From assembly GCA_018806915.1 (NCBI GenBank), contig JAGKQI010000090.1, positions 1,364,001 through 1,428,000 of the forward strand: a stretch of 64,000 bases of DNA. Direction: 5' to 3'. The notes below the pieces were generated by a model. It made no database searches, was not told the DNA's origin, and saw only the letters and a program-made list of their open reading frames with translations. Positions within the stretch are counted from its first letter, which is position 1; each line of letters opens with the position of its first letter. Both the position numbers and the translations under genes were made by a program. Source of the DNA: Phytophthora colocasiae. Taxonomy: Eukaryota > Oomycota > Peronosporomycetes > Peronosporales > Peronosporaceae. This document shows positions 1 to 64,000 of this stretch, in pieces.

Positions 1-1471
1 GGGATGATCGTCTCCAGCCTGCATCGCCTGAAAACGGGCTCGTGCTCGTGCACTCTGATTGAATTCGTAAAGTAATGCTCCACAGTTCAACTTCGATAAC
101 GGCAACCACTCAGTTTCATCGTAACCTTTCCACTTAATCAAATATTCGCGCAGGCGTCTGGACGTCCTGGTACGCTTGTTCCAGCGGGTATCCAGAATCT
201 TCTCCACTTCATACTCGCCGTTTTCAATATCAGGTTCCCAACTATCTTCTGGTAACAGGGCGGCGTCAAAATCATCATCTTCTGGAATCTGGAGTTCCAC
301 CGTGGGTCGTCTGGGGAACAGAGCCCTTGGCTTCAGACGGCTCACATGGACCCAGGGGTTCACGCGGTAGCCGGTATCTTCAACCTTGAGTCGTACTCTG
401 AAATCGTCCAGCATCTCCTCGATCATGAAGGGTCCGTGCCACATGTGTGCTAGTTTTCTGCTCAATCCCGTTTGTACCTTAGGGATGTAGAGCCATACAG
501 CGTCGCCTATAGCGAAACCTGACTTCAGACGCTCTGATAACTCGTTCCACTTTCTGGTCTGTTCTTCAGACCGGTCACGCTTTGCCTTCTTTTGGAGATC
601 TTCGGCACATGCCAGAGCATAGCTATAGTCTCGTTGCATCTTCCGCCTCCATTCATACGCAGTTCGCTCCTGAGCCGTCGATGGCTTGGGTCCAAGCATA
701 GCGGACACCGTCCCGTGAGCATCCCAACCATGTACCAGGTAGAAAGGCGTTTCCAGACGGGTGGCATCGAATGACGTATTCAGGGCAAACATCAGACGTT
801 CGGCGTGATCATCCCAGTCACTTTGATCAGCTTCAGAGATATATGCCTTAATCGCGCGCACCACAGTCTGTACTGACCTCTCTTGCTGGCCGTTGGCTTG
901 AGGCCGGTACCCTAGAGTAGCTCGTTGTCTGCTACCCAAAAGTTCCCTGAAACACTTGAACACCTCACTCATAAAGCGAGGATCTTGATCATGACGAATC
1001 AGAGAGCTAGCACCAAAGTTTCTGAAAACGCGTTCCTCATAAGCCTCTGCTACATCCTGAGCAGTGGTGACACTCATTGGCTTGCACATTACGTATCCCG
1101 AAAACATATCCTGGAACAGCAAGAGAAATGTGTTTCCACGTGCGGATTTCGGCATGTGAGTCACAAAATCCATAGACACCACTTCAAATGGCCGGCTGGG
1201 CTCAATATTTCCAGGGACGGTCCAGGATTTGGGGTCGCCCCTTGCCACTGGCACAGTCCACGCATTCCTTCACAAACCTCTCCACATCGGCATACATACC
1301 CAACCAGTAAAACTCCGAACTCCAGCTTCTCAAAGGTTCTCCTGATTCCTTGGTGTCCACCTTGGTAGTCTTCATGAGCATAGTGTAACAGGTCTGGATA
1401 CAAGTCTCTGGGAACCACCAGTCTGAGTTCGTCAACATTGTCCCGGGGCCGCTCTCGAGTAGCGCGACTCA
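1..1471 (-). pseudogene. R1 integrase and chromodomain, frameshifted, runs off window
   Basis: This is the retroviral-type integrase that inserts cDNA into the host genome. The HHCC zinc-binding region (HYAHEDYQGGHQG to ECVDCASGKGRP, about 1400-1240) is readable only by switching frame at least twice, so it is broken. The catalytic core downstream is readable in one frame: the first Asp in SMDFVTHMP (about 1170), the second in IRHDQDPRF (about 990) and the Glu in NGQQERSVQ (about 885). A chromodomain reading YLIKWKGYDETEWLP is encoded near 1-210. The preceding RNase H frame ends in a stop at 1469-1471, where an indel moves the reading frame. Confidence 0.8.
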
Positions 1472-2440
1472 GGCGATATAGTATATTTCTAGAATCCAGA
1501 ACGAAGTCCTCAGCAACTCTGGCAAGTTTCCTGACTCGGGGTCGTGGTAAATCTCCACATCGCCTTTCAGAAACTTCATAATGAGTTCAACCAAGTACGG
1601 GTCCTGGCTCTGATGCGCCTTGATCCGTCGCCAGCGTTCTGCCTGGAACTCCAAAGGCCCCAAAGGTTCTCGTTCGTCATCATCCTCAGGCAGATTAGCG
1701 TCAGGCGGAGCTTGGGCACGGGTTACAGCAACAGCAAATACTCTGACCGATCGAGGCAGGGGTGCGGATTCCGGACCAGGAGCATCTTCAGACTCTGGAG
1801 ACGCATTATGATTTTCAGAGTCTGGTATCTTTGACTCTTGAGCTTCCATGTTCGGGACGGGGCGAGGCTTCATCAGTCTCTCATGAACCTTGGATACCAG
1901 TCGCAGGTGCATAAGTTCATCCTCATCTTGTACTCGCCAAGCTTCCCCAAGGGTCAAAGTCTTCGAGGTCAGGTAATCTGCCGCTTGGTTGAACTCGCGC
2001 TTCACATGTACCAACTTCAGAGTCTGAAACTTGGTTTTCAGAGACTCAAATTCGGCTAACCTCCGTTGCAAGTTAGGCTGATTGCAGTTGATTAGTCCCT
2101 GTGCCTGTTGTATCGCGATGCGCGAATCTCCCACAACCACCAACTCCTGTATTCCGTGGTCGAGTGCCATCTTCAGACCATAATTCAGGCCACAGTATTC
2201 TGAGTCATTCACAGTGACATCCGTCAGGGGAAACCCTCGGGCTTCCAGAACGCTCCACCCCGGGAGTTCCCAGAGTATACACCCACAGCTTCCCAAACGA
2301 GTAGACGTCTTTGCGGCACCGTCGAAACTCAGAACATAACCCTGATAATCTTCTTCCAACATTTCCACACTGATAGGAACTGGCGGCTTGACTCGCCCCT
2401 TGACTGGGATCAGATTTTCAGAGACTTCGTCCAGATGCTC
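1469..2440 (-). pseudogene. R1 RNase H domain and integrase linker
   Basis: The frame encodes an RNase HI fold that degrades the RNA of the RNA/DNA hybrid. Visible motifs are YVLSFDGAAK (first catalytic Asp), a Glu in NDSEYCGLNYGLKMAL, VVVGDSRIAIQQ and VKREFNQAADYLTS (last Asp region). A Ser/Pro/Glu-rich linker follows, then the start of integrase. It lies in a different frame from the upstream RT. The shift maps to the run of C and G at 2441-2447, where RT-frame ITPG passes to EHLDEVSENLIP. That is a one-base indel, since the related R2 reads straight through. Confidence 0.8.
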
Positions 2441-4616
2441 CCGGGGGTAATGCCTGCGCCGAGTATAGCTGGGAGTCCGTCTTCATCACGCTGAATCCGG
2501 CGAATTTCCAAGTTCCACTGCGACAACTTCAGACCCCACTTGACGTTTCTGCCGTCGGTGGAACTCGATGTCAGCAACCATTTCAGGACAGAGTATCTGG
2601 TATAAACCACAATCACCGGACTTGACTCCACCAGAGCTCTGAAGTTTTCCAAAACTCTGAGGATCGCAATCACTTCCTTCTCAGTGATATGATACCTGAG
2701 TTCGGCGTCGTTCAGGACACGACCCGTGAACCGGACCGGGTGTATTATTCCCTCATATTCTTGTCCCAAGACTGCTGAAGTAGCCCAAGGGTTCGCATGC
2801 GGAATGACAACAAACGGTCTGGTTCGGTCTGGATGTCGGAGTAGTGGGGTAGAGACTATCTTGCGTTTCAGAATCTCGAATGCCTCTTTCGCACGAGTCA
2901 GGTCTCGTCCAGCACGAATCTGCTCGTCTGTCAACTCATAGAGAGTAGCAGCGATCACCGGTAAATCCTCAATAAACTTGTTGTAATAGTTGAGGCTTCC
3001 CATGAAACTCTGTACTCCCTTTAACGTAGACGGAAATGGCAGTTCTTCAACTCCTTTGACAATCTTGGGTGTTGCCCTCAGACCCTCGGCACTGATTTCG
3101 TGGGATAGGTACGGTATCGACAACTTCCCGAACTCGCTCTTGGGCAAACTCACAGAAATATTCCAATAGCGAAGTCTGAAAAGCAGGGCGTTCAAGTCGT
3201 CACATAATTGGTCCCAAGTCGGTGCTCCATGTGCGATGTCGTCGATGTATGAACTCCTCCCCAGGACTGGGCCCATGCATGTGGGGACGGGAATATTCCT
3301 CTGAAAGACGGTCATCTGACTTGTGAGTGCTGGCATCTCTGAAATCGGAGCATGGTTCTCAGAGTCTGAAAGATGCTTCTCAGAATCCTGAGGCTGGAGT
3401 TGTAGGAATTCCAGAACCTCCGCATCAACTTCAGCTTCTTCTTCTGGTGACAGTCTCACGAATCCCCACAGGCAATTGTCTAACATAGCCTGATACACAA
3501 GAGGGGCGTTCTTCAGACCAAACGGCATCCTTACCCACTGAAAATGCCCAAACGGGCAAATGAAAGCTGATATCAGTCGTGCGCGCTCCGTCATCCTGAT
3601 CGCCCAGAAACCGCTAGCCATATCCAGGCTCATGAACCACATGGCAGCCTCAAAACCAATTAAGAGATCGTCAATAAGAGGTAGAGGATAACGCGACAGT
3701 TGGATGAAGCCATTCACAATGCGATAGTCGATGCACATCCGTATGTCAATACCATTCTTCTTGAGAACGATCACAATAGGAGATGCCCACGGGGAGTTAG
3801 AGTACTCGATCAAACCAGTTTCTAGGAGTTTCTTTAGAAGCTCGTACACCTTCAGCATGAGATGAGGGGCGACGGATCTCGGACGTTGAGCTACCGGCTT
3901 GGCATCTCCCACATCCAGATCACAGACCACGCCCCTTGCCGGTGCGGGTGCTGCATTGCCATCTCCCAGGAATATTTTCCTGTGATACCTCAGAATATCA
4001 CGCAGTTTCTTCTCCATTTCTGGAGTCGTCTTTCCTGGTTCTCCAACATCAGCGCTGTCGATATCACACTCTGGTGTCAATTCTTCCAACTCAGGCAACA
4101 TGACCAGTTGGTCACGTAATTGAGCGAGGAGTTCCGTGCCTTCTCGCATATACACACCTGGCTCCAAGTCCAATTCTTCATTCGAAACATTCATTCACCG
4201 CTCGTATTCCACTCGTAATTTTTCCACAGGCGTTCCAGGCATCCCCTGAATGGGAATATCCCAGGATTCATCCATTAGGTCGAAATCATCCGCGGGTAAC
4301 TCAGGGGTCTGAGAGTCACCTAAGAGACACTCAGGCTTTGAGTCAAGGACGTCACCGGAAATAACAACGGACGAGTCACCAGGGTCTGTATGTGGAGTAC
4401 TTTCAGAGGATGTTTCCAAATCTCTGGTATCTGTACTGATGTCCGCACTTCCCGTTGACTCACCGGAGCAACCATCCTCCGTCTGGGTGAATGCATCCAG
4501 GGCGAAGCGTACTCGTTTCACGGTCGGTGGTGACTCTGGTTTCACGAACTGCACTCGAGCGTTGTCAAACCTTGGACGTTGCAGTATTTCAGTCGGCCAT
4601 GGGTAGTCCGGGCGAT
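2410..4616 (-). pseudogene. R1 reverse transcriptase with upstream linker
   Basis: Ty3/gypsy RT. The fingers and palm are recognisable: SPWASPIVIVLKKNGIDIRM, FIQLSRYPLPLIDDLL, FGLKNAPLVYQAML and the catalytic YIDD at about 3240-3251. RNase H-proximal connection motifs follow (SFMGSLNYYNKFIEDL, ELRYHITEKEVIAIL). The frame also covers an acidic linker upstream (4198-4616). An in-frame TGA at 4195-4197 separates linker from RT, and the junction with protease needs another frame change near 4617. In R2 protease and RT share a frame, so I read these as lesions rather than recoding sites. Confidence 0.85.
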
Positions 4617-5642
4617 CTACACACGGGGCTGCGGCATCAGAGCCTCCAACTCCGCCTCTCTCTTCATACGTTTCTTAGTCTCTGGTGACGGGGTGCTTTC
4701 CAGAATCAGAACCTCCCAATCACGATAGGCAGCGGAACCTGGACGCACGAAACGTCCATGCCTTGGGAAGAAACCATATTCCACGATCCTCGCGACATCA
4801 GAAAGTTCATTGACCCACGTGTTTTTATCAGAGATGTTTACCACGCGAACGGCCACGGGCCAAGATCGGGCCGCATAGATCAGCTGGGTAACCCAGCGGT
4901 CACCGCGTCCGGCCCACACGACTTCCCTCTGGGGGTTCGTTGGGCCATAGTCAATTCGGACAACAAACTCCTCACCCGGACTCAGAAGGACAGCCTCGCT
5001 GGGTCTAACCGACCTGTTACGACCAATGTGATCACCAGGTTCCCAATTACACATCATCACCACTACCTCGTCTGGTAACGACACCAGACCTTCACGAGCA
5101 CTAATTCTCACTCCAGCAGCAAACATAAAACCCATTCCCAGAAGCACGTCAATTCCTTCACCGATATTCGCGACCCAAACATCCACAATATATACCACTC
5201 TTGGGCCAAGCGTCAATTTGATCTCAGCGCTGGCACCAATATATGTTGGGACACCACCCATTCCTGACACCTTGGTCTGCTTGTGCGACTTAAGTCTGAG
5301 TCCGAGCTTACGCGCAAAGTCGTAACTCAGAATATTTATAGTCGCACCAGTATCCAAGAGAATCTTGGTCCGATGGTCATTCACAGCACCATACACCATC
5401 ACCACATCCCTCTTTGACCGATCAGGGTAGTTATCTTCCCACCAGCCATAACACTCGCCATCCTTCAACCTGAATGACACTGAGTCGTCTGGTGTCGGGT
5501 CGGCGTCGTCGGCGATCTCAGGTAGCTCGTTCCCTGAGTTTCCAGAAGGTATGGTCGATTCTTGGGCAAAAGTAGTCATGCATTGTTGGGTGTTATCGTG
5601 AATCTTTCTCAGCTCTGGTCCTACACACACTAGAACACACAA
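4617..5642 (-). CDS. R1 retropepsin-type aspartic protease
   Basis: Protease that matures the polyprotein. The active-site motif ILLDTGATINIL lies in VNDHRTKILLDTGATINILSY, with the downstream hydrophobic IDVLLGMGFMFAAGVRIS typical of the retropepsin flap end. The frame is open back to the gag stop without an ATG, and the 5642 codon is TTG, so translation most likely comes from a -1 frameshift at the end of gag (5705-5699). It ends at 4617 with a stop that leaves RT in another frame. Length and motif order fit a gypsy protease. Confidence 0.8.
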   Translation of the reverse strand: MCVLVCVGPELRKIHDNTQQCMTTFAQESTIPSGNSGNELPEIADDADPTPDDSVSFRLKDGECYGWWEDNYPDRSKRDVVMVYGAVNDHRTKILLDTGATINILSYDFARKLGLRLKSHKQTKVSGMGGVPTYIGASAEIKLTLGPRVVYIVDVWVANIGEGIDVLLGMGFMFAAGVRISAREGLVSLPDEVVVMMCNWEPGDHIGRNRSVRPSEAVLLSPGEEFVVRIDYGPTNPQREVVWAGRGDRWVTQLIYAARSWPVAVRVVNISDKNTWVNELSDVARIVEYGFFPRHGRFVRPGSAAYRDWEVLILESTPSPETKKRMKREAELEALMPQPRV

Positions 5643-5657
5643 CTCTGGGGTAACGCC

Positions 5658-5705
5658 ATGCCCGGCGCGTTTCGGATCCCCATCCGACGGGCATATTAGT
5701 TTAAC
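5658..5705 (-). promoter_or_regulatory. R1 candidate -1 ribosomal frameshift signal
   Basis: The last gag codons read G TTA AAC TAA, with the heptamer at 5705-5699 and the stop at 5698-5696. One base later an outer 7-bp stem pairs 5694-5688 with 5664-5658. It encloses a 6-bp hairpin (5687-5682 with 5777-free partner 5677-5672, loop of four G) and a 7-nt single strand (5671-5665). Protease is open in the -1 frame. R2 has the same layout with unrelated bases. GUUAAAC is an established slippery heptamer (equine arteritis virus). The frameshift itself is inferred. Confidence 0.7.
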
Positions 5706-8700
5706 GGCTTCCCAGAGTCTGCCTCATCACTCAGGAGTTTCTCCCGTAGGTGGTTCGGCATGTCCTTGAGTGCACCTTGTCGAGCGAGTTGCTTGAGTGC
5801 TTCCAGAGTTTTCAGATCTTCACAGGGTTTTCCAGGGTGTACTCTTCCACATACTTCACAGGGTGGCATCCGACACATTCGACTCGGGTGTCCCTTTTCC
5901 TGACATCGGTCACACGTGACGTCTCTCCAGCAATCTTCTTCTGAGTGTCCTGAGCGTTGACATTTTTCACAGAACTTGTTCCAGTAACCACCATTCTCAT
6001 GACGCCTTTGGTGGAACCCCTGACCTGACGATCCAGACGGGGACTGGGGCGGCGGACGCCATCCCATGTTATCCATCACTCGATATACCTCATTCGTCAG
6101 AGTCTGCGTCCAATCTGCACTTGGTGGAGCCTTTGAATTGTTCGAAGATGCCTGCGCAATACTTTCATCACGGGTAGACTCTGAAGTCGCACTTGGAGTT
6201 CTGGAATCACCCGTCTGATCTCTGGCATCCTGATTGGATTTCAGAGATTCCTTATGACTTTCTGAGTTTTCAGAGTCATAGTCTTCAGAATCCACTTCTC
6301 TTGCGACATAAGTCCGATGCACACGCTTGGGCTTGAACTGTCCTCGCGGAATATTGTCAGCCCGGAAATCCCGAGACTTGGCAGGGGTCATCTCTTGGTC
6401 GCCAGTTCGCCACACATCTTCATCTTGCTGCAACGCATATTCCAAGTCTGAAATTCGTCGAAATCTCTGACCTTGCAGCGACGTTTTCAGGCGTGCATCC
6501 TTAAGCTTCGTGATGAATCGTAGTACATGCTTCTCAAGACGCTTGGACGACTTCCGGAAATCGATGTCAGCTTTTCCAGCGGCAGAATTAAGTCGGTAGA
6601 AAAATTCAAGCGGAGTCTCAGAGTCTTTCATAGCCATAGTGAAGTATCTCTCAGAATACGAGGACCGAGCTTTGCAATAACGTTTCTTGAACTCTGAAGA
6701 CAGCTCTTTCCAGTCACGGGACACACTTTTGGGAAGCTGGTTGAACCAGTCTCGCGCAGACACAGGGAGCTTCAACTTAAGTTCCTGGATGCGCGTCTTA
6801 GTCGACCAACCTCCTTGAGAAGCCATATTCGTAAACCGCTCCCACCAGTGGACACGTTCCCTGAGGGTAGCTCTGGGGTCGAATTCCCCAAGGTTGTTCG
6901 AGTTCATGAACGGCCTTAGCGTCAGAAGTGTGGTTCCGGCTTGTGCTGGAGTTGCTGCCGTCAGATTCACCACTTCACCTAGTTCTGAGTTCTCCGATGA
7001 CGAGCTCGCAGAATCTGAACTTGAATCGTCAGAGTCTCCACCAGAGTCTGGTGCTCTATCATGACGCTTCACTCTGCGGGACGCCCTTCGATCTCCATTA
7101 GGCCGCCTAGCTTCGGTTTTCTGCGGCGGATCTCGCCTCGGAGTAGGCGCACGTCTGGTATCACCCTTGGTCTCTGTCACCGAAGTCGCTTGAGTCACCT
7201 GGGTGGCCGTAGCAGTAGTAGCGCCGCCATTCCTCTCGGCCTTCACTCGCTTCGTCCCCGCGCTTCGCGCAGGGGTGCCTTGCTGGAAGGTTGCAACCTC
7301 TCGAGATTCCGTCTTGAGAGCCGGTGAATGTGACATGGGTTCAACACCAACCCTTCTTGCGTCACTTCTGATTTCCGACCCTGATACTGGATACATAGTT
7401 GCAACTTCAGGGTTGCCTGTTTGTAACACTTGGCTTGAAGTTGCTGAATCAGGGTGGCCGACCCTTCGCGCTTCTTGAACTTGGGATAATGTCGCTCGAA
7501 GGTCTCTCAACTGGCCGGCTTGAAACCGTTGCATGTTCTGAGAACTTTCTTTCTCCCTGTCGCGCTCGGCTTCTATGACTTTCATTCGCTGCTGTAAGGC
7601 TTCCATTTGAGAAATCCAGTCTCGTTTCATCTCGTCGGTCGCACGCGCACGTTCGGCTTCGGTCTCGGCCTCTCTCTGTCGCCAGCGTTCAGCAAACTCT
7701 GATTCCAGACGTTGGTTTTCAGAGTTCTGGAGCCCCGTTTTCAGAGTTTCCAACTCGGTCGCGCTGCGATTCCTGAGCTTGTTTTCAGATACCAGACTTC
7801 CGCGTTCTTCAGCGTCGTCAGCACGTCTCTCAGCCTCCAGCCTCGCGTTTTCCGATTTCAACAAGCGCTCGGTGAGCGTCTGAATTTCGCGCCTTGCCTC
7901 CAAGTCACGTTGCTCTCGACGACGATCGCGTTCCATGGTCTCCAAGCGTTTTCGGGCCAAAAACTCCATCTGCGCTTGCTCCATCCGGCTTTGCCACTCC
8001 TGCTGTTGCCTCATGACGTTCAACTCGATCTGGGCAGGCCCTGATCTCTGAGAGCTTCGAGCTTCAGACTTCGTACGACTCGACGCGATGGAACTCAAAC
8101 GTCGGGACGGTGGTCTCGGAAGGTCTTCACTCTTCACACTTTGGCGGTGGCTCAGGTGACTTTCGCTTCGGGTGGAGGCAGATACAGGCGGAATCTCCGG
8201 AGACAATTGTTTGAAATCCCGTGAAGAACTTCTGACAGACACCTGTTTTCCAGACTCCGCGCCCGGCACCTCTGGTCTCTCTTCCGGCATGTCGACATCC
8301 TCTGACTCCGGTTTCACTGGTAACAGCGTTCGCGTCACTTGGATCCCCATGCCTTCAGAGACTGTTCCTCCTACATCAGCACCTTGAGCGATTAACGCCA
8401 GACTTCCTGTGGGCGGCGGCATATGTGATGCCGCCCCTCGACTCATGGACATCAAGGACGAGTCCGTAGAGCTTCCTCGTGAAGTCTGGAAACCCGACGA
8501 CTGGTCGTCTGAGGTCCCAATGACACTGGGAATTGGCACGTCTGACATCTGAGTCTGAGAGATGCTGTGATCTTCGGACATTGGATTTTCAGACTCTGGC
8601 CGCGTGTTATCAGAGCGACCCTCGTACTGCGGCAGTGAAGACAGCGACGGCGTCGATAAAGCTGACGGTGTCGACGGGATTTGTGGGCGCGGCGGTCTCT

Positions 8701-9943
8701 GCTGTAAGCGCTTGGACTGCGGCGGCTCGTCACTGCTGGAACCATCAGAGCTGTGCGTCACTCGGAGTCCGGTTACCCGGAGTCGCATGATCAGCCGTTG
8801 TCCTTGTAGGTCAGCATCTTCATCAGGTAATACACTGTTTGCTTCGTTCTTGCCAGCTGTGTCTTCTTGCTTCATGCTTTCTGGGAGTCGGCAAACTTGT
8901 AACCTGGCGGTCACTGTGGCCCACTCAACCAATTCTACTGCGAGTCGACTCTGAAGTTCGGACGCCACACTGCGTACTTGAGACCCAACGACGGCTGACG
9001 CCTGCGTCTGGGGCCAGGTTGGGAGGAGGTTCTGGAATTCGAATCCTGCCTCGTACAACATTGTCTGAAGAACAGCCACACACTCCGGTGCTGTCAACGT
9101 GCTCATCGGAATCTCAACATAAGATAGGTCTTGGATCCAACCAAAACCATGACGCCTCGCGTGAAACTCGGAGATCCACATATCCTCGGGGAAAACGGAG
9201 GAACATTGCCATTTGATGTAGTCGCCGGTCGCTGCAGCGGCTTTCTGGAAAGCATCAGCACTAGGCTTCGTCGTTGGCCACATATATTCAATGCTAGGCG
9301 GAATGACTTTGCCTGTGTCCATATCTCTCCAACGGCGGAACTCACGACGCACATACCTCAGAGCTCGTTCCCCGTCAAGCGAATCAGCCCTTCCAGACTC
9401 ATCAGACGGTGTCTTCAGAGACTCTTCAGACTTGATCGCCATGTCATCAGACATTGGTGCGTCTTCAGACTTCGGGGACCGTGGAACACGTTCTTCAGAG
9501 TGTCCGGGTTCTGGCTTCACTTCGTCCACGGACTGGCCGGAAGTTGCCGAATCTGAACACAGATCGATCACTTCCGGGGACTCAACCATATCGGCGCCTC
9601 CCTCAGACGCCTCATCACCACCCTCGCGGGCAGTGGTCGCCTCGTCACCAGAAGCTTCGACTTCTGACGGGCCTTCAGAACCTTGTTCACCAGGGACAGC
9701 AGGTGTCTCTTGAGCTTCTGGTTCCTCAGCAGGCTGGTCTTCGACCGCCGGTTCTGGGACGCTCACATTCTCAGCTGCATTCTTCTCTCGCGCAGCTTTC
9801 CTCTTCTCGCGGGCCGCCTTCTGGATAGCATCCAAGTCTGGTTGCTCTTCAGGCGACAAACCTTGTAGACGCTTGGATTGACGTGTCGGAATGCTCCGAC
9901 CACGACCACGGCGTCCTCCTCTCGTAGATCCTGGCGTAGCCAT
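5696..9943 (-). CDS. R1 Gag, unusually long (1415 aa), with CCHC knuckles
   Basis: Structural capsid/nucleocapsid polyprotein. I choose the ATG at 9943 (MATPGSTRGG), because the open frame upstream to 10006 begins at a GTG. N-terminal basic patch, then a long Ser/Glu/Pro-rich stretch, a charged coiled coil (about residues 640-800, RRREQRDLEARREI and similar), a retrotransposon capsid domain (about 1010-1180, with WWERFTNMAS, ELKLKLPVSARDWF, PLEFFYRLNSAAGKADI), and a Cys/His cluster (about 1320-1375) containing CEKCQRSGHSEEDC and CDRCQEKGHPSRMC. Typical gypsy Gags are a few hundred residues, so the long N-terminal extension is odd. The frame is intact. The shared capsid/knuckle layout with R2 shows they belong to one broad clade. 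Confidence 0.88.
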   Translation of the reverse strand: MATPGSTRGGRRGRGRSIPTRQSKRLQGLSPEEQPDLDAIQKAAREKRKAAREKNAAENVSVPEPAVEDQPAEEPEAQETPAVPGEQGSEGPSEVEASGDEATTAREGGDEASEGGADMVESPEVIDLCSDSATSGQSVDEVKPEPGHSEERVPRSPKSEDAPMSDDMAIKSEESLKTPSDESGRADSLDGERALRYVRREFRRWRDMDTGKVIPPSIEYMWPTTKPSADAFQKAAAATGDYIKWQCSSVFPEDMWISEFHARRHGFGWIQDLSYVEIPMSTLTAPECVAVLQTMLYEAGFEFQNLLPTWPQTQASAVVGSQVRSVASELQSRLAVELVEWATVTARLQVCRLPESMKQEDTAGKNEANSVLPDEDADLQGQRLIMRLRVTGLRVTHSSDGSSSDEPPQSKRLQQRPPRPQIPSTPSALSTPSLSSLPQYEGRSDNTRPESENPMSEDHSISQTQMSDVPIPSVIGTSDDQSSGFQTSRGSSTDSSLMSMSRGAASHMPPPTGSLALIAQGADVGGTVSEGMGIQVTRTLLPVKPESEDVDMPEERPEVPGAESGKQVSVRSSSRDFKQLSPEIPPVSASTRSESHLSHRQSVKSEDLPRPPSRRLSSIASSRTKSEARSSQRSGPAQIELNVMRQQQEWQSRMEQAQMEFLARKRLETMERDRRREQRDLEARREIQTLTERLLKSENARLEAERRADDAEERGSLVSENKLRNRSATELETLKTGLQNSENQRLESEFAERWRQREAETEAERARATDEMKRDWISQMEALQQRMKVIEAERDREKESSQNMQRFQAGQLRDLRATLSQVQEARRVGHPDSATSSQVLQTGNPEVATMYPVSGSEIRSDARRVGVEPMSHSPALKTESREVATFQQGTPARSAGTKRVKAERNGGATTATATQVTQATSVTETKGDTRRAPTPRRDPPQKTEARRPNGDRRASRRVKRHDRAPDSGGDSDDSSSDSASSSSENSELGEVVNLTAATPAQAGTTLLTLRPFMNSNNLGEFDPRATLRERVHWWERFTNMASQGGWSTKTRIQELKLKLPVSARDWFNQLPKSVSRDWKELSSEFKKRYCKARSSYSERYFTMAMKDSETPLEFFYRLNSAAGKADIDFRKSSKRLEKHVLRFITKLKDARLKTSLQGQRFRRISDLEYALQQDEDVWRTGDQEMTPAKSRDFRADNIPRGQFKPKRVHRTYVAREVDSEDYDSENSESHKESLKSNQDARDQTGDSRTPSATSESTRDESIAQASSNNSKAPPSADWTQTLTNEVYRVMDNMGWRPPPQSPSGSSGQGFHQRRHENGGYWNKFCEKCQRSGHSEEDCWRDVTCDRCQEKGHPSRMCRMPPCEVCGRVHPGKPCEDLKTLEALKQLARQGALKDMPNHLREKLLSDEADSGKPLN

Positions 9944-10016
9944 CTTGAATGTAGACGCTTGACAGGAAACTTTCTCTTCTTGTACTCTCAAATCCGGTGA
10001 TATCACGATTCCAAAG

Positions 10017-10034
10017 ATCCGGGCACGCGCACCA
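10017..10034 (-). promoter_or_regulatory. R1 tRNA primer binding site
   Basis: The minus strand reads TGGTGCGCGTGCCCGGAT two bases after the LTR end. R2 has the identical 18 bases and R4 and R8 close variants at the same place. The plus strand reads like a tRNA 3' end: T-stem CCGGG, acceptor CACGCGC, discriminator A, CCA. I cannot name the tRNA from here. Confidence 0.75.
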
Positions 10035-10036
10035 GT

Positions 10037-10814
10037 TGTCGCGAAGTCGGTGAAACTTTGGTCGCGGAGCAGGGGGCGTATAGTGAACCCTAGTTATACG
10101 ACTACTGAAAAGGGGTTTTCAGAGCCGTACAACGGTAGGTTGGCGTGTGGTACCTTGCGGTATCCTCGTGGGTTCGTTGTCTTCAGAAATATGACCCTCG
10201 CCAGAGTCTGAGAATGTGTTGCGAAGAGAAATTGGGGTTCCCTTGGAGTCTGGTGTCGGTATTCAGGAAATCCTTCCAGGAGCGTTCGGGAGTCGGAATC
10301 TCTGGGAACCGAGATGGTTTCCAGGAAGTCGGCGGTCGAAAAGAGGTTAATATACCAGAGAAAGTCTGAAATCGGTGTCTGAATATCACAAATCCAGAAC
10401 CGAGATACCTGACTTTCAGAGATAAACAACCAATACACAGAGTTCGAAAATATACAAATATATACAGCCGTTCTTATTCTTTCTAGGCCCTTGAACGGTG
10501 GGCTAACACTCCAGGTCAACTAGGGACTTGCTACCAGACACCTGGTCTGTCTGGTATCCCTTTACGTTCGCGCACCACCCTCTTATATAGAGGGAAAATA
10601 TAAACCAATGCAATCGGCTATATATAACAGTCTACCTTGCACTCTGAAAACGACTGTCTAGCTTCCAGAGCCTGTCCAAACGATCAATATGAAATGGGCT
10701 ACCGCTAGAGACAAAACAAACGACCCAACTAGGATATGGAATAGGCGGGTCCTTTCAGGTCTCTACGTTACCTGATCTCCACCTAAGGGGATTGAATTTG
10801 GTGGAGATCACACA
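10037..10814 (-). repeat. R1 5' LTR (778 bp, edges inferred)
   Basis: The 3' edge is fixed by the adjacent primer binding site: the minus strand ends GCGACA, then two bases, then the site. The 5' edge is placed at TGTGTGATC by the TG...CA rule. No second copy is in the window to confirm it. The LTR carries the promoter and polyadenylation signals of the element; a TATA-like box is visible. No coding sequence is seen in it. Confidence 0.5.
10580..10592 (-). promoter_or_regulatory. TATA-like box in R1 LTR
   Basis: The minus strand reads CTCTATATAAGAG, a self-complementary TATA-like element about 635 bp upstream of the gag ATG at 9943. It is the clearest promoter candidate in the LTR. Oomycete promoters often lack TATA boxes, so this is only a candidate. 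Confidence 0.35.
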
Positions 10815-11721
10815 ACGTACGTGATGACGCAGTGGCTTGAATACCTCTCAAGCGGACTTGTGCAGTAGCAAGCAAATTGAACTCTGTTTATCGTTTATCT
10901 TCCTCATAACTATCATATATCTCTGGTAACTCTCTTCTTCTTGTCGTCTTTTGCGTCCTTTATGCAGTCAGTCTTCATATCTCAGGTACTCTTGGTCTTT
11001 GTATACATCTGGTACTTTGACTTGGTCTCAGTATGCAATCTGTGCAGCCGATCTCGATGGGTTGACAGGTAGAGACGTCATTACGGGGGATGTGCAGGTC
11101 AGTAATCACTTGAATGCGTGACTTGAACTTGGGTTCACTTGGTTTCAGTATGGTCTTGGATCTTCGGTGGTTTCGGAGTCTGGTATCCTGGTTTTCAGAG
11201 TCTGAAGTCACTTGGTTTTCAGAGTCTTAGTCACTCAGAATTAGAGATACCAGAGTCTTGAGTACGAAACCAGAGTACGGAGCACCAATGCTACAACGTA
11301 CATGAAGATCTTGAGGTTGCGCGGGTGCGCGGCGTCCGGCGCGCGATACTTGGTCTCTGCGGGTATATATTGTGAATCCTTGAACCATCCATCGTCGCGC
11401 TGGACGGTAACGGGATGAGGTCTCTCAGAGATACGTTCTTCTGAGAGACTTTCCGCCAGAACTTAGGCACTCATCGTCGGGGAAAGTCCGGTGACCAGAC
11501 AGAGTGTAGTTGACCTTCAGAGTTGTGCACACTCTGAAGTACACTTCTGGTCCTTTGGGCCCCTTTACAGTCAGGCGAAGGTTTATCCACAATCTTCCAC
11601 AGATGTCGCACGGGTGCGGCCGCGTCCCAAAGTCCCTTTCGCTTATAACCCATAGTATAACCAATCACATCGTAACGTAATATCCACCTGTCGCTCGAAA
11701 ATCGGAATTAACATCATGTCA
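10815..11721. other. Unassigned remnant between R1 and R2
   Basis: No convincing gene. It shares the TCAGAG/CTCTGAAAAC word style of R1, so it may be leader or LTR sequence of an R1-like copy. A short similarity to the R1 LTR edge (ACGTTGT, about 11290-11300) is visible. Small open frames at 11425-11668 look like chance. The right edge is where the truncated R2 LTR begins. Confidence 0.5.
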
Positions 11722-11872
11722 GTAACCCGCCTACCGACGGGTACACAAGGTGAACACTACATGCAGCAAGATCACGGATCATCGGGGGACCCCCTCCGTT
11801 AGTCGGTGTCTGGGCGCAAGTGGCGATCGCGATCGGCCTCAACCAGATTTTGGCCAGATCCGCTCCACCACA
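11722..11872 (+). repeat. R2 5' LTR, 3' fragment only
   Basis: Matches the last 150 bp of the 3' LTR at 24247-24396 (starting GTAACCCGCC, ending CCACCACA), with a few differences. The upstream two thirds are missing, so the left end of R2 was truncated, probably by events that also left the 10815-11721 remnant. Confidence 0.85.
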
Positions 11873-14204
11873 ATGGTGCGCGTGCCCGGATCTTCTGGTG
11901 ACTTCGGATATCACCGTGAGTCCCAAGAAGATGTCAAGATAAAAGAAGAACAAGGGGAAGAAGTGCCTACGAATGTTGGATCGACGGAGGCACCGCTGAA
12001 AACGGAAAGATCCACAGATCAGCAGAGTTCTGGGAGGATCTCTACTGACAGGCACGAGGCAGACCTGGATCGCAATCCAGATCTCGAAGAAAAACCTCGA
12101 ATTCCTCCCAAGGCCCCTTCGAGGGCCATTGCGGATCTCGATGAGAATCGAGATCCGCACACGAGCGATAAGGAATCAGCAAAGCTGAAACCTAATCTGC
12201 TCACCAAGTTCACTGTTGCCTTCAAGATCGACCAAGAAAAAGAAGATCAAGAGCACCCGGACGAAATTGAAAGCTCCAGACTCAGAGCCAGAAGATATGA
12301 TCGGCCCAGGATCGACGATCACCAAGGACGCGATCGAGCAGGCCTATTACAGGAAGATGCTAAGCGAGACCTTGCTTAACGATCCCGTTCTTACGATCAT
12401 ACAAGTCCGCCAGATCGGTAACCTCACCGGCCCGGTGTCGAAGCCCCGGACTAGCTCGGACCGCCTGAACGCGGTGAAGATTCTACTTGATCTCCTCCAA
12501 GAGGCTGGTTTAGTGGCTGGAGAATTCGACCCAAACTCTCTATTTGACCTGGAACTGGAAGCGATTCAATCTGCGACCCATGATCTATTCAACTCTCTCA
12601 AAGTCTTGGTCGGCGAACGCCCAATGACGCCCGATCCAGGCTATCAGACTGGATCGTCATGCTACGCGTCAGCAACCTCGGAACCAGATTCCGACAGCCC
12701 GAGAAGGCTGCAACGCATGTCGCTGGGCCCCTCCGGTGCCAAATTCCTGAAATCGCGTATGAAGAAACAAGATACACGATCGGTGGGCACGAAACTGGAG
12801 GCTAAGACACCTGATCAGCAAGAAAATCGCCGGATCCGGACAGACCAGACCGCGCCGACGACTAATTCCACGGGATCGAGCAACAAGTTGGACGACTACT
12901 TTCAAATGGCGATGGATCGTTTCTTAAAAGAACGGAATCTCGCGACACCCCGATCGCCGATCAAAGGGGAGTTGGATGTTGAAATGGAGTCCGTTACGGC
13001 CTCGGATCCGGATGCATGGGAGTACGATCCGGACGATCTGGGCATACCAAGTTCCGGTGGACAGATGTCGAGCCGAGCAACGATCGCATCCGCGGCGATC
13101 GGTCAAGGAGGATCGTCGATGATCCAGCGGGTCCGGATCTCAGCGATCTCGGATCTGAAAGATTTTGCGGGTAAAGATCTGGACGAAGATCGCGCTCGGG
13201 CCTGGATCAGTAAAGTCAAGTCGGCGTTCCAACGCGATCAGGCTACGGAAGAAGAGAAATGCCTCACGTTTGCAGATCTGATGGTGGGGCCGGCAAAGAA
13301 CTGGTACAGGCAGCTCAGTCGAACGACGAAAACCAAGTGGGCGGATCTGTTGGACAGTTTCCAGACCCAATATTGTGGGTTGGGTATGTCGGTCGCGTGG
13401 CAATACTATCACGCTCGCAAGCGATCAGAAGAGACTCCTCTCGATTATCTCTACCGGCTCAACGTGGCGGCTTTACGTGCTAGACTGAAGATCAAGGATG
13501 GGAGCCCTAAGGCCCGCCGGGAACATGTAGACCACTACATCGAGACATTGGGGGATCCGGAGTTAGCTGATCGGCTGACCCTACTCCGACTGAGTGACGT
13601 CGAGGAACTTGAGGAGGTACTTCGTGCCCGAGAACGGGCGAAAAGCAGACAGCGTAAATCTGCGTTCGGATCGAAGTACAGACAAAAAGCACCGGCCAGT
13701 GCCCCGGCAGCACCCACCCGAGCGGTGATACGGGCGATCCAAACCCAAGATCCGAGCTCGGAATCAGAGGAAATATCCGGATCGGACGGATCCGATTCTG
13801 AAGGCGATCTCCGGAGAATATAGCTGGCCGCGTCGGAAGACAAGCAGATCGGTACTGGGGGCGTTCCCCACCAACAGGATCAGTCGCGATCGCAGGTGAA
13901 CGCGCAAGATCGAGGCCGGATCGCGGATCGCAGGGGTACATCAGATCACGATCGAGGTCGCTGTTCACACTGTGGATCGCGGAAGCATACGGATCTAGAC
14001 TGCTGGAGGCGTCTAACCTGTGATAAGTGTGGGAAGAGGGGTCACCCAACGGATCGCTGTCTGTATACCTGCCGTGGTTGTGGGGAGATCCATGAAGCTG
14101 GAGAATGCCCTATGGAAGAATTCTACAACCAGATCCGCAAGTGGTACGACCCGACCCGGCATGCCGGATTGTTCCCCGAGAAGGTGGAAAAGATGTTAAA
14201 CTAG
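11873..14204 (+). pseudogene. R2 Gag, frameshifted and with one nonsense codon
   Basis: Capsid/nucleocapsid polyprotein. The frame can start at the ATG formed by the LTR/primer-site junction (MVRVPGSSGDFGYHRE). An extra T at 12221-12222, absent from R8, moves the frame; after it the protein continues SRSTKKKKIKSTRTKLKAP. The capsid domain is clear (KDFAGKDLDEDRARAWISKVKSAF, WADLLDSFQTQYCGLG, TPLDYLYRLNVAALRA). A TAG at 13821-13823 sits where R8 has Tyr (TAT) and R4 also has Tyr, so it is a point mutation. The nucleocapsid region (13960-14110) has CSHCGSRKHTDLDC, CDKCGKRGHPTDRC and a third Cys/His cluster. Gag ends KMLN then TAG. Confidence 0.85.
11874..11891 (+). promoter_or_regulatory. R2 tRNA primer binding site
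   Basis: TGGTGCGCGTGCCCGGAT, one base after the LTR end. Identical to the R1 site on the other strand. The A before it creates an ATG (11873) that is in frame with gag. Confidence 0.75.
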
Positions 14205-14242
14205 GACGCTCGCCGGTTTGGAAACCGGTACGAGCCGAGCGT
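14195..14242 (+). promoter_or_regulatory. R2 candidate -1 ribosomal frameshift signal
   Basis: G TTA AAC (14195-14201) is followed at once by the gag TAG (14202-14204) and one base. The outer 7-bp stem pairs 14206-14212 with 14236-14242. Inside are a 6-bp hairpin (14213-14218 with 14223-14228, 4-nt loop) and a 7-nt single strand (14229-14235). Spacer, stem, loop and gap lengths equal those of R1. Reading in the -1 frame gives VKLGRSPVWKPVRAERS, which runs into protease. Confidence 0.75.
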
Positions 14243-15475
14243 TCTGAGTACTGCATCTATGCATATGTGAACAAGAAATCGAGAGATCAAGATAGGGAGA
14301 ATTCGGATCTGCGCGGTAATACATGTAAGTTGCATACGTATACTGCTAGGATCGCGAGTCTTCCCCGTGTCGATGAGTTCTCGCGATCTGGTGCGGAAGT
14401 GGCTTTGGATCTCAAGGAAGGAGAATCCAGGGGGTATTGGAAATACCACGCACCAGGAAAATGGTTCCGCCAAGCCAAGATCTCAGGCAAGATCAATCAT
14501 GAAAGAGCGATCTTGCTCCTGGACACTGGCGCCGAGGTATCCATCTTGGATACCACCTTTGCTCGTAAGGTTGGGTGCCACTTTGACACTAGTCAGAGAC
14601 AGGAGTGTGTTGGGATCGGTGATAATGTATACACCACCGAGGGAAGAACGAGGATCAAGATCACGCTTGCGGGATACTTGGTCTACTTTTTCGATATTTG
14701 GATCGGGGATCTATCCGGGCAAGATGCGATCCTGGGTATGGATTTCATGATCCCGGCTGGGGTCCGGATGGATCTTGCGAAGGGATCGATGTGCTTACCT
14801 AATGAAGTGGGGATTCCACTTAGTGGTCGCAAGAGATTATACGGGGAGAAGGTAAGATCGGTAAAATTGGAGGAAGATCTACATATCCCAGTTGGGGGAT
14901 CTGAAGAGATCGCATCGAGAGTGAAATTATCGGCGACGGAGAAATTGTGGGTGACCAGAGGCGACCAATGGGTACCCACCGTGGTAAATGGACCCGGCCA
15001 AACTCGGTACTTAGTGATCACGAATTTGAGCGAGAAGATTTCACGATTGGATCACCGATTACAGGTCGGAATGATACTTGATCAGGAAAAAGTGCCTCGA
15101 TTCCCCGGGTTTGTGTCGGTCGGATCCCGGCGCTACATGGAGTGGCAGACCCTAGCTCTAGAAGCGACTGTGGACGCAAGGCCGGAACCTCAGGAATCCG
15201 TAGAGATCCCCTTACCGTCGGTCGAACGGCCGACCTATGTTACTCCGCGATCCATACTCCGCCGAGGTGGGGCAACCAAGACCGATCCTGATCCTGCACC
15301 AATATCGACATTGGAACCGCGATCACCAACCGATACGGCCGAAGTCAAGGTCGCATTCATCGATCCCCAACCGGACCCCGTGGATACCCCACCGATTACG
15401 ATCAGTTCCGACAAGACCCCGAGTGGCGAAGCTGGGGGCGGTGAGACTGAGACGAATGAGAGCTTGCCAGATTAG
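14205..15475 (+). CDS. R2 retropepsin-type protease region
   Basis: Open in the -1 frame from the end of gag. Active site LLLDTGAEVSILDT at about 14515-14550; the C-terminal part reads GQDAILGMDFMIPAGVRMDL, matching IDVLLGMGFMFAAGVRI of R1. A Pro/Asp-rich linker follows. The frame ends at a TAG (15473-15475), after which the same frame stays open through RT. The stop is therefore probably a point mutation in a continuous pro-pol frame. I see no ATG that would be a convincing independent start. Confidence 0.8.
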
Positions 15476-17398
15476 GCCCCAGATCGGACAGATCGGACAT
15501 GCGAAGAAGAGATCGAGGTAAAAACAGAAAAACCAGATTTTAAAATCGAGATCCAACATGTATCCGACGCTGACGCCAGCCCCACGGTTGAGAACACCCC
15601 GATCCTGACGGCCAAGGACGATAGACTCCCTGATCCATCAACGAACGAACCCGATCCGACATCTCCCGAAGGGATCGAAAACGCCGATCAGACCCACTTA
15701 CACGAAAGTGGCGACTTTTCGGCCGAAGATCTAGCCGATAATCTCGCGGTAGTACCAGAAATCCAGATCTCCACCACTGAAGAAGTCCGGATTGAAGATC
15801 TGCAGGTAGGAAATCCGGGATCGGCTACCCCGGAGGAGATCGAGAAACTTCGACAGATTATTTGGAAGAAGCGACATCTCCTGATCGGGAAAGGAAACGC
15901 ACTTCCTCCAGCGGCCAAGGGTGTTATATGCAATATCGACGTAGGTGATGCAAAGCCGATTGCACAACGAGTCCGAAAGGTGGCGCCACAGTTCCGCGAG
16001 AAAGTATCGGATCTTATCAAAGGACTCCTAGCTGCCAAGATCATTCGGCCATCGACATCGCCATGGGCGTCTCCGATCGTGGTGATCATCAAGAAGAACG
16101 GCGTGGACATCCGACTATGTATCGATTATCGGCTGGTGAACGGTCTCACGAGGCTGATGATCTACCCAATGCCTCTGATCAATGACCTGTTAGAAGATCT
16201 TGACAAGGTTCTGTGGTATTGTTCATTAGACATGGCGAGTGGATTCTGGGTCGTATCAATGACCGATCGAGCTCGCGCGATCTCAGCTTTCATCACCCCA
16301 TTCGGCCTCTTCGAGTGGAATCGCATGCCGTTCGGGCTGAAGAACGCCCCTCAGATCTATCAACGTCTTGTGGACAACGCCCTATATGGATTTTTGAAGA
16401 TCGCCCCGTCAGGGAACACGGAAGACTCTGAAGATGTGTTTGAATCAGGGACCCCGGAGGATCCTGGTCGCCCGTCGGTTCTAGGACGGAGATCATACAT
16501 CGACGATATCTTGATCACGGCTGGATCATGGGATCAAATGTGCGATCGGGTGGAAGACCTATTGGAGGCCTGTGATAAGTGGAATCTCTCGATCAGTGTG
16601 GCAAAGAGCTTCTGGGGCATGGATAAGGTGGAATATCTCGGACACAAAGTGTCGATCGATGGATTGGAGGCAAACCCGAAAGACCTGAAGTCTCTGACGG
16701 ATCTACCATTCCCTGGATCACTCCGATCCATGCAATCGTTTCTTGGAAGTTTGAATTACTATAGTCGGTTCATCGAGGATTATGCGATCTATGCATCGGT
16801 CCTATATGAACTACGTGAGGTGGAGTTCGCAGAACTGAAGAAGCGACCAGATCTAAGAAAGATCATGGATAGCACGGACCCGATCACTCGAGATCTCGTT
16901 TCGCTTAAGTCGAATCAGGATGGATCACCAGACACCTCGACTCAAAAGGGGGATAGTACACCGGATCCCGACTTGGGGGCGATGCCTTCACCCTGTTCAA
17001 GCGAGATCGAAGCCAAGCTGGCCCAAAAAACTGGCGACGAGAGGTGGGGTAGAGCATATACAGCCTTGAAAGCCAAGATCGCGTCGACCCCGATCCTCCG
17101 TCACTTCGACATGGCGAAATTGCCCGTGGTGATTGTGTATGCTAGTGACTGGGCGATTTCCGCCGCGCTGATGCAGGAACACGACCAGATCTACCACCCG
17201 GTCGCGTTTGCCAGCCGAACCTTGAAGACTAACGAGCTGAATTATAATGTGGCCGAAAAGGAGGTGTTGGCTCTACTTCGGATCTTGGATCTACACTACA
17301 CCTTGTTGGTGGGACGTCGGATCAAGGTCCTAACCCGACACTCCACGCTTGCCTGGCTGTTCAAGTCTGCCGGCCTGCAAGGACGTCTGGGACAATGA
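15476..17398 (+). pseudogene. R2 reverse transcriptase
   Basis: Continues the protease frame. RT motifs: SPWASPIVVIIKKNGVDIRL, RLMIYPMPLINDLL, GFWVVSMTDRARAISAFI, MPFGLKNAPQIYQRL and catalytic YIDDIL at about 16495. The connection region has QSFLGSLNYYSRFIEDY and LNYNVAEKEVLALLRIL. The frame stops at a TGA (17396-17398), which aligns with a Trp in R1 (VKW); TGG to TGA is a single change. Apart from the two stops the domain looks complete. Confidence 0.85.
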
Positions 17399-19701
17399 TC
17401 TGCTCTTCTGTCCCCATGGACACTCGAGATCACGAAGTGTACGAAGGGAGAGGATGAAATACTGGGGGCGATCGCAGCTAACATAACGCCCAGATCGGAG
17501 ATCGATGAAGCCCTGATCGCGATCGCGCCTCGAAAGGAACCAAAACGTCGGATCCAGATGCCGATCCCCACCGTAGACCCAGATGAGGAGCTATGGGTTA
17601 TAAGTTTCGACGGATCGGCACGCGTGAAACGAGGAGGGGGCGCTTTCAGCGCGATCGTGTGGAGTTTGCCAGAGTGGAAAGTGATCAAGGCTAGATCAGA
17701 CTATGCGGAGAGCCTTACTGTCAATGAAGCGGAATACCGTGGACTCTTGCTGGGTCTCAGTATGATCGCACAGTTGGAACGCCGCCGTCTGGTAGTTTGC
17801 GGCGATTCGAACCTAGTGATCCGACAAGTCCGGGGCGAGATCGACTGTAAGGCGCCAGGACTGACGTTACTGAAACAGAAAGTGCTAGATCACTTGTGGA
17901 ATTGGGGAGATCATGAGCTTGTCCATGTGAAGAGAGACTGGAATGGGAGCGCAGACAGCTTGGCGAGTGCCGCGCTGCAGCGAGGAAGCGGGATCGAGGT
18001 CCACGATGAGGCAGATCGGTGCGATCTGGTCACCCTAAATCGGCTTGATGAGGTGTTGATCCCTCGAGTTGAAGATCGAACTGTGCAAGTGTCGGCAGTA
18101 GCCACGCGTGCAGCCCGAGCGCGACCTGACGCCGCCGTCCTGCGAGAAGAACTGATCCGGGAGATGCGGGTGGATCGGATCAGGCGAGCCCAGGACGAGG
18201 AGGTCTGGATCGCCGGACTAAAGAAGTACCTGGCTGGGCAGATCGCGGATCTTACTCGAGCCGAATCTGGATCCTACGCCAAGATCGCCTCCGAGTACGA
18301 GGTAGATGAACAGGATCTGCTGTTCTACTGCCCACCAGGGCCGAGATCAAGTGGTGATCGCGACCGCCTGATGAGACTCGTAGTTCCAGAAACGCTACAG
18401 CAGGATGTCCTCCACCACTACCATACAACTCTGGAGGGAGGACATCAGGGGATCGGACGCACTTATCAGCGGATCCGAGATCATTTCCACTGGAGGGGAT
18501 TATATCGGAGCGTGCAGCGATACGTAGGCGAGTGTGTAGACTGTGAGACTGGAAAGGGGAGGCCCACGATCCGGGGCGAGTCGCCGGGGAATCTGCAAGC
18601 GACATACCCATTCCAGATCATAGCGATGGATCACATACCCTCCCTACCCAGATCTAACAAAGGCAACACCGAACTACTGATCTGGGTAGATCTGTTCACG
18701 GGATATGTGATCGCGAAGGCCAGTTCCTCCCGATCAGCCCAGACCGTCGCCGAATCCTATGAAGAATGCGTGTTCCGCAGATTTGGTGCTAGCGAGATGA
18801 TCAGGCACGATCGAGAACCGGGTTTCATGTCCGACTTCTTCAGATCGTTCAATAGGATCCTGGGGCAGCGACAACGGGCGACGATGGCCTACCGGCCACA
18901 GGGACTGCAGAACGGATGGTGCAAACGGCGACTAGGGCGATCAAGATGTACGTTCAAGATCTCGATCAGAAGGACTGGGATGAATATGCGGAGCGACTGA
19001 CGTTCGCCATTAACACGGCTCACGATCGGGTTCGGGGAGATACCCCTCACTATTTGGTACATGGATGGGATCCGAGATCGACGTTGGAAGCAACGATCCC
19101 GATCGGATCGACTAGACGCCACGATCGCGATCCAAGACGGTGGAGATATCGGGTTCAGAGATACTACCAGCAGTCGCGAGAACAGGTCAACGCTAGGCTA
19201 CGAGAGGCGATTGCAGACCGAGCCGATCGGCACAATGAGGATGTCGATCCGCATCAGATCGAAGCTGGATCACGAGTTTGGCTATACCTAGATCGTGTGA
19301 AGGAAGGGTATGCACGTAAACTCGCTCACCTTTGGCACGGCCCGTTCCGTGTTGCAGAGAAGCTCAACGAATTCACGATCAAGCTGGAGATCGCGGGATC
19401 CGATTACCACATCTTCCCAGTGGTCCATGTTTCTAAGCTAAAGCTGGTACGGAATTTTCCAGATCGACCGCGGATCGAGTTGACGGTGGATGAAGCAGAT
19501 CGGCTCGATTTCGATGAGATCCTCCTTCCGGAGGACAGTTGGGTCCCAGACCTGGATGCCGATGAGTACGAGGTCGAACGGATCTCGGACATGCGAAGTG
19601 GGAAACGAACTCGCTACGGCCGGATCTATCGTGAATTCCTGGTGCACTGGGTCGGTTATGACGAACCGACTTGGGTCGATGAAGCTGATCTTACCTGTTG
19701 A
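17399..19701 (+). pseudogene. R2 RNase H, integrase and chromodomain
   Basis: RNase H: LWVISFDGSARVKRGG, NEAEYRGLLLGLSM, VVCGDSNLVIRQ, VHVKRDWNGSADSLAS. Integrase zinc region: HHYHTTLEGGHQG to GECVDCETGKG (18410-18560). Core: first Asp in IAMDHIPSLP, second in MIRHDREPGFMSDFF. The Glu-bearing segment is damaged: around 18895-18920 an indel turns the expected NGxQER into another frame, and the protein resumes as MVQTATRAIKMYVQD. C-terminal chromodomain (about 19565-19700): YEVERISDMRS and YREFLVHWVGYDEPTWVDEADL. Enzymatically dead as written because the third catalytic residue is lost. Confidence 0.85.
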
Positions 19702-20134
19702 GCCATATTGAGCGCGTTCCTACGTGATCATGCTAACCGAAATCGGTTTGGCGTGATGCAGTCGCACGAAGAGGTGTAGACGCGAAGAGGGCGGCGTGAC
19801 CAGGTCACAACACCGAGATCGCGGATGCAGTTCTGGATGTCTATCTGGATCGGATGTGGAGATTTTATATTTTTCTTGTATATGCATGTGAAACCGGAGT
19901 GATTGGATGGAAGGTGTGGAGATTTTGAAGATGTTGAATGGGGATCGAAACTGTGGAGTAAGTATGGAGAAGAACGCTGATCTTTGAAGTTGGGAAAATT
20001 ACGTGGAATTGAAAAGAGGCTAGGCTGGAGTCGGGATCGCGTGGCGAGGTACCGGATCGTGATAAAGAATATGTAAGCGTGCTGATCGACTCCAGGTTCG
20101 GCTGATCACCTCCGGACTGGTCGAGATCGCGAGA
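19702..20134. other. Gap between the convergent R2 pol and antisense gene
   Basis: No gene seen. It contains an AT-rich stretch at 19857-19890 (TTTTATATTTTTCTTGTATA), which could serve as a 3' end signal for either convergent transcript. Confidence 0.5.
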
Positions 20135-22775
20135 TCAGGGAGTCCCAGGAGGTGTAGGTGGAGCAGGCGGGTTAAACTTGTTTTCGAGCCGTGGGATCTG
20201 CCGAGACGGGTGATCTGCCGGCCGATCGCGATAATGGTTGCGCCAACGGTCCTCTTGATCGCACTCCGCCAACGCAGAGATCAGATCGGTGGGCTCCGGT
20301 CGGTTCAGAGTCGGCTGGGCCAGGTTAGCCATTCGGGAGACCGATCCGGGGTACCAGTATACCCGATCACGGATAGTGGGGAAGTGCAGGAAGTAGGGAT
20401 CGAGCAGAAGATCGATGTCCGCCCACATCGCACGCATCATGGGCAGGAATCGTCCCAATAGCAGCCGCCAACGTTCTCCGGTGCGGCTACGCCGTTGCCG
20501 ACGTTCGAGGTAATACTGATGGAGATCAGGATCAGCCTCATACATCGCCTTCGTGATCTCGAGATAATGGGTCGATTCCCAGTAGGCCTGCAGGTGATCT
20601 GACTCGAAGGCGGCGTAGGCATCCGCGATCTGCTCCAGCGGAGTTCCAGCACGACGATGTAGACCGAGATCGAAGGTGAGGGGGGCCGGTCGGTTGCGGA
20701 GCACCTCCCAAGGTCGGGTAGCAAGTAGGGCCTGCACGTTGGGCCCAGTGATCAGGCTGGCCAACCAACCGATCCCGGCTCGGGAAGGACGGTTAGCCGG
20801 TGATCTCGCTGGGTAGAGGAATCCGGGAGGTAGCAGCAGCCTCTTGGACAGTGTGGAGAGAATCATACCGACGATCGCCAAAGTTCCGACGAATATCGGA
20901 TCCCATGGGAAGACATCACCAGCCGCAAACTGCCGGACGTTCGCATACCCGGGAATGGACGAGCTGATCGCGAACAGAGGAGGGTGCAGCTGGGGGGGGG
21001 CGGCGAGCCGCCGGGAGAGCCACCACCGGAGATCCCCCACCGGTAGGGCTCCCGCCAGCCGGACTACCCCTCGGGGATCCCTGAGGAGAAGTGATCGGAG
21101 TCTGTGGGGAACCGCCCCCCGGAGGTGTCGGCTGCGCCGGAGGCGTCGAAGGAGCAGACCCCCCTTGATCACCGGATGCTGGAGGAGGAGGCGTCTGAGG
21201 AGCGGTGCTCCCTTGATCACCGGATGCCGGGGGAGGGTTTCCATGCCGGCGGTGCCACGACAGCGATCGGAGTATCGTGGCCCGAAGAGCGTCGTCGGAT
21301 CCAGCGCCAGAATCCTCTTCGTCATCGTCATGCTCCGGATCGGGTTTGCGTTTGGACCGATCCGAGCCACCCTTCTTCGGGGGAGGTGCTTCCACGGTCA
21401 CTTGCGAGGTGGCCTGGGTGCGATCTGCTTCCTCCGCATCCGGCCCAGTCGGGATCACGGGTTCAGGACCCAGATCGAAGGGGTCTGGGCCTTCTTCGTG
21501 CTTTTCTTCGAGCTCGGTCGCCTGGGCCTGGCCACCAGGTTGGTCTCCAGCGGGAGCGTCAGGTGTGGCCGCGTCGTGATCGGTCGGGGGAGGCTCCGTC
21601 CGCGAAGCCTTGTGCGGGGGCGATGTAGCGGGAGATGGGGGCGGACTGAGAGCGCGTTTGACCCCCCGTTCATCTTGAGCAGCGCGGAGCCGAGACACCA
21701 TTTCGGTCAGGACGTTGGTAGTCGCCCATACGTTATCTTCCGCCTGATCGTAGTTCTCCTGCAGTGCTTGAAGACTCGCTTCTAACTCCTGCACTTCGGC
21801 ATGGGTACCAATCAGATCATCCTCTACAACGACAAACAGAATATGAGTGATCGTGGTCAGGTGGAGGAGGATCTAGCTTATATGCGTACCTAGACGAGTG
21901 GATCGCTGTCGCTCGGTGCCGAGATCCGTCTGTGCCCTGTCGCGATCTGCAAACGCTTGGTCACGTTCCACGAGTAGGCGATCCCGCTCCGAAGTGACTC
22001 GGTTCAGTTCGGAGTTAACGTGGGCGAGTTGGTCGGTGATCAAGTCGCGTTCGGCGACGATGTTGGTCAGGGAAGCGGTCGTTCGGGCGAAGTCCGCCAA
22101 GGCTCGATCTCGCTCAGCCAGGGCCAATCGGGTGGGAGCCCCGGTCGGAGGCGTGGGGCTGGAATCCAGTTGGAGATGTGCAAGATCAGCTGAGATCCGG
22201 TTGTAGCTGGCCTTGGCGGTGACGGAGTCTTGCTTCGCCTCGGCCAGATCGCAAGCATGGATCCGGGCTTCCGCCTGGAGATCTTGGATCTCGTTGGTGG
22301 CTTGTTCCACCTCGTCAGTCAAACGATCCCGGTCCTCCGTAGCTCGATCTAGGTCCGCCTGGGCAGAGTTGAGACGCCGCGCGAACTCGTCGCGTTCTGA
22401 TCGGAGCTGGTGAACCTGCACGCGCAATCCATCGAGATCAGAGGCCTCCTCAGCGAGATCGCTGATCTCGCGCTCCAGACGCGCGATCTCGTTCTGCTGG
22501 TCCGCCCGGAACCGCTCCATGGCGTCGACATGTGCCCGAAGTTCCATGGCTTCACGACTTAGCTGATCGCGTTCGCGCACCAGGCGATCCCGCCCTGGAC
22601 TGCCCGGCATCGGCCCAGCCTCATCGGATGAGAGCGGGCGCGCGTGGTCTGGAGTCGGACCCGACGAACGTCGCGAGATATCGGAGTGGGGAGATGGCGG
22701 ACCGTCAGGAGATCTTGGGGAGTCGGGAGGTGTGGGCAGATAATCGCTCCCCGGATCACTTCCTTGCTGACCCAT
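20135..22775 (-). pseudogene. R2 antisense gene: coiled-coil and Pro-rich protein, one frameshift
   Basis: Opposite to gag-pol, between the chromodomain and the 3' LTR. It starts at an ATG (22775, MGQQGSDPGSDYL). Parts: Pro/Ser-rich N-terminus; about 230 residues of heptad-like coiled coil (RDRLVRERDQLSREAMELRA onward); a likely 66-bp intron (21889-21824); a second short coil (VQELEASLQALQENYDQAED); and a Pro/Gly/Ser-rich basic-acidic region. After a frame change at a run of nine or ten G near 20992-21001 comes a C-terminal domain (PGYANVRQFAAGDVFPW, LEQIADAYAAFESDHLQAY, VYWYPGSVSRMANLAQP) ending at 20135. I do not recognise the family. The GATC density matches the rest of R2. Plant Tat/Ogre-type gypsy elements are known to carry extra ORFs, some of them antisense; a link is only analogy. 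Confidence 0.65.
21824..21889 (-). other. Candidate 66-bp intron in the R2 antisense gene
   Basis: The minus strand reads TAG|GTACGC at the donor and a T-rich tract ending GTTGTAG|AG at the acceptor. Both coiled-coil exons lie in the same frame, and removing 66 bases deletes an in-frame TAG (21875-21873), giving STRLEDDLIGTHAEVQELE across the join. Oomycete introns are typically this short. No transcript evidence. Confidence 0.5.
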
Positions 22776-23571
22776 GTGGGCCGGAGAAAGTCGGGTGATG
22801 GTGGTCGAGGTGCAGTGGGGTCACTTGTGTCTTGAACAGAAGATTGGAGAATGAGACCTGAAGTGGACCGGGACGGACCAACTTGCAGGCTGGGGGCGGA
22901 TGTGGTGAAGCGCGAATAAGAAATCCGGGAAAAGGCAACGTCAGGCCCGGAGAGAGTCGGATCAAGCGACAGAGGCCTCTGGCGTAGCAAGATACCGGCT
23001 GATGACCCCAGATTGCGCGAATGACGGCTGACGAATGGACCCGGATCGGTAATCGCCTTGATCTCTCCGCAAGTGAATGATGGATGGCGCCTTGGTCGGG
23101 TGAGACTAAGCGATCAGAGAGCCCCGCCGTAAAGTCTCACGTAGTGGCTCAGCACCGGGGAGAAGGAGACCAAAGCAGCGGCAGATCAGGACAGGCCCGA
23201 TCTGCTGTGGACCGACGACGACCTGATCGCGAGATGCCGCCGCAGAAAGGGGTCGATATCCAACGATCAGGGTGAATTGCACAGGATCAGCGACGCTACA
23301 CGCTGTGTTACGCCGAAGGAGACTCGAAGAGTACCCGAGGAAGCAGTCATGCAGAGGTCATCCCAAGAGGTGATTTCTGGTTCGAACAATGGTGGCAGCA
23401 TCAGTCGCACGGGGGGAGCGATGCTCAAGTATAGGGAGATCGCGATCTTAAATATCGGTGACGCGGAGACACGAGATCAAGTGAGAAGATTGCCGATCAG
23501 GATCATTGCTCAAGCTGGCCGATCAAGGCTACGGTCAAGACTACTGTTCAGAGCAGCTGATCAAGACTGCT
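22776..23571. other. R2 region upstream of the antisense gene
   Basis: No sense gene seen. It would hold the promoter and leader of the antisense gene. A related sequence recurs in R8 from 54225 (TGTGGTGAAGCG), which shows it is part of the element. Confidence 0.5.
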
Positions 23572-23692
23572 AATCGAGATCGAGATCGGTGATCAAGATC
23601 GGTGATCGAGATCGATGATCGAGATCGATGACCGAGATCGGTGATCGAGATCGCGATCAAGGGTTAGGTGAGATCGAGATCGAAGATCGGAG
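23572..23692 (+). repeat. GATC tandem repeat before the R2 3' LTR
   Basis: Degenerate short units of the type GATCGAGATCGGT, about a dozen GATC in 120 bp, just upstream of the 3' LTR. R8 has a similar GATC-rich stretch before its LTR and R4 a GGATCC one, so it is a shared positional feature. Confidence 0.75.
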
Positions 23693-23700
23693 GAGCAGCT

Positions 23701-24396
23701 GTGTAGCCGGATGTCAGGTGATCGTAGGATAGCAGATGAGGATGGGACTAGTAGACATAGGAATAACCATAAACAGAATCGAATTTGCTCTGGACCTCAC
23801 AAGTGCCTTCGTCCAAGACTGGAACCGGGAATTACTTTGGCCCACCAGCGTCAAGAAGGTAAGGAGAAGAGATCTAGCATAGAGGTTAATTCTGGATAAT
23901 ACATTGGCCAGTTTTACCCTATCTAGTGATCTATCCTTTACGTGCGAACTACGGATCGGAAGGAATTGGCTGCTTGGCCTGACGATCTCGTCGACTCTCA
24001 ACCCATCAAGACACCTGCTATAGGAAGCGGCAAGCATCGTAAAGGAAGGGATCAGATCCCCAACATTGGACCCTTGGAAGACCTGGATCGAAGACCAGGC
24101 GACCGGATCAAGGCTCGAGAACTCGCCCACGACCCGGATCAACCCCTCCGAGGTAGAGTGAAGTATTCCCACGCTATCTCTCACCCCTGCGTCACCCAAG
24201 ACATTCTTCTCGTCCCAAGACATCTTCAGAAGTCACCTGGAAGAGCGTAACCCGCCTACCGACGGGTACACAAGGTGAACACTACACGCAGCAAGATCAC
24301 GGATCATCGGGGGACCCCCTCCGTTAGTCGGTGTCTGGGCGCAAGTGGCGATCGCGATCGGCCTCAACCAGATTTTGGCCAGATCCGCTCCACCAC
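23701..24396 (+). repeat. R2 3' LTR (about 696 bp)
   Basis: Runs from TGTAGCCGGATG to CCACCACA. It aligns with the R8 LTR (54870-55576) over its whole length, for example the ATAACCATAAACAGAATCGA block, and with the R2 5' fragment over its end. At 24397 it abuts R3 gag directly, without primer site or leader. Confidence 0.8.
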
Positions 24397-25388
24397 ATGA
24401 GTTTCCTCACTTGACCGACTCTCAGTTTGAGTCGGTCCGGAAGATGGCGGGCATCTTTGGGATGGATGCCTTCCGAAGCTTGGCTGCGGCGACGCCGGCC
24501 GAGCAGGTCGAACGCGTGGCGGCGTTCGACATGTACGAACGTGGGCTCATCGAGCACGTTCGAGGAACCTTTGAGGCTCCTGTGGTTGAACCGAGGTCGA
24601 CTCAACCCAAGCCTTTAAGACTCAAGGTTCTTCCCTATGAAGGGAAAGAAGGTGAGAACCTTCACTCTTGGATCCGAGAAGTTGAGCTCGCCATGGAGGC
24701 GGCTCTCATCTCGGCGGAGCGACTTCGGGTCGCTTTCGCGCTGTCTAACCTCGGGGGTCGAGCGAAGACATGGGCGTACACGCGCGAAGCGACGTCGCCT
24801 GGATGTTTTACATCCTGGGCCCAGCTGTGCGAACAGCTCCGGGCCGCATTCCTCCCGGCGAACTATGAGTATCGCCAGCGGTCACGCTTCCTAGCCTGCA
24901 AGCAAGGGAAACGTGACCTGCACGAGTACATCCAGGAGATGCGCGTTCTCGCGGCGTCTCTGGTGGGGAATCCCCTACCTGAACACATCCAAGTAACTGT
25001 GTTCATGGACGGCTTTAGAGTAAGCCCGGCCCGCACGCAGTTGTTCCGCGTGCAGGCCAATACGATGGAGGAGATTCAAGTCGCGCTCCAGGAGGAGTAC
25101 AGCCATACACAGGCTCAGACTCCTGCCTCTGCGTGGCAAGGCCACAGCGGGCCGACGACGGCGTCGGCCAGTGCTCCTGGGAATGGAGCAGGCTCGGGAC
25201 CAGCCCCTATGGACTTGGGGCTCGCCGAGCAGAAACGCATCCGCTGTTTCGAGTGCGGGCGTTTCGGACACTTCGCACGTGTCTGCCCCTCTGGGGGGCA
25301 ATGGAAGAGGTCTTCCAAGCCTCAGGGCTCTAAGGGCCGCTGGAAGAAGCCGGCGCCCAAGAGTCAGGGGAACTCCGGGGACCAGTAG
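24345..25388 (+). CDS. R3 Gag, fused in frame to the R2 LTR
   Basis: The open frame has 17 codons of R2 LTR and then R3 gag without a stop. The genuine gag begins about HLTDSQFESVRKMAGIFG, matching [19 protein letters not shown] of R5. Capsid domain: LKVLPYEGKEGENLHSWIREVELAMEA, RVAFALSNLGGRAKTWAY, QRSRFLACKQGKRDLHEYIQEMR. One CCHC knuckle, CFECGRFGHFARVC (about 25245-25285). Ends in TAG at 25386-25388, inside a hairpin. The authentic start codon was lost at the junction, and the codon at 24345 is not an obvious native start. Confidence 0.8.
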   Translation: MAIAIGLNQILARSAPPHEFPHLTDSQFESVRKMAGIFGMDAFRSLAAATPAEQVERVAAFDMYERGLIEHVRGTFEAPVVEPRSTQPKPLRLKVLPYEGKEGENLHSWIREVELAMEAALISAERLRVAFALSNLGGRAKTWAYTREATSPGCFTSWAQLCEQLRAAFLPANYEYRQRSRFLACKQGKRDLHEYIQEMRVLAASLVGNPLPEHIQVTVFMDGFRVSPARTQLFRVQANTMEEIQVALQEEYSHTQAQTPASAWQGHSGPTTASASAPGNGAGSGPAPMDLGLAEQKRIRCFECGRFGHFARVCPSGGQWKRSSKPQGSKGRWKKPAPKSQGNSGDQ

Positions 25389-25407
25389 GGGCGGGGCGCC
25401 CTACTGG
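25382..25407 (+). promoter_or_regulatory. R3 hairpin over the gag stop codon
   Basis: CCAGTAGGG (25382-25390) pairs with CCCTACTGG (25399-25407) around the loop GCGGGGCG. The gag TAG lies in the left arm. Protease is open in the -1 frame (GPVGAGRPTGETLS). The same loop and position occur in R5, R6, R7, R9 and R10, with compensating arm changes. Confidence 0.7.
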
Positions 25408-26462
25408 GGAAACACTAAGTCCCCATGCGGGTGGTGCGGGAGGCACACGCAGTGGAGACTTAGCCCCAGAGAGTCTTGGGACTCTCAAAGCGGAGAAGGG
25501 CAGCGGTGGGCTGCTGGTGGTACACGCGAGTGTACGGGGGTTTAACAACCCCTTTAGAGTCTTGATAGACTCTGGGGCGAGCAAGAACTTTGCTCGCCGA
25601 CAAACTGTCGCGAGGAACCGCGGCAAGTTTGAGGACGCTCTACGTGAGAGCGAGGGAAGTGGGCTAGTCGCCGTACGACTAGCCGATGGTACGGTGGTGG
25701 AAGTACCAAAGGTCCAGGTGGACCTGGCTGTGAAGTTTGAGGACTTCGACAGCGTGGAGTCGTTCATTGTCCTCGAGATGGACAAGTACGACTTGATCCT
25801 AGGGATGCCGTGGCTTGAGAAGCACGAGCCCTGGATCGATTGGCGCGGCAAAGCCATTGGGGCTAGCCGGCCTGCAGTCTCTGACAGAGCTTTGGTGAGT
25901 CATGTTCCCACATCTGTCAGGACTAAGGGCGTTCGCTGGAACCGCCAGGACGCGGCAGCGTCCGAGGAGTATTTGGGGGCTGGTGTAGTCGGTGCTACAT
26001 CGCCTCACACGAGAAGTGATCGTGGGCCATGGATGGCCGGGGCAACGGGCGGAGGCCCTTGCCCTACGTGTGGGTCTGCAACAACAGCAGGCCCCCCACG
26101 CACGAAGTCGCAACGTACAGGCTGCGACTGTGGTAGTGCCCGAGAGCACTAACCAGGTGGGTAACTTAGGTCCACAAGCGGATGCAAGAGTTCCGCAGGA
26201 AGCCAAGATGGCTCGCGATGCCGAAGTAGTGGCATCGCCAGGCGTACGAGAAGTAGTTCGACGCCAGGTCGCTCAGACCATAACTGATCAGGAAGACACC
26301 AAGGGTGCTTCCGATGCGGGTAACGCAGTTCCGCACGGAGCCATGAGGGCTCGTGATGCCATCGTAGTGGCATCACCGGGCGTGGGTAAGCTAACCCCAC
26401 GCCATGGTCGTAAGCCGGGGTTGGTAGAATACCATCCCGAAGAAGTCCACGAGGACTTATGA
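25389..26462 (+). pseudogene. R3 protease and pro-RT linker
   Basis: In the -1 frame from gag. Active site FRVLIDSGASKNFARR (about 25555) and LILGMPWLEKHEPWIDWRG, the pattern of gypsy proteases of this clade. The frame ends at 26152 after an indel. The linker continues in another frame from about 25992 to 26462, with two repeats around ASPGVREV and ASPGVGKL. It is nonfunctional as a continuous polyprotein. Confidence 0.75.
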
Positions 26463-27620
26463 CAGGAGCTAAAGGCTCCTAGGTCACAGCCGGTCGAAGA
26501 ATGCTATCACATCTTCGACGGCGTGACCGGGCATCGCGTGAAGGCGGGGGCCATCGAGTTGGCACCCCTGCCTGAGGTATCAGAGCTATTGAACCTCGAG
26601 GAAGTCGCGATGGAGGACTTCCTGGCCGAGTTGAAGGCCGGGAGATATCGGAGATGGTTCTCCTTAGGCCGGAGCCCACTCCAGAGGAGTTGAACTCCTC
26701 CTCAGTGATGGACGAAGACGTCCTGGAGGAGTTCCGGAAGCAGCGTGCGTCGCGCACGGGCTCCGAGATTCTGAAGAATACGAAGGATCCGTTGTATCCT
26801 TTAGTGAAGGAGTTTGAGGACGTGGTGTCTAAGGACCCACCCTCAAAGCTCCCACCAGACCGAGGGATCAGGCACGAGATTGATCTCGTGCCAGGCACAA
26901 AGTATTGTGTCACGCGTCAATGGCCCCTGCCCCGAGAGCAGAGCGACGTCATTGACGCGTTCTTCGCCGCTAAGGCGAAAGCGGGAATGGTGCGGGAATC
27001 GAAGTCCCCGCACTCGACGCCAACCTTCTGCGTTCGCAAGCCGAACGGGAAGTGGCGTCTGGTTCATGCTTACAACAAGCTGAACAGCGCGACTGTGCCA
27101 GCACAGACGCCGATCCCTCGCAAGGATGTGTTGTTGAACAACATGGCCGGTTGCACGCTGTATAGCGCGCTGGATCTGGTGGATGGATATTATCAGATCC
27201 TGATGCGGGAGTGTGATATCCCGCTCACGGCCGTGAGCACGCCGAGCGGTATGCTCTGGGAGTGGCTGGTAATGCCACAAGGTCTATCCAACGCACCAGC
27301 GACCTTCAATCGCTTTGTCACACAGTTGTTTAGACCTTTGCGTGCTTTCACGCAGACGTACTTTGACGATATATTCGTCCATAGCCGTGCCGAGGGAGGC
27401 AAGACGGCTATAGAGGTGCATCGAGAGCACCTCCGTCGAGTGTTTGAGGTCATGAGCTAACAAGCTCTATGCCAACATCGACAAGTGCGTCTTCGCAGCT
27501 GAGGAGATTAAGGTCCTCGGCTGCTTCGTCAGCAGCGTCGGGGTCCGAGCGGATCCTGACAAGGTCAAAGCCATTGCGGCATGGCCTGTTCCTCGGTCAC
27601 AGAAGGACCTGAGGAAGTGG
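26463..27620 (+). pseudogene. R3 reverse transcriptase
   Basis: RT motifs: LPPDRGIRHEIDLVPGTKYCVTRQWPLP, SPHSTPTFCVRKPNGKWRLVHAYNKLN, YSALDLVDGYYQILMRE, WLVMPQGLSNAPATFNRFV and YFDD at about 27358. The frame breaks at about 27457, where R5 reads RTNKLYANADKCVFGAEE and R3 has lost a base (stop TAA after MS). The continuation KLYANIDKCVFAAEEIKVLGCF is in the next frame. Confidence 0.85.
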
Positions 27621-28232
27621 TTGGGCTTAGCCAACTACTTGCACAAGTACAGTGCTGGCTATGCGGGACTCGCAAAGCCTTTGTCGGACCTTCTGAAGAA
27701 GGAGGCCGAGTGGTGCTGGGAGCGCCAGCACCAGGATGCTTTTGACAGCATCAAGGCGAGCTTGCAATGCGCGCCCGTCCTGGCGTTGCCGGACGATGCC
27801 AAGTCGTTTAGCGTTGTCTGTGACGCTTCCGACTATGCAATTGGCTGTGCGCTATTGCAACAGGACGATGAGGGACGAGATAGGGTGATCTCGTTCCAGT
27901 CCAGGCAGCTGAAGGCTGCCGAACGGAATTATCCCGTTCACGACAAAGGAACTCTTGTCGATGAAGTATGCCCTTGTCAAGTTCAGGGTGCATCTTCTGG
28001 GCTCAAGGCCCTTTGTGGTCTATACGGACCACGCGTCCTTGCGGACAGCCATCCATACGCCGCACTTATCGCAGCGGATGGCGCGTTGGCTGTCATTCTT
28101 CGCGGAGTATAACTTCCGCGTTGAATACAAGCCTGGCAAGCTCAACACGCTTGCCGACGCTTTGTCGCGCAGGCCCGACTATGAGTTCGCTCATATTAGT
28201 CGGGCCACGACGGATCTTACGATCGAATACGC
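27621..28232 (+). pseudogene. R3 RT connection and RNase H
   Basis: Reads LANYLHKYSAGYAGLAKPLSDLL, then the RNase H-like block VVCDASDYAIGCALLQQDDEGRDRVISFQSRQLKAAERNYPVHDK. An indel near 27948 moves the frame; it resumes as KYALVKFRVHLLGSRPFVVYTDHASLRTA and YKPGKLNTLADALSRRPDYE. Typical of the gypsy RNase H of this group, but broken. Confidence 0.8.
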
Positions 28233-30339
28233 TTGGCGTATCGGGACGATGACACCCTCGCCCCTATTGTGCGGTATTTGTCCGCTGGCACGGATGCCAA
28301 GGTCGAATGGCTTACGCCTCGACAGCGGGCACGGCTCCACCGCTATGAGTGGGCCGATGGCCTGCTCCACTATCGGGTGGAGCCCGGGGATCCTCCGCGG
28401 GTCGTTGTTCCGAACGACGAGGATCTGAAGTATGATATACTTACGAGGCACACGATGTGCCTTCGAGTGGCCACTTGGGCCGAGAGAAGACCTATCATGG
28501 GGTCTCTCTGATGTTTTGGTGGGCCCACATGTACAAGTGGGTGGCCAAGTACATCAAGACATGTGAAACATGTCAGCGCATGAAGCCTGCGGGGCACGCG
28601 TCGGCTCCGCTGCAGAGCCTGCCAGTCCCACTGGACTGCTGGAAGTCGATGAGTCTCGACTTTGTCTTCGGCCTTCCGGCCGATGACCAGAAGAACACCG
28701 GCATTGTGGTGTTTGTATGCCGGTTGAGCAAGATGGTGCATCTTGCTCCGGTCTCTGAGACCATAACCGGGGAACAAACTGCGAAGTTGTTCCTTGATAG
28801 CGTATTCCGCTATCACGGGTTGCCTGAGACTGTTGTCTCTGACCGCTACCCGCGGTTTACCGCTGCGTTTTGGAAAACGCTGTTCCAATTGCTAGGAACA
28901 CGGTTGACGATGTCAACAGCGGACCATCCGCAGACCGATGGTCAGACTGAGCGCGTCAACCGAGTGGTTGAGGACGTGCTGCGCAGTGTTTGCGCTGAGG
29001 CGCCGCGCTCTTGGTCAGCGCAGCTGCCTATGGTTGAGTTTGCACTCAACAACGCGGTACACGCGTCAACGGGGTTCACGCCGTTCTACTTGAACGGGCT
29101 TCGGAACCCCCCGGTGCCGCTCACACTGGGTGGGGGCACCGCGGCTTCGAGAGTAAGTGGGGGAGAGGCTCGGAAAGAGCTTTCCTCCCAGGTTTCCGGT
29201 GTGGAACCAGCCGCGTTGCGGAAGAAGTTGTCGACATTTGTCGGCAACAGGCTGAATGTGATCAGCCGGGTGCGAGATGCAATGGCACTCGCACAGGATA
29301 AACAGAAGGAGTACTCAGACCAACATGGAAGAGGAAACTTAAACGTGTTTAATGTGGGGGACTTAGTGCTACTCGACACTAGGAACCTACATCTTAACAC
29401 TGTTAGCTCCACGGTGAGCAACAAGTTGAAGCATCGCTTCATTGGACCCTTCAAGGTCCTGAGTAGGCACGGCGCTGCCTACACGATCGACTTGCCTAAG
29501 TCGATGACGACCCACCCGACGTTTTATGTGGGTCGTCTGAAGCGGTACCATGACCCTCAGGGTCATGCGGCCCCTCAAGAGGTTGAAGGCGGCCGCGAGG
29601 AGGAGAGTGAACCTCCTCGACGCGAGGTTGAGCGTCAGGCGCAGAGCGCCCCAGGTAATAGGGAGTTTGGTGACTCCCAGGGGCGAAGCCGTACCCCGGT
29701 GGAAGGTACGAGCGGTGTGGATACACCGAGGGGCCAAGCGAGTAGGCCCCTAGGCGCGAGTCGCGCGACGACGGGGAGTACGCGTACGGTTGCGACTCCC
29801 GGCGAGACATCGTCGCCTGAAGGTCGTAGACCTCTTGACGAAGGGAGTCAAGTGCCCGCGAAGAGGCACTACGGTCTACACGACCATGAAGACCCTGCAT
29901 CGCGAGACGCAGGTCTTCCAACTGGCGCAAGACACCAGGCAGGTCGGCTGCATGGGCAGCTTGGCCGCCATGCTCAAGACCAAGAGCACCCTCAAGCGCA
30001 AGGACACGCGCTCGGAGGAGACGGATCTCCTCCTGTTGCTGAGCAACAAGTTGGTCAAGAGGCCCAGTCGAGGCCTCTGAGTCCCCAACGTCGGGGACGG
30101 CTCGAAAGAGCAGTCGAGCGAGGCCTCCTCCGGCTTTGCTTGACCGGAACGGAGAACGCCACTACCATGTGGAGCGGGTTCTCCAGGAGCGGCGTCGCGG
30201 TGGGAAGCGCCAGCTCCGAGTGAAGTGGCGCGGGTACCCTGCGTCGCAGAGTACCTGGGAGCCGATTGAGCGGCTCCAGGTTGACTGCCCGAAGGCTGTC
30301 GCGTGCTGGGAAGAGGCACGGCGGCAGCCTCGTAAGTAG
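28233..30339 (+). pseudogene. R3 integrase and chromodomain
   Basis: The N-terminal part (28233-28511) and the rest (from about 28457) lie in different frames. Zinc region: SGHLGREKTYHG to CETCQRMKP. Core: Asp in SLDFVFGLPADD, Asp in TVVSDRYPRF, Glu in QTDGQTERVNRVVEDVLR. A polar linker (29560-30110) overlaps the antisense ORF. The chromodomain (30136-30339, another frame) reads HYHVERVLQERRRGGKRQLRVKWRGYPASQSTWEPIERL. The DDE residues are present, but the frame changes prevent one product. Confidence 0.82.
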
Positions 30340-31679
30340 TCCGCGGCTTCTTAGCCGCTGAACGGGGTTGGAACACAGGTGTATGTGTTCCATACCCGCG
30401 CTCATTGTGAGCGCTGGACTGAGACTCAGTTCTCAGTCGCTCCATCTGATGATGGAACTGACGTTTGCCTACGAGGTGGGCAAACTGGACACGAAGGTCC
30501 CGGAGGCGGAGGATGTCCTCCAGGTGATCTTCGTCACGGAGTTTGTGGTACTCCTGGGTTGACTTGACTGTCAACCGGACCCATTGCCAAAAGAGGTCCT
30601 CAGCGTCGACCCACGACGCAGTGTTCTCTGGGAGAACCCATGGGTAACCCCATGTGGGCTTGAGACCACCCTTAGTCTCAGGCTTCTTGCGAAGCGAGGT
30701 GAATTCCTTGAGAGGAATTCGGTGCTGTGCTAGAAGCACGCACCTGGCAACAGAGAGGTTGCCTTGAAAGAGAGGTTCTTTCTGAACCAAGGCCCGCTCA
30801 TAGGCGCCTTTGGAGGTATGACCCCTATGAGAGGACGCGGGTCCTGGAGCTGCTCGAGATACGCAGCAGCTCCCGAGCCTTGATCGGGCGGGTAGTAGCC
30901 CGCTGGTGGACAGAGTCCTCATCGTGTTGATGAGACCCACCTGCGACCGTTGGTGCGGTGCGCATTGGCTGTTGAGCAGCCTGAAAGAGCTCTTGCTGCT
31001 CATCGAGATCGTTAGTGATCTCTTGGGGCTCGCGGATGAGCCCCTCCTCATCGGCGTCGTCATCGTCGACGTCGTCGGGGCCGAAGATCTCTTCGAGCTC
31101 CCTTCTCCTTGTCATGTCTTGACGAGGAGACTGTGAAGCATGACGCTTCTTGGAGTTGGTGCTGGGCACCTTCTCCTCTGCCAGAATGGCCCGGGCGCGT
31201 TCGCACCCTTCAGCAAGTGTCAGATGTCTGACAGGTGGTGGCGTAGTGTCGCCACCACGGCCGCTGGTGTTGTCGGGAGACTTGGACGCGGTGTCCTTGT
31301 CTCCATGGTGCTCCTCCGTGGTCGGAGCACCCGCCGCAGGCTTGCCCTCGGTGTCGCCGTTGTCGCTCTCGTCGCCCGGGTAGATGACAAGAGTCGCTTC
31401 CTGTTCGGAAGGACTCCAGGAACCGGGACTATGGTCCCTATAAACGAACCGAGGATTCGGTCGGTTATCAGGCGGTAGGGATGGAGACCTACTGCGCCTT
31501 TGGCTAGGGCTAGCCGTCGCAGCAGTGCTGCTGGGCGAGCTAAGAGCCCTGGAGGCCACATCGGTGGCCTCATGAAGTGCCGAAGCCTTGCCGCGAGGCT
31601 TGGCTGGCTTGGAAGTTGGCTTTGCAGCCTTCTTCCGTGAAGACGCTTGCGCGTCTGGGTTTGCACCCTTTGCAGACAT
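29876..31679 (-). pseudogene. R3 antisense ORF, one frameshift
   Basis: Starts at an ATG (31679, MSAKGANPDAQASSRKK), 182 bp inside the 3' LTR. N-terminal Lys/Ser/Pro-rich region, an acidic patch (FGPDDVDDDDADEEG), then an indel near 30830 to a second frame. That frame has a more structured middle (LLAQHRIPLKEF, YPWVLPENTASWVDAEDLFWQWVRL, EDILRLRDLRVQFAHL). The tail overlaps the sense integrase linker. The middle resembles the R5 antisense ORF: YP..L near the start and L-x-x-Q-(F/Y)-A-(H/K)-L at the end. Function unknown. Confidence 0.5.
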
Positions 31680-31861
31680 GTTGCTGGGCTTCCAAGGAAG
31701 CCTGGTACGCGTTGGCAGTGCGCCCTGTGCTCTGTGAGAGCAGAAGCCGCAGCGACTAGAGCTGGCGGCAGGTCGATCGATTTCGACATTGAAGAGAGAA
31801 ATGTGAAAGGGATTTTCTCTCTTCTCTGATTGGACGAGAGTCGAATCTAAGTGGGGGAGGA

Positions 31862-32177
31862 TGTAACGGGGTTACATTGAAGAGTGACTAAAGTCACTCT
31901 TCCGAAGTGGATACATTTGGTGTGTCACACATAATGGTGACACGTGGCAGGTGGCTCCGCAGCCACCTATCACCTTCTATATAGGTTACACTATAGATAT
32001 CTTTTAGTTTGTATTGCAGGCCAAGCTAACAAGTATCTATAATATATTCAGTCTTAAATCTACCTAATCTTTAGTTAGTCTCCCCAAGTCTTTGGGGACC
32101 GAGTGAACTGCCGTTCACTAGGAGTTTGTATACTCCAAGCCTTCCTCTGTGTGAAGTGCTGTGTGACCCCCGTCACA
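31862..32177 (+). repeat. R3 3' LTR (right edge approximate)
   Basis: Begins TGTAACGGGGTTACA after the purine tract GGGGGAGGA, as in R5/R6. A 10-bp stem with a 4-nt loop (GAAGAGTGAC...GTCACTCTTC) follows at once. The right edge is put at a CA near 32177 by analogy. The 5' LTR is missing, so it cannot be confirmed. Confidence 0.55.
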
Positions 32178-32290
32178 GTCAGCGTAACTGTTAAGGTTGA
32201 AGTCTCTGTACACATCTGCTGTATCACGTCGCAGATTGTGTACTATACGCAAAGGCAACTTGTACATGACAAGTGCAATGTAGTAGTTAG

Positions 32291-32492
32291 AATGGCTGAA
32301 GAGAGCCGAGCCCAAATGAACCACCGAATAAAAATGTTAATAGAGTTTACTAGGTTGACACCACGTTATGCTCGAGGTTTCCTCTCGAGGTTTAAAATCT
32401 TGGAACTCTCGGATCTAAACGAAGAGAGACGCGGTGAAATTTTCGAAAATATCATCGTCTCCCATCGCCGAAGCTCCTGGTTCGTCAATTAA
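32291..32492 (+). CDS. Short ORF of unknown function
   Basis: ATG at 32291 gives about 66 residues (MAEESRAQMNHRIKMLIEF to HRRSSWFVN), basic and helix-prone. The frame is open further upstream into the LTR, which suggests chance or a readthrough fusion. I do not recognise it. It precedes the broken coiled-coil ORF and might be its first part. Confidence 0.3.
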
Positions 32493-32527
32493 ACGTCGAG
32501 AATGCTATTGGCCGCAGTTCTGCACCA

Positions 32528-33192
32528 ATGAGAATGGGATCAACAGATACACCTAAATTTTACGGAGCTCCACACCGCAAATTACTCGATCTTGGAGAGT
32601 CGCAGCCTTCTGACAACATGGAAACGAAAGGGAGCGAAGAACTAGTTGGGTATGGAGAGAGCTCCACCACTGGCATCAGCAGCCGCAAGTTAGGCATGGC
32701 CCTTGCTCATGTTTCAGCTCAGGCTCACGACATTGCAGCTTGTCAAGTCCAGCTGCACGCCAACCAGCAGCTTCAAGCTCGGCAACAGCAGCTGTACACA
32801 GAGTCTGAAGTGCAGAAAGCACGTGCCAAAGCCGAGTCGAGAACCCAGACGCTTGCTGACATGATACAAGCTTCACACATTGACCCAGCAGCCCTTGAGC
32901 AGCATGTAAACTCCAAGTTGGAGTCAGCGATCTCGGCCGCAAATGACGTCGCGCAGAGCCAGGCACGGGTGCTCATGCTGCCCAGCAAGCTCAAGTCAGT
33001 GATTTACGGGTGGCCGAAGCATTCAAGCAGTTTGAAGCCCAGCTGCATGCGAACATAGAGGAGCAGATTCGTGGGCTATTGACGGCTCATATGGACAAAG
33101 TTGCAGCGGCGATCCGGCTAGCAACAAGGACAATAAATTGTGGTGAAGTGGATTCAAATCAAGCCGGATATGATGCAAAACGACTACGATGA
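32528..33192 (+). pseudogene. Broken Ala/Gln-rich coiled-coil ORF
   Basis: First part in one frame (SSRKLGMALAHVSAQAHDIAAC, LHANQQLQARQQQLYTESEVQKARAKAESRTQTLADMIQ). Near 32973 an indel moves the frame and the helix continues (QQAQVSDLRVAEAFKQFEAQLHANIEEQIRGLL). Long amphipathic helix, no catalytic motif. It may be a gag-like or host fragment lying between R3 and R4. The family is unknown. Confidence 0.4.
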
Positions 33193-33239
33193 TGGGTGAC
33201 GTGCGACATGGTGCTACGATAAGGACAGGTCCCTAGAAC

Positions 33240-33525
33240 TGGGTACCTACTCTAGGGTGGATCCTAAGTTAGGATCCACTTGGCCTGGCTAACCTAAGTT
33301 CGGATTCCGCAGTCCTAAGTTCGGATCCCGCAGTCCTAAGTGCGGATCCCTGAGATCCAAGATCCTCGGATCCAGACGCCAGATCCTCAGGATCCAAGAC
33401 CTTCGGATCCAGATGCCGGATCCTCGGGATCCAAGACCTTCGGATCCAGACACTGGATCCCCGGATCCAGAAGCCGGATCCTAGGATCCAGGCTCTGATC
33501 CTCAAGATCCAAGACATCAACGAAG
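33240..33525 (+). repeat. GGATCC-rich degenerate tandem repeat
   Basis: First about three units of the type CCTAAGTTCGGATCCCGCAGT, then units of about 50 bp built on AAGACCTTCGGATCCAGA. It lies directly upstream of the R4 LTR, as the GATC repeat does in R2. It is probably the tail of an earlier element of the same family. Confidence 0.7.
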
Positions 33526-33534
33526 TGAAGCAAT

Positions 33535-34224
33535 TGCAGGAGAGCCAGCATGATCCAAGATAGGGATTTGCGATGGGAAAGATAGGGTACAGGATGAGAA
33601 ACTGGATAACCATAAATCAGAGAGTCGAATTTACGTTCTAGTGCACAGGTGGTTTTCTTCAGAGCCCAAGACAAGGGAAGAGGATAGTGTATTGGCCTCC
33701 CCTTAGTCTTTCTGCAAGTTTCTTCGCACACCTAGCTACAGCTAAGACCGGATCCCCGATTTGGCCGGCTTACCTTACGCTAGTGAAGACCCCGGATCCA
33801 ACTGTTGATTGCTTAACCGTAGGATCCCTCGACCTCTCGACACTCTCAAGACCAACCGCTACAGGAGGCGGCAAGCAAGACAGTAAAGGAAAAGGAAAAG
33901 GACCCCCACACCCACCAAAGCAACTCCGGATCCAAGGATCCACAAGATCTTCGAGTCCAAGACCAAGATCCCCCCAACCAGGACCTGTGTGCAGGAATAC
34001 CCACGCAAGACCAACCTCCCAAGTCCCCGCCAAGGACGTTCAAGCCCTCACGCCTGTGTACACTCTCCCGTTCCTGAGAGAGCAGATCCCGCCATCTGAC
34101 GGGTACACAAGGTGAGCCTCAGCAACCCCCACGGTTATCGGAGTACCCCCTCCGTTAGTCAGTGTCTGGGCACCGTGTATGAACGTTGGATCCCTGCTCA
34201 TTCCAGCGGATCCACTACACCCCA
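33535..34224 (+). repeat. R4 5' LTR (left edge approximate)
   Basis: The right edge is firm (CCCCA, then A and the primer site). The left edge is placed at TGCAGGAGAGCC by rough alignment with TGTAGCCAGTGT of R8; the shared ATAACCATAAA and TCGAATTT blocks lie at similar distances. Confidence 0.45.
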
Positions 34225-34225
34225 A

Positions 34226-34243
34226 TGGTGCGCGTGCCCCGAT
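34226..34243 (+). promoter_or_regulatory. R4 tRNA primer binding site
   Basis: TGGTGCGCGTGCCCCGAT, one base after the LTR. Same as R1/R2 apart from one base near the end. Confidence 0.7.
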
Positions 34244-34299
34244 CTTTTGGGAACGGCGGATCACCGTGAGTCCGAAGAGACTGTACAAGTGAAGGAAGA

Positions 34300-36364
34300 A
34301 CCGGGAGAAGAAGTGCCGACGGTCGTTGGATCGCCGTCAGCACCGTGAACGCTAGATCCACGGTTCGACAGAGCCCTGGGAGGAGCTCTGTCGACAGGAC
34401 GGAGGCGAGTTTGACAACAGACTCGGAAGAAAAACCTTCCCCCTCCTCCCCAGGTTCCTTCGGGGACCCCCGCGGATTGGAACGCGAGCTCTGATCCGCC
34501 GGGTGGGGATTCAGCAGCGAAAGATGTTGGACCTTGATCAACAACAACCACCCCCGCGCAGATCTCAGGTGGTAAAACGTCGAAGAAAAAGACGAAGACT
34601 GCGCGGAAGAAGCTGAGGGCACCAGGATCTGATGTTGACGAGAAGCTGGTGGTGAAATCGGAGTGGTCGGCGACCCAGCTGGAGGCTTCGTATCGCCGGT
34701 TCGCGCTCGAGGACTTCCTCCGGGACCCTGTGATGAGGAGTATCGCAGCGGCTTCACTATTCAACCGACTGAAGCCCCTCGTCGGTGAACGACGAGCGAT
34801 CCGGGACCGATGTCCAAGCTAACGTCCCCTGAGTATCAGACTGGATCCTCCCGATACGCTCTGGCGGAGTCTGAAGCAGAATCCAACATTTCGTCCGAAC
34901 CTCGACGTATGGCACTCGGCCCTAAAGGTGCTGCGATGCTGGCAGCTCGTATGCCGACTGATGTCCCGGATGCCAAGCCAGCACGAACGCGGGACGCCCC
35001 GCATGATCGGCCCCGTGCCGTGGATCAGCCGCATGCACCCACCGACGGACTGCAGTCCTACTTCCAATCAGCCATGGACAAGCTCTTGAAGGAACGGCAG
35101 ATGACCACGGTTCCACGAGCCACGACGCGAGCCGTGGATCCTGTGTATCGGGACGTCGAGATGGAGTCAGTAGGATCACACCCTGAGAACTGGGAGTATG
35201 ACCCTGACGACCTTGACGGATTGGCTCCCCGGCGTACGGCGACGACCACCGCTGCATCCGTTACGGCAGGATCCAGCACGATTCAGCGGATCCGAATCTC
35301 TGCGATATCGGACCTGAAGGAGTTCACGGGCAAGGATCACGACGAGGAACAAGTAAGATCATGGATGACTAAAGTCAAGCCAGCCTTCACGAGAGATCAA
35401 GCATCTGACGAAGAAAAGTGCCTTACCTTTGGAGATCCCCTCACTGGTCCAGCGCGAAACTGGTACAGACAACTCAGTCGATCCACAAGGCTAAAGTGGA
35501 GTGATCTGCTGAAAGCCTTCCAGACGCAGTACTGTGGCCTCGGAGTCTCGGTGGCGTGGCAATACTACCACGCTCGCAAGAGATCCGATGAGTCGCCACT
35601 GGAATACTTGTACCGTTTGAACGCTGGTCTTCGTGCGAGAGTGATGATCAAGGATGGAGATGCCAGAGCTCGCCGCGAGCACGTCGAACACTTCATCGAG
35701 ACGCTTGGGGATGCAGATCTGCAGACCAACTGACATTACTCCGACTTGCGAACGCGGATCAACTCGAAGACGTACTGCGGGCCCGAGATCGCGCGAGATC
35801 CAGACAGAAGAAGCCGTCGTCAGGATCCAGCAAGTTCCGGCCGAAGACCACGACGGCCCCGAAGCCAACCGGTCCGACGCGTGCGATCCGTTACATGCAA
35901 GCCGTAGAATCTGAGGGATCCGACTCCGAAGACTCCGGATCCGATGGTGAACTTCGCAGAGCATACGTAGCAGCCTCGAGTGAGCGACCGATTACCTCGA
36001 CGACAGCCGGATCAACAGAGACCAAGACGGGAATTTCGGATCCTAAGAAGGATCCGGATCCAACCCAAGCCAGCTCGGATCCAACGCCACAAGATCGTCG
36101 ACCACGTTTCTCCAACGAAGGGCAGCGCTGCTCGCTTGCGGATCCAGGGAACATTCGGATCTTGGCTGCTGGAAGCGCCTCACCTGCCAGAAGTGCGGCA
36201 AGAAGGGTCATCCGTCGGATCGCTGCTTCTTCGTATGTCGCGGCTGCGGAGAACTTCACGATCACGGCAAGTGTCAAATGGAGGAATTCTACAACCTCAT
36301 CCGACAGTGGTTCGATCCGAGTAAGCACATGCTTCCAGAAGCTGCCGAGAAGATGTTAAACTAG
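34300..36364 (+). pseudogene. R4 Gag, several frameshifts
   Basis: The best frame is 34810-35733: SPEYQTGSSRYALAESEAES (compare PGYQTGSSCYASATSEPDS of R2), then the capsid domain DLKEFTGKDHDEEQVRSWMTKVKPAF, WSDLLKAFQTQYCGLG, SPLEYLYRLNAGLRAR. The N-terminal region before 34810 and the linker after 35733 need frame changes. Near the end the nucleocapsid Cys/His cluster and EEFYNLIRQWFDPSKHMLPEAAEKMLN are readable in pieces. Ends KMLN then TAG. Confidence 0.75.
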
Positions 36365-36401
36365 AACGCTCGCGGGTTTGAATCCGGTACGAGACGAGCG
36401 T
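36355..36401 (+). promoter_or_regulatory. R4 frameshift module
   Basis: G TTA AAC (36355-36361), TAG, one base, then the outer stem 36366-36372 with 36395-36401, identical to the R2 arms. The inner hairpin is one base shorter and pairs less well, which also breaks the -1 frame (stop after VKLERSRV). A decayed copy of the R2 module. Confidence 0.65.
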
Positions 36402-36559
36402 TTAACGTCTTACATCTATGCATATGTGAACAAGAAGGCCATGGATCGAGTTAGCAACAAGCGAACGGATCTATTGGATAATACATGTGAACTTCATGGG
36501 AAACGTACGGATAGAGTTGCAAGCTTCCGCTCTACAGACGATGCGTACCAGAGATCCGA

Positions 36560-36972
36560 TGTAACGGGGTTACACGGCGCTGTGCGCCTTGGCTACAGTT
36601 GGTGTGGTATACACCATCCAGGTCACAAGTCACAGATCTGTGTACGACACATAGTGTTTCTCACACGTCACATATGTAGCCAGTTGCTGGCAGTTAGCTC
36701 AGAGCCACACATTGCATTTTTATTAGGATTTAGTATGCTAGATACTAAATCCGTTACATTTAGGATTAGGGCAATAAAGTCAATAAAAATCAGTTTGCAT
36801 TTTACATAATTAGTGTCAGTTCCTTTATAATAGGGACACTGATTGTGAGAGTCCCGTATTTAGTGGACTACTTGGTTCTTGTATAGAACCGAAGGCTACT
36901 GCCTTGCAAGCAAGACTCTACGAGTCAACTAAACTTCCTCTGTGCCGTGCACACCTACGCAGCCCCGCTGCA
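36560..36972 (+). repeat. R5 5' LTR (413 bp)
   Basis: From TGTAACGGGGTTACA to GCCCCGCTGCA. Near-identical to 43842-44254. The 5' end forms a 6-bp stem (TGTAAC/GTTACA), and an 8-bp stem TTTAGTAT/ATACTAAA lies inside. Confidence 0.92.
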
Positions 36973-36974
36973 TC

Positions 36975-36991
36975 TGGTAGCACTTGTAGTC
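36975..36991 (+). promoter_or_regulatory. R5 tRNA primer binding site
   Basis: TGGTAGCACTTGTAGTC, two bases after the LTR. Different from the R1/R2 class. R6 and R7 have the same bases and R9/R10 a close variant. The complement ends in TACCA, as expected of a tRNA 3' end. Confidence 0.7.
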
Positions 36992-37029
36992 AATCCAACT
37001 CCTGGGTTGAAGACTGTTTCTCTGTGAGA

Positions 37030-38001
37030 ATGGAGCCAGAAGCATACGCTCACTTGACTCCGAGTCAGCGGGACACGCTTAACAAGCTTACGTCCTTGCT
37101 GGGCCCCGAAGGTATGGCGCACCTTGCGTCCCAAGGGCCGGAGGCCGTCAACGCGCGCCTTGAGGCATTTGCCTCGTACGAAAACGCTCTCGTTGAGCAC
37201 ATCCAACGGAATGTAAAAGGAGTTAACCCCGCTCCGAGAGCTAAGCCCGTCACGCTCAGCGTGAAGACCTTTCACGGGCATGAAGGAAAGAACCTCCTGT
37301 TGTGGACCCGAGAGGTCGAAATGGCCATGGGGGCCGCTATGCTCCAGTTGGAAGGCCAACGTGTGGCGTTCGCCATCTCTAAGCTCGAAGGGCGAGCACG
37401 AGAATGTGCCTTGACGTCTGGGACGTCGGTAGAAATGGCCTTCCCCACTTGGAGTGAGCTTAAGGTCAAGCTTACGCAAGTGATTGCTCCGCCTAACCAG
37501 GCGTATCGCGTGCGGTCACGCTTCCTTGCTTGCCGACAGGGCAAGAAGGATATGGTGGACTATGTCCAAGAGCTGCGCACGCTCATCGCCGGCATGGCTG
37601 CCGACCCTCTACCTGAGGTGGTCACCGTGACCATCTTCATGGAAGGTTTACGAGCTGGCGTGGCCAGGACGGAGGCATTCCGTCAGAATCCTCGCACCTT
37701 CGAGGACGCTGTCAGCGTGGCATTGAATGCCGAACACAACTTTAAGTTGTCGAGGGTCGGTGCTAACAGCACAGGGTCCGGTGGACCCGAGCCCATGGAC
37801 CTCAGCTATGCTGAAGATGAAGTAGCCGAGCTACGAGCTGCGGTGCAGCGTATGAGCACCCGCCGGTGCTACACGTGTAGTAGTCCCACACACCTGAGGC
37901 CCAACTGCCCTCTGCGCAAAGAGCGCGCCGGCCAGACTGGTCGCAACCCTGCCGCAGGTCCCGCTTTGGGCTCTGCTCACGGAAACGACGGCTCCCAGTA
38001 G
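37030..38001 (+). CDS. R5 Gag (323 aa)
   Basis: ATG at 37030 ([15 protein letters not shown]); the frame is open into the LTR but has no earlier native ATG. Capsid domain: [69 protein letters not shown]. One knuckle, CYTCSSPTHLRPNC (about 37868-37910). Intact frame ending in TAG (37999-38001), which lies in the left arm of a 10-bp hairpin. Confidence 0.88.
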   Translation: MEPEAYAHLTPSQRDTLNKLTSLLGPEGMAHLASQGPEAVNARLEAFASYENALVEHIQRNVKGVNPAPRAKPVTLSVKTFHGHEGKNLLLWTREVEMAMGAAMLQLEGQRVAFAISKLEGRARECALTSGTSVEMAFPTWSELKVKLTQVIAPPNQAYRVRSRFLACRQGKKDMVDYVQELRTLIAGMAADPLPEVVTVTIFMEGLRAGVARTEAFRQNPRTFEDAVSVALNAEHNFKLSRVGANSTGSGGPEPMDLSYAEDEVAELRAAVQRMSTRRCYTCSSPTHLRPNCPLRKERAGQTGRNPAAGPALGSAHGNDGSQ

Positions 38002-38021
38002 ACGCGGGGCGGTCTACTGGG
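37994..38021 (+). promoter_or_regulatory. R5 hairpin over the gag stop codon
   Basis: Arms 37994-38003 and 38012-38021 pair perfectly (10 bp) around GCGGGGCG. Protease is open in the -1 frame (VDAGRSTGEELSS). No classical slippery heptamer stands close upstream, so the recoding mode is unclear here. Confidence 0.65.
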
Positions 38022-39000
38022 GAAGAACTGAGTTCTGCAGTGCGTGAGAGGCACTGGGGCTCAGCCCTGAAGAGCTCCGTGCTCTTGAACACGGAACGTG
38101 TGAGCAAGCAGGGCTTGCTGGTCGTCCATGTGGACGTGAAGGGCTTCGAGAAGCCGTGGATCGTGTTGATCGATTCAGGAGCGTCTGGCAACTACATCAC
38201 CGTTGAAGGTAGTCAGCAATATGCTGAGGCGCTTCGAGCGCGAAGAGGTGACACCGTCACTGTCCGTCTAGCGACGGGCGTCCGTGTCACGGCAGCCAAG
38301 GTCCCCATGGACCTGCGGCTGAGGTTCCTGGACTTCGACAGCGTGGAACGCTGCTTGGTCCTGGACCTGGATTCGAGGTACGACCTCATCCTTGGCATGG
38401 CGTGGCTGGAGCGCCACGAGCCCTGGATCGATTGGAGGTCGAAGACCTTAGGTGCTACGCACTTCTCTCCTAGTGGAGCTTTGGCGAGTCATGAACCCAC
38501 CTCTGCTAGGAAGCAGAAGCGCTATTGGCGCGAGCATCGAGCCGAGTCGGCTATGATGCTGGAAGTCGGTGTGTCCGAGCTGGTGGACAGCACCGAGTGT
38601 GAGGACCGCAGTCCTGTTGAGCGCGTAGCGCTGGTTGACAGTGAGTCAACGTGTGGGCAAGGCCCACCTAATCCCTGTGGGGCCGCACGTTATCCGCCGA
38701 GCGATACTGGTCGTGGACCAAGTCGATCGCTGAATGTCTCTGACATTGGACCAGCTACGGTCATTGATTGTGCAGCGGCACGTACTCCGCTGAGCGACAT
38801 CGATAATCGACCGAGTAGGTCGCTGAGTGTCTCCGACACTGGGCCTGGTGAGGCCGAAACTTGTGCGACGGCACGTACTCCGTCGAGTGGACGTTCGTCG
38901 GCTAGACGACGACGTCGTAAGGCCCTATGGGCGAGACGCTCTGCGTCTGATGCATCCGTGACGTCGAGTACCGACGCACAGGAGGGCTGTGGGCAGCTAT
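38002..39000 (+). CDS. R5 protease and repeat-bearing linker
   Basis: In the -1 frame from gag. Active site IVLIDSGASGNYITV (about 38165), then DLILGMAWLERHEPWIDWRS. From about 38670 the linker consists of near-repeats of about 34 residues (AARTPLSDIDNRPSRSLSVSDTGP type), ending in a basic patch (SSARRRRRKALWARR). The frame continues into RT. Confidence 0.82.
38670..38900 (+). repeat. Coding tandem repeat in the R5 linker (about 3 units)
   Basis: Units of about 102 bp encode AAR(T/Y)PxSDxxxxPSRSLxVxDxGP. R7 also has three, R6 about five, so the number changes between near-identical copies. Confidence 0.7.
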
Positions 39001-40080
39001 ACACTCTGGTTGATGGTGTGGGCGGCAGTGCTGAAGGCAGCGTCCTGCTGGACGAGCTGCCGAGTGTTGACAAGCTCCTTGAGCTAGAGGAGATGTCGTT
39101 CGCCGACTTTGGCGATGCCTTAAAGGCTGGCGAACTCGCTGAGGTGGTCATCGTCCGACCTGAAGAGGAGTTAAACTTATCGTCCCTCGTTGACGAGTCC
39201 GTCTTGGCCGCGGTCAAGAAGGCGTTGAACGCCAGGAGTGGATCGGAGATCCTCAAGAATCCCTCGGATCCCTTCTACTCCTTGCTGAAGGAAAATGGAG
39301 ACGTTGTCTCGAAGGAACCACCGAGTGGCCTGCCTCCTGACCGAGGCGTTCGTCACGAGATCGACTTAGTTCCCGGAACTAAATACTGCGTGACCCGGCA
39401 GTGGCCTCTTCCTAAAGAGCAATGCGACGTCATTGACGCCTTCTTCCGTGCTAAGCACGCGGCGGGTCTCGTGCGCGAGAGCAAGTCTCCGCACTCCGCG
39501 CCAACGTTCTGTGCCAGAAAGCCGAATGGCAAGTGGCGCATCGTTCACGCTTTTAACAAGCTCAACGCTGCCACGATTCCGGCGCAGACGCCGATTCCTA
39601 GGAAGGATGTGATATTCCGCTTACAGCGGTGAGCACCCCGACCGGTATGCTCTGGGAGTGGCTCGTCATTCCCCAAGGGCTGTCGAATGCGCCTGCAACG
39701 TTCAATCGTCTAGTGACGCAGTTGTTCAGGCCCCTACGGGCATTCGCACAGACGTACTTTGACGACGTGTTCGTTCACAGTCAGGCCGAACACGGCAAGA
39801 CTGACGTTGAGGTGCACGTGGAACACGTGAGAGCTGTGCTCGAGTGCATGCGCACGAACAAATTGTACGCCAACGCAGACAAGTGCGTCTTTGGCGCGGA
39901 AGAAATCCCCTTCCTAGGGTGCTTCATGGCCTTCGTGCTGATCCAGCAAAGGTCAAGGCCATTGTGGACTGGCCGGTTCCCTTGAACCAGAAGGACTTGC
40001 GTAAGTGGCTGGGCTTGGTCAACTACTTGCACAAGTACAGCGAGAACTACGCTGAGTTGGCTCGGCCACTGTCTCCTTAA
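39001..40080 (+). pseudogene. R5 reverse transcriptase, deleted and frameshifted
   Basis: Reads LPPDRGVRHEIDLVPGTKYCVTRQWPLP and PTFCARKPNGKWRIVHAFNKLN to 39612. There a deletion of roughly 95 bp, compared with R6, removes the LLQNNMVGCT...LVDGY block and shifts the frame. RT resumes as WLVIPQGLSNAPATFNRLV with YFDD at about 39757. A further shift after GAEEIPFLGCFMAF and a stop after ARPLSP are shared with R6. Confidence 0.85.
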
Positions 40081-40963
40081 GAAGGATGCCGAATGGGTAT
40101 GGCGTGCTGAGCACGAGAGTGCGTTCACTCGTATCAAGGATAGCCTGCTTCAGGCACCGATACTGGCGTTGCCAGACCCCGATCGTCCGTTCATTGTCAT
40201 CTGTGACGCCTCGGACTTTGCCATCGGCAGTGCTTTGCTACAAGCGGACGCCGAAGGGCGCGAACGCGTCATTGCGTTTGAGTCTCGGCAGCTCAAGGCT
40301 GCTGAGAAGAACTATCCAGTTCATGACAAGGAGCTACTTGCGATGAAGTACGCCCTCGTCAAATTCAGGGTTCACCTGCTCGGCTCCAAGCCGTTTGTGA
40401 TCTACACGGATCATGCGTCACTACGCACAGCGACGCAGTCGCCTCACCTCTCGCAGAGGATGGCCCGATGGCTCTCCTTCTTTGCGGAGTATAACTTCGA
40501 GGTGAAGTACAAGCCTGGCAGGCAGAACGTCCTCGCTGACGCGCTATCACGTCGTCCGGACTATGAGTTATCTCATGTCACTTCGGTGACGTCGTTTGTG
40601 ACGGACATGGTTCGAGCAGCGTACGCTCAGGATGACTCTTGTGTCGCGCTGCTTCAAGCTCTAGGGAGCGATGAGTTTAAGGACTCAAAGGTGACTCTGT
40701 CACGACGCCTAAAGGCGAGACTCCAGCGCTATAGCCTGGAAGGTGGTCTGCTGTACTACAGCACGGGTCAGGATGACCCACCACGTGTGGTGGTTCCGCA
40801 CGATGAGGACCTGAAGTATCGTATCCTCTATGAGGCCCACGACACGCCCACCAGCGGCCACCTCGGTCGTGAGAAGACCTACAGCTCGGTGAGCTCCATG
40901 TACTGGTGGCCAAAGATGTACAAGTGGGTCAGCACATATGTGCACACGTGTGAGACGTGTTAG
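40081..40963 (+). pseudogene. R5 RNase H and integrase start
   Basis: RNase H-like: FIVICDASDFAIGSALLQADAEGRERVIAFESRQLKAAEKNYPVHDKELLAMKYALVKFRVHLLG, then YKPGRQNVLADALSRRPDYE. The integrase zinc region begins HDTPTSGHLGREKTYSS and ends CETC. A TAG at 40961-40963 replaces the CAG (Gln) that R6 has at the same place. Confidence 0.82.
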
Positions 40964-42538
40964 CGGGTTAAACCCTCGCCGCATGCGGCAGCGCCTTCGG
41001 CGAGCTTGCCTGTACCCTCTGGGTGTTGGCAGTCTATGAGTATGGACTTTGTGTTTGGCCTGCCGAAGGATACGGCAGGCAACACGGGTGTTGTGGTCTT
41101 TGTTGACCGTCTGAGCAAGATGGCTCACCTAGCGGCTGTGCCGGACACCATCGATGGCGCTAGTACAGCGACGATCTTTATCGATCGGGTCTTCCGCCAG
41201 CATGGGCTGCCAGAGACCATTGTCTCGGATCGAGACCCCCGTTTCACGGGTCACTTCTGGACGTCCGTCTTTAAAGTGCTTGGCCCTCGACTGGACATGT
41301 CCACGACGGATCATCCGCAGACCGACGGTCAGACTGAACGCGTGAACCGCGTCTTGGAGGACATCCTCCGCAGCATATGCGCTGAAACGCCGAAGCGTTG
41401 GAGCGCTATGCTCCCTCTCGTGGAGTTCTCCATGAACAATGCGGTGCATGCCTCGACAGGCTTCACCCCGTTCTACGTGAACGGACTTGCGCATCCGCGC
41501 GTCCCGCTCACTCCGCCACGCGGTGGCCTCGGGCTTAGTGGGAGAGAGGCTATGCCGTCGCTCGACGTCGAGCTTGCTGATATCAGCCCTTCTGCTGTGC
41601 GTAAACAAGTCGATGACTTCCTCTCGGTGAGATTGAGCGTATTACGCCGTGTACGTGACGCGATGGCTGAAAGCCAAGACGTTCAGAAGGAACAAGCTGA
41701 TGCAAAAGGTAGAGGCAATGTATGGGAATTTAAGGTCGGTGACCAAGTTTTATTAAACGCTAAGAACCTACCTACACATCCAGTGTCGAGTGTCTTTAAG
41801 ACGAAATTGCGTCCGCGCTTCATCGGACCGTTTACGGTCGTGGCCAAGAAGGGCCTGGCATACACGCTTGACTTACCAAAGCGGATGCGAACACACCCTG
41901 TGTTCTACGTCGGCTTGCTTAAGCCATATCGGGACCCCGCGGGGGTGAGCGCGGAGGCGCTGGCGCCGACGGCACACGCCCAGGCTGCGTCATCTGCAGC
42001 AGCAACGTCACCTGACCCCGCAGCTCAGCGAGCTGAAGCTCCTGCTGATGCAGGCGAGCGGTCAGAGACTGAGGCCCTTCGAGCCAAGCCACTCGGCTCT
42101 CGATCTCCTCCATGTCGTGAGCGAGACGGGCATGCTAATACCAAACACTCTCCACGTTCCCTTGAAGGGACTGAGTCTGACTCTGGAGAGTATCGATCGA
42201 GCGATCGAGTTGATACCAGGCGCGCTGCGACAGATAACGCTCGTCACACTCATCGAGTATTGCGTTCCGCAGCGAATCGGCCTCCTCCACCGTTGCTCGA
42301 CGAGCAGGGGACCCCCCATTACCACGTGGAGCGCCTGATGGCGCGGCGTCGCCACCGTAGTCAAAACCAGTATCTGGTGAAGTGGCGTGGGTATCCTCAT
42401 TCCCAAAACTCGTGGGAGTTTGAAGGGCCCCTGAGGCAGGACTGCCCTGACGTCGTGGACGCTTTTGATCGCGAAGGTCGGAGGCGCCCGAAGGGCTCGA
42501 GGTCGACCACTCGGTCGACACCCGCTTCTCACCACTAG
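40964..42538 (+). pseudogene. R5 integrase core and chromodomain
   Basis: Same frame as the preceding domain after the nonsense codon. Catalytic residues: Asp in MSMDFVFGLPKDTAGN, Asp in IVSDRDPRFTGHFW, Glu in QTDGQTERVNRVLEDILR. Then NNAVHASTGFTPFYVNGLAHPRVPL, the GPF domain (RPRFIGPFTVVAKKGLAYTLDLP) and the chromodomain HYHVERLMARRRHRSQNQYLVKWRGYPHSQNSWEF. The stop TAG (42536-42538) sits in the loop of a 9-bp hairpin. The last 400 bp overlap the antisense ORF. Confidence 0.88.
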
Positions 42539-43760
42539 TGTGAGAAGCTGACGGACTAGCAGCCGAGCTCAGGCTCTGGTCCGTGGCTGGCATAGCCAGT
42601 GAGTCTCCTTCGGAGACTAGAGGAGCGTCCTGCGAGGCAGGGATAGTGGCTTGAGAGGCGGGAGCCACCGCCGTCGTGTGACGAGGAAAGCGGCCGGGCC
42701 GCACGCGTAGCTTCGCGTACTGGAAGAGTAGACCTCGAGTGAGGCGGACGTCCACCTCGGACGAGCTCTCCATGAGCCGATCGAACGACGCGAGCTTCCG
42801 TGAAGCCTCGGCCCAGGTGGCTACATGGACCATGTAGTCCCGGGTAGTCTCTCCCGTTTGGAGAAGGAGTGGATAAGTCCTCATCTGAGGTACAGACTCC
42901 CGTCGCCGTTGCTTATCTAAGCGTTGCCGATACTCGGCGAGTGTGCACACCTGCGGGGTCAGGAAACGCTCATGGAGCCCTTGCCGGTGCTGAGTCTCAG
43001 TCACCGTGCGAGGCGGTGCGCCTATGGCGTAACCGTGCAGGTTTGGCTGTGCCATCAATTGCTTCACCTGCTCGGCGGGGTCACGAGGCTCGAAGCCGTA
43101 GTCGCGTCGCGACGAAGTCCCCACGATGTCCCGTTGGACTGGTCGACGTGACTCTGAAGTACCGCTCATAGAGGCCTCCTGCGCCTCATCCAGTGGGTTG
43201 GTGATCGCGTCCTCGACGCCCCTGAGCGACTCTGGCTCATCGCGAGCAGGAAGTGGTGGTGCATTGCGCAACGCGTTGAGCACGAGGCTCGAAGGTCCCT
43301 CTGGGAATGGATTGGGCTGACGCAGCTGCCGAGGGATTGAGTACCGACGCGGATCGCGTGGAGAGCGCAGCTCAGACTGAGTAGGAGCAGGAGACGCAGG
43401 GCATCGCCGAGTTCGGACTCCTCGTAGTCCACTTCGACCTCGCCTTCCTCCGTAGGAGAGCGACGTGGGTCGCGCGTCGGCGACGCTGTCGTGTACTCGA
43501 AGGGTGAGCCACCGCTACCACTTGACGTCGGGCTGGCCTTGAACATCGCTCCGTAGCGAAGGCGAGACGCCGCGAAATACTCCGAAACGGAGAGCGTGAG
43601 AGGAGCCGAGGGCTCAGACCGGAAGGCGCTGAGGCGCTGAGGCGTAGACGCCGAGTCACGGGGCACCTCAGGAGCGGTCGGCTCGCTGGGGAGAATTGGA
43701 GAATGTGCTCGTTGAGCCAGCGCGCACGCGCACTCTCGTTGAGAGATTTCTTTTATCGGA
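42135..43760 (-). pseudogene. R5 antisense ORF overlapping the integrase end
   Basis: The frame 43380-42135 is open for about 410 codons. An N-terminal portion (43760-43380: SILPSEP-like, VSEYFAASRLRYGAMFKAS, EGEVEVDYEESELGDA) lies in another frame, so an indel near 43380 is likely. Middle: CTLAEYRQRLDKQRRRESVPQMRTYPLLLQ, TWAEASRKLASFDRLMESSSEVDVRLTRGLLFQYAKLR. The C-terminal part (42538-42135) is antisense to the chromodomain and linker. No ATG start can be named. It resembles the R3 antisense ORF in the middle. R6 has lost the unique part. Function unknown. Confidence 0.5.
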
Positions 43761-43832
43761 AAGTTGCCGGTGACAGGCCTTGACAAGGCAGTTATGTCTG
43801 CAGTTGTAGATACCCCGTATCTACGGTTTGGT

Positions 43833-43841
43833 AGGGGAGGG
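43833..43841 (+). promoter_or_regulatory. Polypurine tract of R5
   Basis: AGGGGAGGG directly before the LTR. R3 (GGGGGAGGA) and R6 (GGGGGAGAG) have equivalents. This primes plus-strand cDNA synthesis in LTR elements. Confidence 0.7.
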
Positions 43842-44254
43842 TGTAACGGGGTTACACGGCGCTGTGCGCCTTGGCTACAGTTGGTGTGGTATACACCATC
43901 CAGGTCACAAGTCACAGATCTGTGTACGACACATAGTGTTTCTCACACGTCACATATGTAGCCAGTTGCTGGCAGTTAGCTCAGAGCCACACATTGCATT
44001 TTTATTAGGATTTAGTATGCTAGATACTAAATCCGTTACATTTAGGATTAGGGCAATAAAGTCAATAAAAATCAGTTTGCATTTTACATAATTAGTGTCA
44101 GTTCCTTTATAATAGGGACACTGATTGTGAGAGTCCCGTATTTAGTGGACTACTTGGTTCTTGTATAGAACCGAAGGCTACTGCCTTGCAAGCAAGACTC
44201 TACGAGTCAACTAAACTCCCTCTGTGCCGTGCACACCTACGCAGCCCCGCTGCA
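43842..44254 (+). repeat. LTR shared by R5 (3') and R6 (5'), 413 bp
   Basis: Near-identical to 36560-36972 (one difference seen, C for T before CCTCTGTG). It serves two elements in tandem, which points to unequal recombination between LTRs or duplication rather than two insertions. Confidence 0.9.
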
Positions 44255-44256
44255 TC

Positions 44257-44273
44257 TGGTAGCACTTGTAGTC
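44257..44273 (+). promoter_or_regulatory. R6 tRNA primer binding site
   Basis: TGGTAGCACTTGTAGTC, two bases after the LTR, identical to R5. Confidence 0.7.
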
Positions 44274-44311
44274 AATCCAACTCCTGGGTTGAAGACTGTT
44301 TCTCTATGAGA

Positions 44312-45282
44312 ATGGAGCAAGAAGCATACGCTCACTTGACTCCGAGTCAGCAGGACACGCATAACAAGCTTACGTCCTTGCTGGGCCCTGAAGGTATGGC
44401 GCACCTTGCGTCTCAAGGGCCGGAGGCCGTCAACGCGCGCCTCGAGGCATTTGCCTCGTACGAAAACGCTCTCGTTGAGCACATTCAGCGGAATGTAAAA
44501 GGGGCTACCCCTGCTCCGAGAGCTAAGCCCGTCACGCTCAGCGTGAAGACCTTCCATGGGAATGAGGGGGAGAACTCCTTTTGTGGACCCGAGAGGTCGA
44601 AATGGCCATGGGGGCCGCCATGCTCCAGTTGGAGGGGCAACGCGTGGCGTTTGCCATCTCCAAGCTCGAAGGACGAGCACGAGAATGGGCTTTGACGTCT
44701 GGGACGTCGGTGGAAGCGGCCTTCCCTACTTGGGGCGAGCTAAAAGCCAAGCTCACGCAAGTGATTGCTCCGCCTAACCAGGCGTATCGCGTGCGGTCAC
44801 GCTTCCTTGCTTGCCGACAGGGCAAGAAGGATATGGTGGACTATGTCCAAGAGCTGCGCACGCTCATCGCCGGCATGGCTGCCGACCCTCAACCCGAGGT
44901 GCTCGCCGTGACCGTCTTCATGGAAGGCTTGCGAGCTGGTGTGGCCAGGACGGAGGCATTCCGTCATAGCCCCCGCAGCTTCGAAGACGCTGTCAGCGTG
45001 GCATTGAATGCCGAACACAACTTTAAGTTGTCGAGGGTCGGTGCTAACAGCACAGGGTCCGGTGGACCCGAGCCCATGGACCTCAGCTATGCTGAAGATG
45101 AAGTAGCCGAGCTACGAGCTGCGGTGCAGCGTATGAGCACCCGCCGGTGCTACACGTGTAGTAGTCCCACACACCTGAGGCCCAACTGCCCTCTGCGCAA
45201 AGAGCGCGCCGGCCAGACTGGTCGCAACCCTGCCGCAGGTCCCGCTTTGGGCTCTGCTCACGGAAACGACGGCTCCCAGTAG
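44312..45282 (+). pseudogene. R6 Gag, one frameshift
   Basis: ATG 44312 ([15 protein letters not shown]). A one-base loss near 44572 (GGGAGAACTCC against GAAAGAACCTCC in R5) changes the frame; it resumes as [20 protein letters not shown]. The knuckle CYTCSSPTHLRPNC is intact. TAG at 45280-45282. Confidence 0.85.
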
Positions 45283-45302
45283 ACGCGGGGCGGTCTACTG
45301 GG
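45275..45302 (+). promoter_or_regulatory. R6 hairpin over the gag stop codon
   Basis: Arms 45275-45284 and 45293-45302, 10 bp, loop GCGGGGCG; identical to R5. Confidence 0.65.
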
Positions 45303-46310
45303 GAAGAACTGAGTTCTGCAGTGCGTGAGAGGCACTGGGGCTCAGCCCTGAAGAGCTCCGTGCTCTTGAACACGGAACGTGTGAGCAAGCAGGGCTTGCT
45401 GGTCGTCCAGGTGGACGTGAAGGGCATCGAGAAGCCGTGGATCGTGTTGATCGATTCGAGGGCGTCTGGCAACTACATCACCGTTGAAGGTAGTCAGCAA
45501 TATGCTGAGGCGCTTCGAGCGCGAAGAGGTGACACAGTTACTGTCCGTCTAGCGACGGGCGTCCGTGTCACGGTGGCCAAGGTCCCCATGGATCTGCGGC
45601 TGAAGTTCTTGGACTTCGACAGCGTGGAACGCTGCTTGGTCCTGGACCTGGATTCGAGGTACGACCTCATCCTTGGCATGGCGTGGCTGGAGCGCCACGA
45701 GCCATGGATTGATTGGAGGTCGAAGACCTTAAGTGCTACGCACTTCTCTCCTAGTGGAGCTTTGGCGAGTCATGAACCCACCTCTGCTAGGAAGCAGAAG
45801 CGCTATTGGCGCGAGCATCGAGCCGAGTCGGCTATGATGCTGGAAGTCGGTGTGTCCGAGTTAGTGGACAGCACCGAGTGCGAGGACCGCAGTCCTGTCG
45901 AGCGCGTAGCGCTGGTTGACAGTGAGTCAACGTGTGGGCAAAGCTCACGTAACCCCTATGGGGCGGCACGTACTCCGCCGAGTGACGCCGGTCATGGGCC
46001 GTCACTGAATGCCGATGGCATCGGGCCTTACCAGGCCGTGAACTGTGGGGCGGCACGTACTCCGTCGAGTGATACTGGTCGTGGACCAAGTCGATCGCTG
46101 AGTGTCTCTGACACTGGACCTGTTACGGTCATTGATTGTGCAGTGGCACGTACTCCGCTGAGCGGCATCGGTCGTCGACCGAGTGGATCGCAGAGTGTCA
46201 CTGACACTGGGCCTGAAGGGGCCGAAACCTGTGCGGCGGCACGTACTCCGTCTAGTGACGTCGGCGGTAGACCGAGTCAGTCACTGACACTGGGCGGGGC
46301 AAGGCCATAA
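45283..46310 (+). pseudogene. R6 protease with altered active site, and linker
   Basis: The active-site triad reads DSR (VLIDSRASGNYITV) where R5 has DSG. The Gly is nearly invariant in retropepsins, so the enzyme should be dead. R7 has the same change. The linker has about five repeats (45950-46310) and ends in a frame change (stop 46308-46310). Confidence 0.82.
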
Positions 46311-46315
46311 CCTGT
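45950..46315 (+). repeat. Coding tandem repeat in the R6 linker (about 5 units)
   Basis: Units of the AARTPxSDxGxGPSxSLxVxDxGP type, the second slightly shorter. Two units more than in R5 and R7. Confidence 0.72.
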
Positions 46316-47620
46316 GCGGCGGCACGTACTCCGTCGAGTGGACGTTCGTCGGCTAGGCGACGACGTCGTAAGGCCCTATGGGCGAGACGCTCTGCGTCTG
46401 AGTCGTCCGTGACGCCAAGTGTCAATGCACTGGAGGGCTGTGGGCAGCTATACACTCTGGTTGATGGTGTGGGCGGCAGTGCTGAAGGCAGCGTCCTGCT
46501 GGACGAACTGCCGAGTGTTGACAAGCTCCTTGAACTAGAGGAGATGTCGTTCGCCGACTTTGGCGATGCCTTGAAGGCTGGCGAACTCGCCGAGGTGGTC
46601 ATCGTTCGACCTGAAGAGGAGTTAAACTCATCGTCCCTCGTTGACGAGTCCGTCTTGGCCGAGGTCAAGAAGGCGCTGAGCGCCAGGAGTGGATCGGAGA
46701 TCCTCAAGAATCCCTCGGATCCCTTCTACTCCTTGCTGAAGGAAAATGGAGACGTTGTCTCGAAGGAACCACCGAGTGGCCTGCCTCCTGACCGAGGCGT
46801 TCGTCACGAGATCGACTTAGTTCCCGGAACTAAATACTGCGTGACCCGGCAGTGGCCTCTTCCTAAAGAGCAATGCGACGTCATTGACGCCTTCTTCCGT
46901 GCTAAGCACGCGGCGGGTCTCGTGCGCGAGAGCAAGTCTCCGCACTCCGCGCCAACGTTCTGTGCCAGAAAGCCGAATGGCAAGTGGCGTATCGTTCACG
47001 CTTTTAACAAGCTCAACGCTGCCACGATTCCGGCGCAGACGCCGATTCCTAGGAAGGATGTTCTTCAGAACAACATGGTGGGTTGCACCATGTACAGTGC
47101 GCTCGACTTAGTCGATGGCTACTAACAGCTGCTCATGCGAGCCAGTGATATTCCGCTCACAGCGGTGAGCACCCCGAGCGATATGCTCTGGGAGTGGCTC
47201 GTGATGCCCTAAGGGCTGTCGAATGCGCCTGCAACGTTCAACCGTCTAGTGACGCAGTTGTTCAGGCCCCTACGGGCATTCGCACAGACGTACTTTGACG
47301 ACGTGTTCGTTCACAGTCAGGCCGAACACGGCAAGACTGACGTTGAGGTGCACGTGGAACACGTGAGAGCTGTGCTCGAGTGCATGCGCACGAACAAATT
47401 GTACGCCAACGCAGACAAGTGCGTCTTTGGCGCGGAAGAAATCCCCTTCCTAGGGTGCTTCATGGCCTTCGTGCTGATCCAGCAAAGGTCAAGGCCATTG
47501 TGGACTGGCCGGTTCCCTTGAACCAGAAGGACTTGCGTAAGTGGCTGGGCTTGGTCAACTACTTGCACAAGTACAGCGAGAACTACGCTGAGTTGGCTCG
47601 GCCACTGTCTCCTTAAGAAG
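46311..47620 (+). pseudogene. R6 reverse transcriptase with shared stops
   Basis: From 46409 the frame reads LYTLVDGVGGSAEGSVLLDELPSVDK, then the RT motifs as in R5, with the block absent from R5 (LQNNMVGCTMYSALDLVDGY) present. TAA follows at 47123-47125, where R3 has YYQ, and a second TAA replaces CAA in MPQGLSNAP (about 47211). YFDD is at about 47293. Shifts after GCFMAF and ARPLSP are shared with R5. Confidence 0.85.
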
Positions 47621-48480
47621 GATGCCGAATGGGTATGGCGTGCTGAGCACGAGAGTGCGTTCACTCGTATCAAGGATAGCCTGCTTCAGGCACCGATACT
47701 GGCGTTGCCAGACCCCGATCGTCCGTTCATTGTCATCTGTGACGCCTCGGACTTTGCCATCGGCAGTGCTTTGCTACAAGCGGACGCCGAAGGGCGCGAA
47801 CGCGTCATTGCGTTTGAGTCTCGGCAGCTCAAGGCTGCTGAGAAGAACTATCCAGTTCATGACAAGGAGCTACTTGCGATGAAGTACGCCCTCGTCAAAT
47901 TCAGGGTTCACCTGCTCGGCTCCAAGCCGTTTGTGATCTACACGGATCATGCGTCACTACGCACAGCGACGCAGTCGCCTCACCTCTCGCAGAGGATGGC
48001 CCGATGGCTCTCCTTCTTTGCGGAGTATAACTTCGAGGTGAAGTACAAGCCTGGCAGGCAGAACGTCCTCGCTGACGCGCTATCACGTCGCCCGGACTAT
48101 GAGTTATCTCATGTCACCTCGGTGACGTCGTCCGTGACGGACATGGTTCGAGCAGCGTACGCTCAGGACGACTCTTGTGTCGCGCTGCTTCAAGCTCTAG
48201 GGAGCGATGAGTTTAAGGACTCAAAGGTGACTCTGTCACGACGGCTAAAGGCGAGACTCCAGCGCTATAGCCTGGAAGGTGGTCTGCTGTACTACAGCAC
48301 GGGTCAGGATGACCCACCACGTGTGGTGGTTCCTCACGATGAGGACCTGAAGTATCGTATCCTCTATGAGGCCCACGACACGCCCACAAGCGGCCACCTC
48401 GGTCGCGAGAAGACCTACGGCTCGGTGAGCTCCATGTACTGGTGGCCGAAGATGTACAAGTGGGTCAGCACATATGTGCA
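47621..48480 (+). pseudogene. R6 RNase H and integrase N-terminus
   Basis: The frame 47705-48946 is open through RNase H (VICDASDFAIGSALLQ, YKPGRQNVLADALSR) and into integrase. Nearly identical to R5. The first part, KKDAEWVWRAEHESAFTRIKD, precedes in another frame. Confidence 0.82.
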
Positions 48481-50042
48481 CACGTGCGAGACGTGTCAGC
48501 GGGTTAAACCCTCGCCGCATGCGGCAGCGCCTTTGGCGAGCTTGCCTGTACCCTCTGGGTGTTGGCAGTCTATGAGTATGGACTTTGTGTTTGGCCTGCC
48601 GAAGGATACGGCAGGCAACACGGGTGTTGTGGTCTTTGTTGACCGTCTGAGCAAGATGGCTCACCTAGCGGCTGTGCCGGACACCGTCGATGGCGCTGTA
48701 CAGCGACGATCTTTATCGATCGGGTCTTCCGCCAGCATGGGCTGCCAGACCATTGTCTCGGATCGAGACCCCCGTTTCACGGGTCACTTCTGGACGTCCG
48801 TCTTCAAAGTGCTTGGCACTCGACTGGACATGTCCACGGCGGATCATCCGCAGACCGACGGTCAGACTGAACGCGTGAACCGCGTCCTGGAGGACATCCT
48901 CCGCAGCGTATGCGCTGAAACGCCGAAGCGTTGTCCCTCTCGTTGAGTTCTCAATGAACAACGCGGTGCATGCCTCGACAGGCTTCACCCCGTTCTACGT
49001 GAACGGACTTGCGCATCCGCGCGTCCCGCTCACTCCGCCACGCGGTAGCCTTGGGCTTGGTGGGGGAGAGGCTGTGCCGTCGCTCGACTCCGAGCTTGCT
49101 GATGTCAGCCCCCTTGCTGTTCGCAAGCAAGTCGATGCCTTCCTCTCGATGAGGCTTAGCGTCTTACGCCGTGTGCGTGACGCAATGGCTGAAAGCCAAG
49201 ATGTTCAAAAGGAACAAGCTGATGCCAAAGGCAGAAGCAACATGTGGGAGTTCAAGGTCGGTGACCACGTTTTATTAAACGCTAAGAACCTGCCTACACA
49301 CGCAGTGTCAGCCGTCTTCAAGACGAAGTTGCGGCCGCGCTTCATTGGACCGTTCACGGTCGTGGCCAAGAAGGGCCTGGCATACACGCTTGACTTGCCA
49401 AAGCGTATGCGAACACATCCTGTGTTCTACGTAGGCTTGCTTAAGCCATATCGGGATCCTGCTCTTGTGAGTTCTGAGGCGCTGGCGCCGAGTCGGACGA
49501 AGGCTGCACGGCAGCAGGTGGCAGAGCCACAGGTGGTTGCATCCGAACCAACAGGTCTTGTCGATCCGGAGCAACGTGATGCTCGAGGTCATAGACCCGC
49601 TGATGCAGCACCAGAGGCGACTCAGACCGGTCCCCGCGACTCTAGGTCTCCTCGAGACCAGTCGCTAAGCGATGGGTCGGATGACCGACGTGGCGGTCGT
49701 GCTCCTTCACCGAGCCGACGCGGGTCTGCAAGCAATGCAGCGCGTCTACACTCGCAGCGCGAGAACCCATCGACCGCTCGTCCTCCTCCTGCTCTGCTCG
49801 ATGAGCAAGGTGAGCTTCACTATCACGTGGATCGCCTGATGGCGCGGCGTCGTCGCCAAGGACACAACCAGTATCTGGTGAAGTGGCGAGGTTACCCTCA
49901 CTCACAGAACTCGTGGGAGTTTGAGGTGCCACTACGGCAGGATTGCCCCGACGTCGTTGACGCGTATGATCGGGCACACCCGGTGTCGGACCGCCCGGTG
50001 GGCGTGCGACGGAGTCGCCGGGTGCCAAGCACCTCCCACTAA
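48481..50042 (+). pseudogene. R6 integrase and chromodomain
   Basis: The zinc region is complete here (CETCQRVKP). Asp in SMDFVFGLP, Asp in TIVSDRDPRF, Glu in QTDGQTERVNR. Between them a one-base loss (near 48696) and a two-base loss (near 48749) put about 18 codons out of frame, then restore it. An 11-base loss near 48935 ends the frame; it resumes at 48954 (NNAVHASTGFTPFYVNG). The chromodomain (49810-49950) reads HYHVDRLMARRRRQGHNQYLVKWRGYPHSQNSWEF. Stop TAA at 50040-50042 in a hairpin. Confidence 0.85.
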
Positions 50043-50953
50043 GGTGGGAGTCCACAGGGTCGTTGCTGAGCTCAGGCTCTGACCCGTAGCTGCAATAGTT
50101 GCAGCGAGCACGTCGGTGCCGTCGACGTGGCATCGAATGCTCAAACTGCAAGCGCAGTAGAGCTACATGCGCCTCGCGCGCGTGTTTCAAGGGTTTATGA
50201 CCCTTTAACAACACTGGCCTATGGCCCGGAGCTTCGCGATCATGAAGCGAAGATGGTTCGTGATGAACAACCGTCTTAATGACGTTCTGTCTAAACGGCA
50301 AGTGGTGATGGAAACGGATTCTATCCGATCACCTGACGCTAGAAGTGTTCAATGGGTATGACTATGTCATGAGGCACTGTGGATGACAGGGATGTCAATG
50401 CATTGGACCCCGCATGCTGCATAGCAGAAGGAGGTAGATATGCTCCTCCTGAGCGACAGCTTAGCTGTCTGGTGCTCGTTGACGTGTCTACGACGGTGCT
50501 GACCACGTGTATTCACAAGGCACAGTGTCTGTGACACATAGTAGCGCTTGCGCCTGCTTCTAGGACAACTTGGCCATCAAGCCCTGCACACAGTGCTCAT
50601 CCGAGGGTCACATTAACAGTGAAGCGAGTGGGCCCCACTGCTGTGTGGTTCGTGGAACCGTTGGTAGCCTGGAAGGCTTGCCCTGTGGATCACTGATCCA
50701 GTAGTATCATAGATACGCCACCTGTGGCCTTCTTTCCATGCCCGTAGAGCCCCTTGACTCGAGCCAGTAGGCTCCTATGCTTGGTAAGCATTGGGCCCAA
50801 GTGTGTACCAAGTGGCATCGCGTACGGAGGCGTGTAACACGCACGAGAGACAGCGCCGTCCGCGCAAGGTAAGGTGCCGTGGCCATCGGCCGATAATCGC
50901 GTCGTGTGTTTACACTTTCCGGATACGGTATCCGGAATCTTGGTGGGGGAGAG
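50043..50953. other. R6 region after pol, no gene
   Basis: No convincing ORF in either strand; the antisense ORF of R5 is absent. Contains short perfect inverted repeats and ends in the purine tract GGGGGAGAG before the LTR. Confidence 0.6.
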
Positions 50954-51336
50954 TGTAACGGGGATGTTACACGAATGTTTCTCGTTGGTGTGTGAAACGC
51001 GTGGATACATTTATGTGGGTACATAATGGTGTGTGACACACGAGTAGATACGTAGCTTGCCTCAGAGCCTCACGTTGCATTTTGATTAGGATTTAGTATG
51101 TTAGATACTAAATCCGTTACATTTAGGATTAGGGCAATAAAATCAATAAAAATCAGTTTTGCATTTTACATAATTAGTGTTAGTTCCTTTATTATAGGGA
51201 CACTGATTGTGGGAGTCCCGTATTTAGTGGACTACTTCGTTCTTGTATAGAACCGAAGGCTAGTGCCTTGCCAGCAGGACTCTACGAGTCAACTAAACTT
51301 CCTCTGCGCGGTGCACACCTACACAGCCCTGCTGCA
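50954..51336 (+). repeat. R6 3' LTR, hybrid (383 bp)
   Basis: The 3' two thirds (from about 51075) align closely with the R5 LTRs, while the 5' part is different apart from the first bases. The terminal stem TGTAAC/GTTACA is kept around another loop (GGGGAT). The U3 part has evidently been exchanged with another family. Confidence 0.8.
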
Positions 51337-53262
51337 GTGGACAAACACGTCGTCAAAGTACGTCTGTGCGAATGCCCGCAGAGGCCTGAACAACTGCGTC
51401 ACTAGACGGTTGAACGTTGCAGGCGCATTCGACAGCCCTTAGGGCATCACGAGCCACTCCCAGAGCATATCGCTCGGGGTGCTCACCGCTGTGAGCGGAA
51501 TATCACTGGCTCGCATGAGCAGCTGTTAGTAGCCATCGACTAAGTCGAGCGCACTGTACATGGTGCAACCCACCATGTTGTTCTGAAGAACATCCTTCCT
51601 AGGAATCGGCGTCTGCGCCGGAATCGTGGCAGCGTTGAGCTTGTTAAAAGCGTGAACGATACGCCACTTGCCATTCGGCTTTCTGGCACAGAACGTTGGC
51701 GCGGAGTGCGGAGACTTGCTCTCGCGCACGAGACCCGCCGCGTGCTTCGCACGGAAGAAGGCGTCAATGACGTCGCATTGCTCTTTAGGAAGAGGCCACT
51801 GTCGGGTCACGCAGTATTTAGTTCCGGGAACTAAGTCGATCTCGTGACGAACGCCTCGGTCAGGAGGCAGGCCACTCGGTGGTTCCTTTGAGACAACGTC
51901 TCCATATTCCTTCAGCAAGGAGTAAAAGGGGTCCGAGGGATTCTTGAGGATCTCCGATCCACTCCTGGCGTTCAACGCCTTCTTGACCGCGGCCAAGACG
52001 GACTCGTCAACGAGGGACGATAAGTTTAACTCCTCTTCAGGTCGGACGATGACCACCTCAGCGAGTTCGCCAGCCTTTAAGGCATCGCCAAAGTCGGCGA
52101 ACGACATCTCCTCTAGCTCAAGGAGCTTGTCAACACTCGGCAGTTCGTCCAGCAGGACGCTGCCTTCAGCACTGCCGCCCACTCCATCAACCAGAGTGTA
52201 TAGCTGCCCACAGCCCTCCTGTGCGTCGGTACTCGACGTCACGGATGACTCAGACGCAGAGCGTCTCGCCCAAAAGGCCTTACGACGTCGTCGCCTAGCC
52301 GACGAACGTCCATTCGACGGAGTACGTGCCGTCGCACAAGTTTCGGCCTCTCTCGGCCCAGTGTCAGAGACACACAGCGATCCACTCGGTCGATGGCCGA
52401 TGTCGCTCAGCGGAGTACGTGCCGCTGCACAATCAATGACCGTAGCTGGTCCAATGTCAAAGACATTCAGCGATCTACTTGGTACACGACCAGTATCGCT
52501 CGGCGGATAACGTGCGGCCCCACAGGGATTAGGTGGGCCTTGCCCACACGTTGACTCACTGTCAACCAGCGCTACGCGCTCAACAGGACTGCGGTCCTCA
52601 CACTCGGTGCTGTCCACCAGATCGGACACACCGACTTCCAGCATCATAGCCGACTCGGCTCGATGCTCGCGCCAATAGCGCTTCTGCTTCCTAGCAGAGG
52701 TGGGTTCATGACTCGCCAAAGCTCCACTAGGAGAGAAGTGCGTAGCACTTAAGGTCTTCGACCTCCAATCAATCCATGGCTCGTGGCGCTCCAGCCACGC
52801 CATGCCAAGGATGAGGTCGTACCTCGAATCCAGGTCCAGGACCAAGCAGCGTTCCACGCTGTCGAAGTCCAAGAACTTCAGCCGCAGATCCATGGGGACC
52901 TTGGCCACCGTGACACGGACGCCCGTCGCTAGACGGACAGTAACTGTGTCACCTCTTCGCGCTCGAAGCGCCTCAGCATATTGCTGACTACCTTCAACGG
53001 TGATGTAGTTGCCAGACGCCCTCGAATCGATCAACACGATCCACGGCTTCTCGATGCCCTTCACGTCCACCTGGACGACCAGCAAGCCCTGCTTGCTCAC
53101 ACGTTCCGTGTTAAAGAGCACGGAGCTCTTCGGGGCTGAGCCCCAGTGCCTCTCACGCACTGCAGAACTCAGTTCTTCCCAGTAGACCGCCCCGCGTCTA
53201 CTGGGAGCCGTCGTTTCCCTGGGCAGAGCCCAAAGCGGGACCCGCGGCAGGGTTGCGGCCAT
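51337..53262 (-). pseudogene. R7 protease and partial RT
   Basis: The frame 53262-51526 covers protease (VLIDSRASGNYITV), a linker with three repeats, and RT to LVDGY followed by TAA. RT sequence continues after the stop to the YFDD region, where it ends. The gag-stop hairpin lies at 53178-53205. Confidence 0.83.
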
Positions 53263-54005
53263 TTTGGCCGGCGCGCTCTTTGCGCAGAGGGCAGTTGGGC
53301 CTCAGGTGTGAGGGACTGCCGCATGTATAGCACCGGCGGGAGCTCATACGCTGCACCGCAGCTCGTAGCTCAGCTACCTCATCTTCAGCATAGCTGAGGT
53401 CCATGAGCTCGGGTCCACCGGACCCTGTGCTGATAGCACCGACCCTCGACAACTTAAAGTTGTGTTCGGCATTCAGTGCCACGCTAACAGCGTCCTCGAA
53501 GGTGCGAGGATTCTGACGGAATGCCTCCGTCCTGGCCACGCCAGCTCGTAAACCTTCCATGAAGCTGGACCTTAAGCTCACCCCAAGTGGGGAAGGCCAT
53601 TTCTACCGACGTCCCAGACGTCAAGGCCCATTCTCGTGCTCGCCCTTCGAGCTTAGAGATGGCAAACGCCACGCGTTGCCCCTCCAACTGGAGCATGGCG
53701 GCCCCCATGGCCATTTCGACCTCTCGGGTCCACAACAGGAGGTTCTCTCCTTCGTGCCCGTGAAAGGTCTTCACGCTGAGCGTGACGGGCTTAGCTCTCG
53801 GAGCGGGGTTAACCCCTTTTACATTCCGTTGGGTGTGCTCAACGAGAGCGATTTCGTACGAGGCAAATGCCTCGAGGCGCGCGTTGACGGCCTCCGGCCC
53901 TTGGGACGCAAGGTGCGCCATACGTTCAGGGCCCAGCAAGGACGTAAGCTTGTTATGCGTGTCCTGCTGACTCGGAGTCAAGTGAGCGTATGCTTCTGGC
54001 TCCAT
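53198..54005 (-). pseudogene. R7 Gag with internal deletion
   Basis: ATG at 54005 ([15 protein letters not shown]). Near 53580 about 180 bp, compared with R5, are lost between the LKVQL and [15 protein letters not shown] segments, with a frame change. The knuckle reads CYTCGSPSHLRPNC. TAG lies in the hairpin. Confidence 0.82.
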
Positions 54006-54062
54006 TCTCACAGAGAAACAGTCTTCAACTCAGGAGTTGGATTGACTACAAGTGCTACCAGA

Positions 54063-54224
54063 TGCAGCGGGGCTGAGTAGGTGTGCACGGCACAGAGGAA
54101 GTTTAGTTGACTCGTAGAGTCCTGCTTGCAAGGCACTAGCCTTCGGTTCTATACAAGAACCAAGTAGTCCACTAAATACGGGACTCCCACAATCAGTGTC
54201 CATATAATAAAGGAACTAACACTA
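54063..54224 (-). repeat. R7 LTR fragment
   Basis: Reverse complement of the last 162 bp of the R5-type LTR. The upstream part is missing; the break at 54224/54225 joins R8. Confidence 0.85.
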
Positions 54225-54869
54225 ATGTGGTGAAGCGAACGAGAATCTTTCCCGGAGAGGCGACATCAGCCACGAACCCGAAGAGGGCCGGAACAAGCGA
54301 CAGGGGGGGACCTGTGATCCCCAGATCTGAGTCGAATCAGACAAAGTGTACGATGGGTCCCGCCGGGGAACAGGCAACAGAGACACCGGCGGAAGACAAA
54401 GGTATGATGGGTCCTGCCGGGGAACAGCAGAGACACCGGCGGAAGATCAAGTGGAGCGATGTTCGTCAGTGATCCGAGTTCTACCGGAGGAAGAATGGGG
54501 AGATCAAGGGTGTTCTCGCGCGGTCGGCGATGGCGGGGTCCCAAGTGAGCACGGCCTTGGCTTCCCGTTCACCCCGGCGTCCTGGAGCCTTCTAACGACA
54601 TGATCCTGATTCTCCAGGCGGCGACGGAGCGGGATCACGGAGTGGTCCTCTCCCGTTTAAGTACTAGATCAGCTCCGGATCAAGCTCGACGCAGACTTCT
54701 CTGGTGACCTGACCCTAATTCTCCGGACGACTACCAAGCGGGATCTGGCAGCTATCATCTCCCCTACTAAGTGCGAGATCAAGCTTCGGCTAAGTGCGAG
54801 ATCAAGCTTCGGTTAAGTACGAAATCGACTCACGTTCAGGGTTAGGGGAGCTAATCTAGGGATCAGATA
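54225..54869 (+). other. R8 left tail, noncoding and GATC-rich
   Basis: Begins TGTGGTGAAGCG-like as R2 does near 22898. Contains two copies of a GGTCC(C/T)GCCGGGGAACAG unit (54356, 54410) and ends in repeated GCGAGATCAAGCTTCGG. No gene. Confidence 0.6.
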
Positions 54870-55576
54870 TGTAGCCAGTGTCATGTGATCGTAGGATAGT
54901 AAATCAGGATGGGATTAGTAGGCATAGGAATAACCATAAACAGAATCGAATTTGCCCGGGAACTACATTAGCCCTACAAGCGTCAGGAAGGTAAGGATAC
55001 GTGACCTAGTATAGCGGTTAAGTCTGGATAATATATTGGCCAACTTTGACCTATCTAGTGAATTATCCTTTAAGTGCATACATCGGATCGGAAGGAATTG
55101 ACGGTCCCGTCGAATCTCGCCCCCTCAAGACCCCCGCTAAAGGAAGCGGCAAGCAACGGAAAGGAAGGGACCGAATCCCTAACACTGGACTATTGGAAGA
55201 CCTGGATCGAGAACCAGGCGCCCGGATCAAGGCTCAAGAACTCGCCTACGACCGAGATCAAGGCTCAAGAACTCGCCTACGACCGGGATCAAGGCTCAAG
55301 AACTCGCCTACGACCGGGATCAAGTACCCTAATGTGGAGTGAAGAACTTCCACGCTATCACACACCCCTGCGTCACCCAAGACCTTCTTTTCGTCCCAAG
55401 ACATCTTCAGAAGTCACCTGGAAGAGCGTAACCCGCCTACCGACGGGTACACAAGGTGAAATACACACAGCTAGATCACGGATCATCGGGGGACCCCCTC
55501 CGTTAGTCAGTGTCTGGGCGCAAGTGGTGATCGCGATCGGCCTCAACCAGATTTTGGCCAGATCCGCTTTACCACA
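54870..55576 (+). repeat. R8 LTR (707 bp)
   Basis: TGTAGCCAGTGTC to TTTACCACA, aligned over its length with the R2 3' LTR. A 36-bp unit (GCTCAAGAACTCGCCTACGACC) is present three times at 55230-55325 but about once in R2. Confidence 0.85.
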
Positions 55577-57708
55577 ATGGTGCGCGTACCCCGGATTCGA
55601 ATGGAGGATACCACCGTGAGTCACAAGAAGATGTCAAGGTAAAGAAGTGCCTACGAAAGTTGGATCGACGATGAAAACAGAAAGATCCACAGATCAGCAG
55701 AGTTCTGGGAGGATCTCTACTGACAGGCACGAGGCAGACCTGGATCGCAATCCAGATCTTAAAGGAAAACCTCGAATTCCTCCCAAGGCCCCTTCGAGGG
55801 CCACCGCGGATCTCGATGAGAATCTAGATCCGCACTCAGGGCAAGGAAGCGCCGATAATGATGAAGCGGCGTCGGCAGGCACAAGATCATCGTCTTCCTG
55901 TAATAGGCCTGGGTTGATCATATCTTTTGGCTCTGAGTCTGGAGCTTTCAATTTCGTCCGAGTGCTTTTGGTCTTCTTTTTCTTGGTCGATCTTGAGGCA
56001 ACAGTGGACTTGGTGAGCAGATTAGGTTTCAGCTTTGCTGATTCGGCTGGAGAGTTCGACCCCAACTCTCTATTTGACTTGGAGCTGCAAGCGATTCAAT
56101 CTGCGACCCAGGATCTATTCGATTCCCTCAAGATCTTGGTCGGCGAGCGCCCACTGACGCCCGACCCAGGCTATCAGACTGGGTCGTCATGCTACGCGTC
56201 AGCGACCTCGGAACCAGACTCAGATAGCCCGAGAAGGCTGCAACGCATGTCGTTGGGGCCCTCCGGTGCCAAGTTCCTGAAATCGCGTATGAAGAAACAG
56301 GATGCACGATCGGTGGCTGCGAAGCTGGAGGTCAAGATGCCCGATCAGCAAGAAAATCGCCGGATCCGGACGGACCAGACCGCGCCGACGACTAACTCCA
56401 CTGGATCGAGCAACAAGTTGACGACTACTTTCAAATGGCGATGGATCGTTTCTTGAAAGAACGGAATCTCGCGACACCCCGATCGCCGATCAAAGGGGAG
56501 TTAGATGTTGAAATGGAGTCCGTCACGGCCTCGGATCCGGATGCATGGGAATACGATCCGGACGATCTGGGCATACCAAGTTCCGGGGGACAGATGTCGA
56601 GCCGAGCCACGATCGCATCCGCGGCGATCGGTCAAGGAGGATCGTCGATGATCCAGCGGGTCCGGATCTCAGCGATCTCGGATCTGAAAGATTTTGCGGG
56701 TAAAGATCTGGACGAAGATCGCGCTCGGGCCTGGATCAGTAAAGTCAAGTCGGCGTTCCAACGCGATCAGGCTACGGAAGAAGAGAAATGCCTCACGTTT
56801 GCAGATCTAATGGTGGGACCGGCAAAGAACTGGTACAGGCAGCTCAGTCGAACGACGAAAACCAAGTGGGCGGATCTGTTGGACAGTTTCCAGACCCAAT
56901 ATTGTGGGTTGGGTATGTCGGTCGCGTGGCAATACTATCACGCTCGCAAGCGATCGGAAGAGACACCTCTCGACTATCTCTACCGGCTCAACGTGGCGGC
57001 TTTACGCGCTAGACTGAAGATCAAGGATGGGAGCCCTAAGGCCCGCCGGGAACATGTGGACCACTATATCGAGACATTGGGAGACCCTGAGTTAGCTGAT
57101 CGGCTGACCCTGCTCTGGCTAAGTGACGTCGACGAGCTTGAGGAGGTACTTCGTGCCCGGGAACGAGCAAAAAGCAGCCAGCGTAAATCTGCGCTTGGAT
57201 CGAAGTACAGACAAAAGCAACCGGCCAGTTCCTCGGCAGCACCCACCTGAGCGGTTGTACAGGCGATCCAAACCCAAGATCCGAGCTCGAAATCGGAAGA
57301 AATATCCGGATCAGACGGATACGATCTCCGGAGAATATATCTTGCCGCGTCGGAAGACAAGCAGATCGGTACTGGGGGCGTTCCCCACTAACAGGATCAG
57401 GCGCGATCGCACATCGAGGCCGGATCACAGATCGCAGGGGATCAGATCACGATCGAAGTCGCTGTTTGCACTGTGGATCGCGGAAGCACACAGATCTGAA
57501 CTGCTGGAGACGTCTAAACTGTGACAAGTGCGGAAAGAGGGGTCACCCGACGGATCTCTGTCAATATACCTGCCGTGGTTGTGGGGAGATCCATGAAGCT
57601 GGAGAATACCCAATGGAAGAATTATACAACCAGATCCGCAAGTGGTACGACCCGACCCGACATGCCGGATTGTTCCCCGAGAAGGTGGAAAAGATGATAA
57701 ACTAGGAC
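55577..57708 (+). pseudogene. R8 Gag with micro-inversion and frameshifts
   Basis: Aligns with R2 gag. About 55893-56045 is the reverse complement of the corresponding R2 segment (around 12175-12355), and 56046 rejoins R2 at about 12518. A base lost near 56420 shifts the frame, and the capsid is readable from 56435 (DLKDFAGKDLDEDRARAWISK). A TGA (57248) and a TAA where R2 has CAA (about 57391) break it again. The nucleocapsid frame is open at 57466-57705 (CGSRKHTDLNC, CDKCGKRGHPTDLC). Confidence 0.8.
55578..55595 (+). promoter_or_regulatory. R8 tRNA primer binding site
   Basis: TGGTGCGCGTACCCCGGA, one base after the LTR; a variant of the R1/R2 site. Confidence 0.65.
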
Positions 57709-57743
57709 GCTCGCCGGTTTGAAAACCGGTACGAGCCGAGCGT
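57696..57743 (+). promoter_or_regulatory. R8 frameshift module with mutated heptamer
   Basis: The heptamer reads GATAAAC (57696-57702), one change from R2. The nested hairpin is intact: outer 57707-57713/57737-57743, inner 57714-57719/57724-57729, 4-nt loop differing by one base, 7-nt gap. Confidence 0.65.
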
Positions 57744-57967
57744 TCTGAGTACTGCATCTATGCATATGTGAACAAGAAATCGAGAGATCAAGATAGGGAG
57801 AATTCGGATCTGCGCGGTAATACATGTAAGTTGCATTTGTAAACTGCTAAGATCGCGAGTCTTCCCCGGATCGATGAGTTCTCTCGATCTGGTGCGGAAG
57901 TGGCTTTGGACCTCAAGGAAGGAGAATCCAGGGGTTACTAGAAATACCGCCAAGCCAAGATCTCAGG
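57709..57967 (+). pseudogene. R8 protease start, truncated
   Basis: Matches R2 from VKLGRSPVW to the sequence before the active site. A TAG after ESRGY and a 16-bp loss are seen. Ends at the R9 LTR. Confidence 0.7.
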
Positions 57968-58431
57968 TGTAATGGGGTTACACGTACAAGTGGTAGTACC
58001 ACTTGAAACTCTAACAGTTAGGATAACTGTTAGAGGTTGGAAATGGGCCTCAGACCTTGGTGTGCTGTACACACCAATGGATACATGGGCAAACCACATT
58101 ATTAGGTGGTTCGTTTGCATTTGTGCATATTATTAGTAGAAAGTTACGGATTTCTACCAATCACTGAGCAGAGTTTCTGCCAACCACACGTTGGCAGACC
58201 CTTTAGAAATAGATAATAAACAGTTTTAGGAGGTCCATAATTGGCTTATGCCAAATTCAATAACAGTTCTCATTTTACGGTATTTTGCGGTTTAATTTAG
58301 TTATATTTGATTTAATTATACTTACTTATTTAAATAAGTATACTTAAATTAAGTCTATTCTAATTGCACGCTTCCTCATACACGTAAGCGCACGTGTACG
58401 CCATCTAATAGGTCTAGGTAGACCCATTACA
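57968..58431 (+). repeat. R9 5' LTR (464 bp)
   Basis: TGTAATGGGGTTACA to ACCCATTACA. Differs from the R10 LTR at several sites. Stems: 9 bp around 57989-58010, 10 bp CTAACAGTTA/TAACTGTTAG, 9 bp TCTGCCAAC/GTTGGCAGA. Confidence 0.88.
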
Positions 58432-58433
58432 CC

Positions 58434-58449
58434 TGGTAGCACTTAGTAG
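58434..58449 (+). promoter_or_regulatory. R9 tRNA primer binding site
   Basis: TGGTAGCACTTAGTAG, two bases after the LTR; the R5 type with small changes. Confidence 0.65.
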
Positions 58450-58480
58450 TCCGTCCCACGACCGACTGCAGTTCGTTCGT

Positions 58481-59466
58481 ATGGAGTCATACGAACGCGG
58501 GGTAGAGAACTCCCCAATGGATGAGGGATCCACTGGGACCCCACACATGTCCGTGACGCGCACGGACTGTGCCCACCTGTCGGACCCAGAGTGGGAAGCT
58601 CTCCAAAGACTTTCACAAGTCATTGGAGAGGCAGCGGTAGCGACGATGCTTTGCACGCTATCGCCGACAGAGCAACACGGTGTTGCTCTGGGGTACATTG
58701 TTAAGGAGCAACGAGATGTTGCTGCCTCGGTGGCTTCCCCTAAGCCACGCGTGGAGTCGTTGAAACTCCACGTGAGTACCTACACGGGGAAGGAGGACGA
58801 GACCCTCCTTCGGTGGCTTGTCGAACTCGACACAGCCGTTGCGGCTCGACGTATCGTCGATCCGATGTCGAAGGTCGCGTTCGCCATGTCATGTCTTGGC
58901 GGACGTGCGAGGAGTTGGGCCTATGGGCGCCGACTCTCGGATCCTACGTGCTTCGGCACGTACGAGGTGTTCAAAGCGGAGCTCAAGCTTGCGTTTGAGC
59001 CTCCGAAGAACGAGTTCAGATCGAGAGCGGAGTTTCTTGATCTGCAGCAGGGCAAGGATGATGTCCACACCTTTGCCCAGCGTGCTCGATACTTGGTATC
59101 GAACATAGTGGCCAACCCGATCGACGAGGCGACCAAGGTCGTCACGTTCATGAAGGACTAAGAGATGGTCCCGTCGAAACATACCTCTTCCGAGAGTATC
59201 CGAATACTCTCGAGGAAGCGATCAGCCTTGCGATGCAAGAGGAGTTTAGCCGGCGTCAAGCTAAACTCCATGCGAACGCGCCGAAGCCGGCGCGTCCTGT
59301 TGTGAAGACGGGAGGTCCGGAACCTATGGACCTCTCGAGTGCTACGACTGCTGGTCAACAGCAGCGTAGGAACAGCAAGGTTCGATGTTACAAGTGTAGT
59401 AACATCGGTCACTATGCACGCGAGTGCATGGCGGGCGGGCGTTCAAAAAACGCCAAGGACCAGTAG
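58481..59466 (+). pseudogene. R9 Gag, one-base deletion
   Basis: Same as R10 gag, but one G is missing at about 59155 (MKD then stop instead of MKGLRDGPVETYLF). The knuckle CYKCSNIGHYAREC and the end SKNAKDQ are intact in the other frame. The ATG lies inside a 10-bp stem (58474-58497). Confidence 0.88.
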
Positions 59467-59485
59467 GCGCGGGGCGTCTTACTGG
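59445..59485 (+). promoter_or_regulatory. R9 candidate -1 frameshift signal
   Basis: A AAA AAC at 59445-59451 in the gag frame, 8-nt spacer, hairpin 59460-59468/59477-59485 with loop GCGGGGCG and the gag TAG in its left arm. As R10. Confidence 0.75.
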
Positions 59486-60233
59486 TGATGCAGTCTCGCG
59501 TGTCGAGCTTGGACACGCGACAATGACGACTGCTGCCCCCAGCGAGAAATTTTCTCGCTGTAAGCTGCAAGATGACAAGCCAAACCTTGTCATCCTGAAC
59601 GTAATGTCGAAGAGAGTTAACTCTCTTCGTGCCCTAGTGGACTCGGGCGCGTCGAACAACTTTGTTCGACAGGGAAGTCTTCGAAGAATTGACTTCGAAG
59701 AGGCCGACACGCCTCGCAGCGTGTTGGAGGTGCGGTTGGCAACAGGTGCCACCGTGAGGACTGAGAAGCGCGTAGTCCGTGTGCGCTTCTCTTACAAACG
59801 AAGGACGTTTGTAGAAGATCTTATCGTCTTGGATCTAGACGATAAGTTCGACATGGTATTAGGCATGCCGTGGCTTGCACGGCATGACCCGGTGATCAAC
59901 TGGGAGAAGCGTACACTCGTACGCTTCAACAACACATGCGCGACAGAGAGCGATGGCCCTGTCAGCGCTGCACATGCACCGGCCGGTGCATGTGAATCCC
60001 CAGTTGAGGCAGCAGCGGCCGCCGCTGCCTCCGATCGCCGCCGGCGACCATCAACGACTTCGGGAGTCGTTGTGAGAAAATGTGTGTCGACTCAGAAATC
60101 TGAGCCGAAGGGTCGCGGTCACATGAGTGATGGTCAGGTGAATGTGAATCACCTGACGCGTAAACATCTGAATGATGTTTGTCACATGAGTGATGGTCAG
60201 GTGAATGCGATTCACCTGAGAGAAGGTAAAATA
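59452..60233 (+). CDS. R9 retropepsin-type protease
   Basis: As R10: [16 protein letters not shown] and [18 protein letters not shown]. Open frame from the frameshift site; the last 30 codons of the longer open frame (to 60326) are antisense copia sequence. No RT follows. Confidence 0.8.
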
Positions 60234-60693
60234 CCGGTATTACCGGTATCCTTGAGCACCTTCACCACATCTTGCGTCCGCAGCTCTGCATTGCTCATCT
60301 GCATGTTGAGCACGACGTTCTCGTAGCTCTTTGGCAGACTGCGCAGCAAACAGATCGCCACATCCTCGTCCTCCATCTTGGCGCCGATACTGCTAAGCTT
60401 CGCGCTGATGTTGAGGACCTCGTTGCAATGGTGACGGATGTTTCCGCCTTCTGCCATCTCCATGCTGAAGAGCTGACGCTTGAGATAAATGCGTCCAGCC
60501 TTCTGCGATCCACCGTAAAGGGTACGTAAGCGCGCCCACGCGACCCAGGCTTCCTCGTAGTCGTCGACCACATGATGGTAGTCCGCGTCCATGTGGAGGA
60601 GCATCAGACCGAAGGCGACGTTGCTCGACTTCCGTTGAACTTGTCGATGGAGATCTTGGTATCTTGGACAGATGACATCGTGCTTGGGCTCAT
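60234..60693 (-). pseudogene. Ty1/copia Gag fragment in R9
   Basis: ATG at 60693 ([22 protein letters not shown]), then a frame change near 60625 to [74 protein letters not shown]. This is the copia-type gag (UBN2-like) pattern. Truncated at about 60234, where the gypsy protease frame ends. Confidence 0.82.
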
Positions 60694-60697
60694 AACC

Positions 60698-60900
60698 TGA
60701 AGAAGGTCGTCACAGAGGTTGTCTTGCGAGGAGGCCGAGGCGAGGGAAGTCACTTGAGGGGTAGAATGGAAATTCAGAAGTGATTGATTGATATGAGCTT
60801 ACACTGTCTTCTCTACCTGGTCTGCATCCAATCATTTGGTGCATCCAATCACCAACATTCTGTACTCGTCCAATCATCCTACTCGTCTAATCATCGGTGG
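60698..60900 (-). repeat. Copia LTR end and primer site in R9
   Basis: On the minus strand the presumed LTR ends CTTCA at 60698 and is followed by GGTTATGAGCCCAAG (60697-60683). That resembles the initiator-Met tRNA anticodon region, used as a half-tRNA primer by copia elements. The gag ATG is inside it. The left part of the copia LTR is missing; it abuts the gypsy LTR. Confidence 0.6.
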
Positions 60901-61360
60901 TGTAACGGGGTTACACGTACAAGTGGTTGTACCACTTGTAACTCTAACAGTTAGGATAACTGTTAGAGGTTGGAAATGGGCCTCAGACCTTGGTGTGCTG
61001 TACACACCAAAGGATACATGGGCGAACCACATTATTGAGTGGTTCGTGTGCATTTGTGCATATTATTGGTAGAAAGTAATGGATTTCTACCAATCACTGA
61101 GCAGAGTTTCTGCCAACCACACGTTGGCAGACCCTTTAGAAATAGATAATAAACAGTTTTAGGAGGTCCATAATTGGCTTATGCCAAATTCAATAACAGT
61201 TCTCATTTTACGGTATTTTGCAGTTTAATTTAGTTATATTTGATTTAATTATACTTATTTAAATAAGTATATTTAAATTAAGTCTATTCTAATTGCACGC
61301 TTCCTCATATACGTAAGCGCACGTGTACGCCATCTAATAGGTCTAGGTAGACCCATTACA
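60901..61360 (+). repeat. LTR shared by R9 and R10 (460 bp)
   Basis: TGTAACGGGGTTACA to ACCCATTACA. Identical to the visible part of the LTR at 63831, slightly different from 57968-58431. Confidence 0.9.
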
Positions 61361-61362
61361 CC

Positions 61363-61378
61363 TGGTAGCACTTTGTAG
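61363..61378 (+). promoter_or_regulatory. R10 tRNA primer binding site
   Basis: TGGTAGCACTTTGTAG, two bases after the LTR. Confidence 0.65.
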
Positions 61379-61409
61379 TCCGTCCCACGACCGACTGCTG
61401 TTCGTTCGT

Positions 61410-62396
61410 ATGGAGTCATACGAACGCGGGGTAGAGAACTCCCCAATGGATGAGGGATCCACTGGGACCCCTCACATGTCCGTGACGCGCACGGACTGTG
61501 CCCACCTGTCAGATCCAGAGTGGGAAGCTCTCCAAAGACTTTCACAAGTCATTGGAGAGGCAGCGGTAGCGACGATGCTTCGTACGCTATCGCCGACAGA
61601 GCAACACGGTGTTGCTCTGGGGTACATTGTTAAGGAGCAACGAGATGTTGCTGCCTCGGTGGCTTCCCCTAAGCCACGCGTGGAGTCGTTGAAACTCCAC
61701 GTGAGTACCTACACGGGGAAGGAGGACGAGACCCTCCTTCGGTGGCTTGTCGAACTCGACACAGCCGTTGCGGCTCGACGTATCGTCGATCCGATGTCGA
61801 AGGTCGCGTTCGCCATGTCATGTCTTGGCGGACGTGCGAGGAGTTGGGCCTATGGGCGCCGACTCTCGGATCCTACGTGCTTCGGCACGTACGAGGTGTT
61901 CAAAGCGGAGCTCAAGCTTGCGTTTGAGCCTCCGAAGAACGAGTTCAGATCGAGAGCGGAGTTTCTTGATCTGCAGCAGGGCAAGGATGATGTCCACACC
62001 TTTGCCCAGCGTGCTCGATACTTGGTATCGAACATAGTGGCCAACCCGATCGACGAGGCGACCAAGGTCGTCACGTTCATGAAGGGACTAAGAGATGGTC
62101 CCGTCGAAACATACCTCTTCCGAGAGTATCCGAATACTCTCGAGGAAGCGATCAGCCTTGCGATGCAAGAGGAGTTTAGCCGGCGTCAAGCTAAACTCCA
62201 TGCGAACGCGCCGAAGCCGGCGCGTCCTGTTGTGAAGACGGGAGGTCCGGAACCTATGGACCTCTCGAGTGCTACGACTGCTGGTCAACAGCAGCGTAGG
62301 AACAGCAAGGTTCGATGTTACAAGTGTAGTAACATCGGTCACTATGCACGCGAGTGCATGGCGGGCGGGCGTTCAAAAAACGCCAAGGACCAGTAG
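61410..62396 (+). CDS. R10 Gag (328 aa), intact
   Basis: ATG 61410 (MESYERGVENSPMDEG). Capsid domain: LKLHVSTYTGKEDETLLRWLVELDTA, KVAFAMSCLGGRARSWAYGR, FRSRAEFLDLQQGKDDVHTFAQRARYLV, TFMKGLRDGPVETYLFREYP. One knuckle, CYKCSNIGHYAREC (62315-62356). Ends [11 protein letters not shown] then TAG. Similar in size and order to R5 gag. The frame is clean, so this is the best candidate here for a translated Gag. Confidence 0.9.
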   Translation: MESYERGVENSPMDEGSTGTPHMSVTRTDCAHLSDPEWEALQRLSQVIGEAAVATMLRTLSPTEQHGVALGYIVKEQRDVAASVASPKPRVESLKLHVSTYTGKEDETLLRWLVELDTAVAARRIVDPMSKVAFAMSCLGGRARSWAYGRRLSDPTCFGTYEVFKAELKLAFEPPKNEFRSRAEFLDLQQGKDDVHTFAQRARYLVSNIVANPIDEATKVVTFMKGLRDGPVETYLFREYPNTLEEAISLAMQEEFSRRQAKLHANAPKPARPVVKTGGPEPMDLSSATTAGQQQRRNSKVRCYKCSNIGHYARECMAGGRSKNAKDQ

Positions 62397-62415
62397 GCGC
62401 GGGGCGTCTTACTGG
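62375..62415 (+). promoter_or_regulatory. R10 candidate -1 frameshift signal
   Basis: Heptamer A AAA AAC (62375-62381) with codons TCA AAA AAC in the gag frame. Spacer of 8 nt (62382-62389), then arms 62390-62398 and 62407-62415 around GCGGGGCG. Eight of nine pairs form, one of them G-U. The TAG (62394-62396) is in the left arm. A -1 shift gives [21 protein letters not shown], running into protease. A AAA AAC is a classical retroviral gag-pro heptamer (for example MMTV). Confidence 0.8.
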
Positions 62416-63163
62416 TGATGCAGTCTCGCGTGTCGAGCTTGGACACGCGACAATGACGACTGCTGCCCCCAGCGAGAAATTTTCTCGCTGTAAGCTGCAA
62501 GATGACAAGCCAAACCTTGTCATCCTGAACGTAATGTCGAAGAGAGTTAACTCTCTTCGTGCCCTAGTGGACTCGGGCGCGTCGAACAACTTTGTTCGAC
62601 AGGGAAGTATTCGAAGAATTGACTTCGAAGAGGCCGACACGCCTCGCAGCGTGTTGGAGGTGCGGTTGGCAACAGGTGCCACCGTGAGGACTGAGAAGCG
62701 CGTAGTCCGTGTGCGCTTCTCTTACAAACGAAGGACGTTTGTAGAAGATCTTATCGTCTTGGATCTAGACGATAAGTTCGACATGGTATTAGGCATGCCG
62801 TGGCTTGCACGGCATGACCCGGTGATCAACTGGGAGAAGCGTACACTCGTACGCTTCAACAACACATGCGCGACAGAGAGCGATGGCCCTGTCAGCGCTG
62901 CACATGCACCGGCCGGTGCATGTGAATCCCCAGTTGAGGCAGTAGCGGCCGCCGCTGCCTCCGATCGCCGCCGGCGACCATCAACGACTTCGGGAGTCGT
63001 TGTGAGAAAATGTGTGTCGACTCAGAAATCTGAGCCGAAGGGTCGCGGTCACATGAGTGATGGTCAGGTGAATGTGAATCACCTGACGCGTAAACATCTG
63101 AATGATGTTTGTCACATGAGTGATGGTCAGGTGAATGCGATTCACCTGAGAGAAGGTAAAATA
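62382..63163 (+). CDS. R10 retropepsin-type protease
   Basis: -1 frame from gag. Active site [15 protein letters not shown] (about 62565), then [19 protein letters not shown] and [23 protein letters not shown]. The C-terminal part is variable ([12 protein letters not shown] twice). The open frame goes on to 63256, but beyond about 63163 it is antisense copia sequence. Confidence 0.85.
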
Positions 63164-63623
63164 CCGGTATTACCGGTATCCTTGAGCACCTTCACCACAT
63201 CTTGCGTCCGCAGCTCTGCATTGCTCATCTGCATGTTGAGCACGACGTTCTCGTAGCTCTTTGGCAGACTGCGCAGCAAACAGATCGCCACATCCTCGTC
63301 CTCCATCTTGGCGCCGATACTGCTAAGCTTCGCGCTGATGTTGAGGACCTCGTTGCAATGGTGACGGATGTTTCCGCCTTCTGCCATCTCCATGCTGAAG
63401 AGCTGACGCTTGAGATAAATGCGTCCAGCCTTCTGCGATCCACCGTAAAGGGTACGTAAGCGCGCCCACGCGACCCAGGCTTCCTCGTAGTCGTCGACCA
63501 CATGATGGTAGTCCGCGTCCATGTGGAGGAGCATCAGACCGAAGGCGACGTTGCTCGACTTCCGTTGAACTTGTCGATGGAGATCTTGGTATCTTGGACA
63601 GATGACATCGTGCTTGGGCTCAT
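63164..63623 (-). pseudogene. Ty1/copia Gag fragment in R10
   Basis: Identical to that in R9 as far as seen, including the frame change after FNGS. ATG at 63623. Confidence 0.82.
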
Positions 63624-63627
63624 AACC

Positions 63628-63830
63628 TGAAGAAGGTCGTCACAGAGGTTGTCTTGCGAGGAGGCCGAGGCGAGGGAAGTCACTTGAGGGGTAGAATGGA
63701 AATTCAGAAGTGATTGATTGATATGAGCTTACACTGTCTTCTCTACCTGGTCTGCATCCAATCATTTGGTGCATCCAATCACCAACATTCTGTACTCGTC
63801 CAATCATCCTACTCGTCTAATCATCGGTGG
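63628..63830 (-). repeat. Copia LTR end in R10
   Basis: Same as 60698-60900; the primer-site-like GGTTATGAGCCCAAG is at 63627-63613. Confidence 0.6.
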
Positions 63831-64000
63831 TGTAACGGGGTTACACGTACAAGTGGTTGTACCACTTGTAACTCTAACAGTTAGGATAACTGTTAGAGGT
63901 TGGAAATGGGCCTCAGACCTTGGTGTGCTGTACACACCAAAGGATACATGGGCGAACCACATTATTGAGTGGTTCGTGTGCATTTGTGCATATTATTGGT
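63831..64000 (+). repeat. Third LTR of the R9/R10 array, cut by window end
   Basis: First 170 bp identical to the LTR at 60901. Whether another unit or unique sequence follows cannot be seen. Confidence 0.9.

Follow-up and report, generated by a model that had tools for sequence, protein, structure and literature searches.

What maintains a coding sequence that consists largely of short perfect inverted repeats? The question is raised by R9, a gag-protease remnant in a 64,000-nucleotide stretch (the window) of the Phytophthora colocasiae genome (92.5 Mb in 105 contigs). R9 belongs to family A, a young, high-copy Ty3-type LTR retrotransposon with a chromodomain. Together with the next unit, R10, it forms part of a tandem array (57968–63847) whose 2.93-kb units have LTRs in common (LTR starts at 57968, 60901 and 63831); the array extends past the window, with a third unit at C57:1429258. 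Both R9 and R10 retain gag and protease only; the R9 gag frame is broken by a stop at 59159–59161, and that of R10 stays open to its end (Table 1). Inside the units, in antisense, lies a Copia-type gag frame (60215–60709, minus strand; PF14223, E = 3.1e-38).

The inverted repeats of R9 far exceed chance

All 23 inverted repeats of the initial annotation were found at their places, some longer than given (Table 1); further R9 hairpins beyond that list have 7-bp arms or one mismatch. Positions 58401–60300 hold 25 non-overlapping inverted repeats with arms of at least 8 and loops of at most 11, where base composition predicts 0.37, so that the annotated excess is upheld, as is its recurrence at similar density in R10. 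In the protease ORF (59424–60326), 17 were observed, against a mean of 0.69 (maximum 3) in 300 synonymous shuffles and 0.14 (maximum 2) in 100 dinucleotide shuffles. The ORF at 58481–59161 contains 3 with arms of at least 8 (synonymous mean 0.19, maximum 1) and 7 with arms of at least 7 (mean 0.58, maximum 4). Across family A, all five frames lie 25–38-fold above synonymous shuffles. The annotation had named such shuffles as the comparison that could overturn it, and both kinds fall far below the observed density. Opposed by the shuffles, by the composition expectation and by the 0.1–0.9 hairpins per kb of other elements in the same window, an origin of the R9 hairpins in chance or base composition is hardly credible. 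The captured Copia fragment, with no hairpin of arm 8 or longer, provides an internal contrast. The presumed R9 primer-binding site sits in a leader free of hairpins.

Table 1. Features of the window (hairpins given as arm/loop; positions within the window)
Feature	Position	Strand	Remark
5' LTR of R9	57968..58431	+	TGTAAT...CCCATTACA; ends also by comparison with locus L042
R9 LTR hairpins	57987, 58009, 58057, 58176, 58323	+	plus one imperfect at 58406
Presumed primer-binding site TGGTAGCACTTAGTAGTC	58434..58451	+	identity inferred from position after LTR
Hairpin 10/4	58474..58497	+	
Hairpin 11/1	58668..58690	+	longer than first listed
Hairpin 8/7	58750..58772	+	
Hairpin 8/7	58789..58811	+	longer than first listed
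Hairpin 9/4	59191..59212	+	
Hairpin 10/9	59241..59269	+	
Hairpin 8/4	59276..59295	+	longer than first listed
Hairpin 9/7	59383..59407	+	
Hairpin 9/7	59496..59520	+	absent from first list
Hairpin 10/1	59540..59560	+	
Hairpin 9/6	59571..59594	+	
Hairpin 11/0	59608..59629	+	
Hairpin 9/2	59651..59670	+	
Hairpin 9/6	59678..59701	+	longer than first listed
Hairpin 9/11	59763..59791	+	
Hairpin 8/5	59793..59813	+	
Hairpin 10/7	59820..59846	+	
Hairpin 9/5	59864..59886	+	
Hairpin 9/4	59906..59927	+	
Hairpin 12/0	59971..59994	+	
Hairpin 8/10 (13 pairs, one mismatch)	60006..60031	+	absent from first list
Hairpin 8/5	60052..60072	+	
Hairpin 9/7	60133..60157	+	
Hairpin 10/3	60197..60219	+	
Hairpin 9/1	60231..60249	+	absent from first list; last before captured Copia fragment
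Captured Copia-type gag fragment	60250..60900	-	frame 60215-60709
R10	60901..63830	+	LTR 60901-61360, gag 61410-62396, protease frame 62354-63256
Family B relative	24345..31968	+	32 hairpins of arm >=8, 4.2 per kb
Gag-protease junction hairpins	59445-59486; 25382-25407; 37994-38021; 45275-45302; 53177-53206 (-)		

Hairpins cover longer copies of family A

A search of the genome with R9 gag gave 1219 candidates, of which the best 150 were scored and are 92–100% identical, and family A is therefore large. The closest organism-assigned gag relative is from Phytophthora citrophthora (97% identity over 96% of the query), and gag relatives from other Phytophthora genomes range from 70 to 97%. Every one of 12 fetched 10-kb loci around A copies holds a hairpin-rich stretch, with 24 (short remnant L048) to 117 hairpins, and in loci L042 and L050 the density falls sharply outside the element. 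Confinement to gag and protease, as first described, is too narrow: in L042 the hairpins span LTR, gag, protease, RT, integrase and a 3' antisense-ORF stretch. The L042 slice (8,027 bases, about 234 bases short of the 3' LTR end) contains 108 hairpins of arm at least 8 and 140 of arm at least 7, and perfect stems make up 31% of its bases. These hairpins are local and perfectly Watson-Crick, with arms of 7–13 bp (7:32, 8:25, 9:44, 10:21, 11:15, 12:2, 13:1; mode 9) and effective loops of 3–11 nt; they follow each other with no evident regularity (gap mean 34.6, sd 32.7). Per kb (arm at least 7), there are 13.5 in the LTR, 0 in the leader (49 bases), 14.5 in gag, 21.7 in protease, 22.8 in the linker behind it, 17.8 in RT-RNase H, 14.7 in RNase H/integrase and 17.7 in the antisense-ORF stretch.

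The L042 LTRs (446 bp) differ at 2 positions, and direct repeats were present in all four loci examined; no target-site duplication was found in the L042 slice, which ends inside the 3' LTR. Pfam matches were obtained for four of five frames of locus L043 (Ty3 capsid, CCHC, aspartyl protease, RT, RNase H, integrase, chromodomain), and by coordinates gag, protease, RT-RNase H, integrase and chromodomain follow the order of Ty3-type chromodomain elements. Gag queries from P. ramorum and P. fragariae brought up no A relatives of intermediate divergence in this genome among the matches listed (117 per search), all of which look like family A. In IMG/VR, one protein and two alignments gave no relative.

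Hairpin cover is graded among sister families, at different places

Family B (Table 1) lies 8–24-fold above synonymous shuffles in four of four frames. Family C (36904–50042) has 0.7–0.9 hairpins per kb and reaches 0–2.5-fold in its three frames, and elements D and E stay close to chance. The same order appears in the plus-strand folding z, averaged per 150 nt (A -4.7, B -3.7, C -1.7, D -0.4), and in the mean MFED, the folding energy difference from shuffled sequence (A 36%, B 27%, C 10%, D 4.4%). Hairpin cover is thus graded among relatives within one genome, with B intermediate. Conservation of hairpin places between families was considered and rejected, as only 3 of 52 aligned A stems are retained in B and 1 of 59 in C. 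Where both sides of a pair are altered between A and the sister families, the changes lean to Watson-Crick, not decisively.

The gag-protease junction hairpin is an exception to unshared places. It encloses the gag stop codon and is found in all three families, A, B and C; GCGGGGCG is constant in its loop, and its stem co-varies. The protease frame is -1 relative to gag, and in family A the heptamer A AAA AAC (59445–59451) lies upstream of the hairpin; the two together resemble a -1 frameshift signal. The canonical heptamer was absent from the B and C copies read.

Long antisense ORFs lie between integrase and 3' LTR in A (7621–9168 of L043, minus strand), B (29876–31063, minus strand) and C (42135–43283, minus strand). 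BLASTP similarity was absent in the pairs compared (A with B, C with B), and the A ORF, which carries 24 hairpins, gave no Pfam match.

Shared variants are depleted in stems

Variation among copies was compared between stems and other sites. The gag-pro alignment had 44 rows (43 copies plus R9, duplicates removed and matches under 1000 bases dropped), and other segments had 5–46 rows. Nine segments were pooled, and columns with fewer than 6 letters were dropped, thereby removing segment 7467–7815; a first set for 6400–7810 left no sites, and ten more copies were added. The reference state is the majority letter of a column, not an inferred ancestor. The main analyses used only perfect stems of arm at least 7; one earlier set was listed by hand and includes some one-mismatch stems.

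In gag-pro, variants common to at least three copies occur at 2 of 530 stem sites and 123 of 1321 others, and rotating the stem mask (1850 rotations) never gave a value as low. Singletons occur at 85 and 240 of the same sites, and 356 of 1850 rotations were as low. At third codon positions, shared variants number 1 in 174 stem sites and 56 in 401 others, with singletons at 0.149 and 0.222 per site. Pooled variants in at least two copies were found at 36 of 2053 stem sites and 372 of 5004 others, with 196 and 611 singletons (0.095 and 0.122 per site); the depletion of shared variants in stems relative to singletons has P = 1.7e-11. The hand-listed stems agree (8 of 674 stem sites against 117 of 1177 others, variants in at least three copies). 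When sites at which the copy used for choosing stems has the minor letter were dropped as a control for that choice, P was 3.7e-8 (stems 85 single plus 2 shared, others 235 plus 85). By segment, uncorrected for the several segments, P was 0.024 for the pol piece, 0.019 for 2250–3270, 0.039 for 4270–5500 and 0.050 for 5500–6400; in the LTR-leader segment alone depletion was not significant (P = 0.062). For the antisense-ORF piece, shared variants were as low in none of 1000 rotations, but singletons were low too (3 of 1000), and the Fisher test gave P = 0.10. The nine rows of family B gave P = 0.44.

Since stems are strongly short of shared variants but only slightly short of singletons, selection rather than copying alone is indicated, and we are highly confident that purifying selection keeps hairpin pairing in transposing A lineages. 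As loops vary, hairpins prefer no codon register (11, 10 and 8 in gag-pro) and places are mostly unshared between families, what selection maintains is how much local pairing there is, a global fold property, and not given sites. Shared variants per gag-pro site are 0.20 in loops and 0.077 in linkers; given this difference, linkers may be under additional constraint, for instance from pairing that is imperfect or of longer range.

Selection, copying and strand

The initial annotation had also proposed that a copying mechanism created the repeats. Hairpin-templated copying, through quasi-palindrome correction or template switching by reverse transcriptase, could keep arms matching without any function, and the strict Watson-Crick arms, together with fixed mismatches that show no G-U excess, speak for it. 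It predicts, however, many compensated pairs. Stem-pair states in at least two copies include 1 double Watson-Crick change and 1 other double change, against single changes of 16 G-U, 3 A-C, 4 Watson-Crick and 9 other. It also leaves unexplained why shared variants, and not singletons, are depleted in gag-pro stems, and why the captured Copia fragment gained no hairpins. Nor is the protein distorted within stems: residues wholly encoded by stems match the proteins of other species at 0.766 against 0.728 outside for gag (P = 0.98) and at 0.813 against 0.785 for RT (P = 0.80), and as they are as conserved as the others, the A protein has not been overwritten. As a whole account, a purely mutational origin is therefore improbable, even though such copying may have helped hairpins arise; the alternative suggestion, that synonymous choice forms the hairpin chain, is supported in substance.

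On which strand does this selection act? Pooled shared transitions of G-U and A-C type number 18:6 in stems and 100:138 outside (P = 0.0023), and the hand-listed stems, on overlapping data, give 16:5 and 35:57 (P = 0.0029). This bias among shared variants suggests that the plus-strand RNA is probably the main selected molecule. Singletons lean to G-U as well (73:52 in stems, 157:195 outside; P = 0.009), which could reflect mutation bias. Alternatively, selection might act on both strands or mainly on the complementary one, as antisense RNA or as minus-strand cDNA in reverse transcription. The fixed pairs fit such a reading, being nearly all Watson-Crick, with rare mismatches that lack a G-U excess (stems with one fixed non-Watson-Crick pair: 9 G-U, 12 A-C and 9 other in L042; 8, 14 and 9 in L043), as do the stronger folding of the minus strand (z -5.5 against -4.7; MFED 46% against 36%) and the antisense ORFs toward the 3' ends of A, B and C. 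With the shared stem transitions pointing the other way, toward the plus-strand G-U type, we regard it as rather unlikely. A plus-strand-only reading is nonetheless incomplete, because G-U is not in excess among the fixed mismatches and folding of the minus strand is no weaker. Admitting G-U pairs also adds few hairpins in A and many in MS2, a further point against the plus strand. We read the evidence as plus-strand RNA strongly selected for stability, possibly with a second need on the complementary strand.

Proposed function of the fold

The fold would hold the genomic RNA of family A self-paired, and such RNA would escape pairing with antisense transcripts and silencing guide RNAs, while stems of about 9 bp would be too short for Dicer, which needs perfect pairing over some 20 bp at least. 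All 140 perfect stems of the L042 slice measure 7–13 bp, and thus a role as a source of dsRNA or small RNAs, which the initial annotation had entertained, fits poorly. In P. infestans, LTR retrotransposons are reported as the main source of small RNAs, which map over the length of Gypsy elements in either orientation and include a Dicer-dependent 21-nt class (PMC3522703). A shield against silencing is our leading, though tentative, suggestion for the function; against it stands family C, which thrives in the same genome without hairpin cover. The combined account, in which a selected global fold of the plus-strand RNA serves as such a shield, seems to us nearly as probable as not.

A broader version would treat the A genome as position-independent armour, more than 100 one-turn Watson-Crick hairpins acting as a counter-defence against RNA silencing. 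As hairpins would form on both strands, sense-antisense and guide pairing would be blocked while remaining below the Dicer limit. Armour of this kind would take in synonymous and non-coding positions, with C, B and A as graded evolutionary stages; from sequence comparison, this version in all its parts is doubtful. Somewhat less likely still is a distributed packaging or compaction signal, by which the hairpins let Gag condense and select genomic RNA in particles. Hairpins along the whole transcribed element, a CCHC knuckle in Gag and selection on global pairing would all suit packaging, but with loops that vary freely and places that differ between families neither a site nor a loop motif is preserved, and family C has no such cover.

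Comparison with known systems

Among the open-licence PMC papers listed in literature searches, no title or abstract opening reports hairpin cover of this kind for a retrotransposon. In gene and domain content A resembles Ty3-type (Metaviridae) chromodomain elements, yet hairpin cover is missing from families C, D and E, which lie in the same window. One genome holds many copies of hairpin-rich A, intermediate B and poor C, and because these coexist, natural comparison can test how global RNA structure affects silencing, packaging and copy number. Codon choice in mobile elements can follow nucleic-acid structure, which calls for caution in codon-usage and dN/dS work.

The phage MS2 (NC_001417) likewise folds strongly and locally along its coding RNA (MFED 29%). 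MS2 relies on G-U pairs, with 0.56 hairpins per kb (arm at least 8, loop 3–11) when only Watson-Crick pairs are allowed and 6.16 with G-U, whereas A goes from 12.96 to 16.32; A is thus denser in perfect hairpins than this yardstick. The plus strand of MS2 folds better than its complement, and that of A does not.

The closest known kind is the genome-scale ordered RNA structure found in RNA viruses, for which a 3% MFED line has been drawn (PMC3950689). MFED was computed here with RNAfold, 15 shuffles and non-overlapping 300-base fragments, a procedure that differs from that source. Order-dependent folding in A is likewise genome-wide, coding sequence included, and MFED exceeds 3% in all 26 fragments; the threshold is lax in our RNAfold setup, as element D also averages 4.4%, with 15 of 24 fragments above 3%. 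The mean for A of 36% compares with 9.0% and 10.9% for stretches of two viruses, obtained with another program and fragment layout (PMC3950689). Unlike these viral structures, A is made of separate perfect hairpins and is strand-symmetric, and it is an LTR retrotransposon, not a positive-strand RNA virus. By its sequence A would work like genome-scale ordered RNA structure, yet we do not class it as a member. If this likeness is true, the genome-wide ordered RNA structure of RNA viruses extends to an LTR retrotransposon.
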